Below are positions 1 to 64,000 of a stretch of 64,000 nucleotides of DNA, piece by piece. The stretch is from Craspedostauros australis (Eukaryota; Bacillariophyta; Bacillariophyceae; Mastogloiales; Achnanthaceae), in assembly GCA_026770025.1 (NCBI GenBank), contig JAMXDE010000005.1:62001-126000 (forward strand), read 5' to 3'. The position numbers and the translations under genes are program-made. Position 1 is the stretch's first letter. Every line of letters begins with the position of its first letter. A model generated the notes under the pieces. The model saw only the letters and a program-made list of their open reading frames with translations, was not told the DNA's origin and made no database searches.

Positions 1-1005
1 ATCAGCTTCGTCGTAGGGGATCAGGCGGTATCGTTGCGTGTATTGTTGCTGTACTTGTGTACTAGTGTGTTGATTGCTTTCTGCAGTCTCATCAGTTGCG
101 GCATCGGTGGCAAACGGCTGCCACAAGGACGGCGCCAATTTGTTGGCCATTGAGTCAGGGATGCGTTGGACACTGACGGGTTGGAAGAGAGCGACTTGAG
201 GTTCCAACTTCTGAACGAATGAGTAATCGAGGGAATTGCACCGCCGTTTGTTCTGCGCAATGAACTGTATGCGTTCGCCATCCGAAGAAGGGAAGACGTC
301 GTGAATCCAAGGCAGGAACGGATCTGTGTCGACAGGGCAGACCGATGGCAGGTCGAGCGGAAGGACTTCATCTTGCGCGAAGATGTTCCATTCGATCCGT
401 TCGCCCGTGGCTGGGTCAAGGACAAGACCCCTATCGATGGGGAGGTTGTGCGGCATGTCCTTGCAGGACTTGATGTGAGGAAAGACCACTGGACGTAGGT
501 CATTCGGCGTCGTCTCTCGGAGAGGCAGAGGTCCAATGTACTGCGGAGGGACATTTTCCTTCTGATTGCCTGTACCTTCCACGGTATCCTTCATTGGGGG
601 TTCGAGATAAGCCTTGAGCGGTGGCATCCTCGTGGTGGAAGCGCCATGGCTTTTGGCTTTGACCAATTGTGCATGATTCCACCTCATCAAGTCATTGATG
701 AGCCCGCCGATCTGATCGATCCCTCTGGCATTTCCAACCCGAGCTTTGACACCAGTACCGACACCAGCACCAACCCCATCATGAACACCGCCGTTGCTGT
801 TTCTTCTTTGCTTCGAAACAGACGGAGGCGGTAGCCCCGAACCCATTGAAGCAGCGGACGGCGCCAATTCCAGCTGATTCAAGTGCATCGCAAGAACGAT
901 GATGTAGATCAGCATGAAAACTCCACATCCCAGGAATGCCTTTGCTGTTGTGCGATTGCTCCGCAGGGTCCTTCGAACCACATGACGCACGACTTCTGGT
1001 GACAT
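1..1005 (-). CDS. Type II membrane protein of unknown function, 3' end beyond window
   Basis: The frame is open from the ATG at 1005 to the window edge, about 335 codons without a stop. It starts MSPEVVRH, then has a basic stretch and one hydrophobic helix (about residues 25-43, core VFMLIYIIVLAM), so the protein is probably anchored with its C-terminus in the lumen or outside. A low-complexity Ser/Gly/Pro linker follows. From about residue 180 the sequence looks like a folded domain, with motifs such as PFLPWIHDVFPSSDGE and IQFIAQNKRRCNS. I do not recognise the family; a Golgi or secreted enzyme would fit the topology but is only a guess. A stop lies upstream in frame, so this ATG is the first unless an upstream exon is spliced on. 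The C-terminus is missing. Confidence 0.65.
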   Translation of the reverse strand, partial: MSPEVVRHVVRRTLRSNRTTAKAFLGCGVFMLIYIIVLAMHLNQLELAPSAASMGSGLPPPSVSKQRRNSNGGVHDGVGAGVGTGVKARVGNARGIDQIGGLINDLMRWNHAQLVKAKSHGASTTRMPPLKAYLEPPMKDTVEGTGNQKENVPPQYIGPLPLRETTPNDLRPVVFPHIKSCKDMPHNLPIDRGLVLDPATGERIEWNIFAQDEVLPLDLPSVCPVDTDPFLPWIHDVFPSSDGERIQFIAQNKRRCNSLDYSFVQKLEPQVALFQPVSVQRIPDSMANKLAPSLWQPFATDAATDETAESNQHTSTQVQQQYTQRYRLIPYDEAD

Positions 1006-1937
1006 GCTATGGTATTGGAATGCCTGCGCAAGTACGAATGAGAGCAGAGTAGAAGAGTAGTTGTACGTGCTCTCCTCAACTGTCGTTTGAAAGACACGGC
1101 GAAAGGTCTTCGCACTAGTTCAGAGTCGATGACCGGAATCGTGCCCGTACTTGTGGCTGCAATGGAAATCGCGCCTGCACCTGTGCTGCATGTAAATGCA
1201 AAGGAGTTCCCAACGTCCAGACTCAGCGGAAGATCTAAGACGGGTCAGGACGACAATCCGGTGCCATGCCCTTCATGAGGAATCCTGATGCCGTGTGCCG
1301 ATTGAAAGCCCAAAAACCAAATGCTTGACGCGATCCTCTGTCTACTTTGCCTTTCTTTGATTTGCTTTTATCAGTCCATAGGTAAGGTGGATGACTGTGC
1401 ATGCCATCAACAAGCCTTGGCTGCATGTCGAATGAATCAAGACGGTGTTCATGATCCATCATGTTGACCCTCGTTTCCTTTCTTCTTTTCGTCTCAGCTT
1501 CGTCGTTTGGGTCGTGATCGTCATTGTTCTACCATTCCTGTGTTGGACTGTGTCTGCATTGCGTGCGATTGAGGTCTAGGTCTGACTAAGATGTACGACT
1601 AATTGGACCGTAAGATGAAAAGGACTGTTGTCTCGTCACGGTGACGCACAAACATCACCAACAACAGTTCTTCAACTCATTCTTCGTCATCAACAACGCC
1701 ATTGTCATCGTCATCCTCATCCTCATCATCCTCGCCATCGCCATCGTCGGCGGATTGTTTTTCAGTTGATTACTTGGTTTGGCATCGTTGGCATTTGCTG
1801 TGTAGCCCGTACGTCCTCCACTCTCCCCTCCTGTATTCAGCGATACTCTGCTGTTGCATTGCGAGAGGAAATCCTCCACGACAGAGAGGAACGCATCACA
1901 CGACGAGTACTCCAGATAACACAACTGCGCGATCACG
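1006..1937. other. Divergent intergenic region
   Basis: This is the shared upstream region of two divergently oriented genes. The only structure I can support is an imperfect TCA/TCG/CCA trinucleotide run at about 1704-1748. Short frames in it translate to repeats or Ser runs and are not gene-like. Confidence 0.6.
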
Positions 1938-2555
1938 ATGGCAGGGAAGACGCATTACGAGACGCTGGGGGTGTTGAAGACAGCAACGCAAGATGAGATC
2001 AAGACCGCCTTCCGAAAGCTGTCATTGGCCACGCATCCCGACACCTCGAAGGAGGGCGACGGCAGCGTCGAAAGATTCAAGCGCGTCTCGGAGGCGCACT
2101 CCGCGCTGTGCACTCCGACGTTGCGTGCCAAGTATGACCGTCAGCTGCAGGAGGAGGTCATGTGGCGCAGCAACCCCAACCGTCGACCAGGTGGTTTCGG
2201 TGCCGACGCGGGTGGGTTCCAGCGACCGTTCGATGGTCGCGTGCGACGTCCCGCGCGGACGGGCTTTCACTCGGCCATGGAGACCGTCCTGAATCCACGG
2301 TACATGTTCCTGGGAGCCGTCGGTTTCAGTACGTTGGTGATGGTCGGTTCGTATCTGGGCATCGGCAATGGATCGACCGCGGAGCACAAGAAGAACCAGT
2401 TCCACGGCGGGACGGCCAACATGGTGCAGGCATGGAAGAACCCCACGACGGGCAGGTGGGAGCAACCGGCGCCCTGGGACCCGACCTACCGCAGGCTCAA
2501 CCCGACCTTGACGCTTGTGCCCAGGCATCAAGTTCAACAGAGGAATGTCAGGTAG
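1938..2555 (+). CDS. DnaJ-domain (Hsp40) protein with one membrane segment
   Basis: The 205-residue protein starts with a J domain (about residues 5-70). It has the diagnostic HPD tripeptide at 33-35, which stimulates Hsp70 ATPase, and the closing KYDRQL helix. There is no Gly/Phe-rich region, zinc-finger domain or standard client-binding domain, so it is a type III J protein. A hydrophobic segment at about 122-142 could anchor it in a membrane. The C-terminus carries a TGRWEQPAPWDP motif of unknown role. J-domain proteins of this small membrane-anchored form usually recruit an Hsp70 to an organelle membrane. No clear N-terminal targeting peptide is visible, so the compartment is open. The start is supported by the J domain beginning immediately after it. 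Confidence 0.85.
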   Translation: MAGKTHYETLGVLKTATQDEIKTAFRKLSLATHPDTSKEGDGSVERFKRVSEAHSALCTPTLRAKYDRQLQEEVMWRSNPNRRPGGFGADAGGFQRPFDGRVRRPARTGFHSAMETVLNPRYMFLGAVGFSTLVMVGSYLGIGNGSTAEHKKNQFHGGTANMVQAWKNPTTGRWEQPAPWDPTYRRLNPTLTLVPRHQVQQRNVR

Positions 2556-4178
2556 CTCACTCGTTTCCTACGCACGAGTATTCGCTCGCCTTGGCGACGA
2601 CACGATTGCGCCTCTTTATTGATGCGCGGTTTCACCCATGGCGATGCAAGCTTCATGAGAGAGGGACTAACGAGGACAAGCACCGCCAGATCCGCCTCTC
2701 TAGTTCTTTTCGCCAGGATTGGTGGAGCACGCAGGGCAGATCACTCGATCGATTCCAAGGTGATTGAAGGGGGTGCATTGCTTGGGACTGACGCACTTCA
2801 GGAGAGGAGTGCTGCTGCGAATCCTCATGGGAGGGAACTCTACTGTACGTCCAAACGCTGCCACTGCGAACAAGAGCCAGGAGGGAGACGAAGCAAGAAC
2901 GGAACAGTGTTGTCGGGAGTGACGCTTCGGAATCTCCGGCGGCAGCATCCCATGTTCACTTGGGCTGCAATGTTTCAAAAATCCCCCAACACACACGAAC
3001 ACGCATGCATGCATCGAATGGTTGAGCGACATCTCGACCAGGCACATCCCCTCAACGCAAGACATCTGTGTGACTCCTCTACCGGTGCTGAAGTTCCACT
3101 GGAACACTTCGTCTGTTCGAATTCGTGGAACAGATCTACTTCATGCGACTGTCTGCAACGAATGCTGCTTCGCAACTTCTCCTGGCAGTCGCCTCTGATG
3201 CTTACATACGTACGTACCATAAGTTCGTGCGCATGCAGGTGTAGAGATATCAGAACGTCAGAACATTAGAACTACGTCGATGGTCTGCACATGGAATAGT
3301 CGGTCGGACTGAAGCTGAAATGAGAATGCTCACATCGCAGAATGCGTTGGACACATTGATGCTACGTACGCCACCCTCATTTCAACTTTCAACAGCACAA
3401 ATAGTGGAGTGCTCTCCAGAGTGCGAACCTTCCCTTCTGATGCAAGACTTCGAGAGAAGCCTCAAAAATAGTCGAGCACCGCAAGTGATCCGCAGCAAAC
3501 GCCATGGCACAGTGTACGAGTATGTCCGACGTGTCGATCGCGTTGGTTACCATCACACCAACCGCACAATCACTAGGAGCACTCGAATGTAGAGCATTGG
3601 TGATCGTCACATTTGTAGCATTGCTTGGAGAAGTTATGGTGCCACACTTTGCAGTGTCAACGCTGGAGAGATTGGTGTGGTGATCTGCTGTCTCTCACTC
3701 TCTAGATTGCATTGTGGTAGTTTGGTGGCGTTCGCGGAGTCGTGTTCACATTTTGGGAACACCCAAGAAGCCTCAATGTGGTACCAACTGTTAGGTCACA
3801 TCACATGAGAGGAAAGATTTGTGCCAGAGCCCGCGAATCGACGATCACCTTTGTGCGCGGAAGCGACCAGGAAGTGAAGTCAAGCGAAGGGAAGGGAAGA
3901 AAGGAGGAGATAGCACAAGGAGGCGTCTCCGCAGCAAAGCGATAGAGGGAATTCGTTGGCCAGAGCGTTCTCCGATTCGCCTCTCCTCTGGTCGACGACT
4001 CTCCATTACCAGCCACTCGTCCTCGCACACACGCGATACTTGTGGAGGCAAGTTGAGAGACTGACAGAAGCAACAGTAACAGCAGAACAGACAACGTCAC
4101 GAACGAACGAAGGAACGAACGAAAGCAGGCAGCCTTTGCTCCGCACTCCAACTGCAACTCCAGCTGCCACATCAAGCC
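2556..4178. other. Intergenic region, nothing recognised
   Basis: No frame here looks like protein. The longest one (2619-3269, plus) has erratic composition with many Cys, His and Arg codons. The last 300 bases are the probable 5' leader of the next gene and contain an AACG-rich stretch at about 4095-4125. Confidence 0.5.
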
Positions 4179-6278
4179 ATGTCCGACACCTTGACAGAGA
4201 ACGAAGGAGGCCGCAGCATCGCAGATGATGAAATGCAGGATGGGAGAAACGGAGGCAATCATGCCGTTGGCAACGCCAGCGAAGACAGCGGCAGCGCGGA
4301 AGAGGAAACGATCGATTGTGCCGATGAGAATCATGACGAAATCCAAAGCAACGTGGAAGCTACGATTGATGACAATGGCGACGACGATGGCATTGAGGAA
4401 GAGGAGGAGGAACAGACCGCTGGATCCGACCGCAGGGAGGCCGACGAAGCCGATCAAGCCGGCGAAAAGAGCGCGGACCTTGAGACAGATGAAAATGAGA
4501 ACATCGTCGCAGATCAGACCAACGCAGCCAGCTGCTCCGTCGGTCAACTTCACGACGAGCAGGCAGCCGCAATACCAATCACGGTCGCTGATGACATGAT
4601 CATCGTGGAGGCAACTCCCCTCATCGAGGTCGTTGCTGTTCCATTCATCATGGCTGACGACGAAATGATGCAACGGACAAACGCTGCCGTACGTCAACGC
4701 CAGGATCAGGACCAGACGGCGCAACACGACCATGAGAATGCCGCTCGGGCTTCGGAAATGGTGGCTTACGCCTCCACCATCGACGACAACTGCTCTCAAG
4801 ACGACGAGAGAGCGACTCAAAGCATCGACAAGTACGGTGCCTCCGTCCCTGATACCATGGCGCACTCCGCACCAGAGCCCTGGGATGAACGTGGCCACGC
4901 AGAAGCGGGCATCGCTACGACCAGATCCGACCTGGAATCGGCCGAACCCGCGTCGCCATCTCGCGGCAGCGCATCAGCTGCGAACCCATCTGTGACATCA
5001 CAGCGTGAGAATGACAGCGATTCTCCGGCGAGTAACCCGCATTCTCTGCGTTCGACAGGCGAACAAGAAATTCGGCTATCCATGCTGCAACACCACCAGT
5101 TCCAACAAGTGGACATCGATGAGGAGGGTGCGTCGCAACATGGTGATGGCGCATTCGTTCCAGCGAACGAAAATGGGAGCCACGATGGAAGCGACGGGTC
5201 CAGCAATGGCCGGCGCAAGAACGCGGACGACGGACAAGGTTCCAATGGACAATCGCCGTGCAGTTGCAGCGGCGGCTTCTTCCTGCACTTCCTCCTGGTC
5301 TTCCTCACGATCGCTGCGTACACGCTGCTGCTGTTCGTCATCTTCGGCGTCATGATTGATATCGATCGAAGATACTATCCCGCGGATACGGCCGATAGTG
5401 ATGATGGCGACGAGCAAATCAACGTCGTGGATACGCCCATCCCATCGTGCTGGCATGAGGTGGAGCAGATGAGGCTCCATCTGCAAAAGCTGCGTGCAAA
5501 AGCGCTCATCGCGTGCTTCACGGCGACCGCAATCGTAACGATACATTCACATCTGTGTCTAGGAGCGTTCCTGCACCCAGAACAACAGCAGAGCGGCAGC
5601 TACCAACGCACATCCCGCGGCACAGCCAGCGCTTCCAATCAGAAACTTCCTCACCATCTCCTCCAGATGCTTCTGCTGGAGCTCGCTTGGTTTTTCACGA
5701 ATGCCACCACTCTCATCTGCGTCGGCATGTACGGCAAAACGCCGGACGATGACATGATTCGCGTGTGTGAGGACGAGCAGGAAGATCGATTCCAAATCCA
5801 TGCCGAATCCAATGCGACGGCATTGGCAGATAACGATGGTTCCATCGCGACTACCACGGCTACAACGAAAGACGGCTTGACGCTCGATGAGATTCTTGAC
5901 TTCGTAGCGGGTCACCAGATCGACCTCTCCGCGTACGATACGGTCACGCTCGTCACGTTGATTCCAGTCGTCTTCTTTTTCTCATTCCATGCGATACAGG
6001 TCTACTCAACAACATTCGGACTGCTGCATGAGGAACACGGCTTGGAGGCGGGCAACACGAGCAACGACAACGATGGTGACAGCGACAGCAATAGCAACAG
6101 TCACAACAGCGAAACATCTCTCGTTCGCAGAGGGCGGGAAAGATTCCGTATCATCTCCACAGCCGTCATCCCGGTGGCCGCGACGGTGGCGTTAATTCTG
6201 CAGTGGGTGGCCCTTTCGCCGATTTTGTATAACGAGATCGACGCACTTGACGACTTCAAGGCCGCCATGGGCTTCTAG
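4179..6278 (+). CDS. Acidic multi-pass membrane protein, function unknown
   Basis: A 699-residue protein in one uninterrupted frame. Residues 1 to about 360 are disordered and very rich in Asp, Glu, Asn and Ser. Five hydrophobic helices follow at about 366-390, 440-460, 493-518, 588-612 and 657-683, with acidic Asn/Ser-rich loops between them. The last helix ends close to the C-terminus. I recognise no family. The pattern of a long acidic soluble tail and about five helices does not match a standard transporter. A 365-codon antisense frame over the acidic half is a compositional shadow. The start at 4179 is the first ATG of the frame. Confidence 0.8.
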   Translation: MSDTLTENEGGRSIADDEMQDGRNGGNHAVGNASEDSGSAEEETIDCADENHDEIQSNVEATIDDNGDDDGIEEEEEEQTAGSDRREADEADQAGEKSADLETDENENIVADQTNAASCSVGQLHDEQAAAIPITVADDMIIVEATPLIEVVAVPFIMADDEMMQRTNAAVRQRQDQDQTAQHDHENAARASEMVAYASTIDDNCSQDDERATQSIDKYGASVPDTMAHSAPEPWDERGHAEAGIATTRSDLESAEPASPSRGSASAANPSVTSQRENDSDSPASNPHSLRSTGEQEIRLSMLQHHQFQQVDIDEEGASQHGDGAFVPANENGSHDGSDGSSNGRRKNADDGQGSNGQSPCSCSGGFFLHFLLVFLTIAAYTLLLFVIFGVMIDIDRRYYPADTADSDDGDEQINVVDTPIPSCWHEVEQMRLHLQKLRAKALIACFTATAIVTIHSHLCLGAFLHPEQQQSGSYQRTSRGTASASNQKLPHHLLQMLLLELAWFFTNATTLICVGMYGKTPDDDMIRVCEDEQEDRFQIHAESNATALADNDGSIATTTATTKDGLTLDEILDFVAGHQIDLSAYDTVTLVTLIPVVFFFSFHAIQVYSTTFGLLHEEHGLEAGNTSNDNDGDSDSNSNSHNSETSLVRRGRERFRIISTAVIPVAATVALILQWVALSPILYNEIDALDDFKAAMGF

Positions 6279-7852
6279 AGCATATTATACTATTTAGCAC
6301 AAGCTCGTTCGCAGGTATGGGGATCTCCCAAATGGCTTGCAGAGAGCTGCAGCAAGTCGCAGCATTTGGAGAGGGACCTCGTATTGCATTCTATTCTAGC
6401 ATGGTGCAGAGTTCGAAGCACCAGGCACGCCACAAACAAACACGGAACAGTCGATGGCCTATCGCATCTTGCGTGGCGCTGTGGGTACCATCCTCACACA
6501 AGAGATTCCTCCGCTGGCACCAGCGATATGTTCGGAGTGAAGGTCGTGTTGAAACTGGCAGCGGCCGGGTGGTGGAATTGGTGGCGAGGATTTCTCAGTG
6601 CCTTTGCATCTTAACTGACGGTAGTGAACTCGCATGAAGACAACAACTCTCCTCTACATGTTGGTTTCTCTTGTTGTTGCGACACTGTCGGTGCATACCA
6701 TACGAATCCAGGCCGAGACGAAGTCGCAGCATGCGCAAAGCGTCCCGAATCTCGGTGCCTTCCACACACCCCGAGAAATGTGAGCTGCGAGTGGAACCTT
6801 CGTCCGCTTGCCGTCGCATGGACACGCCGGATCGCTCTTCGACGAGAGAAACCCAAACTTGCGGACGCAACTAGCGGTGTCCAGTCAATACTCCAGAGGT
6901 CGTTGTTTATCGCCTTGTGAACATCTCGGAAAGCAACGAACACTATATTTATCGCTTGCCAGGCGAGGCTGTTGAAGTCAGTCTTGCCCTGGATCAGGTC
7001 TTTGGTGGACAAAACTGTGACTGGAACTCTTGTGCAGGAAATTGCAAAAGGTTGCTGTGGATGGGGAGAGATCGGCCCGAAACAATTGGACAGGTGCGCA
7101 TCGCCAAGAACAAGTGGGGGGACAAGATGTCAGCAACACGGCACCACAGCACTTCGCGCACCGTCACCCTCGAAGGAATGTCTCTTTACCTTTGTTGTTC
7201 GCGCGTACAAGGAGGACAATGCCCACCATTCCTGGCTACCGATTCCTGGTTAGCGATTCTTGCAGCCCATCCGCGTTCTCCCGGCTCTTCTGTCCTGGTG
7301 TTGGGTGATGTTATGGAGTTGATTCCTTCAGGTGACAACGGCGACGAATGGGAGCAAGAGCGTGCCCCTGTCGTCTCAACTTGCTGCGTCTACCCTTGCA
7401 AACATACGTACCATACGAAGACACCCGATGCTGCGGAGTTCTTACCATAACTCGCACCACAACTCCATCAATGGCCTACGTATGCGCGATTAGCATCTAT
7501 TCTGCCATGAAAAGAATAATTACGAGGCACTCTGCCATAGAGTACGTTACTCTTCGGGTGTTCCGCTGCAAATGCTGCTGTTTGTTGCGCCACTCATGTT
7601 GTTCGTTTGGAAGAGCCACGGACGCATCGAACAGTCAGCGGCATTGAGGGTGAGCACGAGTATGGTTTGGCAGAAACGAGGCAGAGCATGTCTGGAGCGA
7701 GAGAATGGCACATCAATCATAAAACCAAAGTTGTCATGGATACTGTGGCGGAGGAGGTGACTATTGCCACACATCACAGAGCAATCACCAAGGGCCGAGC
7801 ACACACACACGCATAAATTGCTCGCAGTCACATTGCCAATCTCTCCACCAAC
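6279..7852. other. Intergenic region, nothing recognised
   Basis: Several frames of 70-180 codons overlap on both strands, but none has domain-like composition and no splice-linked exon series was found. The last part is probably the promoter and leader of the RING gene. Confidence 0.5.
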
Positions 7853-8974
7853 ATGAGCTTGTTCCAAAAGGTCTTCTTTCCCAACCGAGCTGGTGGTTCC
7901 CAAGCATCATCACCCACACAGCATCAGTCAACGGGGAGCAGACGCCAAAGCTCACCTCGCAGTGTTGTATCGGCGCACAGTCCGACGACGACCACCAGAA
8001 CACACGAGATGAACGACGAAAGCAGATGCGCGCCATCGTCGTGCGCCAGATCTGCATCGCACGGAAGAGAGCAGCCCTGGCGACCGGAATCAACGACGTC
8101 GCAGGCTGCGTCGCATGCGCAAGTGGCAAGCAGCGGGGCAACCGACGCCGCCGACCCATCAAGGAAGAGACGAAGCTGGTCATTCTCCCGCCTCCGGAGA
8201 CCATTCGCCCGTAGTTCGAGGAGCACACCATCAACCGCCGCGCCAAGAACTTCTGTGGCGAGCACGGCAACAGCAACATCGACGATATCGAGCACCTCTC
8301 CCACGTCCAATGCTCGCGTTCCTTCGACGAATGCTACCATCGGCCGACCGACGCAACAGCAGCATCAGCACACGCCCCAAGCCGAGCAGATGGGGCTCTC
8401 TGAACGGCTCGCTCGATACCGCCTCCGGCAGATGAATCCGCAGACAATTCGAACAGCAGAGGATATGCACGTACAGACGATCCTGGAGACCGTCAACAAC
8501 AGAATCTCTCCCATCACGATGAACCTTATGGTCCTGCAGCTGAAACGTATGCCTTTGAAGATGGAGGAGACGTGCTCGATCTGCGACCTTCCGTACAAGA
8601 TGGAGGATTACATCACGCAACTCCCGTGCGGACACATGCATCACTACGATTGCCTCCTCGAGTGTTTCGTGGCGTCCGCGTTGCAGCAGGATCCTCTTTT
8701 ACTGGCCCGGAACAAGTTCAGCCTTGTTGCTCGCACGGCCAACAGAATGGTGCGCTTGTCCAGCACCTCACGCCCACCAAACGTCCCCACGCTGACGTGC
8801 CCAATCTGCGGGACCGTCGTCACGCAGGACGCACTTCGGGAGATGGTGGACCAGTCAGGGATACGCGATGCTGTGGAGGGCACCGACATCCCGACCACTG
8901 ACAGCATCCAGGCAGCTTTCATCGCAAAAAGCAACCAAAGAGTGGCCAAATCCATGTGTTGCACGCACTGCTGA
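7853..8974 (+). CDS. RING-H2-type zinc-finger protein, probable E3 ubiquitin ligase
   Basis: A 373-residue protein. Residues 1 to about 180 are low-complexity Ser/Thr/Arg/Pro. A RING domain follows at about 240-318: CSICDLPYKMEDYITQLPC, then GHMHHYDC, then CPIC. This supplies the eight metal ligands in C-C-C-H-H-C-C-C order. About 45 residues separate the last Cys of the first half from the final CxxC pair, longer than the usual RING loop. Known RING-H2 proteins bind E2 enzymes and transfer ubiquitin, and that role is inferred here. No membrane helix is evident. The C-terminus ends in a Cys-rich CCTHC tail. Confidence 0.85.
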   Translation: MSLFQKVFFPNRAGGSQASSPTQHQSTGSRRQSSPRSVVSAHSPTTTTRTHEMNDESRCAPSSCARSASHGREQPWRPESTTSQAASHAQVASSGATDAADPSRKRRSWSFSRLRRPFARSSRSTPSTAAPRTSVASTATATSTISSTSPTSNARVPSTNATIGRPTQQQHQHTPQAEQMGLSERLARYRLRQMNPQTIRTAEDMHVQTILETVNNRISPITMNLMVLQLKRMPLKMEETCSICDLPYKMEDYITQLPCGHMHHYDCLLECFVASALQQDPLLLARNKFSLVARTANRMVRLSSTSRPPNVPTLTCPICGTVVTQDALREMVDQSGIRDAVEGTDIPTTDSIQAAFIAKSNQRVAKSMCCTHC

Positions 8975-10035
8975 CGGGCATTGTGTTAGATTAGAGCAGC
9001 GTAGCGTGAAGCACTCCATGTTGTCTCAAAGACTGAGGCGATACGAGCTTCCTGTTGCTTGGATGCCAGCCCGCTGCCAGTGTCAGAACAAGACACGAAG
9101 GAGCGAAACGTTCCATTTTTAACTCAGGAGTTTCTCAACTGTATGACTTTTTCGTGCTTGAGAGTGTTCAAGTGAACTCAAGTTTGGTGCAAACAAAACA
9201 ATTTGTCCGGCAAGAGCTCCTTGTTTGTCGCACAAGAGCACCACTGATTCAATGTCGAACGTCGCAACAAGAACATTAGGAACATTCTTGGGTGAAGTGA
9301 ACCAAGGAACACGAGAGAGCTCTCAATGTTCCCTTGGAGGTAAGCGTGTTTGCGTGCGTGCGTGTGTCCAGGGATTCTGCACTGCTCTGGTGCCAATGCA
9401 CCAGAGTCTTCTCACGTCACAATCACTCGCTCTGTAAGACAGAGCACTTGTGGAGTGCGACCTACTCCGCTCTGGTCTACCCTAATCTTCGTCGCTCCCA
9501 AGCCAGACAGAATAGTAGCAACAAGCCAAAGTCTAATTTTCTGAAGCAAGTGAATCTCGTAAACGGACAATTGTCCGGGAGACTCATTCGAATAGTCACG
9601 CAATGTGTGATGTCATGACGTCATCATGCGAACCAAGATTCTCAGACAAAAATGAGAACAACACCAAAAAGCAGAACCCGCGCACGGAGCCAGAGAGAAC
9701 TGGGAAGCCCATCATCAACAGCAGTCGGCTGACGTGTTTGTGTTGGCGACATCAGTGGCGATGGACCAGATGCGAGTCCGCAGAAGTACTTCCCACTAAT
9801 CTCTTCTCTTGGGTTGGCTCTCTCCATGATTCGGCACAGAGTAGGTACCAACGTAGGGAGAGTACTGGAACGAAGAGGTAGGTCAGAGTGGAGCATTCTC
9901 CTCTGCCCATCAGCCTTGATAGAGATGTGCGCGTCGGCTGGACGTCGTGGAAGGTGGAGGATGCGGTTGTGAATCGTACGGACCAGCAGACGAGAGGACT
10001 CGCCTCGTCGACATCTTCATACATACGACGCGTAG
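8975..10035. other. Intergenic region, nothing recognised
   Basis: No convincing coding frame. The right end may hold a short 5' exon of the following gene, whose frame starts without an ATG after a TAG at 10033-10035. Confidence 0.45.
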
Positions 10036-10731
10036 TGTGCGCATCAACAAAACGACAAGAGGAACAACCGCAAAGCATCGAAGAAGTCATCGCGCGCCGA
10101 ACCGATTCCGTCACCAGCGGAGCCGCAACCAGAACCCGAGACGTATGCTGGGTACTACTATGACGCCAGGTACCCAAGCGGGTACGCAGTGGTGCGTCCA
10201 AACTACAAGGACGGCGGTGCAATTGTCACCGTGGACATGACGGGCATGATGCAATCGGCGCCAAACACCTCCGTGAAGATCAAGTACGATGCCGCATCGG
10301 ACACAACGTCGATCGCGATGGCAGACGGCGAGCGGGCAGCCGTCGCCAGTCGCGCAGACCGCACCATCACGCTGTTGGATGGCACGGCGTGGTCCAAGGT
10401 GCCACAGGAATCCTTGTTCGGGCTCTACCGGGATGCGCGCACGAATCAGATGGGCTACCGCATTGTGCACCCTGTCCTGTCGCCATCGCAGCCGGATCCC
10501 AGCGCGGCAATCAAGGTTGAGATAGAATGGCAGGATCGGCTTGACAGTCGCGTTTTCACCGTCGAAGGTATTTGGAACAAGAAGACGTCGGTTCTGACCT
10601 TGAACTTGGCTCCGGCAGGTGGTCCCAAGCGCGCGTTGGTGAAGCTGGTCGGCGAGAAGAAGTCCAAGAAAGAAACGGGGGAGCTCGGAGATCTTGTCTT
10701 CCCGGATGGTACGGTTTGGACAACAATTTAG
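10036..10731 (+). CDS. Unrecognised protein, 5' end not resolved
   Basis: The frame is open from 10036 to the stop at 10729-10731, about 231 codons. It contains no ATG in its first 65 codons, although the sequence is already protein-like there (Pro/Glu-rich, then TYAGYYYDARYPSGYAVVRP). A 5' exon joined at an acceptor such as the TAG at 10033-10035 is therefore likely, but no donor gave a convincing match. The C-terminal 150 residues are beta-strand-like (for example DRTITLLDGTAWSKV and VFTVEGIWNKKTSVLTLNL) and end in Lys-rich sequence followed by FPDGTVWTTI. No family recognised. Confidence 0.6.
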   Translation, partial: CAHQQNDKRNNRKASKKSSRAEPIPSPAEPQPEPETYAGYYYDARYPSGYAVVRPNYKDGGAIVTVDMTGMMQSAPNTSVKIKYDAASDTTSIAMADGERAAVASRADRTITLLDGTAWSKVPQESLFGLYRDARTNQMGYRIVHPVLSPSQPDPSAAIKVEIEWQDRLDSRVFTVEGIWNKKTSVLTLNLAPAGGPKRALVKLVGEKKSKKETGELGDLVFPDGTVWTTI

Positions 10732-11902
10732 GGGGAGAGAGAGAGAGTGTGTGCAGAGAGTGCGCACAGAGAGCGTTCGACCATATGGACGATGCGTACT
10801 CTTTGATGGTGCGAGAGAGAAAAGAGAGGGAGACCACGACAGCATGGGATGGTGATCTCATATGCACACACTTGTACACGCTGCATCGCAGCGCTGCACA
10901 CTCCTACCAGGAACAGGACGAGCACTCTGCTCGTTGTTTGTTCATTTATTTTCGACAGTCGTGCCGTGATGTGGTGTGCGTGGGGAAAAGCAGTATATAA
11001 TATGTAAAAAGAGCAATATCATGTGTCTGCAGAAGTAAGGAGCAGAGTGATATCTTTAACTTGGATGTTGTACGTACGAATTACTCTACGTAACAATACA
11101 CACTTCTACTGCTGCATGTAGCGTTCTTTCATTCAGACGAAGCGACTTCTAATCTGGAAAGAAAGTCTACAGGCAAATCACACGACTCGTTGATGCATTT
11201 GCGTGTGTGCCGTGTTGTTCATGTTCTCCGCCAGCGCAGAACAGTTCACGTCACACAGTTCGCGCAGATCCAACCAAAATCGATGTCGCATCGAAATCGA
11301 ACGCAATCTTTCGTGGCGATTCTCATGAGGTGAGTTGGATTGATGCCGCGATGTGTGCAAGATGTGTGCAAGATGGGTGATGTGGGTGGTGCACACATCT
11401 GCATCTGCATCTCCATCACCGAAACGCAAACCAACAAGCCAACAAACTAACAAACTAACAAATCAACCATCCCAGCAACGAAACAACCAACCTGATACTC
11501 CGCAAAGCACGCTGCAGCACAAGTTCAAGCCTCCATCGCAGTGTCTCCGAAGCTGCAAGACACGATACGTCAATTGCCACCAAGATCACCCACAGAGTGT
11601 CAGCGTCTCCCTTCCACCACTCGGCTCCATTGCATTCCACGATAGTCTACGGGAAGGAGGACATACAATAGTAGAATACCATTCATCACATCGCCGTGGA
11701 TCAATTACATACACCAGCGCGTTGGAATAGCGTGGAGCAAAAGCAGAGTGAACGTGTCGCATAGCAGCCTCTCGCAACCTCAGCGATAGCCACATTCACG
11801 TTCACACTTACAATCACAATCACAAAAGTAGCAACGATATCCAAAGCAACCTCCATCGCAACCGACACCATTACGTATCAGACAAACAAGAGCAGAAGAG
11901 AG
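10732..11902. other. Intergenic region
   Basis: Contains a short GA run just after the stop codon (about 10732-10749), some AT-rich sequence near 10985-11010, and the probable leader of the ClpS gene. No coding frame is supported. Confidence 0.5.
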
Positions 11903-12418
11903 ATGAGCAAGCTGTACACGCAATTCACGCTGATGCTGGCCATGCTGTGCGGACTTTCGGCCCTGCTGATCGTCCCGTCATCTGCATTCTCGCCAGCGGT
12001 CAGGGCCCCTCCCCAATCTGCCTCGTTCGGATCGCCGCTCCCGACGTCCCACATCACGTTCGCGACGCCGCTGCCAACCACCACGCAGCTCGCCATGGCC
12101 GAACCCTCCGTGGTGGACAGCCCCACTATCGAAAAGACGACCGAAGAAGACAAGACGACGGACGAGGTCCGCGCCAAGACGCCCATGTGGGAGATCCGGC
12201 TATGGAACGATCCATTCAACAAGCGCGAATTCGTCGCGCGGTGTCTGGCGGAGGTGTGCGGGAAGTCCGACACGGAGAGCTTCCAGATCATGATGCACGC
12301 TCACAAGAACGGGATGGGCGTCATCGGGCGGTACGATTTTGAGATTGCGGAGCTGTATTACAAGACGCTGCGGGAAGAAGGGTTGACCGTGGATATGGTC
12401 CCGGTGGATGACGAATGA
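11903..12418 (+). CDS. clpS: Plastid-targeted ClpS adaptor of the Clp protease
   Basis: A 171-residue protein. The N-terminus is a signal peptide with a hydrophobic core at about residues 8-24, ending in SSAF (A28, F29). This Ala-Phe junction is the bipartite plastid presequence typical of diatoms and other heterokont algae; a Ser/Thr/Pro transit stretch follows. The ClpS core runs from about 95 to 168, with WNDPFNKREFV, the helix region MMHAHKNGMGVIG, and the C-terminal strand. ClpS hands N-degron substrates to the ClpC/ClpP protease in the stroma. The Asn-Asp pair and the His that contact the substrate N-terminus are present. Arg stands where E. coli ClpS has the Met40 gatekeeper, as I recall for plant ClpS1. 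The gene has no intron. Confidence 0.92.
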   Translation: MSKLYTQFTLMLAMLCGLSALLIVPSSAFSPAVRAPPQSASFGSPLPTSHITFATPLPTTTQLAMAEPSVVDSPTIEKTTEEDKTTDEVRAKTPMWEIRLWNDPFNKREFVARCLAEVCGKSDTESFQIMMHAHKNGMGVIGRYDFEIAELYYKTLREEGLTVDMVPVDDE

Positions 12419-12442
12419 TTGAGGTGAATGAGCGGGACAGCT

Positions 12443-12488
12443 GTGTGACCGTGTGGTCGTGTGGTCGTGTGACCGTGTGGTCGTGTGA
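12443..12488. repeat. Tandem octamer GTGTGACC / GTGTGGTC
   Basis: About six alternating copies of two related octamers lie just downstream of the ClpS stop codon. Confidence 0.8.
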
Positions 12489-12591
12489 TGGGGGAGAAGG
12501 AGGAATGAAGTGGGGATGAAGCTGTTTCTGCGGCCAACGCATTGAATTTGTGCACGTCAGTGCCGCACCGCTGTACCTCAGAGACAGACAG

Positions 12592-12594
<3 letters not shown>

Positions 12595-12623
<29 letters not shown>
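12595..12623. repeat. (GA)n microsatellite
   Basis: An uninterrupted GA dinucleotide run of about 29 bases. Confidence 0.9.
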
Positions 12624-12626
<3 letters not shown>

Positions 12627-12758
12627 GAACTGCATGCAGATACTGATGACGCCGGCGTGGACCCAGTATCCCAACGTACTCTGCTTGCTACTCCGTCCTG
12701 ACCGAATGCAGTCAACATCATCCGCATCCAATACTTGCAGCAATCGCACCGCACCGTA

Positions 12759-12786
12759 CAGTGCAGTGCAGTGCAGTGCAGTGCAG
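12759..12786. repeat. (GTGCA)n microsatellite
   Basis: About five uninterrupted copies of the pentamer GTGCA. Confidence 0.9.
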
Positions 12787-13555
12787 ACCATCCCACCCAA
12801 AGGACCAGCCTGGTTCGAAGAAGACCCCACCACAATCAATAGCGGTGAAAAAGGCTGGCCTCTTCGTAGTTGAGATTCATATTAGTAGGAATACATTGGT
12901 ATACTATGATACTATAATAGGTTCTATTGTTGCGTTTGCTCGTTCGTGTACTCTACACCATACCGTGGTCTGTAGTGGTGTATCCATAGGACTGTAGAGT
13001 AAAGCGTTCTATTTGATGCTTCGTTCCAGCGATATGTTTGTGGTCGCGTTTGCGTTTGCCATCGTGGACGATCAAAATTGTGTTCGATTATGCTTGCTTC
13101 TTGTCACGGTCGCCGTGAGTGATTCCATCACACTGCCAATTGAGGCTGGTGACGGTGGCGGTGACGACCATGATTGTGATGATGACGATGTTGATAATGA
13201 TCATATCAGTGGTGTCGTTGTGGTGTGCTCTATGTGTGTTGTTGCTGCAGTCCCTCTTGCGGAAGGGCGAACAGCGCAAGCGCCTGTGATTGTTGTACTT
13301 GTCGTTTCGATTCGTAATGTTGTTGTTGTTGCTGCTGCTACTGTTTTTGCTGTTGCAGTCAGTTGCTTCTCCTGGCCATGCCCAACACGTGGAGAATGCC
13401 CCCGCGCATTCCACGCATGCAGAGGAGGGAGGAGTATGGCGCAGCAGGAGGACCTGTAGTTGTAGATTGCGATGCGTCCTCTCACATGGGGTCTCCGCTG
13501 ATGATGCGAATACCTTGTGTGGCGGAGAATGATGGCGGATAGTTGGCCATGGCGT

Positions 13556-14336
13556 CTACGCCAAAGGCGCGACGATGCTTCGTCTCTTCGGTGCCTTCGT
13601 CATGCCGAGTCTCCTTGGCGAGACGCCAGCGCTGCAGTGCTTGCCGGGCTTGGCCACGGCGTATCCCATCTCCTTCGCCAGCGCGATGGCGCTTGCACGC
13701 GCTCGTTGCTGCGAGAACTTGCTGCAGGCCTTGGAGAGCTTGGCGAGTCCCTTGGGATCGTTGGGAATGCCCAGCAGGATGCTCTGTTCCTGCTGCGCCA
13801 GGAGGCTCTGGATGAGATTGCGGCGACATGTCCTTCGGATGTGCTGCTCGTTGCCTCCATCGCACAGCTTGCAGACACCGCTGTCGCTGCAGTCGTCGCA
13901 GCAGTCCTCAATGGCGTCTTCTCGAAATCGTTTCATGTCGCTGCGCGAGTACCAGCTCCCGCTGCTGTGGCGGTCTTCGGCGTCGCAATCGCAGTTGCAA
14001 TTGCAGGAGCGCCCCATTGTGGGATGATTGCGATCGATGGCATCGTTGCCGTCACAGCACGAGCGCTGCGCTGTGGCTGACTGCGTGGGCGAGTCAGGCC
14101 CGTGGGGGATTTCCGTCGTGAAAGATGCGAAGGTCACCGCTGTCATGGTGCTGGTCGATGCTTCGACTGATACTTTTTGCTGGTTTTATGGCGCTTTCCA
14201 GCTCGTGGAGTATCCGCGCGATGCTATTCGCAGTTTCGCTGGTGCTTCTCTGCGGATCTCTGGGGAGCCTCTTCGTTCGTGTTCTTCTTGTCGGTTTCAC
14301 CTTGTTGGGTGATTGCTCCTTGTCTGGGCGGTTGTC
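13556..14336 (-). CDS. Cys-rich protein of unknown function, probably spliced
   Basis: The clearest coding stretch is the minus-strand frame at about 14030-13556. It has a cluster of Cys pairs (CCDDC, then VCKLC) and then a helical segment with NLIQSLLAQQEQSILLGI and LAKLSKACSKFSQQRA. The CxxC pairs could bind zinc. An upstream exon is plausible at 14336 to about 14121: it follows a good polypyrimidine acceptor (TTCCTGCTCAG) and reads ANSIARILHELESAIKP. A short intron beginning GTGACC would link the two in phase. I could not identify the first exon with certainty. No family recognised. Confidence 0.5.
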
Positions 14337-14655
14337 CTGAGCAGGAAGTTGTTATGAGGTAAGCAGGCTGTGCTTTTGCCAAGGGGGATCGCCCTTCTTG
14401 GGAAGTTGCCTTGTGTATGAGGATGTGGAAGTACAGTCAGTATTACCAACAGAGCGTGGAGAAGAGCTGAGCAATGGAGTGTGGTGTATGTACTGATACG
14501 TCTACAAGTTGCCTTGTGAGTGGTATCGTCTCGAACAAATGGGAAGAGGAAGCAGGCTTCCCCATCCTTTGAGTTCATAGCTGCAGCCATGGCCTCATTG
14601 AACATGACGAATGGTGGGCTGCTTTCTCGGCGTCACCAAAACAGAGGGAAGTGAA

Positions 14656-14659
14656 GCAG

Positions 14660-14700
<41 letters not shown>
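14656..14700. repeat. (GGCA)n microsatellite
   Basis: About ten uninterrupted copies of the tetramer GGCA. Confidence 0.9.
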
Positions 14701-14703
<3 letters not shown>

Positions 14704-16033
14704 ACAGACAGATGGGTCTTCTGAAAGAGTAGGAAGCGCATCGACTTTGGCCGGCACTCATGGATGTTTCTGTACGAAGCGACCTTAGATAAATCCTTCA
14801 TGCGATTGTCACACACAAGGCAACCTACCAAGAATCGGGTTTGGAAGCCAACAGGAGGAGGGGAAGGAGGAAGTGTGCAATTGCGATACCAACTCCACCA
14901 CGTCGTCAGCCACAACCCAATTGCGAAACGTGAGGACATAAGCATTTTCGCGTTGTGGCAAGGTCCATCCTAAGCGGAGAAAGTCGTCACCGTCGTTCTC
15001 GTCCATAAAGCAAATCAGGAAGAACAACGGCATCAAGACAACAAAGTTCGCATACGGTGTTGGCCTTGAGGTTGATGTGTGCACCATGACACGCATGCAT
15101 CCTTCCCCGTGTTGGCGGGTGAGTTGGACACCACGTCGACAGCTTCTCGTTTTGGCTTGGCAGCGGACGCGATCCTGGAATCCTCTCCCCTGCCCGATCT
15201 GATAGAGAGCCGACAGCTGTGCTGCCTAATCTTCGTAGAGAAGAGCTGTTGTGGTGGTGTGGCTAGTGCTCGATTTGGCACTGTCTCCAATTCCATTCCT
15301 GTCGCTGACTTTGGCATGTGTGCCGATACTCGTGATGGCGGAGCAAATCGACGACGTCTGTCGAAGCGTTCCTTCTTGACGTGATCGTATCGAATTGTGC
15401 AGCACATTGATCATCCAACATCTATGGCCACATGTGGCTCTCCATGGTGTTCGCTGCGAAGAAGCACAACAACTACGATCACAAATACGAACTTTCCATT
15501 TGGGTGAGTTAGGTTCGTGGATTGCTGCCAAAGAGGAGCACAATCCTCATGCTTCGGCGTGCATCATGGCAGGATCACAGGTGGTGGCGGGAGCCTTGGG
15601 CAGACGTGGCGCTGTGGCAAGGCGAAGGATGGCATGTCTGCGTGTCGTTCGCTTCCTTTCCTTCTGTTCGGCTACCTCTTCGCGTGTTTCATCGCCTTGA
15701 CCTTGGTTGCTCATCACTTGTCACGGCTTTTTCAGTCATCGTTCCAATGGCCCTGGCAGAGAGAAACCAGATTCCGCAATCCGTTCACATCAAACCGATG
15801 TCAAAATATGTCTTGACGTTCTCCTTTGTCTCTTTTATCTCGATTCGTCGCGTGTACTTCTTACTTGTTGTCCAAGTCTGGGACAATACGATACATGGTA
15901 AAATACATACATCTTTGTATTTTCAGTATTAATCTGTAACATGCGGTAAATTATTATATATTATAATTTAATGAATTTGTTGTCCGTGTTGATAAATAGA
16001 CTTAAATAGTCCCAATATACATTTGTCCGACAA

Positions 16034-16128
16034 GGAGTGCCTTCATTTCACGGACAATCGTTTCGAGTTCGGGGTTAACTGACTGTCTCGGCATCAGTGA
16101 AACGATTGATAATTCTCACAGGCACTCC
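16034..16128. repeat. Imperfect inverted repeat, 95 bp
   Basis: Two conserved blocks occur in both arms in mirror order. GGAGTGCCT (16034-16042) and CAATCGTTTC (16055-16064) are on the left. Their exact complements GAAACGATTG (16099-16108) and AGGCACTCC (16120-16128) are on the right. The spacers between blocks are 12 and 11 bases and are not complementary. It lies beside an AT-rich tract. Confidence 0.75.
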
Positions 16129-16659
16129 AAACGTGGATTTTTTATCTCACTCGTCCCAAACAAACAGAAAACACAGTCGCGCCACCGCGGCCATTTTGTG
16201 ACTGCGATCGAAACCCGTTCAAGAAGGCGAAACGGCAATCACAGCGAACGCGGGTGCAGAAATAGAAGCAGAAGCAAAGAGGGACGGAAAAGGCAAGACC
16301 ACCCAGACGCTCCGGAATGATGCGACCATACCATGAACAAGAGTTTGTGCAAGGTGGAATCAGAGGGTGCGTGGGCAAAGGGCGAACGACTTCACTCACT
16401 TCCACCAGCGACGCACCAACATCCAAGATGTCAAGAAGGGCACCACAAAAAGAAGGGACACGGAACCACTTCTTCCTCACACGGTCTCAAACCCAAACAC
16501 CACAACCATTCCTGCCACCCAACCAAAGCGCAACGTGCCCACGAGTACTCACACTCATCTATAATAGTCCAATACAATACTAATACGAAAGAGGCATCCA
16601 AACGATTGCCACACGATTGGTACCACGCTGCCCGATTTTCACTTTGGAGCCAAGCGACC

Positions 16660-18036
16660 ATGTCAGCGATCACCGCAACCACCGCCATGACCACGACCAC
16701 TACCACTACCAGCGACGGCAGAAAACGAGGGACACCTCTGTCTGCATCTGAATCTGCGTCTGCGGCCGACCCAACGCCAAGGTACAGCCGAAACAATAGA
16801 GCAAACGAAGGCCAAACGGATCTCCAGGTGCCGTCCATGTTCCAATTTGCGCCACCGTCAAAGTACAAACCCAGGAAGGCGTCGAGCATTTCGAAGCAAG
16901 CCCAGAGGCAGCAGAAGCAACAACATCCATCAGAAGGAGCTTGCGAACAGCAATCCCGAACAGGCCTTCGATCTCCCAAACAGAAAGCAAAGACCTCTCG
17001 GCCTGCTGCGTCACCGAAGCCGCTCAAATCACCCAAATCGGCGCAGCAAATGAACCGCAAGCAAAAGAAGCAGAAGAATGTGAACGTGCCTGCCCCGCCC
17101 CTATCCTTGAGGTCATCGTCGCACTCGGTCAAAAGTTCTGACACATGCAATTCAAAGACCGGCAGAACCAGCCGAAATAGCAGTACCCACAGCAGCAAGA
17201 GCAATGTCAGCCGCAGAAGCAGCATGGGCAATACCAGCACAACCACGCCACCATCACCGTGGACATCCTCGTCCTCATCATCGCCACCACCTCCACCACC
17301 AACGATGGGGTCGTGGTCGACGCCCAAGACGAATGCAAAATCGCGAGGAGGATCGGTCACACCTCCTCTCACACCGATCACCATGACGTCCAACAAGATC
17401 GTGATCGTCGCATCTCCCAAGCGTTCGAAGAGATCCAGCCGCTCGCTGAAGCCGCGGCTGCCGGATGAATTCGCCCGCCAGAAGGAGCTGCTGGAGCGCC
17501 ACCTGGAACAATCCGCCGAGACGGCCCGAGTCCAATCCGAAAAGAACTACTCGGCCGAACGCAAGCAGTTCTTGGAACGCCGCGCTTCTAAAATGGCCCT
17601 GGCGGCGCAACAGAAACAGGATCAGGCCCGTAAGACTCTGCAAAAAGAGGCCGACAAGGAGCGCTTGGCCGTACGTCGCAAGCAGGAGCAGGAAGAACAG
17701 CAGAAGCGACGCGAGATCCAAAAGAGGGAAGAGATTCGCACGAGCGCCGCGATGCTTTGCGTCGAGGCCGCCACGGACTTCCGAAAGCAGGCTGCCAAGG
17801 CCATGAAACGCGTCAAGGCCAAAGTCAAGAAGGAAGAGATGCGCACGCTCAATCCCACCGAGGACAACCATGTTTGGAGAGAGCTGCAGGATGCTCTCGA
17901 TGATCAGGAATCGGTCTCCGAGCGCAGCATCGACTCCGAGTGGGAGAGCAGCAGCGAATCGGATGACGGTGGGAGAAGCGCCGACGAGATGGAGCATCGC
18001 CGCATGCAGGAGATCATGGATCACTTCCATTCCTAG
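16660..18036 (+). CDS. Low-complexity basic protein with C-terminal coiled coil
   Basis: The 458-residue protein starts at the ATG at 16660. The frame is open further upstream, but that part is not protein-like. Residues 1 to about 265 are Ser/Thr/Pro/Lys-rich and disordered, with several basic clusters that could act as nuclear localisation signals. A long charged helix runs from about 266 to 395, with repeated RRKQEQEEQQKRREIQKREE-type heptads, a probable coiled coil. An acidic Ser-rich tail (SEWESSSESDD) follows. I recognise no family. A chromatin, RNA or cytoskeletal scaffold role would fit but is not shown. Confidence 0.8.
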   Translation: MSAITATTAMTTTTTTTSDGRKRGTPLSASESASAADPTPRYSRNNRANEGQTDLQVPSMFQFAPPSKYKPRKASSISKQAQRQQKQQHPSEGACEQQSRTGLRSPKQKAKTSRPAASPKPLKSPKSAQQMNRKQKKQKNVNVPAPPLSLRSSSHSVKSSDTCNSKTGRTSRNSSTHSSKSNVSRRSSMGNTSTTTPPSPWTSSSSSSPPPPPPTMGSWSTPKTNAKSRGGSVTPPLTPITMTSNKIVIVASPKRSKRSSRSLKPRLPDEFARQKELLERHLEQSAETARVQSEKNYSAERKQFLERRASKMALAAQQKQDQARKTLQKEADKERLAVRRKQEQEEQQKRREIQKREEIRTSAAMLCVEAATDFRKQAAKAMKRVKAKVKKEEMRTLNPTEDNHVWRELQDALDDQESVSERSIDSEWESSSESDDGGRSADEMEHRRMQEIMDHFHS

Positions 18037-19085
18037 AGACGAATTCTCACGGTGATCTGGCAACGAGCTGCATTTTGGTGGAGCCAGTTGTCCAAGCCAC
18101 ACACAAGTGAGCGACGCAAGAGAAGCATGAAGTATGAATCGACAGGGAACGACCTGACCCAAGCATGATGTTGACAACAGTTTGAAACGTTGCCGGAGAC
18201 GGCAACACCAAAAACATTATCCCTCGCGGAGTGGTACCTTGATCACGGACCACGATACAGCAAGTAATATAAAATATTACATATTCTATAGAACATTACA
18301 GCATGATACAAATATGATTGATTACTCGTACCAAGCGGGCAGGTGCATATCCAGCGCGACCAAGCGATGTCGATCACATGTCATTCAGTAGGGTACAACG
18401 TTGTCGTTGCATACCCGTGCTTCGCAATCGAAACATCTCTGTCGTTCTCACCCTCTTTATGATTTATTGAACCGTCTCATTCTGCTCGCATGTCACAGAG
18501 AAGGTGTGCGATGGAATGCCTCGCATCATCGAAGTCGCGCACCTGGGACAAGTTCATTCGTTTTTATTGGCGCGTTGGTGGCCTAACAATGATTCTGAAG
18601 CATCTGAGGCCTTGACTTGTCATGAGAGACTATTCACGTCTGATGTGCGTACGCTGAGATTCAGTCGTGTATATTCAACAATGAATGAAAAGCCGCATGC
18701 AGGGTTCCACTCACCAGTCACCACCCGCCCAAAGAGTTCTTCACAAAGTTCTCCCAACTCCGACAACAATCCAACAGAAGTGAAACGCAATGACCTCAGC
18801 CACAAGGCATCGACTTGTTGGCGAAACTTTGGTCCCTGCCGCCGGTAATGTTCATTGATGGCGCCTCTTTGATCCCTGTCAGCGAAGGTGTCCATCGATG
18901 GCGTTCATTGATGGTTCTGTCTGTGTTGATGTTCACTCCTCGCGCGGTACAGCCCAATGGCCACATAAGAAACAGACCGTGGACGAAGATTGAAGGAGCA
19001 AAGAAGCAATAGCGACAATCGTGACACCACCATAGCACATCAAACCACAGCAAGAGCGCAGCAAAGACAAGACGAGTTCAGCAAG
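18037..19085. other. Intergenic region, nothing recognised
   Basis: AT-rich around 18255-18300. No gene-like frame. The last 100 bases are probably the leader of the hemerythrin-like gene. Confidence 0.5.
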
Positions 19086-19997
19086 ATGGCCGACAGCATG
19101 AATGAGACTGATAGCGAGCCGACCTGCCACCCAGGCATCGTCGTGTCTGGGTTGACATCGGAGGTGTACAACAAAAGCAACCCACCCACGGACTGGGCGG
19201 ACCTGTCGCTGTTGATTCCTCATGAGCCACTGAGGGAGGGTCTCAGCGCCATGGAAGAGAGCGTGCAGGCACTGCTCAACCGCACCAGCGCCGCCGCTGC
19301 AAAAGGCGACGAATGCGACGACGCGAAGAACGAGGACTGCAGCTGGAGGGTGGTGTATTTCTGCGAATGGGTGTTGGATGCCTTTTCTCCAATGATCCAC
19401 ACCCACCACGACAACGAGGAGGAGCTGTACTTCCCATGGATCGATACGAAAGCAAATGATGACCCCGCGTGGGTGGAGGCCCGGAAGGACCGTTACAGTG
19501 CTGATCACGAACATCTGGTGCAGCAGCTCGGTGACATCGAGCAAGTGTGCAGAGCGATGATCCAAAAACGTGGACAGAATTGTCACTCTGAGATCCATCG
19601 ACTTCACCAAATGCTTCCGCAGTTCGCGACCATCTTTCGCGAGCATTTGAAAGAGGAGGAAGAAACGGTTGCGCCGTTGCTGCGCAAGTACTTCACCCAA
19701 GAGGAGGAGGAGGTTGTTATTCAAGCAATCGGTCGCAAAGATGGCGTCGAGAATGGACTCAAGAACTATTTGTGCGCGATCCTCGTGTCCATGCGGTCTT
19801 GGACGACGCCGGAGTACCAGGACGAGTTCCTCTCTTCCCTTCCATCTCCCGTGCGTTGGTTGACGAATGGCTATTTCTTGCCAGACTTTGAGAATGTGAC
19901 GATCGCCAAGAGGGATGCGCCGTTGCTCCTTGACAGGCCACCCCTCCGAAGGCAAAGATGCTGCAAGATCCCATTCTGCTGTCGTTGCGCCGTGTAG
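19086..19997 (+). CDS. Hemerythrin-like (HHE) domain protein
   Basis: The 303-residue protein starts at MADSM. It has the spaced His and Glu pattern of the HHE cation-binding four-helix bundle: IPHEPLREGL near residue 46, MIHTHHDNEEELYFPW at about 104-119, SADHEHLVQQL at about 139-149 and REHLKEEEETVAPLL at about 184-198. Proteins of this group bind a di-iron or haem-like centre and are linked to oxygen, iron or redox sensing; the actual ligand here is unknown. The C-terminal 90 residues are specific and end in a Cys/Arg-rich tail (RRQRCCKIPFCCRC). A 402-codon antisense frame covers the gene and is rejected. No targeting peptide is obvious. Confidence 0.82.
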   Translation: MADSMNETDSEPTCHPGIVVSGLTSEVYNKSNPPTDWADLSLLIPHEPLREGLSAMEESVQALLNRTSAAAAKGDECDDAKNEDCSWRVVYFCEWVLDAFSPMIHTHHDNEEELYFPWIDTKANDDPAWVEARKDRYSADHEHLVQQLGDIEQVCRAMIQKRGQNCHSEIHRLHQMLPQFATIFREHLKEEEETVAPLLRKYFTQEEEEVVIQAIGRKDGVENGLKNYLCAILVSMRSWTTPEYQDEFLSSLPSPVRWLTNGYFLPDFENVTIAKRDAPLLLDRPPLRRQRCCKIPFCCRCAV

Positions 19998-20675
19998 ACT
20001 TGCAGGGAGTACGCCGTACATCATGCACTCGATCAATGCCACTCTGCCGGTGGAAAACTCTCTTCCATCGACATCACAGATTGTCATGTTCGTCAGTTGT
20101 TGTCTATGATACATATTGTGCAACATGGAAAACGAGGACAATGTTGGCGGCAGACTTTAACACTTGTAACAAACATTACGTACGCATTCTATAATGTAGA
20201 ATAATATAATATAGAATAATACAATACAGTTCACAAGAGACAACTGCTGTGCAGAGACTGAGCAGCCCTTTCGACAAGAGCATCGCAGAGCAGAATCGAG
20301 AACAACATCCCAGCAGGGTGCCAATGCCTGTGGACAGAGCATGATACGAGTAGAAGGGTATCGTCAGCCGATCCAAGATCGCAATTCGGTCGTTGTGACG
20401 TCAGCGATCACCAAACCACAATTCTCCTCCTCGCACAACAAACACACCCATTAGTCACAGCGAGAGAGAGAGGCATCCTGGGACACCAAGGATCCGATCC
20501 GGAGGCACAGCCACAGCCACAACCACAGCAACAACCACTGGCATTCCACTTTCTCCGTTGATACTCGTACTTCTGCTCTTCATCAAACCGAGCGCCATTG
20601 GCACTGGATCAACAGTCGGATCCCCGTTCGAACAGTATCGACAACAGCAGCGCCAGCTGCAGAAGCCGTGCAGCG
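19998..20675. other. Intergenic region, nothing recognised
   Basis: AT-rich from about 20160 to 20230, with short ATAAT-like repeats. From 20598 the next gene's frame is already open, but that part is taken as leader. Confidence 0.5.
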
Positions 20676-21818
20676 ATGACGACGAGAACCATCCTGCAGA
20701 GAGCGTCGCTGCTGACGCGGCGTGCACACTTGTCACCATGCTCCGCTTGGCAAACTGAACGCCCCAACAGCGGGCGCCGTACAATGGCTTCGCAACCAAC
20801 GGTGCACCAAAAGAAAGGCGATTTCGAGTACTGCGTGGATCTCGTGCAGAATCGCGATCGCGAGGCCTACCTGTGCGGGCTGCTGATGCCATCGAGTGCA
20901 CGGCGGTCCTACTTTGCCATCCGGGCCTTCAACGTGGAGTTGGCCTCCATCAAGGATAGCAGCAGCATGATGAATCGCCGTGGTGCCGACGATGCGTCAT
21001 CGGATGAGGGACCCAGCTCGTCATCGTTCGCGCTGCGCATCCGCATGCAGTGGTGGAGGGATGCGTTGGGCGTTGCCTACAGGGATGTGGATGGCAATGT
21101 AGACGGCGGTATGGATCCGCATGCCGAATCGAGCCAGGTGGGAGGATTGGGATCGATGAGCCACATCGAAGAGACGTCGATGCGCAATCCCGTGCTTCGG
21201 GTTCTGCGCGATGCTGTCAACGAGAGCGGGTTGACGCGGAGGTTCATGGAGCGATTGCTGGAGGCACGCGAGAACGATCTGGAGGTGACGCAGCTGGAGA
21301 CCTTGCAGGATCTGAAGCAGTACGCGGAGGCAACGTCATCGAGCCTCCTGTACCTGGCGCTCGAGACGACGGGATCCACCAACGAGGAGGCCGACATGTG
21401 CGCGCAGGAGGCTGGCGTGGGCATCGGCCTCACGATGGCGCTGCGATCGGCGCAATTCCGTTTCGTGCAGGGAGAATGCTCGATTCCCAAGCAAATGCTG
21501 CCTTCCGACTTTCCGTACTACAAGGCCAACACGGAGGAACCGTTGCAATCCTTCACCGCGGAAGAGCGGGAACAGCTCGAGCATGCTCTGCACACGATCA
21601 GCACCGAGGCCATGCACCATCTATCGCACGCAAGGGATCTGCAACGGCACGTGCCAAAAGGATCCAAGCAGTGTCTCCTGCCCGTGGTGCCCTCCATGAT
21701 GTATCTGTCCAAACTCGACAAGCTCAAATACAACATGTTCGACCCCCAGATGCTGGAGCAGGAACGACTCACGATGCTCTTCCAGCTCAGCCGAGCATGG
21801 CTGACTGGCGTGTTCTAA
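20676..21818 (+). CDS. NDUFAF6-like mitochondrial complex I assembly factor (squalene/phytoene synthase fold)
   Basis: A 380-residue protein. The start at 20676 is preferred over an in-frame ATG at 20598 because it begins with an Arg-rich amphipathic presequence (MTTRTILQRASLLTRRAHLS) suited to mitochondrial import. The mature part follows the non-catalytic branch of the squalene/phytoene synthase family: YCVDLVQNRDREAYLCGLL, YFAIRAFNVELASIKD, MQWWRDALG, LEARENDLEV and the TSSSLLYLALE helix. In true prenyl synthases the helices carry DxxxD pairs for diphosphate binding; here they are partly replaced. This fits NDUFAF6, which helps assemble NADH dehydrogenase. An acidic Ser-rich insertion lies at about residues 98-115. 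A plain prenyl synthase is the alternative. Confidence 0.85.
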   Translation: MTTRTILQRASLLTRRAHLSPCSAWQTERPNSGRRTMASQPTVHQKKGDFEYCVDLVQNRDREAYLCGLLMPSSARRSYFAIRAFNVELASIKDSSSMMNRRGADDASSDEGPSSSSFALRIRMQWWRDALGVAYRDVDGNVDGGMDPHAESSQVGGLGSMSHIEETSMRNPVLRVLRDAVNESGLTRRFMERLLEARENDLEVTQLETLQDLKQYAEATSSSLLYLALETTGSTNEEADMCAQEAGVGIGLTMALRSAQFRFVQGECSIPKQMLPSDFPYYKANTEEPLQSFTAEEREQLEHALHTISTEAMHHLSHARDLQRHVPKGSKQCLLPVVPSMMYLSKLDKLKYNMFDPQMLEQERLTMLFQLSRAWLTGVF

Positions 21819-22734
21819 TCGTATGTTACCATACTCTCCTCGTGTGCGGTTACAGGTGCAATTGAAACAAATGTGCAGAGTACAGCGTGCACGATGGATT
21901 TAGGACCAACGTAGAGGATGCAAGCAACGATGACAATGGGTATGGCTGTACATGGGCATGGATGGAGGGACGGATCTACTGCCGAGAGAGAGAGAGAGAG
22001 CAAAGCGCAGTGGCGAAGCAACTCTACGTTGGACTGTGCAGATTGAGAAGATACCAATCGCAAGGTATTCATATTCAGTACTATACGCCTAGTTTCCACT
22101 TCCACCGCGCGTTTTTCTCCTCTACCAAACAACCCCGCAGAAACGCCTGAACGCCTTCTCCTCCGTTTTGCGCGCATCAGTCACCATGACCAGACACAGA
22201 GCCCAGGCATCACTCTGTTGACAACAGACGCGACGAGGGTATTGGCGACAAGACGGGCTCCTCGTATCCAGCGATCAACTGCGGCTGTTGGAGGCGCCCC
22301 ACGAGCTCATCGCATCACTCTCCTGCATTGGCCTGTGGCTCGGCACAGCGCTCCTCTGCTCTCTTCCCGCACTCCGCCACCATAGTCGTACTCAGCAATC
22401 GCGTTCCACAATCGTCCCGGAATCGCACGGTCCGAAGCAGACCACAGGCAGGGCTCCACGCTCCGAGAACTTGCGCTGTGGCTGGCGTGCGTCCCCTTCT
22501 GACATTGGCGAAGATACCAGCGCAGTTGCTGCTGGCACTGTCGCAGTGAATTCGGCACGTCACGTCGGACGCATCGCGGAGCCCAGCCTTTCTCTGGCGG
22601 CCTGTCCGTTCCACTCACATACGTTCGCTCGCGCAACTCCACTCATTGCCAACACTTCGCTCACACTTCGCCAACGCTTCGCCGAGCGTTGCGTGAGAAA
22701 GCAAGGGTTGAAGATCGTTGACACCAGCATTAGC
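21819..22734. other. Intergenic region
   Basis: A short GA run at about 21984-22000. A frame is open from 22288, but codons before 22735 look like leader. No separate gene is supported. Confidence 0.5.
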
Positions 22735-25439
22735 ATGAGCATGAGCACGAGCATGGACACGATGGAACCGGGCGGATCAGTCCCATCGGGTGTTGTCATC
22801 CCGTGGTTGGTGGAGAATGCAAGCACCAACGCGGAGCTTGCCGTTCTCACGAACATCAACCGTGAATGGCGCAGTTGTGTGGCAACGGTGCTCGTCGAGA
22901 ACGCGGCAAGCGCAAAGGCGAGGGCAGCCAGCGCTGCGGAGAAGTCGTCCCCATCGAAGCAACGCAAGCGTTCCAGACGAAGGCCGATGCTGCTCCTGCC
23001 GTCCTTGATCGCCTCGATTGTCGACGAAGGAATGGCAGGCACGGAAACGAAATCAAAGATGCCTCCAAACAAGCACCACACCTTTTGTCTGTCTTGGTTT
23101 CATCCTGACGGGATACGGCTCAAGCCGGTTGCGTTGGATCGGTACGACGATGTCCCGGGTGGGGACGAGATCCCACCACCCCAGAGGCATTCTAACTCGC
23201 CCCCGACAAACACTGCCGATCCAATACCGACAATTTCGCTGGTGGAGATCGCGCGCAGCGTGCAAGATTCCTCATCGCATGCATTGTGCATGTATCAGTG
23301 GGACAGCTACACGAAGGCAGCGGATGTTCTCGCACCCTTTGGCTACACCGAGGCGTTCGTCGAAGTGCGTTCATTCATGCAAGCATGCATACAGGCATGC
23401 TTGCTTGCTCGTGTGATTGGGGCAGACCTGTATTCTGTATTCTTCGGAACGGCATCATCTTGTGTTGATTCAGATGGAGATGGCGTGGCATGGGCCCGCA
23501 TCGAGTTGTTGCGGAGTACGCGCTGGCCTTTCTTTTGTTGTGCACTTCGTATGGCATCACATGTTTTCAAATGCTCCTGACATGCAGTTCTGCTGCTCGT
23601 GAGTAACTTGAAGTCTAACCCCATTTCTTGGCGAACTCTTACTCTCACACTCTACGCACATCACATCGTACGGATCAATCGACGAATGCATCGACGCACG
23701 ACACGTTCGTGAATGGCACTCCCGAAACGCATATGTGGCGATTTCGGAAATGAATGAATTATTGAATTATCAATGAACTCGCGATCACATTATCGCGACA
23801 GAGCATCATCGCGCTGTGCCAGCAAAAGTTAAAGCAATCAGCCAGTGGTGGTCAGCAGCAAGAGCAGCAAGCTCTGAAGGACGAGAAGGAGCAACAGGAA
23901 CAGGAACAGGCGAAGGAGCAGGCACAGGAACAGGCACAGGAACAGCAGATACGGAATGAATCCGATCCGCAAGCAACCAATGGAATCGAAACGACGATAG
24001 CTGTGCGAGGAGCAGCATTTGCTCGGCCGGAGGGTTACTGCTTCTGCTGGGATACTGATTCCTTGCTGAGCACGCGCGATGAGCGCAGCAACGCTGACAG
24101 CCCCACCCGCAAACAGCTGTTCGAGCGACGGCGGCTGGTACGCCGATGCGAGGTGCAACGAGAGGTCCTTCCGAGGGTCATACTCACAAACCCATACCGA
24201 CGCCAGCTCATCGGGTACAGGCCTGGCGAAGAGCAGGTGCAGACCTCGCCGCCATGGCATGATACGAACAAGGAGAATGTGTGCATCCAATTCCTTGACG
24301 CGAACTGCAAGCACGCGGTGAGGCTGATCACGCTGCCCTTTGCCTGCGGACCGATCGCTACGCCCATCACAGTATTCTGCGTGGGGATTGCCACGGAGGA
24401 TGGCTGCTTCTTCTCCAGCCTCAACCACAGCTTCGAATTTGGACACATGCACCCGTCGAGCAGGTTGGACACTTCCACCGAGCGCAGCGGGGTCTGCATG
24501 TGCACGGAGGACTGCAGGTACTACAATTACAATCCAGGCGCCGAGAGGAGCGATCATAATGACACGAACGAGGAAGCGCAAAACTCCGAGCAATATGATG
24601 ATGACTGCAGCGATAACAACGAGGAGGAGGAGGAGGATCACTCTCACGACCACGCCAACGTGCAGCAGCAAAGATGGCCGTTGCCAGTCTCGCTATCGGA
24701 CGACAGCAGCTTGGATAAGTGTTTGGACGATGACATCGCGCTGTCGTGCACCTGCCAATTCAAGCACGCTAAGAATTGGGGCGAGGATGACAGCACCAGC
24801 AACGAAGACGACAACCTGGAGGGCCGTACTGTTCATCGTGGGTACCGCGGCCCTGGCTCCTGGCATTGCTACACGATCGTCTACGACGGTGCAGACAGCA
24901 TGATCCGAATCGACGGCGTGACGGAGAAGTTGCGATCGGAACGGCCAAGTACCAAAGCCGCCTGGAATAATGCACCGCCCGGCACCGAGGTTGTGAACGT
25001 GCCACCGACCTTGGACGGGTTCACGATCGGCTCTGATCACACCTTCAACATGTCCCTGTGCTTCGGGCAAGGCTCGGATGGGGAAGGCGAAGGTGCCATG
25101 TCTGAGATGGTCGCCTTCAAGGGACGTTTGAGCATGGAGGACATGGAGGTGATGGAGCGCCATTTGATGAAGAAGCATGACATCTGCCCGCCCGAACCAG
25201 GCACGGATTCCAAGCAACTGGTGCATGAAGACCAACTCTCAAAGTATGCCCACTACCTCCTCTCCCATCCGCCGCAGCACAAACACAAGCCCGCCGAGAG
25301 CACGAAGACGATCCCGCTGCGATACCTCGCCCGCAACAGTTTGGTTGCATGGAAGCAGTACAATCCTGTGACTGGGGACTTCAAGAAGATCCAGAAAATC
25401 GGTGTCAGGCGCTACCATGCCAGCTCGAGCGATTGGTAG
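22735..25439 (+). CDS. Two-exon protein with concanavalin/LamG-like domain, function unknown
   Basis: My model joins 22735-23364 to 23802-25439, giving 755 residues; both boundaries are phase 0 (GAA|GTGCGT and CGACAG|AGC). The join produces a continuous helix, FVESIIALCQQKLKQ. The N-terminus has several clustered ATGs and then IPWLVENASTNAELAVL and NINREWRSCV, an F-box-like helical pattern. A Gln/Glu-rich linker and an acidic loop follow. The C-terminal part contains GSWHCYTIVYDGADSMIRIDG and LDGFTIGSD, which resemble strands of a concanavalin A/LamG jelly roll. I do not assign a function. The intron is 437 bases and holds a perfect 10-bp hairpin. The start and acceptor could shift by a few codons. 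Confidence 0.6.
23379..23404. repeat. Perfect 10-bp inverted repeat inside the intron
   Basis: GCAAGCATGC (23379-23388) and GCATGCTTGC (23395-23404) are separated by six bases. Confidence 0.8.
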
Positions 25440-26933
25440 GCAGATAGAGTATTATTATACTCATAGTATAGCACGAGACCGGTCAACGTGACGGTATTGA
25501 GTGTCATCCGGAGAAGGTGCGAACTTGGCATCAGCCCAACCGGTCAACAGTCTGGAGTCTCTAGCTGGTGTCATCAACAACAGAGACGGAGCCGCGGAAT
25601 CCACGTCTCCGAGAGGGTGAGTTGCGTTTGGCTGCTCTCTGGAGACGGCCCACGTCGTCGCTGCTACCACGACGCGGCACAGAACTGGAACGCTTGGACA
25701 CTTGGGCAGTTGAACCTTGAGCCGTACCGCACATCCGAGTATGAGAACGAGAAAGAGATCTTTCGGAAGCACATTGGGATCGCCCAGCAAAGACTTCCGG
25801 GCCACGGCAATGACTGTGCTCTCGCGTGTCGCTCGTGTCGCTCGTTGTACTCGAAGTCCAGAGGCATTGCCACAGGTTGTACCAGCGTGCCACGACTAAT
25901 CCTGGAGAACAGAGCGCAGAAGAGCACACTGTGGTGTCGTCCTTGTTTAGTAGCCCGCAGCAGCGTGGAATAAAGAGTATCGAGAGTTGTATTTGTGTTG
26001 GAGCTTCAGGGTATGCTCCTCCATTCCCTCAACATTTGCAACAGCCCCGCTGGACGCGTTGTTCGTGTGAGTAATCAAGAGGAGACACTTTATCCACGCT
26101 ATCAGCGCCACTCCTAATCACAGGTGGCGTCATCCTCAGGGATATAATACCTACGTTCAACAACGGTTTGGTGATGAGCGAAGAGACTCATTAAGGAGAT
26201 GGCTGTGGCGATCCTCTTATTCTGCTCTGATGTAGAATACCATGCTCTGCCTGAATGTAGAGTAGAGTATGCACGTACGATGCACACAATATCCGCTCTT
26301 GTGTCACATAGTAAGAGTCATCCACTCCTCAATGACGCGGTTCCTGGTCATGTGGAGAGAACGGATTCTCTCCGAATGAACAAAGAGCGTTTAGCAACAT
26401 GACAGCGAATCAATCCCAAGGGACAACCGAGCGACTCCCATTTCAGCGAGAGGTCATGACCACAAAGGGTCAATGTTTGCTTCGTCCTCGTGCCGCCGCT
26501 TGTTCGATGCGCCGATACTTCGCACTAAACGCTCTTTCGGAGTTGGCTCAGCTCAATAAGAGTCTGTATTACAAGAGAATACCATTCTGCACTACTCTAT
26601 TCTCCAGTATCGTTTCCCATACTCAGGATGACAAACAACAGGCATCAATCACTTTCATCGCCTGCGGTAAGACGATGCAACCGGAGGAACTCATAGTTGT
26701 ACGCGTACGAGCAGCTCGTACTGTACCCTGCAAGCTCACCAACCCACCGTCTCATCGAAGGCACCTGTCATGTTCGTACGAATACTTGTGAGACTTTTGC
26801 TTCAAGTTTCCCCAATCGAGAATCTGCGTTCTATGACAAGCTTAGAGTAGTACGCGCTATGCTCCACCATACTCCATTTCGTTGGTGTCTCCGCTTGGCC
26901 TCATCCATGCTTGCGTCGAAGAGCATTGCCGCA
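25440..26933. other. Intergenic region, nothing secure
   Basis: A plus-strand frame at about 25610-25870 has a stretch of fairly protein-like sequence (QNWNAWTLGQLNLEPYRTSE) but no start, splice partner or known family. The rest is spacer sequence with scattered TACTC/GAGTA motifs. Confidence 0.4.
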
Positions 26934-27791
26934 TCATGGTCGCACCATCAGAGAATCCCCCGATCTCGTTGCGGTGGGCGCTGCTTGCGTCGAGTCACTC
27001 GCTGTCGAAGGGACTCGGGGATCTGCCATGCCTGGTGCTGCTGGCGCCGCGGTGGAAACCTCCAAGGCTTCGTCGACCAGATGGGACAGCTTCGGGCTTG
27101 ACGGAGGCTGCTGGTGATGCGCGAGCAACGAAGCACGGCGATGTTGGTGATTCTGGTTCTGCTCGAAGCCGTGATCGGTATTGTGAAGACCACCGCTGCT
27201 GCAATGGCTGTTGTTCGTGGTGCCGTGATGGCCTTGGGGGCCTTCGCCGTGCTGCCGCTGTCTGTGATACTCGGTCGAATACTCCACGATGGTTTGGCGA
27301 ATGGAGGTGACGGCTGTGGCCACCATCATGGACTGGCACTTCGAACCGCGACGGTGGTACCGTCGTCGTTTGTTGGTGCACTGCAGAGCTGACGTCGGCG
27401 ATTGCGAAACGACCGGCTCCGAGGTGGTGGCATCTGTCGGCGAGACAGGTGGGGCCGTCTGCGCATGCAGCGAGAATCCCCCTGCAGCCACAGATGCTGG
27501 CTGATCGAGGTCCTGCGACTGAGCCTTGCGCTTGCAGGGGAAGCCTGCTGGCGCCGATGGCAATCTCGTCGCGAGCGTGGCTTTGACAGCGTGGTGCGTG
27601 TTGACTGGGGAAGCGGGCTTCGTCATGGCGATGTTTGCGATGTTAGCGATGGTGGGGGTGGTTGATGGTGCGTTGGCTGCGATTGCTGTTGGCAGCGGCG
27701 ATGATGGTGGTGACACGGTTGGGAGGGACTTGGCGTGGGGCTGCTGCTGGGCTTTGAGGGCGGTCATGTCTGTTTCGGTTGAAGGAGGCAC
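26934..27791 (-). CDS. Low-complexity, probably nuclear protein of unknown function
   Basis: A 285-residue intronless frame on the minus strand. It is rich in Ala, Thr, Pro, Ser and Gln, with a basic cluster at about residues 140-150 (NKRRRYHRRGSK) and another basic site (CKRKAQ) near 86. The short segment after the basic cluster, MMVATAVTSIRQTIVEYSTE, is the only part that looks structured. A His/Gln-rich stretch follows. A DNA- or RNA-binding role is conceivable from the basic cluster, but no domain is recognised. Opposite-strand frames over it are GC-rich shadows. Confidence 0.55.
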   Translation of the reverse strand: MPPSTETDMTALKAQQQPHAKSLPTVSPPSSPLPTAIAANAPSTTPTIANIANIAMTKPASPVNTHHAVKATLATRLPSAPAGFPCKRKAQSQDLDQPASVAAGGFSLHAQTAPPVSPTDATTSEPVVSQSPTSALQCTNKRRRYHRRGSKCQSMMVATAVTSIRQTIVEYSTEYHRQRQHGEGPQGHHGTTNNSHCSSGGLHNTDHGFEQNQNHQHRRASLLAHHQQPPSSPKLSHLVDEALEVSTAAPAAPGMADPRVPSTASDSTQAAPTATRSGDSLMVRP

Positions 27792-30700
27792 TGGTAGAGG
27801 TCAAAGTCAAGGTCAAGGTCAAGGCGATCGTTGATGCTTTATGGCTGGTTGCTGACAATGTTGTTGTTTGCGAGATGCCTTGTGTCGTTGTTTCGTTTTC
27901 TCTGTCTGGTCCAACTGGCCGGGATTGTGGGAGTGATCGTTTGGGACAGAGATCGAGTGACTTCGGACATGAGATGTGAGCAGGATGTCTTCTGCACAGC
28001 CACGGGTCTCTGTGGATGGCGGAGAGGAAGACCGGAGGATGGGAACGCACTTGCTGGCGAGTTGGTTGGTTGGTCGGATGGTTGGATGGTTGGTTGGGCG
28101 GCCAGTGGGTTGTTCAATTGGTCAGCCGATTGGTGGCTGGTTGGCCTGGTTGGTCTATCCCAACATCATGTCACCAGCGTTTGTTTGGGTTGTGTTGCTG
28201 GTGCTCAATGACTGCGATTGACATTACTGCTGGCATTTGCCGTCGTTGTTGATGTCTTGGCATTCGTTTATGCACAAACAACGACAGACATGGAAGTGAG
28301 AAACGGTGCTCCGCTGCAGCTCGTCTCGTTGTGTGGTGAACGTTGGGGCGCCTCTCGTGTTTGGGAATGGGAGTCGAGTACTCTAAAAAGTTGTCGTTTT
28401 CGGCTCGATCAACAATTATACTGCCGCTTGCAGCTGTCCGGTTGGGTAGCGTCAATCCACCGATCGTCGCACACGGCTTCACGTGGTTGCGAAACACAAC
28501 GCTTGTCCCGGTGGTGGTCATTCAGACACAATCCGCAAAAAACGCGAACGTAACAGCGGCAATCGTGATGCTGGATCGCCTTCATCCACGGCAATGCCTC
28601 GATAGTCACAACGAACGAGAATGACTTCGTAGTGCGAAACAGCCGATCCAATCTGGCCACTTACCTTGGGCTATTGACATGATGCTTCCATGAGTTACTG
28701 ATCGTAAATACGTTTTTTCGCATACGTCTTGGGCGTATTGGTCTTGTCCCGTCACAAATCAAGACAAAAAGTCGCGACACGAATGACAGCCCAGTGGGGA
28801 CATGAGCTGAGAGCCGCCAACAAGGGAAGGGAAAGCAGAACAGAACGGAGCCCAGCTCAGCGCAACACAGCAAAACAAAGCGCTCTCGCCGTGCATCACG
28901 ATTAGACGTGTGTGGCGCGAGGCACACGGTTACGGATACACAGCGCAACGAGCGATCATCATCTTGCGCGAGATTGTGAAGCGTCGTTTCGGACTCAGTT
29001 GCGCGATACCGTTTGATGGAAGCACAGTAATCTGCATTCCGCGCGCAAAAAAAAAACTGTCGGCTGGAGCTCTCCATCCTGCGAATACGGGCCTCCATGT
29101 CTGATCTTGCTTTATCGCCTTGTCGCCACGCACAAGAGTGGGAGTGCAGTCGCTGACAAAGCAAGGTTGTTGTGCAAGTCGCCACCGCTAGTTCCGCCGC
29201 AGGCATTAGACAGTGACCCGAGAGAGGAAGACATCCTCGAATACATGCGTTCTGCTCTCTTCTCCTCTTGCTGGTCCTCCACTGGTCTTGGTACGGAAGG
29301 CTCCAGAATCCCCGAGACCTGAACATCTTCATCCAGAGTAATGTGTTCGACAACATACATACTCGTACCTTCGAGCACGAGCGGAGGAGCACACCAATAA
29401 ATACGATATCCGAACCAACTACCAATGCCGGCGGGTATGATGTGCCCATCCTATGCTGAACATCCGTGCTCCACAAACCACGAGACTTGGCACAACAGTT
29501 GGGTTCGCACACGGGCATCTCGGGCCCCAGAAGACTACGGCACCTTCGACATTAGATTCGCTTCGTTTCCGCCAAAACAAGAGACTCTCCTGAGCAAGCG
29601 CGCACATAGTCTCCATGACTGCCGCTGAGGTGGTCAATGCGCGATGCAACGCTCCTGCCTCGACTTAGTCTAAGTATCCACTCCAATGTCGATGCCTCGG
29701 CTTTCTGGGTTGGGACCTGGTCGTCAAACGGAGTGATCGCGCCCCTGCCCTGCCTCGGACAAGAGAACTTATCGAAAGCAACAGAGAGACGGCAAGACAT
29801 GACAAGACATGACAAGACAGGATGAGGCAAATGAACACTCCAAAGATGACGCACACGATCGAAAGACGCAATGGATCTGCAGAACCAAGAGGACAATACT
29901 TATACTTGCATACGAATGCGCTCGGGAAGGCACGCGGTCTTCCGCTAACACATGTTGTCCGACTCACCGTCTTGTGACCTTAAACGCGACCGGCGAAGTC
30001 ATAGCGATTGAGCCGTTCACTCGCCGCGAGTTGTCATATTTGTAGCATCTACCATGACTGCTCCGCATGCCGTTTGGGGAGAGTATAGTCTCGTATTCGT
30101 ACGACTACTTGTGTTCGTACTCATGGAGTTCAGCATTTCCCTTTCTCGAATAGGGGACCGAAGGGTTGTGAAAATGTCCCGTCGCCGAGAAGAAGGGCCG
30201 GGATGCGAAAGGAGCATCAACGAAGTCATAGATGCGATCCGCATGTGAGAATTGGTGCATCGAAGGGTATTGCGATTATGGGGGCAGACATCCAATGCTC
30301 TTGCTTCTACCCCGAAGTGGCAGTGGACCTCTCCTGGTCTGGCAGCGAAAACGCATGTGCGGCAGCCACGATACTCCAAGAAGATCCAGCGAGACGACGA
30401 ACCCAAATACTATACATTCCGCCACGCATAGATTGTAGAATACTCGGAATAGTCGGAGCGAATGGTCGCGGCATACACCAACGACGACAGCAAACCGCAC
30501 GAAGGATGGATTCCAAGACAACAGGCATGAAACTCCTCCTTGGTGTTGGCGTACGCTTAGACATCAAAGGAGGTGGCGGCAGGATGAACCTATCTACTCT
30601 GGAGTACCCAACACATTCCTATTCCTTTGCAGCAAAACGGTCTCGCCGGAACAGCAGTGTGCAAGCCTATCCCCTCTTTGAATCCTGGTCCTGTGACGGT

Positions 30701-31309
30701 GGAGGTGTCGGTTGAACGACCACCAACTCGACGATGCGGCAGGGGTGCGGAGCGTGGCATTGGGCATGTGATACCGGCGCAGTAGGTCGTCCTCGCACAC
30801 GGTCGGAGGATTTACGATGCTGTGCTCACCTTCGGATGAAATTGCTGCAACGCGCTGATATCTCTTGATGTCAGCCAGCCAGCAACATCCATACATTCAT
30901 GTTTCTTACTACTCGCATGACACTCGAATGTCACTCGCATGATACGAGTAGAATGAATAATAGAACAGTGCATAGTGTTGTGGCGTACGAGTGATGTATT
31001 CACAGCTGGATGAGTGCGAAAGGATTTACTACTCTACGAGTGTTGTACTAGTCTACGTTTGTCACATGATGTGCGGCAGTGTGCGTCCCCGTTGGGCTGC
31101 TCAAAGTCGGGTTTGCTCTCGGGACAGGAATCTTGCGTGATGGGTCAGAACTCACATGGAGGAACCACGAAATCTCGGCCGTGCACATGCACAACTTGCG
31201 GAACGCAGCATGGGATCTCATCACCCGCTCATACGCAGGAATGCGGTCATCTTCATATATGGAGTACTCAGCAATACTATGCCATGCCATGTTCTAATCG
31301 TGCAGCATC
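27792..31309. other. Long intergenic region
   Basis: Three and a half kilobases without a supported gene. It holds a (GGTCAA)n run at about 27797-27823 and a GGTT/GGAT-rich tract at about 28055-28140. A 285-codon minus frame (29518-28661) was judged non-coding from its composition. Confidence 0.5.
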
Positions 31310-32582
31310 CTACTGTGCCAGGAACATGTACGAATCATCCTGCGGTTGAATGCTTGGAGGTTGATGCCATTCGTTGACGTGTTGCTGTGGCTCTTCGGTA
31401 TGCAGGAGGGTGGCAGCTGAATGGCCAATTGGCGGAATGCGCGCAGCAGCTTGCGCCAAGCCTTCATTCGTGGGATGCCGGCCGAAACGCAGCCGTTCCT
31501 GCACGGCACGTGGTCTCAGGATGGGCGCTGGCGGAGGCTGGCGCATCTTGACATGTTGCAATTCTTGCAGCATCGTGAGATGTTGCCTTTGCGCGGCGAT
31601 CTCTCCAGCTGTCCTTTTGTTCACGTGTGCGGGTCGGATGCGCTGGTCATCGACTTCCTCGTCAACAACATCGTTGGTCTCTTCATCCTCTTCGCTATTG
31701 CGCTCGCCTTCAGCGCTTGCAAACAGCTCCCGGCAATCTGACGACCATGCCTTTGCAATGGTGGTGTTCTACGATCAGTGGTTGTCCCGGTACGGGCACG
31801 AATCCGATGGAGTATGTATGTGTGGATGTATGAATACGTGAGTGTGCGTGTGAATGTACGGTGGTACGTAAAGCGGCAGAACACGAATAGCAAAAGGTAT
31901 TGCACGGGGCAATTGGCGAGAATGTGAGGTTTGTTGACAGCAAGCAATCACAAATCATCCCATCACGGAGATCAACACCGAGAACAACCCAACCCAATTT
32001 AATTCAAATCAAACCAATGTGACGTTGCCAATGCAACAACCAACGTACCCTCAAGGCCCTCTGAGAGGACAGAGTGGTGGCAAGCTGCCTCAACCGGCTG
32101 GCCATGGTTCTTCCTTTCTGCCGTTGCCGTTGCCGCTGCCGCTGCTGCTGCTCTGCTTCGGGTTTTGATGGATCGTTCGGAACTCGACCGTATTGCCTTG
32201 TCACCGAGTCGAGCGCTGAGTATTGGTATGGTATGGGATGTTGCGATGGAGAGGCTTCACGAAGGATGCAAAAGACGAATCAAGGCAAGCAAGATCCAGA
32301 CGGAAGCTGATTTGTATGGTGCTGTGAGCACGAGCACGAGTATGAATGGTGTCGAATGTGGTAGGGTGGTGGAGTGTGGTTTGTGTTGATGCCCGTCTCT
32401 GTTCTGTGTGCACTTCTCAGGATGATGGTCTTCACCTTGGTTGTGCTTCCGTGACGGAACCTTGTGCCATGTTCGCGTTGGTGTCATCGTTGTTCCGGGT
32501 TTTCGATGATGCCTGTTCTGTGACGACACAAGGCGCGTCTGTGTCTGTGTTTGGGATCGAGTTTGGAATGAGCGAGTTGGTC
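31310..32582 (-). CDS. Multi-exon gene of unknown function, 5' end unresolved
   Basis: Three minus-strand segments look like exons. The last, 31750-31310, reads SSDCRELFASAEGERNSEED, an acidic stretch, then AGEIAAQRQHLTMLQELQHV and Pro-rich sequence to a TGA or TAG stop. The middle exon ends at 32049 with a strong donor (GTACGT) in phase 0, matching the acceptor AAAG before 31750. It contains YGRVPNDPSKPEAEQ, an Arg-Gln repeat and MASRLRQLATTLSSQRALR. A third candidate exon, 32582-32436, is flanked by CACAG and GTGAAG and reads Asn/Thr-rich sequence; it would join at AAG|G near 32193 in phase. No ATG was found for the first exon. No family recognised. Confidence 0.42.
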
Positions 32583-33424
32583 CTGTGAGTCAATGCAAGA
32601 CTCGATCATGATTGATATCGACTGGGCAGACCAAGGTTGCTCAATCGTGGTAACAAACGTGGATGGATCAGTTGCCGCTGCCGCCAAATGACCTGAAACG
32701 GATTGTCATGCCGAAGTCTTCTGAATTCGAAATTCTTGGCTCTGCTTTTGTTGTGATGGTGGCACAGAACTAAGGGCGAACGGTCGCATGTCCCGCGCTC
32801 GCCAACACGAGTGAAAAAGGCAGTGCGAGACAAACAAACCGCAATAGCGGCGATGCCGGAGAGGTAAAAAGGGTGGGAGAAGCGAATGTGGTGCCAAAAG
32901 GCCTCTAATTGGAGGGAGACGTGTGTGGGCGGGCGGGCCGGCGAGAAGAATGAGGCACGGGGCGGTCTCTGGATTGTGCAAAAAGACATCACTGCCCACG
33001 CGATTCCAGATGTCCGTCCTCGTTAGTTCACTGGTTGATCGGTTGCCTTCTTCAAATCAGAGCGAGTGAGCGCGAGAGCGGCAAGTGACAGCTTTGTGGC
33101 TCCAAATGGCGAGGAGGGCGCTTCTCTGTGTGGGTGTGGTGTTGTGGAGGCATGTTCGGACATTCAGCTCCTCGTTGAGCTCATCATTCAGCTCCTCGTT
33201 GGATTGACTGCGCGTTGCCGCCATTTTGCTCAGCGCCCAAAACAGTGTCAGCAACACCGGCATCCAAGTCGACGTTGGTGTTGTTGATGGCGACGGACCT
33301 TTTTCCTGCATCCACCGATGGCAAAGTTCACGAGAGAGTGTGCAACAACACAAAGGAGTCAACCGAGAAGCAGAAGAGAAGTAACGTAGCTTTGTGGCAG
33401 ACAATCAACTTGTGAAGGTTCACA

Positions 33425-33472
<48 letters not shown>

Positions 33473-33977
33473 ACTCACATCACATCCACATCGAATTCAA
33501 AGAGAGAGCACGAAAAGAGCGCTACAGTATTCCACGAGTACGAACACGCAGTCTCACATCACGAGCGTTGCGCGAACAGAAGCACCGACACATCTTCAAA
33601 ATCTCAAAGAGGTGCGCGAGAGAGGACGGACCTGCACCAATACATACGCATACTCTCTCATTCATCAGTCCGCATCCATACAAACACCTCTGCCCGCGTC
33701 CCCTGCCAGCGTCATTCCCACGATTGTTCACACCCCAACTCTTTCCACGCTTGTCCAGGCACGGTTGAGTCAACACAACAACATAATACTTGCACTATCT
33801 CGACGCGAGTTCCCCAAACGTTGCTCGATCAGCTTTCATCAGAAGCTTAGAGTTGAGTACTTTACTTGGCCGTCTCTCTTGGAGTACAGTCGACACCATC
33901 GTTTCAGCGCTTGGCTTCCAAACCCAAGCAGTCGTCAACCCAATCGGCTCGACTGTATCAACACACAGATCACAAAA
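32583..33977. other. Intergenic region and leader
   Basis: It may contain further 5' exons of the minus-strand gene at the left. Otherwise it holds the ATC microsatellite and the probable leader of the gene at 33978. The frame upstream of 33978 is open but not protein-like. Confidence 0.45.
33425..33472. repeat. (ATC)n microsatellite
   Basis: About 16 uninterrupted copies of the ATC trinucleotide. Confidence 0.95.
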
Positions 33978-35519
33978 ATGAATCTTGGGACCAGCCACCG
34001 AACTCCGAGAAGAAAGATGAGGAAAACGCCGATCAGAACTCCCGACGCAGCCTTCTTCACGAGGCCAGCCGAGGACAGCGAGAGCGACTCCAGCCTCAGC
34101 TCATCGCTTGAATACAGCCCACCCAGAGTAACGTACACGTCCAGTTTGCTGGATGGCGACGGTGGCGAGAATGATGTGGCTGTCAACAACACCAACAGCA
34201 TCCACAAGGTTAGGGGCAACAGCAACAGCAACAGCGGCAACAACATTAACAGAAGATTCAAGAAGACTGGCCCCAGCAGAAGCAAAGTCAACACCAGAGC
34301 TCAGAGGAGAAGCAAAAGCAAACAGAATGCCAACCGCAATGGTGCTCCGAGCACCGTGTACGTCATCGACGCATCCAAATTGCACAGCGGTGTGAAGGGC
34401 AGCGAGCCCGACAGCAGAATGAGGGCAGCCTCCTGGCTCAATCCGTTGGATGAAGACCGCTCTGATCAGCCAAGCTATGGAGTTTGCACTTCTTCCACAT
34501 CATCCCTGTCATCTTCTTCCTCTTCATCATCTTCCACAGCAGCGGCAGCATCTCCACCACGCGCGAGCGTTGCCGATACCCAGAATGCCACCATCGACAG
34601 CAACACCAACAATGACAACGACAACAGCATCAATGCTTGGCATCAGCAGGCAAGGATATCGTACAAGTCCGTCTCCCCCCTCGGCAGCAACGAAGCTCTC
34701 AACCAGGCCGCGGAATGCTGCGTGCGCTCATCGGCCGGCAACATCGCCATGGGCGCCGATACGCGACTCGTGCGCAATGGCATCATCCATTATCCACCGA
34801 CACAGGAAAAGAATGAGCGATCCAAATCAACGCCACCCTCACACAACAACAACCACAGCAGCACCGACGACCACTATCAGCCCTTCATGAGCGACTTTAT
34901 GAAATTCATGGGATGCAGCAACAACGCGCCCACGCAGCCACAGTCAGATGCAACATCGCAGGTCTTCATGAAACATTGGAATTCGGTCGGCGATGGGATG
35001 AAGCGGAAGATGGACATCCCGTGCGCCACCAAGTTCAGCAGGGTGCCAGGCGCCGATTCCGACGTCTCCATGGCCACGACCACGTTCTCCATCACGGACC
35101 CCCCACGTTCAACGCAGCAAACGGAGACCGCAAAGAAGCAGGACTTTTCGGATGCATTTGCGAAAGGGGAACTGCTGGGATACATCATGGAGTACTTCCA
35201 GTCTCCCAACGATGACGCAGCCCGCGAACTTCGCGACGTTGCGCAAGCCAACGGCATTTCGGTCAGCACCCTCGAGTCCTTTCACGTCACCTTGGGACCC
35301 AACGAGGTTGCACCGCAACTAGACAGGGCATTCCTGCGTCGCCGGCGCTTTCATCACAGGCGTCGTCAGGAGTCGACTGCGCAATCGCAACAAGAGCTGC
35401 AGCATTTCTTTTGCGGCGGCGCACAAGCCTCTTTGCCGTCCGGACTGGGACATTCCGCAAGGATCATCTCCACAATCACCACGTCAACGATGACTGTGTC
35501 CGTGGCGGAGACACGATGA
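33978..35519 (+). CDS. Ser/Asn-rich protein of unknown function
   Basis: The 513-residue protein starts at the ATG at 33978 (context AAAAATG). Residues 1 to about 290 are low complexity: Arg-rich start, then Ser, Asn and Thr runs. A more ordered C-terminal half includes HYQPFMSDFMKFMGC, VFMKHWNSVGDGMKRKMDI, and a helical block GELLGYIMEYFQSPNDDAAR followed by ELRDVAQANGISVSTLESFH. The C-terminal 80 residues carry a cluster of Arg (FLRRRRFHHRRRQ). I do not recognise a family. No signal peptide or membrane helix is present. It lies just left of the tandem duplication and converges with the cyclase gene. Confidence 0.75.
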   Translation: MNLGTSHRTPRRKMRKTPIRTPDAAFFTRPAEDSESDSSLSSSLEYSPPRVTYTSSLLDGDGGENDVAVNNTNSIHKVRGNSNSNSGNNINRRFKKTGPSRSKVNTRAQRRSKSKQNANRNGAPSTVYVIDASKLHSGVKGSEPDSRMRAASWLNPLDEDRSDQPSYGVCTSSTSSLSSSSSSSSSTAAAASPPRASVADTQNATIDSNTNNDNDNSINAWHQQARISYKSVSPLGSNEALNQAAECCVRSSAGNIAMGADTRLVRNGIIHYPPTQEKNERSKSTPPSHNNNHSSTDDHYQPFMSDFMKFMGCSNNAPTQPQSDATSQVFMKHWNSVGDGMKRKMDIPCATKFSRVPGADSDVSMATTTFSITDPPRSTQQTETAKKQDFSDAFAKGELLGYIMEYFQSPNDDAARELRDVAQANGISVSTLESFHVTLGPNEVAPQLDRAFLRRRRFHHRRRQESTAQSQQELQHFFCGGAQASLPSGLGHSARIISTITTSTMTVSVAETR

Positions 35520-35766
35520 GCATACCAGTACTCTACGAGTATGTAACTTACTACACATAACAGCAATAGTAACAATGATGAGACCACTACGCGTACACTC
35601 TCGCGAGAACACAACAACAAGCCTCTCTTGACGTCATGAAAATCAAAGTATACATTCCATTACAACAGCGTACTTAACATCGTTTCTTTCACGGTCGTCA
35701 CAGCAACCCTTGCGGTGTCATACACATTGTTCACTCCTCTGTAACAGCAGCCATCCCCTCCAGACC

Positions 35767-38700
35767 CTACTCCTCTTCTGCTGCTGCCTCTTGATCCATC
35801 AATCGTTTCGCTTCGGCCACGATCTCCTTGCCCCGATACTCCCATTCCTTGCGATTGGCGCGTGCGTAGTTCAGATACTCGTCGCTCGACTTGCCAAACA
35901 CTCCGCAATCCTTCAGCTTCTTCGCCAGCGGGATGATGTAGAAGTCGAAGAACCCCAGCTCGCCCTCGTACCAACCATCCAGTGGGTTCGATTCAGCCCG
36001 ACCTGCCTTGTACGCGGCGTAGCACTCCTGCAGGAACCGCTGGTTCCACTTGCGATACACGTGCCAATGCTGCATGGTGTGCGCCACGTCGCTGGCCTGG
36101 ATCAGATGCTCGATCACGATAGTCGCCCTGCGGTTCGTGGCATCCTTAACCGATTCGTGATGGACCTTGTCGAAAGCCTTGTCCCATCGGTTGTTGCGCA
36201 GCTGCTTCAGCTCCTTGTCGACGATGTCGGTGGCCATGACGCCGTTGACGACAAGCTGCCGGAAGCGTTTCAGCTCCGTCGGTGTGGCGCAGATGCACGC
36301 CCTGAGGTCCCTGTATTCGTCAGACACGAACAGCTCCCACGACAGCGCCAGGGAGTTCTGTTCCGCGACAGATCTGTTGTTGTAAATCTTCGCGATCCGG
36401 GTGTTCTCCTTGACGAGCTGCGCGTTAGGGATGCCAGCATGATCCACATCGTGGATCATGGCCGAGAATGCGCAGGCGAGCTGGGTGAGCGGATCGGACG
36501 TGATGCCGTACGTGTGATCATGCAACGTGGCTGCGACGTCTCTGTTATCGCTCCTATCCCCATCGCCATCATTGCCATTGTCATCGTTGGTTGCTGTGCT
36601 GTGCTGTGTCGCCTGCTTGATTTCGTCGAGATCAGTAGGTGCCACGATGCGAGCCAGCAGCTTGACGACGGACATGGTGACATGCGACGCATGCTCGAAG
36701 TTATGGAACGCATTGTCTCTGTACATCATGGCGATGTTGGACACGAAGGATCGAAGCTGGTTCACGATGGTTAGATCGATGGTAACGTGATCAGGATCCA
36801 TCTCCATGCGCCCGACCTGTTGGTCGTATGCCGGTAGGTGGATGATCTCTTCGACTTCATCGAGCGGATGGAGATGGTTGGAATCGAAGTTGTCCACAAC
36901 TGCCGTACTCTCTTGGCCATGGCTGGAGTTCTTGTTCCTGGACAGCAACGACTGTGACGACTTCGGGGAAAGGGACTGCTGTTGCTGCTGCTGCTGTGTG
37001 GCCTCCCTACGAGCCACGATGTGTCGGATGATGTGCAGCAACATCTCGACGTTCCACTCCACCAACCGCGATGTCTTCTCTCGGTAGTTGATCATGGCTT
37101 TGGAATCGGTCCCTGCCGCACCTTGAGCATGCTTGCCGTGGCCCGATGTCTTTCCATCGCCTCCGGTCAGGTGAATGTTAATCTCCGAGATGGTACCCTC
37201 GCTCGTGACACTCTCCTCGTCGGATGAGCGCTTCGATGATCGGATCCAGTAGCTGTTGTGGCATGCGTTGGTCGAGTTTTGACAATGGGAGCGTGCAAGC
37301 ATATGCAATACAGGATAATGGATAGGCACAGGCACAGGCATAGAAGTAGTTGCAGCACCAACAGCGTTGATCGAATCGGTGAAAAAGGGGGATGGTGACG
37401 TGCGTGTGAGTCAATGGAATCCAAAGCACGTTCGAATGCAGTCATGCATGTTGCGTAAAACAGAGTGCTCAGAGTCCTGGACAGTGCTCGTACAGTGAGC
37501 AGATCGCACACCACACCCTATCACACCAAGTTCCCACTTACGTTTGCATCCTCCCCTTGCCTTTGGCCTCTACGGTGTGCTCGCGCTTCAACAACCAGGC
37601 ACCTTCCCCAGAGGCCTTCAAGTATTCCGCAGTCTCGGATGACACATGGATCCGACCGACCTCGCCCGTCTGCTCGATACGAGACGCGGTGTTCATGGTG
37701 TCACCAAACAGCTGAAAACGGGCCCGTTCTCCTCTCAGCACACCCGCCGTGACCGGTCCGGAGTGGATCCCAATGCGCAACGACAAGTCCGCCGTATCTG
37801 GACCATGCGTGATCTCCAGCTGCTTCGTCAGCTTGCGCGTCCGGCTGAGGATATCCCTTGCGAACCGCACCATCATGACAGCATGGTCACGTCTGGGATC
37901 AGGGATACCCGTCGCAGCGACGTAACAATCGCCGACAGTTTCCACCTTGAAGACCCTTCGTGCCTTGGCGACTTGATCGAAGGAGGAGAAGATTTTCTCC
38001 AGCAGCGTGAAGACTTGGGATGGTTCTGTGCAAGTAGCGTCATGGGGTGTATGTAGCGTGTGATGTCGGAGTTCCACGCGGCGGAGTGGATGGCCGTTGC
38101 CCATGATTGTTGGAGGACCCCAGTATCAATATGAGCCACAGTATGCGGGTTGAAACGAAGCAATCCAAAGCATAATCCAGAAAACGTGAGAAGGACGATG
38201 GCGAAGCAGCGGCGGCAGCACATCAGCAGTAGCAATGGCAGCAGCAATGATAGCAGCAATGGCAACAACAACGTCGGATATTAACGACAGTGCAATTCAA
38301 GCTCTCGGACAACACTACGGGCGCAACCGCTTACCTCGGACTGAGCTCCAGGCTGTGAAACCAGCGATGTCAGCAAACAGAATGGTCGTCTCCAGGAACA
38401 GATCGGCCAATGGCTTTTCGTTCGCCGAATCCTCCGACGTGTGTCCGCTGAGATAGTTCTTCAAGTTTGCGATGCGTTTGTTGGCTGCTGTCTTGCCATC
38501 GCCACCTGCGCTGTTGCGAGCAATCGCTTCCTGCTCCAACAATCGGCGGCGGATGTTCTTGGGAAACAAGGATGATACGATGGCATTGGATCTTGCAACA
38601 TTCTCCACCAGGTTTTCGTTTCGCTTGTAGACGAACAGGTCGTAGACGAAGAAAACGGCGATGACAAAGACGAAGGTCGCCATGACGATGATTCCGAACC

Positions 38701-40513
38701 TTTCGGGTGTGAAGGTGTCGTACCTGTCCTCAAATCTTTGCGACGGGTAGATGTGCATGGTGTACATGCAATGTCCTGGTTCGTTCGCAAGACGGGTCTT
38801 GTTCTTGGGCTGGGAGAGAGTGACAGACTTTTCGAACTTGTCGTATTTCGTGTCATGCTTGTCGCCTGTGGGGCATGCAAGTGTGAAGCACGAAGCACGG
38901 AGAATGTGTGGAGAGCAGAGGGTGGGTTAGATGGTGTTGGTGGAGAAAGTACGGTATTCGGACTCCGGAGGTGCAATATGTGTATGGTTGAAGGCATTGG
39001 TTTCTGCTTCTTTGTTCACAACATTAGGTCAGTGTAGCGAAGAGCTTGTGACTCACCATTTCCCAGAAAGACAGCGTCAGCTCCGATGATTTCGTATGTG
39101 AAGGATTGGTTGCATGTGTTCTTTACCACTGTGATGATACCCTCCACTCCATCCGGCAAGAGTTTGTTCAGAGATGCATCCCAGGCGACAGCGCCGCTGA
39201 GGATTGCGACGATCTCAGAGCTTGGATCGCCCACCTTCTTGTGCACTGGGAGATCGAAGTAGCTGTGGGGATGGCTGACATCAGAGTCGCCAAGTTGAGA
39301 GTGCATGGCTTCGTGTTCTTCTTCAGTGAAAGCGACGCCGAGAGAGGCATCGTAGTAGGCATCAATGTCGCTGTAAAGCAGTTCGTCACTAAGCTTGAAA
39401 AGGGCGTTGATCCTCGTTTGGTCATTTATCGCATCCCAGTTGATGAAACCGAAGGTGAAGGGAGCAGGCGCGTATTCCCACACTGGAAAGTGTATGGGGC
39501 GGTCATCGGCGCGGATGAATGATCCATTTCGTGCGAACTGGGATATGAAGGGGTGGAATCCGACGGGATTGAGATCGTCGAGGTTGCCATCCTCCAGCAT
39601 GTGGGCCTCCTCCACCAGATCGATGTGATGATGGATGGTCCAGTTCTCCCACGCTTCTCGCTGCTCCGACTTCACAGCGTGACTCAGTAGGAGTCCCTCA
39701 CTTCTAGATTCCTTCAACACAGTGGCTGCATTCTTGTTGAAGAATGGGATCGAGACAAATGGCCACTCTTTCCCGCTTCCATCGGTTTGCGATGAGATCG
39801 TGTCAGCAAAGCCGTGGTAGGCAAGATGCAAGGCCTCCTGCTGGTCCACGGCGGCATCGCCGATAGTTCTCGAGAATTGTTCGAACTGTTGATCGTGTTG
39901 TGTATTGTATGTTGTGTATTGTATGTTGTGTATTGCATGTTGTGTATTGTGCATCGCATGTTTCGTGGCGTGTGGTGTGTGAGGCGAGACGAGGCATTCA
40001 GGGATCGAGCAGATGGGGATGATGCATCCGAGAAAGTAGAGTATGCAGATCATGGCATAGTATGATACAGCATAGCACGATGGGACAAGAGGGAAGAGGT
40101 TTGGAGTGAGAGAGGTGTGCGCTTGTACAACGCAATGCCGCTGGCAAGAGACTCGTGGAAGCTTCACACGGACCGAGATGACGTTGACACTCGGCGAGTG
40201 ACGACGTTGTGACACGTTCATGGTTCGATGAACTCACCGCGGTCTCAAAGTTGTCGTTCTGCTCATCGTCGAGAGATCGGTAGGTGATCCACGTGACTGC
40301 GCAGGCTGTGATGAGCAACGATGCGGTCAAGAGAATACGCCAGATGCGGACCTTGATCGTATCCCAGCGAGAATCATTGCGAACTTCTTCGATCTCGTTG
40401 GTGCCATCATCAGTCGCAAAGGTGCTGTCAACGTCGTTTCCATCGCCGTAAGCAGACTGGGTCCCATCGTCCACGACGGGCATCGTTTGCCGGTCCATCT
40501 TGGGCAGATCCAT
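35767..40513 (-). CDS. CHASE receptor - class III nucleotide cyclase - phosphodiesterase fusion, copy A
   Basis: Five exons on the minus strand: 40513-40238, 39885-39057, 38865-38335, 38025-37542 and 37252-35767, giving 1,201 residues. All introns are GT-AG and in phase. TM helix 57-78; CHASE sensor about 88-400; TM helix 426-447; cyclase about 520-707; phosphodiesterase about 840-1170. The cyclase has metal-binding D534 (FADIAGFT) and D578 (VETVGDCYV), base-selecting E574, Q650 where guanylyl cyclases have Cys, and N657/R661. The phosphodiesterase has HNFEH (890-894) and HDVDH (974-978). E574 favours cGMP synthesis. A poly-Gln tract lies at 793-799. The last codon before the stop differs from copy B: a TAG removes 12 residues. 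The first ATG is a choice; the frame stays open upstream. Confidence 0.9.
39896..39951. repeat. 14-bp minisatellite in intron 1 of copy A
   Basis: Four tandem copies of TGTTGTGTATTGTA (last two with small changes) lie just upstream of the acceptor of the CHASE exon. Copy B lacks the array. Confidence 0.85.
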
Positions 40514-43074
40514 TGGCGATGAATTTGGTGCGAATGTGCGGTTTTTGGAAAAGTATGGCAACGTGAGAAACTGGGCATGTTGTTGGCCACGGAGACAGAC
40601 CCAAGCAAGTGAAGGCAAAGCGGGGATGGAGACAATGGGTGAAAGAAGCAGGGGGATGGACGCTGAACACGTACCCACAACCAAACGCGCAAAAGAGCAC
40701 AAACCATCACAACCTCGGCGTTCGCACGCGACTCCTGGCGTCTTGCATCATTGATCGTTTTGTGGCTGGGTGGAGATACTTTTCTGTTCCTCCAGGAGTT
40801 CGTTTGTGGGAGGATTGATCAAGGCGAATCCCACACGCTTTCTCCTCGGCCGCAATTCCGGTGAATGGCTTGGCTCTCACCGAGTAAAAAGACTGCCTGT
40901 ATTCATCCGCTTTATCGAAGCCAAAGAATGATTGTTTTGGCACCGCGATTCAATGATGGTTGGGACGCCACCTTGGTGATCTTGTTCGTGAGACGTGATA
41001 AGTCGCGAGGCCGACAGGTGGACGCGGTTGGGGATTGAGACAAGGACAAAGCCGTGATCGCTTTGGGCCTCCGAAGCGCCCCAAAAAGCGCAAGACCATT
41101 TCACCTGCGGAAGCAAACACGAATTCGTGCTCTCTCCCTGTCCTCAAGGACAAACGCCATATCTTCTTTCCCTACCGGTCCTGTTTGGATGAGCTCCCCG
41201 TGCTCTCTGCTTGATTGCGTCCTTCGCCCACAGCCGATTCCGAGTTCCTGTACATCGCCGACACTCAAAGGCTGCTCGTGCTCGTGTTCGTGCTTGGGTG
41301 ATGGCACAACCATACATGGTAAGATCTATCTTGGAGATCGTGTTCTGGGTTGCCAACAGGTACGCTGCCTGCTGACTCTGCCCCCACCATGCAACAGTTC
41401 ATTGGTACTCTACTCGACGTCTCTACCGCCACTACTGCCACCCTCATGTTCTTTGCGACGCAGTAGGGCGCGATCTCTGAAGCGTTAGGTCGCAGCTCTT
41501 ACCCTGTGTTCGTGTTGGGCTCGTTGGCGCAATGCCTACTCGCGAGCACAAATGGAACACTGCCGTGGCTACTCTTTCTGGCTTCGCACCAGCACTCAGC
41601 CGACAAAGCACCATTCGTCACCCCACGAGCGACTTCAACTTCTCCGCATCACAAATCCGTGCGCCAAAGACCCAATGACCCCTTTGGACGATTGTGACAC
41701 TTTGTCCCATGGTACAGAAACTTGGATCATCATTTCGCATCGAGTTGATCTGCCACACCATCGCGGGCGCAACGCATCCTCAGACCGCCCTGTATCAGAG
41801 TACCCGCGGAGCAAGCAAGCAAATGGGAGCAGAGCGCTGTGCTGAAAACTCGAGCAATTCATGTATTCTATTCTACTTGAATACTGTGATACTATCGATG
41901 GACGCAAAGAGGAAGACTCCATGTTGAATAGTGTAGCAAAGAATACATAATAGGAAATGATAGAGTTGAATCGAGCCGAGTTCTCTGCTGTGCTCCCGCT
42001 GTTGCGGGCACATCGCCTGCCCACATCCTTTTGCAAGCGCGCGGCAGGGGTTTTTCGTTGGAGGAGGTTTCACCTTCACGCCGTATGTGCTCCACCCACG
42101 AGTACGACCTATCACTGGAGATTGAGAGCCCAAGGACCCGTGGATGAAATCGCATAGCCGCAACAGCAGCGATTTGCCCGCGCATCATGCATCAGGTGGC
42201 CTTGTAGAGTAGGTATGATAATAACACGCGAAGCCATGGACGCCTTCACATCCACAACTGCCGACGAGCCTCTTTCCCGCTTGCCATGGGATGTTCCGCA
42301 CTTGTCGCCGCATGGTGGGAGCCACCACATGGATGATGACCGCGGTGACTCGATGACGATAATGGAGGAAGAATCGTTGAGTAGTCGTCACATCAAGCTC
42401 CCACAACCAATACTCCACGCGTACGTCACGATACCATCCACAGCAGAGTATTGTGGTAAGAATGCCATGCGACAAGTCCGAGACCCGATAGTGCCGTTCA
42501 TGCCTCGCACTCTCTCGTGCGATGCTCTTCCAATGATCCTATCGTATCCATGGACATGGATATTGGCATGACCATGGGCTCGGATCGCAACCGGTTTTCG
42601 AAGCACTTTGGTGTAGGATCACTCCGAGTGCGGTTGAGCAACGCTCTCGAAGATCCGTCGTGTTCGATTCCCATGATACCAAACACGTCCGATTACAATA
42701 ACGGACGATACAATGCGGCTACTTGTCCGCAATATATGGCTATACATACCAATGCCCCATTAACGGACATATGGTTTCATATGACTGTATGTCCGTATAA
42801 AGTATCTGGGATGTGAAGCTCATTCTCGATACCATGATGAAGAATCATATTCGTTAGATTTGACCACGTTTGAAAAGCTCGAATGCGCGATCTTCGTTGT
42901 TGTGGATCCTGCTTGGCGAACACTGGTAACGCTGTTGTTGCCGCGAAAACTGCGCGCGGTATCACAATTATGCCAACAGTGCATCAAAGAACAGGCTCTG
43001 CGAACGTGAAAAGAGCATGTCGACCTGCTCCGCCACCATAACTTCGGTTTCGATGGGTCTGTTTCACAACACTA
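40514..43074. other. Upstream region of copy A with a 2-kb segment absent from copy B
   Basis: 40514 to about 41045 matches 56397-56837 of unit B. The next 2,031 bases have no counterpart in unit B. That segment contains weak coding-like traces, such as a plus frame from 42238 (SRLPWDVPHLSPHGGSHHMD) and a second frame near 42475-42690 (GSDRNRFSKHFGVGSLRVRL). No consistent splice model could be built. They may be a small gene or relics. Confidence 0.5.
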
Positions 43075-44152
43075 GGGAAGCGCGGTAAAGACACCACATG
43101 TGTCGATTTGTACTTTATTCACGCTTGAAGCGTGTTGTGCCGTGCTTTGTTCGTTCGGATCATCGACTCATGCGACTACTAGAGCACGCCTTTCCCGTGT
43201 CGGCGTGATGTTGCGCTTATTGATGTGCGTGCCCTGGGCGTTGTCCAGCACCATGTGAACGTGCCAATGACGTCCGCTTTGCTCTCCTTCCATCCCCTCG
43301 TGTCTGCTCCAAGACATCCCCATTCCCATACACGCGACGTCACATTGCCTCCTTTCCGCCGTGACAGCCCTTCGGCTCAATCGCCCCTTGCTTTTCAAGA
43401 GGGTCCTTGCTTCGCATTCGTTGTTCGTGCTGGTGCGTGTCTTCGTGCCGGAACAACTCTCGAACGCGTGGGGGTGTTTTTTTTTCGCGCCACAATTCAT
43501 TGCTGCGCAGCACTCCAACAAACATGCATCGTCTCATCATACTCTTGCCCAGTGTACTTCGGTTCTTCACTCGTCACTCTCCACACCCGTGACGAAAGTG
43601 AGCATGTTCGTTCGCAGGGGGGTAGGCAGCATCATGTCCTCCCTTTCCTGTCCTGATAGGCACGCGTCGTTGCGTGATGAACCCTGCTCGTGTCGCTCCC
43701 CTGCTCGTGTCGCTCTCATCGTCGGCTGTTGCTGTGAACATCCTCCCACCCCTCCGCTCAACGTGCGTGTGATTGCACAGTCCAGATGCTTCCCTGGTGT
43801 TTTCGTTCGTTTCATTAGGACACACTCGGATTGTTTTGCGCAAGCAACAGTGTCTGGTTGCCTAGTCCATCCTCTTGTGATCCAGGAAGGATGTCACCCC
43901 ACGTGGACGAAGCTCCTTGCCCATTCTCCACCACGGCTTTCCAGTGGGTCCGAGATGCATCGTTGGCAAATAGTGTTCCCCACAGTAAAGCAGAGCACTT
44001 ACACGATGAACCAGTCAGCGCGATGCTGTGCTTGCCTTTTTCAAACCAGGACACCAAACACGAACTCACTACTACAGACAAGGGAGGACATCAACAATTA
44101 ACATTTTATGCTTGTTGAATTCTGGCTATTTGTTACTGCTACGTGGGACGGC

Positions 44153-45182
44153 CTAATTAGTAGTGTTTGTGTGTTGTGCATCTGCTTGGGCGATGGCACG
44201 TTCGCGTGCTTCTTGCATGGCGACAACAACGTCAAACGAGGGGAAGCCGTTGCTCAGTTCAATTTGGGTGAGGATGGCAACCGCGTTGAATGCAAGGCGA
44301 TGCTTGTCCACGTGGTGCCGCCACTTCAGGTGCATGCATTGCCAGTGCTTGATTCGCCTGTTGACCGTTTCGTGGCGGCACCGCATGATCCCATCTGCAC
44401 GAAATGTTGGGGGAAAGACACACGGGTCCCCACGGTATCCGGCATCTGCAACGACGACTTCGTGCTGCCCTAATTTCGGTTTTAGTCCCAGACGGAAGAT
44501 CGAAAGATCGTTCAACAGGCCACACGGGAAAGGCCCATTCGCCCAAACAATCTCGCCAGTGGAAATCGCAACAGCCAACTCATAGCGCACACCAGAGGCG
44601 CGAAACTTGAACGAGTACCACTTCTGGCTAAACGGTTTCGGTTCGGTGATTCGCATGTCGGTCCCGTCAACAGTGACAAGAGCTTTTGCATCGTGACTTG
44701 CGCCAACGAAACGACGGTTCCAGACAATCTGTCAATTGGAGCGGTACCACGAGGAAGAAAAAATTAGAAGCTTGTGTGAGTGAATGCAGTGAACAGAATT
44801 TTGTGTCGCCGTTCGGTTATGAGATTTATTTCGTACTTACGATTCGGTCTTTAACGGTTTCAACGGCTGCCATCATAAGCCACATCCATTTGCGAAGTGT
44901 TTTTGCCGAACACTTGCACACAGCGGCTAACGCAGTCTCAGACACGTACAGACGAAGAAACGCGCACGTCCAAAGGAGATGTTTTGGTTCGGCCGCGCGT
45001 GGCAGAGCTCGAGCGTCTGCGAGCTCGTTCCACAAGATGTGCACGATGTCAGGATGCGTCCCAAACACAGACGCGAACTGTCGCAATGACTCCATGGAAA
45101 GATTGTTTGTAAGCATGCCTCTTGGGCGAGACCCAATCAGCCCGAAACCAACAGTCGCGAACGTTCCATGAGGGAGTAACAT
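44153..45182 (-). CDS. DDE transposase of the Harbinger-like element, copy A
   Basis: Two exons, 45182-44841 and 44728-44153, joined in phase 0 (ATC|GTAAGT and GACAG|ATT), encode 305 residues with no break. The N-terminal exon holds a helical region ending SAKTLRKWMWLMMAAVETV. The C-terminal exon is a DDE_4-type RNase H fold: the first Asp in LVTVDGTDMRITEP, FSQKWYSFKF, the second Asp in GPFPCGLLNDLSIFR, VVADAGYRGDP, and the final Glu in CRHETVNRRIKHW. This pattern is that of PIF/Harbinger and IS5-like transposases, which cut and paste DNA by a two-metal mechanism. All three acidic residues are present, so the enzyme could be active. Confidence 0.88.
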
Positions 45183-45888
45183 GTTTGTATTGTTGCGAAT
45201 TGTGAGCTCTTGCGCCTCCTTGAATTATCAAAATGAAGCGAAAACCAACAATGTCAACATTGTAACCGTTGAAATAGTAGACATAGTGCGCAAATAAACT
45301 GCAACTTGGTAAGGAGGAACCAGCATTTCTCCGCGAACTCTGCGTGTCTCCTGGTAGACCAGTTGTTGTCGCCCTGTCGCTGTTGGGGAGCTGATCACGC
45401 GCTGTGTTCACCAGGGCGTGCAAGTCGCAGAGAAGGCAAGACAAGCGTTTCGTTATCCCGCAACGTCACTGTCAATTGCGCTTCGTCGCGCCCAAGGGCA
45501 CCAAACAAGCCACAACCCAACGGAAAGCAAGGACACATTCTTGTATCCGTTGCCGAATAAAACATCATCATCTTGTGTGTATCCACGACTTCTTGGAGGA
45601 GGGCACGTGCGCGGTTCTGTTCGTCCTCCACTGTAACCAAGGAGCACTAAGCGCAGAGACATGTTGTTTGAAGCGGTTGGTCATCCTGCGCGATGGCTCA
45701 TCCCTGACTGCGCGGTGCTGTCCTCCTATTTACGGATCCCAGCAAACAGTTGTGCGCGGTATGATGAATGATTGACCTTCATTCATGAGTATACAATTAT
45801 GGACAGCAGGCTTCACCTTGAGATCCAACACATGTCGTGTCTAGGTCTTGTGCAAGTCGCGCTCCCGTCGAGCTCGTGTCCATGTCGG

Positions 45889-46038
45889 TTGCTCGTCGAC
45901 TCCCCTCGTTTGCTCGTCGACTCCCCTCGTTTGCTCGTCGGACGCGCCTCGTTTGCTCGTCGACTCCCCCTCGTTTGCTCGTCGATTCCCCAAGTTTGCT
46001 CGTCGATTCCCCAAGTTTGCTCGTCGATTCCCCTCAAG
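45889..46038. repeat. Minisatellite array 1 inside the transposon
   Basis: Seven tandem 21-23-bp units of the form TTTGCTCGTCGANTCCCC followed by TCG or AAG. One unit is a variant with GGACGCGCC after CTCGTC. Confidence 0.9.
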
Positions 46039-46351
46039 TGTGGACTATTTCTGTACTTTCGACACGTCCCATACGACAAAATCATTTACAGCAACATGTC
46101 GCAGTATCGTAGATGACAAGGTTGCGATGCAAAACTCTCATGTCAATTGTGTTTCCGAACGCAGCTTTCAATCAACATCAACCACTTCAGCTGAACAACA
46201 CAAGCTGCATGTCTCATCTGTCTTATCAATTTTTCATTTCTGCATCATACTGCAGGTAAAAAGACAACTATACCTGATGCATTAGCTTGATCAACTATCA
46301 CCCCCATGTCGCAGTGCCAAATCCGCGGTATTTTGGGCTGATTTAGTGTCC

Positions 46352-46511
46352 TTTGCTCGTCGATTCCCCAAGTTTGCTCGTCGATTCCCCTCGTTTGCTC
46401 GTCGATTCCCCTCGTTTGCTCGTCGATTCCCCTCGTTTGCTCGTCGGACGCGCCTCGTTTGCTCGTCGACTCCCCCTCGTTTGCTCGTCGATTCCCCAAG
46501 TTTGCTCGTCT
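46352..46511. repeat. Minisatellite array 2 inside the transposon
   Basis: Eight units (the last degenerate) of the same family and orientation as array 1, 313 bases further on. The unit order GGACGCG variant, then ACTCCCCC, then ATTCCCCAAG is the same as in array 1. Confidence 0.9.
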
Positions 46512-47164
46512 ACGCTGATCCTGTCTCATGCGTGTCGCACATACATGTCGTGTCGTTGTCTATCCAAACACATTCCACTTAGAGGCTCATGGTGACAAGC
46601 ACGCGAACCTCACATCATTGTCTCAACGGATCGAAGCACATGGTGAAGAGCCAAAGCGTCAAAGTGATAGTGACACGTGCATGCTCCGAGCGAGTGTGGC
46701 GCAGGCAAAGAGAACCATGTGTATCCCAAAATTTCGACTCATAGGAGCCGTCCCCAACCGTACGTTGTGCGTTGGGTCTAGCCTAGTATTGTATATACAC
46801 TCATCTTCAAAGGTGTATATTTATGTAACGTACACTTAGACATGTACATATTGTTATAATATATCTATTCCTTTTATAATATATAATCATTCCTCCTCGA
46901 ACGCGGGATCGACTAGGCTTGTAGCATGCGTTGGACGCTGGTGGAGGGGAGTAGCTCCACATGGGATGATCACGCTGCAACACGGTGATGGATAGTGCGG
47001 ATGCTGTGCATGACAAGCTTGTTGATCACCACATGATGAAAACGAACACAGGAGGAAGCCTCGGAATGCAGCAACACTCTTCGTTTCATAAAACGCATCC
47101 AGATAGCATTCGCATAACTGTCTCAAACGCTCCCCCACCATTCGCCAGTAAGTAACAGTCAAAC

Positions 47165-49134
47165 ATGCCAAGGAAGGCCGGTGTCGCGAAGCTGGATGAC
47201 GGCGATGGAGCCGAATGGAACGAGCGACTGTATTCGCAGATCCGTGACCTGCGGGCGAAGATCGAGAGCGGGGCGATCCCCATGACAACACCGCCAAGAG
47301 TCGTTTGGGAGGAAAACTCGGAGTTGCGGTTCTTGTCGAAGCGCAATTTTCCACGCAACCTTCGGAACCTCCGGAACTCTGTGAAGAGGAATCGCGCGAA
47401 GAAGGCCACCAACGACGGTACGTGTCTGGGTGGTATCGCCATGCAGAATGTCAACCATGAAGCAGGAGTTCTCATCACCCGTCACTCACCTTTCTCAGTG
47501 CGCATGGACACGAAATTCTCCCCCAACGTTTCCGATCTTGTTGCCAACGCCACTGAATTCAAACAACGATTCGACGAAACCATCACGAAAGTCGCAAAGC
47601 AAAAGCCGGAAGAAGCGAAGGAAACGATGAGCGCTTTCTCTCGTATGGCTTATGACCGGGAACCATCCAACGAAATCCCGATGGGGACAACTGTCTCGCC
47701 GCCCGCCCCGCCGATCGCGGCGCACATCCCCACCCATCCGTCCCCAGCCCTCAGACCCGTGTACAATGCAGTGAACAGGATGACTGCTGCTCCTCCTGAG
47801 CCCTCATCTGTTCCTGTTCTTCCGCCACCCGTGCCTTCTCCCCATGCTGCTGCTCTTTCTGCCTCTGCTGCAGGTCGCATGCTCGTGAACAACGCCGCCA
47901 CTGGGACACCCTTGCAAGAGGGTCCCAGTCGTGGGCACGCGATTTCAGCTTGGATGAACAGAAACAGTGACATTTTCTTGCCTGCTGTACGTCATGCCTA
48001 CTGCCCAGAAGGACTTGGTGAGGTCTTCGAAATCACTTTCGAACTCCCAGGAGGGACATGCTACGGTGACGTAGACGTGGCAATCAAGGAGCGCGGGCGA
48101 GTGCTGGAGGTCAGAATCCGTCAGAACCAAGAACTCGGGTCATCCAGGGCCATTGACAAGGAGCTGGTTGACCTCCTGAATGAGTCGCGTCCCTCCCTTG
48201 CTCATGTCCGGTCTTTTCGCGGGCAACGCGAGCGGAGCGAGTCGTACGCGCTTGCCGTCCGCAACATGTGCCGCGGATGCTCGCAGCCTGTTCGCGTACA
48301 CAAGGAGCTCCTCCCCATCCAAGTGAGCGACAGATTTGAGATGACCCCCGACAATGCCATGCATGGGATCGACTTTCTGAACCCATCATTGAACATCAAC
48401 GACCGCGAAAGCGATGTGCGCACTGATGCGCCTCTGCTCATTGTTCGCTTGGTGCCGGTGTACAGCACAAATCCTGTGACACACACAGCAAAAAACTTGG
48501 CACGCTACAGACGCAAACAAACAATGAACCACAACGTGGGAGTCGCGAAGAGCGACGATGGCTTTTCTTCATCTGACGAGGACGAGTTGTTGTTGATCCC
48601 CTCTTCTGCTCGTGTGCCAACGGCTCGTGCGCCACCTGCTCGTGCGCCACCTGCTCGTGCTCGCCGAGGAACCCGTTTCGGAGGGTCTGGAAAGGTAAGC
48701 AAGTCCCTGCGAAAACAAGATCGTTTGTTGTTCATGACTCGATCATTTTGACTCACACATCTGTTTTCTTTTCCATCGCACAGCTCCCTCGCAAAAAAGC
48801 CAGTCATGTGGCTGTGAACATGACGAACACGGCTGCTCGTGCTTCGCGCCGTTCTGTTTCTCGCGGACGCGCTCGTCGCGTTCCAGAACGCCCTGTTCCT
48901 TCCATCCCGACTTCTTTCCAGATTCCCGCACCTGTTCCCTCAGCTGTTCCCTCCAGCGCCCACCAACCGCGAATCGCAAAAACCAAACGCCGCAGACGTG
49001 CTCCAGAATTGATTGACCTGATCGCCGCTAGCGACAGCGACAGCGAAAGCGAGGACGAATACGACTACGAAGAAGAGGAGAACTTCGACGAAGACGAAGA
49101 CGAAGACGAAGACGAAAGCACACAGACCGAGTAG
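47165..49134 (+). CDS. Second protein of the Harbinger-like element, unrecognised
   Basis: Two exons, 47165-48694 and 48784-49134, joined in phase 0 (AAAG|GTAAGC and CGCACAG|CTC), encode 626 residues. The intron is 89 bases. The start has MPRKAGVAKLDDGDG and then a helix with LYSQIRDLRAKIESG. Residues 60-75 are basic (RNLRNLRNSVKRNRAKK). A Pro/Ala-rich linker follows. A folded central region (about 285-440) includes ISAWMNRNSDIFLPAV, EVFEITFELPGGTCYGDV and a CRGC pair. The C-terminus has tandem ARAPP/ARAPPAR repeats, a basic cluster (KTKRRRRAP) and a strongly acidic tail. It lies inside the terminal repeats, so it belongs to the element; a DNA-binding partner of the transposase is inferred. 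I do not recognise a Myb domain. Confidence 0.75.
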
Positions 49135-49326
49135 ATGACCCCCAAAACACACACAAACAACAATAACACATTTAGCGAATACATGGATTAGCCGTGATCA
49201 AACAATGCTGATGGGATGACTATGGTAGTACGTTGTAGACAATCGACGTGTCCGACACGGACTACTTGGACTACTGATGGAGTCCCATAGGAAAACGACG
49301 CCTATAACGTATTTACCGCGCTTCCC

Positions 49327-50236
49327 TAGGGATGTGAAGGCACCAAACAGCGAATGTGCCTGCGTGCTGTTGCCCGCCTTGTGCTTTTTGGACCACATGC
49401 GCCGCAGAACTGGGAAGAGAGAAGAGCCTCCAGCAAGACGAAGACAGGCTCCACACTCCCACGCCAGTGGTGCAGAAGCAGAGCAATGAACGAATTCTCA
49501 TCCTCTAGGTATTGCTATTCCATCTTGAGCAGACGATCAGCGCCAAGACACGTTTTGAAATTGCAACGGCGATCCTTGTCGCTCATCATCGCTTCCGAGG
49601 GATGGCGAAATGCAGTGCTTGCGAAAGTGCTTCGTCCTGTGACAGCTTTTGGTGGAGTCAAGCGGAGCACTCGTGTGCATGGCAAAGGATCCATTACGAT
49701 CACGGTTCAACTCCCTGCCTTCGTCGTTCCGTCCATCTTTTGGCGGACAGCATCGATTTCATTTTCGCGATCTTTGTTGTTGAAACCTCAACGGCAACGT
49801 CCGGACACATTCGGCTTCCAGGCGTTATGGTCGACGATGCCGTTGCACTGCGTGTGCAACACATTATCGACATCCATGACCAGAAAGATCAAATGCTTGT
49901 GAATCGATCAAAAATTGAGCAAGTCCCGTACGCCAACACCAACGTCAACCTCCATTCCTTGTCTTTGTACGGATATTTACATTGCCACAGTACTAAATAG
50001 TACTCGTCATCGCATCCCAACATGATATAATAACACAGGAGGTGGTTGCATACGGAAGAACAAGCAGAGACACACAGGCGAATCCTTTTTCACAACCGCA
50101 CCGATTAGAGTGATGCCCCCAGCCACTTCCGACACTCTCCGGCAAACGAGTCTGCTCTGCTCATAAAATCAATCAAAGCCGATCCTGAACATCGCCAACA
50201 CCAATAAAACCAACAAACACGACATACACAGCAAGA
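49327..50236. other. Intergenic region right of the transposon
   Basis: Overlapping frames of 60-180 codons on both strands, none convincing. The final 100 bases are the probable promoter and leader of the secreted protein gene. Confidence 0.5.
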
Positions 50237-50758
50237 ATGAAGTACTTCGCCACCATCCTTTCTCTCGTCGCGGCTGCTGCCATCGGCGCCACCGCTCAAG
50301 TCGAAGACATCCAAGTCGCCCGCCGTGTCAAGGGGGGTGAACGCCGCGTCGAGGAGACGAAGGCATTCAAGGCTGGATCAGGCTCAGGAAACGGCATCGC
50401 TGGATCCTACTTTGCCGAGTACCAGGTGCTGCTCGACTTTGGCTTGGCCGATGCTGCCCTGTACCAAACATTCGTGGCAACCGAAAACCCGACGCTTTAC
50501 AGATGGGCCCAGTGCTTCTCCACCGACGGAGGAAACACATTTACCAACACCCACACCGGCTCCGCTGTCTGGATGCGCGGAGGAGAATACCGCGTCAACG
50601 CGATCGAGACCGAGTTCGACGATGGCTTTGCTTTTGCTGTCACCGAGGCTGGCATGGGCCTCCGTTTGACACTGCTCTCATTCTTCAATGGAGCAGCATT
50701 CACTACCTTGGCATCGCCAACAACCACCCCACTTGGAGCCGACGCATGCCCAATGTAG
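50237..50758 (+). CDS. Small secreted protein of unknown function
   Basis: A 173-residue intronless protein. It begins with a classical signal peptide (MKYFATILSLVAAAAIGATA), probable cleavage after about residue 20 and before QVEDIQ. A basic/acidic pro-like segment follows, then a Gly/Ser patch and a globular domain of about 120 residues. That domain has motifs LLDFGLADAALYQTFV, WAQCFSTDGGNTF, and EYRVNAIETEFDDGFAF. Only two Cys remain in the mature part, which could form one disulfide. No membrane anchor or known domain is seen. It may be an extracellular, cell-wall or ER-lumenal protein. It sits between the two duplication units, and no second copy is visible in the window. Confidence 0.75.
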   Translation: MKYFATILSLVAAAAIGATAQVEDIQVARRVKGGERRVEETKAFKAGSGSGNGIAGSYFAEYQVLLDFGLADAALYQTFVATENPTLYRWAQCFSTDGGNTFTNTHTGSAVWMRGGEYRVNAIETEFDDGFAFAVTEAGMGLRLTLLSFFNGAAFTTLASPTTTPLGADACPM

Positions 50759-51571
50759 GCATTGGGATTGTACACATCCCGCCAAACACGCCCACTTGGC
50801 TAGGATATAGGCGTACGCCCACTAATCTAGTGCGCAATACTTGTTTCATACTCGTACCATCAATGATCTCCACCAAATGATAGACTTCTCTTCCAACGCA
50901 TGTGCCAAGATGGCAAAAGGACGACAAGACGTGAAGCTTCCCAGCAGTGTATTGGTACGTGTATGGATACACTTACACAGAGTACTTGTACGATGCGCTG
51001 ACATAGCTGAGCGAGCGCATCTCCTCTGCCTAGTCTGGGGCAAATGCGTGCCTTGTGCAGGATGTTGGGGAACTGATACCAATGCACTTTTCCTCCGCGA
51101 GAAGCACACTCCATCACTCTCGCAGAAAATACAGAGACACAAACAGACGACACAAACAAACGACACAAACAAACGAACAGACAAACAAACAAACAAACAA
51201 ACAAACAAACAAACAAACAAACGACACAAACAAACAGACAGACAAACGACACAAACAAACGACACAAACAAACGACACAAACAAACGACACAAACAAACG
51301 ACACAAACAAACGACACAAACAAACGACACAAACAAACGACACAAACAAACGACACAAACAAACGACACAAACAAACGAACAGACAGACAAACAGACGGA
51401 CATAGCCACCACCTGGTGACGACATGTGAGATGCAGGCACATGGTCGCACCTGCAAAAGCAGTAATCGACATGCAGGCAAACCTTGATCTAAGCATTCGT
51501 ACTACCATACATGCCAAACCACACTGTTTATGTTCGCCATTTCGCTTTGTTGTCGTGGTTCGTCGGCGTTC
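50759..51571. other. Intergenic region containing a large minisatellite
   Basis: Dominated by the tandem repeat at 51134-51397. Long frames on either strand over it are translations of the repeat. Confidence 0.7.
51134..51397. repeat. 13-bp minisatellite and (ACAA)n tract
   Basis: About ten perfect copies of CGACACAAACAAA occupy 51247-51376. They are preceded by an (ACAA)n run at about 51180-51222 and by a few irregular related units. The array ends about 175 bases before the start of duplication unit B. Confidence 0.92.
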
Positions 51572-51572
51572 T

Positions 51573-54500
51573 TCACTCCTCTGTAACAACAGCCATCCCC
51601 TCCAGACCCTGCTCCTCTTCTGCTGCTGCCTCTTGCTCCATCAATCGTTTCGCTTCGGCCACGACCTCCTTGCCCCGATACTCCCATTCCTTGCGATTGG
51701 CGCGTGCGTAGTTCAGATACTCGTCGCTCGACTTGCCAAACACTCCGCAATCCTTCAGCTTCTTCGCCAGCGGGATGATGTAGAAGTCGAAGAACCCCAG
51801 CTCGCCCTCGTACCAACCATCCAGTGGGTTCGATTCAGCCCGACCTGCCTTGTACGCGGCGTAGCACTCCTGCAGGAACCGCTGGTTCCACTTGCGATAC
51901 ACGTGCCAATGCTGCATGGTGTGTGCCACGTCGCTGGCCTGGATCAGATGCTCGATCACGATCGTCGCCCTGCGGTTCGTGGCATCCTTAACCGATTCGT
52001 GATGGACCTTGTCGAAGGCCTTGTCCCATCGGTTGTTGCGCAGCTGCTTCAGCTCCTTGTCGACGATGTCGGTGGCCATGACGCCGTTGACGACAAGCTG
52101 CCGGAAGCGTTTCAGCTCCGTCGGTGTGGCGCAGATGCACGCCCTGAGGTCCCTGTATTCGTCAGACACGAACAGCTCCCACGACAGCGCCAGGGAGTTC
52201 TGTTCCGCGACAGATCTGTTGTTGTAAATCTTCGCGATCCGGGTGTTCTCCTTGACGAGCTGCGCGTTAGGGATGCCAGTATGATCCACATCGTGGATCA
52301 TGGCCGAGAATGCGCAGGCGAGCTGGGTGAGCGGATCGGACGTGATGCCGTACGTGTGATCATGCAACGTGGCTGCGACGTCTCTGTTATCGCTCCTATC
52401 CCCATCGCCATCATTGCCATTGTCATCGTTGATTGCTGTGCTGTGCTGTGTCGCCTGCTTGATTTCGTCGAGATCAGTAGGTGCCACGATGCGAGCCAGC
52501 AGCTTGACGACGGACATGGTGACATGCGACGCATGCTCGAAGTTATGGAACGCATTGTCTCTGTACATCATGGCGATGTTGGACACGAAGGATCGAAGCT
52601 GGTTCACGATGGTTAGATCGATGGTAACGTGATCAGGATCCATCTCCATGCGCCCGACCTGTTGGTCGTATGCCGGTAGGTGGATGATCTCTTCGACTTC
52701 ATCGAGCGGATGGAGATGGTTGGAATCGAAGTTGTCCACAACTGCCGTACTCTCTTGGCCATGGCTGGAGTTCTTGTTCCTGGACAGCAACGACTGTGAC
52801 GACTTCGGGGAAAGGGACTGCTGTTGCTGCTGCTGCTGTGTGGCCTCCCTACGAGCCACGATGTGTCGGATGATGTGCAGCAACATCTCGACGTTCCACT
52901 CCACCAACCGCGATGTCTTCTCTCGGTAGTTGATCATGGCTTTGGAATCGGTCCCTGCCGCACCTTGAGCATGCTTGCCGTGGCCCGATGTCTTTCCATC
53001 GCCTCCGGTCAGGTGAATGTTAATCTCCGAGATGGTACCCTCGCTCGTGACACTCTCCTCGTCGGATGAGCGCTTCGATGATCGGATCCAGTAGCTGTTG
53101 TGGCATGCGTTGGTCGAGTTTTGACAATGGGAGCGTGCAAGCATATGCAATACAGGATAATGGATAGGCACAGGCACAGGCATAGAAGTAGTTGCAGCAC
53201 CAACAGCGTTGATCGAATCGGTGAAAAAGGGGGATGGTGACGTGCGTGTAAGTCAATAGAATCCAAAGCACGTTCGAATGCAATCATGCATGTTGCGTAA
53301 AACAGAGTGCTCAGAGTCCTGGACAGTGCTCGTACAATGAGCAGATCGCACACCACACCTTATCACACCAAGTTCCCACTTACGTTTGCATCTTCCCCTT
53401 GCCTTTGGCCTCCACGGTGTGCTCGCGCTTCAACAGCCAGGCACCTTCTCCAGAGGTCTTCAAGTATTCCGCAGTCTCGAATGACACATGGATCCGACCG
53501 ACCTCGCCTGTCTGCTCGATACGAGACGCGGTGTTCATGGTGTCACCAAACAGCTGAAAACGGGCCCGTTCTCCTCTCAGCACACCCGCCGTGACCGGTC
53601 CGGAGTGGATCCCAATGCGCAACGACAAGTCCGCCGTATCTGGGCCATGCGTGATCTCCAGCTGCTTCGTCAGCTCGCGCGTCCGGCTGAGGATATCCCT
53701 TGCGAACCGCACCATCATGACAGCATGGTCACGTCTGGGATCAGGGATACCCGTCGCAGCGACGTAACAATCGCCGACAGTTTCCACCTTGAAGACCCTT
53801 CGTGCCTTGGCGACTTGATCGAAGGAGGAGAAGATTTTCTCCAGCAGCGTGAAGACTTGGGATGGTTCTGTGCAAGTAGCGTCATGGGGTGTATGTAGCG
53901 TGTGATGTCGGAGTTCCACGCGGCGGAGTGGATGGCCGTTGCCCATGATTGTTGGAGGACCCCAGTATCAATATGAGCCACAGTGCGTGGGTTGAAACGA
54001 AGCAATCCAAAGCATAATCCAGAAAACGTGAGAAGGACGATGGCGAAGCAGCGGCGGCAGCACATCAGCAGTAGCAATGGCAGCAGCAATGATAGCAGCA
54101 ATGGCAACAACAACGTCGGATATTAACGACAGTGCAATTCAAGCTCTCGGACAACACTACGGGCGCAACCGCTTACCTCGGACTGAGCTCCAGGCTGTGA
54201 AACCAGCGATGTCAGCAAACAGAATGGTCGTTTCCAGGAACAGATCGGCCAATGGCTTTTCGTTCGCCGAATCCTCCGACGTGTGTCCGCTGAGATAGTT
54301 CTTCAAGTTTGCGATGCGTTTGTTGGCTGCTGTCTTGCCATCGCCACCTGCGCTGTTGCGAGCAATCGCTTCCTGCTCCAACAATCGGCGGCGGATGTTC
54401 TTGGGAAACAAGGATGATACGATGGCATTGGATCTTGCAACATTCTCCACCAGGTTTTCGTTTCGCTTGTAGACGAACAGGTCGTAGACGAAGAAAACGG

Positions 54501-56396
54501 CGATGACAAAGACGAAGGTCGCCATGACGATGATTCCGAACCTTTCGGGTGTGAAGGTGTCGTACTTGTCCTCAAATCTTTGCGACGGGTAGATGTGCAT
54601 GGTGTACATGCAATGTCCTGGTTCGTTCGCAAGACGGGTCTTGTTCTTGGGCTGGGAGAGAGTGACAGACTTTTCGAACTTGTCGTATTTCGTGTCATGC
54701 TTGTCACCTGTGGGGCATGCAAGTGTGAAGAACGAAGCACGAAACATGGAGTATGCATGGAGAGCAGAGGATGGGTCAGATCGTGTTGGTGGAGAAAGTA
54801 CGGTATTCGGACTCCGGAGGTGCAATATGTGCATAGTTGAAGGCAGTGTGATGGAGCATGCAGACAAAGGCTGTGTATGAAAGAGGGGAGCGCCCGTGGT
54901 CCGAAGGTGTGTAGGTTGAAGGCATTGGTTTCTGCTTCTTTGTTCACAACATGAGGTCAGTGTAGCGAAGAGCTTGTGACTCACCATTTCCCAGAAAGAC
55001 AGCGTCAGCTCCGATGATTTCATATGTGAAGGATTGGTTGCATGTGTTCTTTACCACTGTGATGATACCCTCCACTCCATCCGGCAAGAGTTTGTTCAGA
55101 GATGCATCCCAAGCAACAGCGCCGCTGAGGATTGCGACGACCTCAGAGCTTGGATCGCCCACCTTCTTGTGCACTGGGAGATCGAAGTAGCTGTGGGGAT
55201 GGCTGACATCAGAGTCGCCAAGTTGAGAGTGCATGGCTTCGTGTTCTTCTTCAGTGAAAGCGACGCCGAGAGAGGCATCGTAGTAGGCATCAATGTTGTT
55301 GTAAAGAAGCTCATCACCAAGCTTGAAAAGGGTGTTGATCCTCGCTGGGTTATTCATCGCATTCCAGTTGATGAAACCGAAGGTGAAGGGAGCAGGTGCG
55401 TATTCCCACACTGGAAAGTGCATGGAGCGCTCTTTGTCAGGGATGAATGATCCATTTCGTGCGAACTGGGAGATGAAGGGGTGGAATCCGACGGGATTGA
55501 GATCGTCGAGGTTGCCATCCTCCAGCATGTGGGCCTCCTCCACCAGATCGATGTGATGATGGATGGTCCAGTTCTCCCACGCTTCTCGCTGCTCCGACTT
55601 CACAACGTGATTCAATAGGAGTCCCTCACTTCTAGATTCCTTCAACACAGTGGCTGCATTCTTGTTGAAGAATGGGATGGAGACGAATGGCCACTCTTTC
55701 CCGCTTCCGTCGGTTTGCGATGAGATCGTGTCAGCAAAGCCGTAGTAGGCGAGGTGCAAGGCCTCCTGCTGGTCCACGGCGGCATCGCCGATAGTTCTCG
55801 AGAATTGTTCGAACTGTTGGTTAGGTTGCACAGATATTGCCGGCCACAGGTTGCATGTTTCGTGGTGTGTGTGTGAGGCGAGACGAGGCATTCAGGGATC
55901 GAGCAGATGGGAATGATGCATCCGAGTAAGTAGAGTATGTGGATCATAGTAGTATGGCACAGCATAGCACGATGGGACAAGAGGGAAGTGATTTGGAGTG
56001 TGAGAGGTGTGTGCTTGTACAACGCAATGCCGCTGGCAAGAGACTCGTGGAAGCTCCACAAGGACCGAGATGACGTTGACACTCGGCGAGTGACGACGTT
56101 GTGACACGTTCATGGTTCGATGAACTCACCGCGGTCTCAAAGTTGTCGTTCTGCTCATCGTCGAGAGATCGGTAGGTGATCCACGTGACTGCGCAGGCTG
56201 TGATGAGCAACGACGCGGTCAAAAGAACACGCCAGATGCGGACCTTGATCGTATCCCAGCGAGACTCGTGACGAACTTCTTCGATCTCGTTGGTACCATC
56301 ATCAGTCGCAAAGGTGCTGTCAATGTCGCCGTAACCAGACTGGGTCCCATCGTCCACGACGGGTATCGTTTGCTGGTCCATCTTGGGCAGATCCAT
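51573..56396 (-). CDS. CHASE receptor - class III nucleotide cyclase - phosphodiesterase fusion, copy B
   Basis: Five exons, 56396-56130, 55813-54985, 54707-54177, 53867-53384 and 53094-51573, give 1,210 residues. Splice sites correspond one to one with copy A. Architecture and catalytic residues are as in copy A. Copy B lacks three residues in the N-terminal tail and has a 12-residue longer C-terminus (ends GLEGMAVVTEE), because copy A carries TAG where copy B has CAG. The cyclase and phosphodiesterase regions differ from copy A at only a few positions. The sensor differs at about 15 of 50 residues between 217 and 266 (copy A numbering). Both copies look functional. Clustered divergence suggests different ligands or ligand affinities; that is inference. 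Confidence 0.9.
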
Positions 56397-56835
56397 TGGA
56401 GATGAGTTTGGTGCAAATGTGCAGTTTTCGGAAAAGTATGGCAACATGAGAAACTGGGTGTGTTGTTGGCCACAGACAGGCCCAAGGAAGTGGGCGCTAA
56501 ACACGCGCTAACAAACAACCGTACAAAGAGCACAAACCATCACAACCTCGATGTTCGCACACGGCCCTGGCATCCTTCCGTACTTGGCCGGTTTTGCGGT
56601 TGGGCGGAGACGCTTTTCTGTTCACACACACTTCCTCCCCGGTCACAATTCTGGTGAATTGCTTGGCTCTTACCGAGTAGAAGAATGCCTGTATTCATCT
56701 GCTTTATCGAAGCCAAAGAGTGATTGTTTTGGCGCCGCGATTCAGTGGTGGTTGGGACGCCACCATGGTGTTCTTGTTTGTGAGACATGATAAGTCGCGA
56801 GGTCGTTAGGTGGACGCGGTTGGGGATTGAGACAA

Positions 56836-59059
56836 GGGAAGCGCGGTAAAGGCTCTTTTTGCGTTGATTTTCGCTTTGTTCACGCTTGGGGTGTGTTGTG
56901 CGGTTTTTGGGTCTGTCGAGTCATGCACTGATGGGACTACTAGAGCACGCCTTTCCCGTGTCGACATGACGTTGCGCTTATTTACGTACGTGTTTGACAT
57001 GTCGTGCACTGTGTGCCAATGCCAATGATGTCCGCTTTGCGCTCGTTCCAGCCCTGTCGTGTCTGCCCCAAGACGTCCCCATTCCAGACCCACGACATCG
57101 CATCGCTGTCTTCTTATCAATACTGCAGTCCCGTACGACAGCCTTGCTTTCCGCAGAAATCTTGATTCGCAACAGCCGTTTGCGTTCTTCCAGTTCCTCC
57201 TCGTGCGGTTCCTGTTCACACCACGTTTGATTCAGGTGAAGGGCTCCCAACAATATGCGCCATACCTCGTGCTCCGGACACTCATTGGCTTTGATTCGCC
57301 AACTGCAGAACTCAACACGAGAAAAGGTCACATTCTTTTTGTTTCTTCCTCCCTGAGCGTCGCGTCACTCCCCAACGTTTCTCGCGATGTTCACCGCATT
57401 CTTTGCTGATGACCCATGGCGCTGGCATCACTACCGTTGTGGGCAGTGGTGGAGACCACGAACCCATCCCTCCGCTTAACGTCGTTGCGGTTGGGTGGCC
57501 AAGATGCCTTGCTGATGTTGCCCTTCGTTTGTCCATGTTTCAAACCGGGACTCTCTTGGGCAAGCATTGGTGTCTCATCGTCTCCTTGGTCCTCCTGAAC
57601 TGGCTATTCAGTGCGTCCCACATGCAACCACAACAAGTAGTCTTTCGAACCTCCAACAGCAAAACATAACACTAAATTGATTACCCCATAACCAAGACGC
57701 CCTAACAACGCTCACTCAAACAGGCAAGGGGGGCATGTGGGATGAACATTTTATGCTTGCTAAAGTTGGGCTATTTGTTACTACTAAGTGGGACAGGCTA
57801 ATTTGTGTGTGTGCTGTGCATCTGCTTGGGCGATGGCACGTTTGCGTGCTTCTTGCATCGCGACAACCACGTCAAACGAGGGGAAGCCGTTGCTCAGTTC
57901 AATTTGGGTGAGGATGGCCACCACGTTGAATGCAAGGCGATGCTTGTCCACATGGTGCCGCCACTTCAGGTGCATGCATTGCCAGTGCTTGATTCGCCTG
58001 TTGACCGTTTCGTGGCGGCACCGCATGATGCCATCCGCGCGAAAAGTTGGGGGAAACACACAAGGGTCCCCACGGTATCCGGCATCTGCGACGACGACTT
58101 CGTGTTGCACTAATTTCGGTTTCAGGCCGAGGCGGATGATCGAAAGATCGTTCAACAGGCCACACGGGAAAGGCCCATTCGCCCAAACAATCTCGCCAGT
58201 AGAAATCGCATCAGCCAACTCGGAACGCAAACCAGCAGCGCGAAATTTGAACGAGTACCACTTCTTGTCAAATGGTTTCGGTTCGGTGACTCGCATGTCA
58301 GTCCCATCAACCGTCACAAGAGCTTTTGCATCGTGACTTGCGCCAACGAAACGACGGTTCCAGACAATCTGTCAATGGGAGCGGTACCACAAAAAAGAGA
58401 ACCCAGTGTGAGTGAATGGAGTGAACAGAATTTTGTGTTGCAGTTCGGTTGTGCGAAATTATTAGTACTTACAATGCGATCCTTAACGGTTTCAACGGCT
58501 GCCATCATCAGCCACATCCATTTGCGAAGTGTCTTCGCGGAACACTTGCACACTGCAGCGAGCGCAGTCTCAGACACGTACAGGTGAAGAAACGCGCACG
58601 TCCAAAGGAGATGTTTGGGTTTGGCCCCGCGCGGGAGAGCTCGAGCGTCTACGAGCTCGTTCCACAAGATGTGCACAATGTCTGGATGTGTCTCAAACAC
58701 AGACGCGAACTGTTGCAACAACTCCAGAGAAAGATCGGTCGCAAGCATGCTTCTTGGGCGAGACCCAATCAGTCCGAACCCAAAAGCAGCGAAAGTTCCG
58801 CGTGGGAGTAACATGTTTGTGTTCTTGCGAATTGTGAGGTCTTTGTGCCTCTTCAATTATCAAAATCAGGCGAAATCCAACAATGTCAACAAGTAACCGT
58901 TGAAATAGTAGAAATAGTGTGCAAGTAAACTGCAACTTGGTAAGGAGGAAATGGTATTTCTCCGCGAGCTCTGCGTGACTCCTGGTAGACCAGTTGTTGT
59001 CTCCTTTTGCCGTTTGTTGGCAAGTTCCGCTCACGGTAACCTACGATCGTGGAAGATGG
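56836..59059. mobile_element. Harbinger-like transposon, copy B, left part
   Basis: The 15-bp terminal repeat GGGAAGCGCGGTAAA begins at 56836 and is followed by sequence homologous to the left 2.3 kb of copy A, including the transposase. The TA that precedes copy A is absent here because of the deletion in unit B. The element is not seen beyond about 59040, where copia sequence starts. The remaining 4 kb, if it exists, lies right of the window. Confidence 0.8.
57784..58814 (-). CDS. DDE transposase of the Harbinger-like element, copy B
   Basis: Two exons, 58814-58473 and 58368-57784, encode 308 residues with the same phase-0 splice sites as copy A. It is intact, with the same three acidic catalytic residues. 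It differs from copy A at scattered positions, and the C-terminus ends three residues later. A longer N-terminus from an in-frame ATG at 58856 is possible, but it is not shared with copy A. Confidence 0.87.
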
Positions 59060-59810
59060 TGTTGGTTGATAGTCGTTCGTTTGCTATTTCATTACTTGGC
59101 TACTCCGATGCTCTCGGTGTACGCCGTTCTCTCGCCCGATGCTCTCGGTGCTTCAATATGTTTCGTAGATTCAGTCTCCGACTATGAGTCGGTACGCGAG
59201 ATGCTCTCTCGCTCTTCTCTGTACTCTCTCTCTCTCTCTCAACATCGTGTGCTCGTCGCACACGATACTCCGTGTTCGATACGTACTCCGTATTCGACAC
59301 TCCGTTCATTCAGTACTGGCTCCTACTCCATGAGTACTCGCCATTTGAAGTTCACCTTCTGTATCCATGATGCTGATGCCCTTCGGTCATCGGATCTTCA
59401 CCTCCTGCTCTGACTCGGAGACAGATGTCGACGTGGTGACATGTTGACATCCTGTCGACGTCAGTAGGTGTCCTTCTGCTCTCCAGATGTCACGTTCCAT
59501 TGGTGATGCAGTGGTCTGTCAGATGATATCGTCATCTGAGGTTTAGTTGGGAAGTACCTCAAGATTCTCTTGGTACCATTGATGGATGGACGGACGATTT
59601 TCCAATTCTCTCAGAAATCGTCATTTGCAAATTTCCTCCAGAAATCTTGCCCCTTTTCGTGTGTTCCGTTTCCCCTGTAATTCTGACGAATCACAGTATA
59701 CTATCGACACGAATATAGTTATACCGTCCAAGTGCGTATGAGAGAATAGCGGGTGAACGATGCACATATACACGTACATCTTGACATATACTCACATGTA
59801 CATCTCGACA
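59060..59810 (-). repeat. Probable 3' LTR of the copia element
   Basis: On the minus strand a purine tract (ACACAGGAAGGG) just after the pol stop codon is followed by TGTCGAGATG, which fits a polypurine tract and LTR start at 59810. The other end is placed at 59060, where a CA terminus on the minus strand coincides with loss of homology to transposon copy A. The second LTR is outside the window, so the ends cannot be confirmed by comparison. The segment contains a GA run and a palindrome around GTCGACGTGG. Confidence 0.5.
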
Positions 59811-59830
59811 CCCTTCCTGTGTGTATTCGG

Positions 59831-61798
59831 TCATTCGAATGTTCTTGATGTGTCAAGGTACGACTTCTCATGTTCACGTTGTAAGTCGGCCTTGATGTTC
59901 TTGGTGAATCTGTCGCTTGTGTTTTGCTCGGATTTGACGAAAATGATCTCGATGGTTTTGTTGATTACCATGTTCCTCACGTAGTGATGGCGCACGTCGA
60001 TGTGCCGCGATCGTTGGGATGTTGATGGGTTCTTGGCGATGAAGATCGCTCCGATGTTGTCCACACGGACCTTGATCGGCGTCTTCACTGGGACGCCCAC
60101 ACTTTCGAGTAGCTGTACGACGAAGAAGATCTCTTTTGCCGCTTCGGAAAGGGCAACGTATTCTGCTTCGGATGAGCTGAGTGTGACGGCCTTCTGTGCC
60201 TTGGATCGCCAAAGGATTGGCACCTTGCACAGGTATAGGATGAATCCCCCTACGCTGATTCTCGTGTTCTTGTCTCCTGCATATTCGCTATCGCAGAAGA
60301 GCTCCATGTCCCAGCCGTCGTCGTCTGGACGCGCTGGATGGATCTTCAATCCATAGTCCTTTGTATCGATCACATACTTGATGATCCGATACATCTCCTT
60401 CATTGCGGCCTTGGTGGGCCCGATCAATACCTTGGAGAGTTCCCTCACAGGGTTCGCGATGTCTGGTCGCGAGTGCTTGATGAGGAAGAGTAGCATACCG
60501 ACGCCTTGGCGGTATTCGGCATGTTCTTCCGGTCCAACCTTCTGCAGTCCGTTATCTTCGGATGGTCGTACGATGATTTGACCCGGGGTTCCCGGTGTCG
60601 CATAGCGTTGCATCTTCTCAACCTTGGTTCCGAACTCTTCGATGAGATGTCGGATGAGGTGTGGTTGACGCAATGTCGCTCTAGTCTTGTCATGGTTCAG
60701 TTCGATGTTGCAGCTGAGGTAGTCTCCGAGTCCGCGCTCGATTGTCACCTTGAATTTTCTGCCTTGGATGTCCTTTAGGAATGTCTCCAGTGCCTTGGAG
60801 TCTCCGCAGCAGAAGCAATCGTCCACGTAGATGGCCACGATCGTGCTTCCTTCGTTCGTCTTCCTGTAGAACAGGCACGGGTCTGCTGCGCTCTGTTCGA
60901 AGTTGATATTCTTGAGGGTCGACACCAACATCTTGAACCACTGCCTGGCGCTCTGCACAAGTCCGTAGATTGGCTTGTGTAGGGTCAGGGCTTCGTCTGG
61001 TTGATGATCCATCCCATTGGGACAGTTCATGTAGATCTCCTCGTCGAGGTCTCCGTGTAGGAATGCCGTTACGACATCGACGAGTGCGCAGTCCATCTTC
61101 TTGATCAGCATGATCACCATCATGACTCGATAAGTCACGTCATGAATTACGGGTGAGTAGTGTTCTTGGAAGTCCACTCCTGCGATTTGTGAATAGCCAC
61201 ATGCAACGAGCCGCGCTCGATGTGTGCCATCACGTTTCAGCTTGAAGACCCATTTGCATTTGCAGCATCTGCGGCCGCGTGGGATGGCGTCTCGTTTGAT
61301 CTTGCTGTACACTTTGCGTGTGTCCATGGAGTCGAACTCCTTCTTGATGGCTGCTCGATATCCCTTTCGATGGATAGGGTCTGGATGATTGAAGGCTCCA
61401 TCGAATGTCGTTGGTTCGATGTGCTTCTCTGGTTCTTTGTTCTTGTCCTGCATCGACAATCCGATGTCGATCGCTGGTGATTCGGTAATGATTGCATTCA
61501 TTCCGTACAGTCCTGTTGTGCTATAGTGAGTGATCTCAATCTCTCCTTCATCTGCAATTTCTTCGTCATCTGTAGTTTCGTTGTTGGAGTCGTCGACCAT
61601 TTCGTCGCTGAGTTCATCACTGTCTTCATTGGATGATGGATCGCTTTCATATCCTTCTTCCTTTCGACCTCGTTCGTTGAAGTCTGCGAGCTCACGCAGA
61701 GCTCTAGGAATACTCTTTCCTGTAGTCGGTTTGGGATTAGCTTCTCCCTTCCTGCCTCGTGCTTCGTGACGTCGGATCCTCTCCTTTCTATCTATATA
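59831..61798 (-). CDS. Copia pol, reverse transcriptase and RNase H part
   Basis: The frame is open from 61798 to the stop at 59831 (655 codons). It has no ATG at its beginning; the first is at 61600. Reverse transcriptase spans about the middle third, with CKWVFKLKRDGTHRARLVAC, DVVTAFLHGDL and the catalytic YVDD in VAIYVDDCFCCGDS. RNase H follows, with DSEYAGDKNTRISVGGF, LSSSEAEYVALSEAAKE, RVDNIGAIFIAKNP and RSRHIDVRHHYVR, so all acidic catalytic residues are present. The frame is one base behind the integrase frame, with an overlap of only seven bases. It is either expressed by frameshifting or disabled by an indel. Confidence 0.9.
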   Translation of the reverse strand, partial: YIDRKERIRRHEARGRKGEANPKPTTGKSIPRALRELADFNERGRKEEGYESDPSSNEDSDELSDEMVDDSNNETTDDEEIADEGEIEITHYSTTGLYGMNAIITESPAIDIGLSMQDKNKEPEKHIEPTTFDGAFNHPDPIHRKGYRAAIKKEFDSMDTRKVYSKIKRDAIPRGRRCCKCKWVFKLKRDGTHRARLVACGYSQIAGVDFQEHYSPVIHDVTYRVMMVIMLIKKMDCALVDVVTAFLHGDLDEEIYMNCPNGMDHQPDEALTLHKPIYGLVQSARQWFKMLVSTLKNINFEQSAADPCLFYRKTNEGSTIVAIYVDDCFCCGDSKALETFLKDIQGRKFKVTIERGLGDYLSCNIELNHDKTRATLRQPHLIRHLIEEFGTKVEKMQRYATPGTPGQIIVRPSEDNGLQKVGPEEHAEYRQGVGMLLFLIKHSRPDIANPVRELSKVLIGPTKAAMKEMYRIIKYVIDTKDYGLKIHPARPDDDGWDMELFCDSEYAGDKNTRISVGGFILYLCKVPILWRSKAQKAVTLSSSEAEYVALSEAAKEIFFVVQLLESVGVPVKTPIKVRVDNIGAIFIAKNPSTSQRSRHIDVRHHYVRNMVINKTIEIIFVKSEQNTSDRFTKNIKADLQREHEKSYLDTSRTFE

Positions 61799-64000
61799 TC
61801 ACGTTTGCTTGGCTTACTCGGTGGAGGTCTGGATGGTGTACCTTGTGTAGACCTCGCTGGTGTGTTCGGAGGAGTAACGCCTGTGTCATCGTCGGCTTCG
61901 TCACTGGATGGTGTGATCTCGTCATCCTCATGATTGGATTCGCTCCGATCTTCCTCGTCGTTATGAACCAGTTGAGTTACTACTCCGTCGTCCTCATTAT
62001 CCTCATCGTCGCTGTCCGATAGGATGTAGTACCTGTTGCTGTCAGCGAAAGATACTCTCTTCGCTTCCGATGTTTGACGCGTTGCCGTCCTTGGCGTTGC
62101 TCCCTTCCGTCCGATGGTTGTGAAGCCGTCTGCGTCCGTTGTTCCTGTTTCGTTGGATATGTTCGGTGCTGGTGCCCAGCCACAGAACTGTCCGTATGAT
62201 TGGTTGAGCCACTTGATGTCGCGTGAGCAGACGAGTGACTTGGTCGATGGCCTGTACATGTTATAGACCCCTGATGCGTGTTGGTGTGCATATCCGATGA
62301 ACACCATCTCTTCTCCTCTATTCTTGAGTTTGGCGGTAATCCCGCCGTAGGTAGTCTTCACAACACCCACCTCTCCGAAAGTGCGGAGTGCATCCGCATA
62401 TGGTGGATCGTTGCCAAAGAATTGTCGATGTGGTGACTCCTTTTGATTCTTCGCTACGGTGATGTTGGCGATGGCAGTGGCAGTGCTAGCAGCTGCTGCC
62501 CACAGGCCATGCCTATACTCTTCGTCGAGCTGTGCTCCGTTGAGCATGGAGCGAATCTTGGTGTAGAGGTACGCGAACTTGCGTTCCACTCTGCCGTTCT
62601 GTTGCGGCGTGTTCGATGCCGTGAATTCGAATTTCACGTTGAGTCCTGCATCGATGAGAATATCCTGCGTGGATTTGTTCTCTCCGCTGTTGTCACCTCG
62701 GAAGATGATCTGTTGGTCACCAGTCTGTGACTTGATCGTTTGGATGAATCGTTTGATGTACCCTGGTTGATCGCTCTTGTTCTTGAGAAAGAAACTCCAG
62801 CAGTGATCCGTGCAGTCGTCCACGATCAGGGTCCAGTAGCGTTTATCTCCGAAGCTTATGTGTTTAGTGTAACTAATGTCAATGAAGAGCCGTTCGCCGC
62901 GGCGAGTCGCTCTCGGAATGGTTGCCTTCAAGATGTTCTTCACTCTTGCGTTCGCAACCGCGCAGTCGCGACATACCGGCATCTCGCCGATAATCTTCCA
63001 TCCGTATTTGGCAGCTGTTCGCTTCATGGTTTCGAGTGGCGCGTGGCCGAGCATTCGATGCAAGTTCACCGCGCTGATCTCCTTGGATGGGTTCTTGATG
63101 ATGGCTGTGCAAGCCTTGTCGTCGTTCATTGGCATGACAGGATGCATCTGCACTCCCGTGATGAATCCGTTGGCTGTGGGGAAGACTCGGTCGAATACGA
63201 TCTTCGTTCCGGATCCGTTGATGATGTCCATCAGAATGCCGTTGCTACCAAGTTGGTAACCGTTGTACAGAGCCTTGTTCGTGGAGAAAAGGTTCACCGC
63301 CATTTTTGGTGTGTACTTCACGTCATCGAGCCGGATGATGTGGCCAGTGTTGTCTCGCTGCTTGACCTTCAAGCGAATGGATCCCATTTTGGGAGAGTCC
63401 AGTTTCGTGCTGTCTCCCACTTGGACGAATGACTTGATGTGCCGCACGTTGAAGAGAGCGGCGTCTGAATTGACGATGTGACACGAAGCTCCACTGTCGG
63501 CGAGCCAGGTGTCCTTGTTGACCTTGTCCTTGTGCTTGGTGCTCAGCTCGTGGAGCTGCTCCACAGCTGCTGCAGCTGTATCGGTCATGAAGTTGTCTTC
63601 GTCTTCTTCGTCGACGTGGACTCCATGTTCGTTCCATGGATTCGCGTGATGTCCGTCGTCGGTCTCATCGGATAGCTGCGCGTAGTCCGATGGAATCGTG
63701 TTGCTTCGGTGTGATCCTGTGGCTGGATCGTATGGGTGGACGCGTGATCGCTCTCGCAAGAGCACACGCATACATCCTCCAAGGATGTAGTGCAGATCCG
63801 TCTCTGGGATCGTCTCTGTGTTCTCCGCTTCCAGTATGCGGTTGACGACGATTGAATTGGCGAGAATGTCTTCGATTGACTCGAAGTTCTCGGATAGGAT
63901 GGATCCCATCATGTTCACCCATATTGGTCTGAGCACTCCTCGTGCAGTCCCTGCGAACAGTCGCATCCCCGCTTCCATTACTGCGTCAAAGATGAGCTGC
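61792..64000 (-). CDS. Copia gag-pol part with protease and integrase, 5' end outside window
   Basis: The frame is open from the window edge to TAG at 61794-61792. Visible parts in order are a Gag-like C-terminal region without a CCHC knuckle, the aspartic protease motif LADSGASCHIV, the integrase zinc module (HRMLGHA then CRDCAVANAR) and the integrase core. The core has its catalytic Asp in FIDISYTKHI, the second Asp in IIFRGDNSGEN and the Glu in TPQQNGRVERKFAY. An acidic Ser/Thr/Pro-rich tail follows. The stop falls in an ATATATAG sequence, and the next frame takes over there. Confidence 0.9.
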   Translation of the reverse strand, partial: QLIFDAVMEAGMRLFAGTARGVLRPIWVNMMGSILSENFESIEDILANSIVVNRILEAENTETIPETDLHYILGGCMRVLLRERSRVHPYDPATGSHRSNTIPSDYAQLSDETDDGHHANPWNEHGVHVDEEDEDNFMTDTAAAAVEQLHELSTKHKDKVNKDTWLADSGASCHIVNSDAALFNVRHIKSFVQVGDSTKLDSPKMGSIRLKVKQRDNTGHIIRLDDVKYTPKMAVNLFSTNKALYNGYQLGSNGILMDIINGSGTKIVFDRVFPTANGFITGVQMHPVMPMNDDKACTAIIKNPSKEISAVNLHRMLGHAPLETMKRTAAKYGWKIIGEMPVCRDCAVANARVKNILKATIPRATRRGERLFIDISYTKHISFGDKRYWTLIVDDCTDHCWSFFLKNKSDQPGYIKRFIQTIKSQTGDQQIIFRGDNSGENKSTQDILIDAGLNVKFEFTASNTPQQNGRVERKFAYLYTKIRSMLNGAQLDEEYRHGLWAAAASTATAIANITVAKNQKESPHRQFFGNDPPYADALRTFGEVGVVKTTYGGITAKLKNRGEEMVFIGYAHQHASGVYNMYRPSTKSLVCSRDIKWLNQSYGQFCGWAPAPNISNETGTTDADGFTTIGRKGATPRTATRQTSEAKRVSFADSNRYYILSDSDDEDNEDDGVVTQLVHNDEEDRSESNHEDDEITPSSDEADDDTGVTPPNTPARSTQGTPSRPPPSKPSKRDI

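Follow-up and report, generated by a model that had tools for sequence, protein, structure and literature searches.

Clustered amino-acid divergence in the putative sensor of near-identical predicted guanylyl cyclase/phosphodiesterase receptor copies of a diatom

Introduction

To our knowledge, the receptors with which diatoms perceive pheromones and bacterial signals are mostly unidentified. The closest described systems are the guanylyl cyclase/phosphodiesterase (GC/PDE) fusions of Seminavis robusta, which have the same layout as the genes described here; according to the excerpts of the reports considered here, one of them rises steadily after exposure to the sex-inducing pheromone (PMC4726125), and upregulation is seen in all eight GC/PDE genes with a response in both mating types, each of which has this topology (PMC8027222). 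The corresponding excerpts of the S. robusta genome report place cyclases among the tandem duplicates, give a cGMP-biosynthesis family the highest pleiotropic signal, and count cGMP genes among the sexual-stage genes with diversified protein sequence (PMC7335047). The receptor for diproline is described in the excerpted texts as hypothetical (PMC4726125, PMC8027222).

Here, we compare copies of such a gene in a window of 64,000 nucleotides of the Craspedostauros australis genome (bases 62001-126000 of contig C3), with searches extended to the whole genome of 74.8 Mb in 90 contigs. Near-identical receptors that share the same signal-producing half and diverge in one stretch of the sensor are what would be expected if duplicates drift, or are selected, toward different signals. 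The window holds two such copies, A and B, and the same contig a third, C, which allows an old patch to be separated from a fast one; two copies cannot do so.

Results and discussion

Gene copies and their genomic setting

Copies A and B encode receptors of about 1200 residues in which an outside sensor and two hydrophobic helices are joined to a class III nucleotide cyclase and a PDEase_I domain. The splice model of copy A was inferred from the open frame and from GT-AG borders that are common to A, B, C and a more distant relative, D. The features are as follows, in window positions:

40513-35767, minus strand: copy A gene, five exons, 1201 residues
40238..40513, minus strand: A exon 1, start codon, N-terminus and first hydrophobic helix (60-78), from hydropathy, open spliced frame and GT-AG
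39057..39885, minus strand: A exon 2, putative extracellular CHASE-like sensor, residues 93-368, by a transitive link to Pfam CHASE
38335..38865, minus strand: A exon 3, remainder of the sensor, second hydrophobic helix (425-443), start of the cyclase
37542..38025, minus strand: A exon 4, bulk of the cyclase domain (Pfam Guanylate_cyc, residues 527-711)
35767..37252, minus strand: A exon 5, end of the cyclase match, linker, PDEase_I (889-1155), stop codon at 35769-35767
56396-51573, minus strand: copy B gene, same exon structure as A
56130..56396, minus strand: B exon 1, 9 bp less than A exon 1
54985..55813, minus strand: B exon 2, sensor
54177..54707, minus strand: B exon 3
53384..53867, minus strand: B exon 4
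51573..53094, minus strand: B exon 5

Pfam recovers both output domains in the one spliced chain of copy A (Guanylate_cyc, residues 527-711, E = 5.5e-49; PDEase_I, residues 889-1155, E = 5.7e-27). Its 19-residue hydropathy windows peak at starts 425 (2.72) and 60 (1.84), with the third at 1.37, and the two strongest hydrophobic stretches (60-78 and 425-443) flank the sensor. The C-termini differ: copy A stops at a TAG (35767-35769), where B and C have CAG (51609-51611 in B) and read through to a TGA, ending 12 residues beyond A. We rejected the view of the three copies as pseudogenes, as all three frames are open, and as alleles or haplotypes, as all three lie on one contig.

A DNA search of the same genome placed copy C (L002) at C3:151697-156405, on the same contig and 54 kb beyond A (start to start), with 97% identity across the whole query, and relative D at C1:1705793-1710133, with 76-77% identity in pieces. 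The sensor exon has at least 82 matches in the genome at E <= 0.001, and the best 30 of these make up the family alignment used below; other relatives sit in long open frames of about 1100 residues. The sensor search found no relative on viral contigs. Two further sensor exons of the family (L017 and L018) lie at C3:179476-184338, which gives contig C3 five sensor exons within about 87 kb. Sensor exons L019 (C22:581875-582702) and L020 (C22:612640-613467) are identical in all codons, and their sequences point to a very recent duplication or conversion.

Around these genes, the window carries pieces of a DDE_Tnp_4 transposase at 44156-44656 and 57787-58317 (24.7 and 25.3 bits, cut-off 24.8), which fall in duplicated flanks of A and B (44097-45370 and 57742-59001 are 89% identical). 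It also carries Copia-like retroelement frames at 59834-63978 (RVT_2, Pol_BBD and SH3_retrovirus above the cut-off, integrase core below it), a squalene/phytoene synthase frame at 20598-21815 (PF00494, E = 1.5e-38) and, by self-comparison, two short tandem repeat arrays at 45885-46510 and 51136-51402. Elsewhere in the genome, PF03842, the silicon transporter family, is matched 88 times (E down to 4e-249), a sign that the organism probably forms silica, as diatoms do, and in our view a large set for this family; 32 of the 88 are nearly full length, four of these 32 with internal stops.

A patch of clustered amino-acid change

The divergence between A and B is concentrated in one patch of the sensor exon, to which the third copy adds internal structure:

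39364..39513, minus strand: the divergent patch as it stands in A, codons 217-266, differing from B at 15 residues
55292..55441, minus strand: the patch in B, codons 217-266 in A numbering
39424..39513, minus strand: first sub-tract, codons 217-246; of 14 variable sites, 11 have A as the odd copy (B = C) and 3 have C
39364..39423, minus strand: second sub-tract, codons 247-266; all 10 variable sites have B as the odd copy (A = C)
39223..39255, minus strand: codons 303-313 in A, site of a third block private to C, in which 9 of 11 codons are changed

The original prediction, which placed the patch at 39370-39525 (approximately codons 213-264), put the difference at about 15 of 50 residues in 217-266, and this count is exact. 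Its picture of a nearly invariant catalytic side is borne out as well, with A and B differing at 8 of 761 residues in 441-1201, as is that of a conserved flanking sensor, since the three copies share every residue from 267 to 302. The remark that even the introns match holds for introns 3 and 4 (1.0% and 1.7% between A and B) and fails for intron 2 (5.2%) and intron 1 (11.1%).

When all 35 amino-acid changes between A and B were permuted over the 1201 codons, 15 of them fell within a 50-codon window in 0/10,000 trials, and permutation restricted to the 20 changes in residues 79-430 again gave 0/10,000; the same restricted test was weaker for A-C (186/10,000) and B-C (109/10,000). The 28 synonymous A/B changes are not clustered in the patch, their densest window starting at codon 112 (734/10,000). 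In codons 217-220, a 6-bp gain offset by a 6-bp loss is an alternative reading of the DNA of A and B; our codon-by-codon count takes this stretch as substitutions, and under the indel reading the patch keeps 11 amino-acid differences.

Denser protein change at equal silent divergence

We sorted every ungapped variable codon of exon 2 (codons 93-368) among A, B and C. Amino-acid-changing codons make up 15/50 in the patch and 8/226 in the rest of the exon (0.30 vs 0.035, p = 2e-7), an 8.5-fold higher density per codon, while synonymous codons are equally frequent in the two (6/50 vs 24/226, or 0.12 vs 0.106, p = 0.80). The contrast in nonsynonymous to synonymous change (N:S) between the patch and the rest of exon 2 is significant (p = 0.0016), also without codons 217-220 (p = 0.013) and with the C-private tract 303-313 left out of the comparison (p = 0.0006). 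By pairs, the N:S contrast gives p = 0.013 (A-B), 0.006 (A-C) and 0.034 (B-C), and the ratio of dN in the patch to dN in the rest is 17.7 (A-B), 6.0 (A-C) and 5.0 (B-C). The dS values of patch and rest are about equal for A-C (0.163 vs 0.172) and B-C (0.187 vs 0.172); only the A-B pair, taken alone, has a higher dS in the patch (0.185 vs 0.070).

A patch spared by conversion would be older than its flanks, and synonymous changes should therefore be denser within it. Silent density is equal inside and outside, which means that the patch has no greater age than its flanks. These counts speak for weaker or diversifying protein selection on the patch, and not for sparing by conversion. Two explanations had first been put forward, a change of ligand under selection and conversion that left this patch untouched; the second thus fails inside the sensor (synonymous 6/50 vs 24/226), and what stands of it is a likely homogenisation of the catalytic half. 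The strength of selection is a separate matter: omega in the patch is 0.80 (A-B), 0.52 (A-C) and 0.37 (B-C), none above 1, and the 16 nonsynonymous among 21 changes match the expectation of neutral drift (excess of nonsynonymous changes, p = 0.77). Equality of dN and dS, which had been named beforehand as evidence against selection, is nearly reached for the A/B patch (dN 0.147, dS 0.185), and positive selection is therefore not demonstrated.

A remote link to CHASE sensors

The CHASE label proposed for the sensor is not directly supported: Pfam CHASE has no match in exon 2 of A or B at E <= 10, and CHASE (PF03924) matches none of 20 sensor-family members at E <= 5. The link runs through an intermediate on contig C23 (L043, C23:667492-668208, within 667000-668600), a single-frame CHASE protein with a hydrophobic stretch after the domain, which scores 29.1 bits against Pfam CHASE (cut-off 25). 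This distant relative matches the sensor of A (E = 4e-19; BLASTP 7e-28, 24% identity, full length), and hhalign aligns it with the 30-exon family profile, built without that relative, at E = 7e-29. By these matches, the sensor appears homologous to CHASE via the C23 relative. True Pfam CHASE domains also occur at L041 (C48:344598-345188) and L042 (C14:347081-347653); read by eye, the L042 frame seems to continue with a histidine kinase and the beginning of a receiver, a layout resembling that of cytokinin receptors.

Sequence searches of the PDB with exon 2, the family profile, the C23 relative and L042 gave no sensor relative, and hhalign of the sensor family against AHK4 was not significant; mapping onto the pocket therefore relies on Pfam fragment coordinates. 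An AlphaFold model of exon 2, from an alignment of A and B only, reached pLDDT 30 and was not used. The mapping takes two steps, via the Pfam CHASE coordinates of fragments of the C23 relative and of AHK4. Against the CHASE model, the scores are good for three AHK4 pieces and under the cut-off for all four from the C23 relative, and A itself has no matching fragment.

So placed, codons 243-265 lie opposite AHK4 residues 255-280, with codon 243 at Asp255 and codons 263-265 at approximately 278-280 (±2 residues). Two alignments of the C23 relative to A are offset from each other by roughly one residue where the patch ends, and in both, a gap of two or three residues in A covers the position of Asp262. 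According to the excerpted structural report on AHK4 (PMC3491891), the residues that bond to cytokinin are Tyr250, Asp262, Leu284 and Thr286; Thr278 (wol mutation) belongs to the pocket lining, and Phe281, Arg282 and Thr294 are contact residues. These residue letters were verified in 3t4j at chain position = residue number - 125. The mapped segment holds Asp262 and Thr278, and the contacts Phe281 and Arg282 follow directly after it. By this remote mapping, the second half of the patch would fall on the pocket segment, whereas codons 217-223 map upstream of the pocket, and the first half is probably an indel-prone loop ahead of it. A pocket location of the patch is thus tenable for about half of it. 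That Asp262 falls in a gap speaks against cytokinin being the ligand.

Possible explanations: altered binding or relaxed constraint

We propose that A, B and C arose recently as copies of a diatom-type receptor guanylyl cyclase/phosphodiesterase, whose CHASE-like outside sensor would, to judge by its domains, bind a small signal and set the activity of the cyclase, and perhaps of the phosphodiesterase, inside the cell. Following duplication, the catalytic half and introns 3 and 4 would have been kept alike by exchange, or would have a younger origin, and the sensor would have retained an older divergence, seen at silent sites. The copies may now be changing what, or how tightly, they bind, with the same presumed output. 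With the second half of the patch remotely mapped onto the pocket segment, altered ligand or affinity under a constant output is the most likely reading of the sequences, and the explanation as a whole seems to us evenly poised between right and wrong.

Relaxed constraint fits the patch counts equally well. Under it, the patch would be a tolerant, indel-prone surface segment that drifts near-neutrally in some copies with the ligand unchanged, a possibility we take seriously and yet regard as doubtful. The omega values of 0.4-0.8 and the neutral N:S of A-B agree with it, as do the compensating-indel reading of codons 217-220 and the gapped family alignment there. Site rates in the family (28 relatives and A, without B and C) place 7 of the 15 variable patch sites at or above the 93rd percentile, as in a tolerant loop, and the variable patch sites are faster family-wide than the remaining ones (p = 0.0098). 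However, over the longer A-D distance the constraint on the patch is close to that on the rest (dN 0.173 vs 0.131, ratio 1.3), so the tolerance is not permanent; for B-D and C-D, patch dN (0.107) is lower than in codons 93-216 (0.163). Moreover, codon 243, which is slow in the family (9th percentile), has changed in A, with Asp in A and Asn in copies B, C and D. D is a weak reference for polarising the changes, being close to saturated at silent positions (dS 1.2-2.2, with one value not computable).

Against the preferred reading, altered binding, counts that the patch is ordinary when measured against D; that reading can also be set beside other paralogues of the family, whose close pairs were picked by eye from the alignment (the identical L019/L020 are uninformative). 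Enrichment of change in the patch is found in two of seven groups of close non-identical paralogues, namely A/B/C and L021/L023 (C43:234340 and C1:2810813). In the latter, 18 of 21 amino-acid changes fall in exon-alignment columns 92-198 (dN ratio 4.2), a block chosen after seeing the changes; silent changes are denser in the block too (N:S contrast p = 0.73), so this pair supports the place and not the cause. The other five groups, L017/L018, L014/L015, L032/L035-L037, L033/L034 and L024-L026, show no patch enrichment (dN ratios 0 to 1.7), which weighs against altered binding. More distant pairs have dN ratios of 0.6 to 2.3, and L031/L038 (ratio 1.6) is the only one among them with a significant N:S contrast (p = 0.033, uncorrected for the number of pairs).

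Probable exchange among the copies

Synonymous change among the copies is 3.8-fold rarer in the catalytic half than in exon 2 (22/761 in codons 441-1201 vs 30/276, p = 1e-6), and introns 3 and 4 differ by 0-1.7% among A, B and C, compared to 3.4-11.1% for introns 1 and 2. Exchange between copies, or a younger common origin, fits the near-identity of the catalytic half. Homogenisation is likely real, acting elsewhere than the patch and setting the catalytic half apart from the sensor.

Along the gene, the odd-copy blocks look mosaic: the 177 variable sites form 78 runs of odd-copy pattern, with so few runs in 0/10,000 shuffles (1/10,000 when confined to exon 2). Bursts of change in one copy also make runs, and the runs test alone is therefore no proof of conversion. 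The nearest copy switches as well, with 12 B-ancestral sites and 1 C-ancestral site in intron 1 and exon 2 before codon 303, and 1 and 12 after it. Exon 1 (A 4, B 2, C 1) does not enter this contrast, nor do the A-ancestral sites (1 and 5), whose inclusion gives p = 3e-5. This switch adds to the case for conversion, subject to the near-saturation of silent sites in D. Within the patch, copy C resembles B in codons 217-246 and A in codons 247-266 (11:0 vs 0:10, C-odd sites omitted, p = 3e-6). The C-private block at 303-313 looks imported to judge by its sequence: it is 33 bp long, 5 of its 9 changed codons are synonymous, and it directly follows 36 identical codons.

Two readings build on this mosaic. 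The first is a shuffling receptor locus, in which exchange would keep the cGMP half uniform and the blocks 217-246, 247-266 and 303-313, drawn from unseen donor alleles or paralogues, would be recombined per copy and conserved as distinct specificities, much as in immune or mate-recognition loci; we consider it unlikely. The second, which we hold to be improbable, makes the patch a patchwork of old blocks, imported as short conversion tracts from divergent paralogues or alleles absent from the assembly. Both the burst of changes in codons 303-313 of C, more than half of them silent and next to the identical residues 267-302, and the switch of C from B-like to A-like within the patch would follow from such imports. 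But whole-genome pattern searches that tolerated as many as 3 mismatches gave no donor, with codons 217-224 of A and codons 303-313 of C each matching their own locus alone, and the sharing between A and C in 247-266 is also compatible with common descent of A and C there. Compared with the other 29 sensor exons, codons 217-223 of A have their best match in B, at 62%.

That conversion homogenised everything except the patch, leaving it as an old unconverted remainder, is very improbable, since the greater likeness of the catalytic half and introns 3 and 4 and the higher A-B dS in the patch are outweighed, once C is included, by a silent divergence that is about the same inside and outside and a dN that is 5-6 times higher inside; the account survives only for the sensor as compared with the catalytic half.

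Comparison with known systems

The CHASE sensor of AHK4 (PDB 3t4j), in the excerpted report (PMC3491891), is like the present one in lying between two hydrophobic helices, and the Pfam CHASE family is reached here via a relative. Unlike AHK4, the sensors described here have no direct Pfam or PDB match, are gapped at Asp262 and precede a cyclase and phosphodiesterase instead of a histidine kinase output, and binding of cytokinin is not expected.

In Toll-like receptors, particular parts are homogenised by conversion. As excerpted, the account of mammalian TLR1 and TLR6 is one of tandem receptor paralogues of which parts are kept alike, conversion limiting their divergence (PMC2077338), and A, B and C resemble them in this. 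The TLR proteins themselves are unrelated to A, B and C. Among the large transmembrane cyclase families of Trichomonas and the tandem gene arrays of trypanosomes, we know of none with this sensor or with a fused phosphodiesterase. The likeness there lies in massive gene duplication, of membrane cyclases in Trichomonas and in tandem arrays in trypanosomes, as the excerpts describe it (PMC2914791, PMC1855330).

The closest likeness remains that to the S. robusta GC/PDE genes: within what the excerpted reports describe, both have two predicted membrane helices with an outside stretch between them, a cyclase followed by a phosphodiesterase in one chain, and several genes, and A, B and C are by sequence probably further members of this diatom family. 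What sets the present copies apart from those reports, as excerpted, is the patch contrast and the copy mosaic, both described here from sequence; sensor mosaics in the diatom GC/PDE family were not described in the literature titles or abstract openings searched. Family expansion and diversification are already in print, in the parts of the literature considered, and the patch adds a clearly resolved example of copies whose sensors diverge while their output half stays shared. With three copies, one output half and few, mapped sensor differences, A, B and C form a natural set for domain swaps aimed at finding the ligand.
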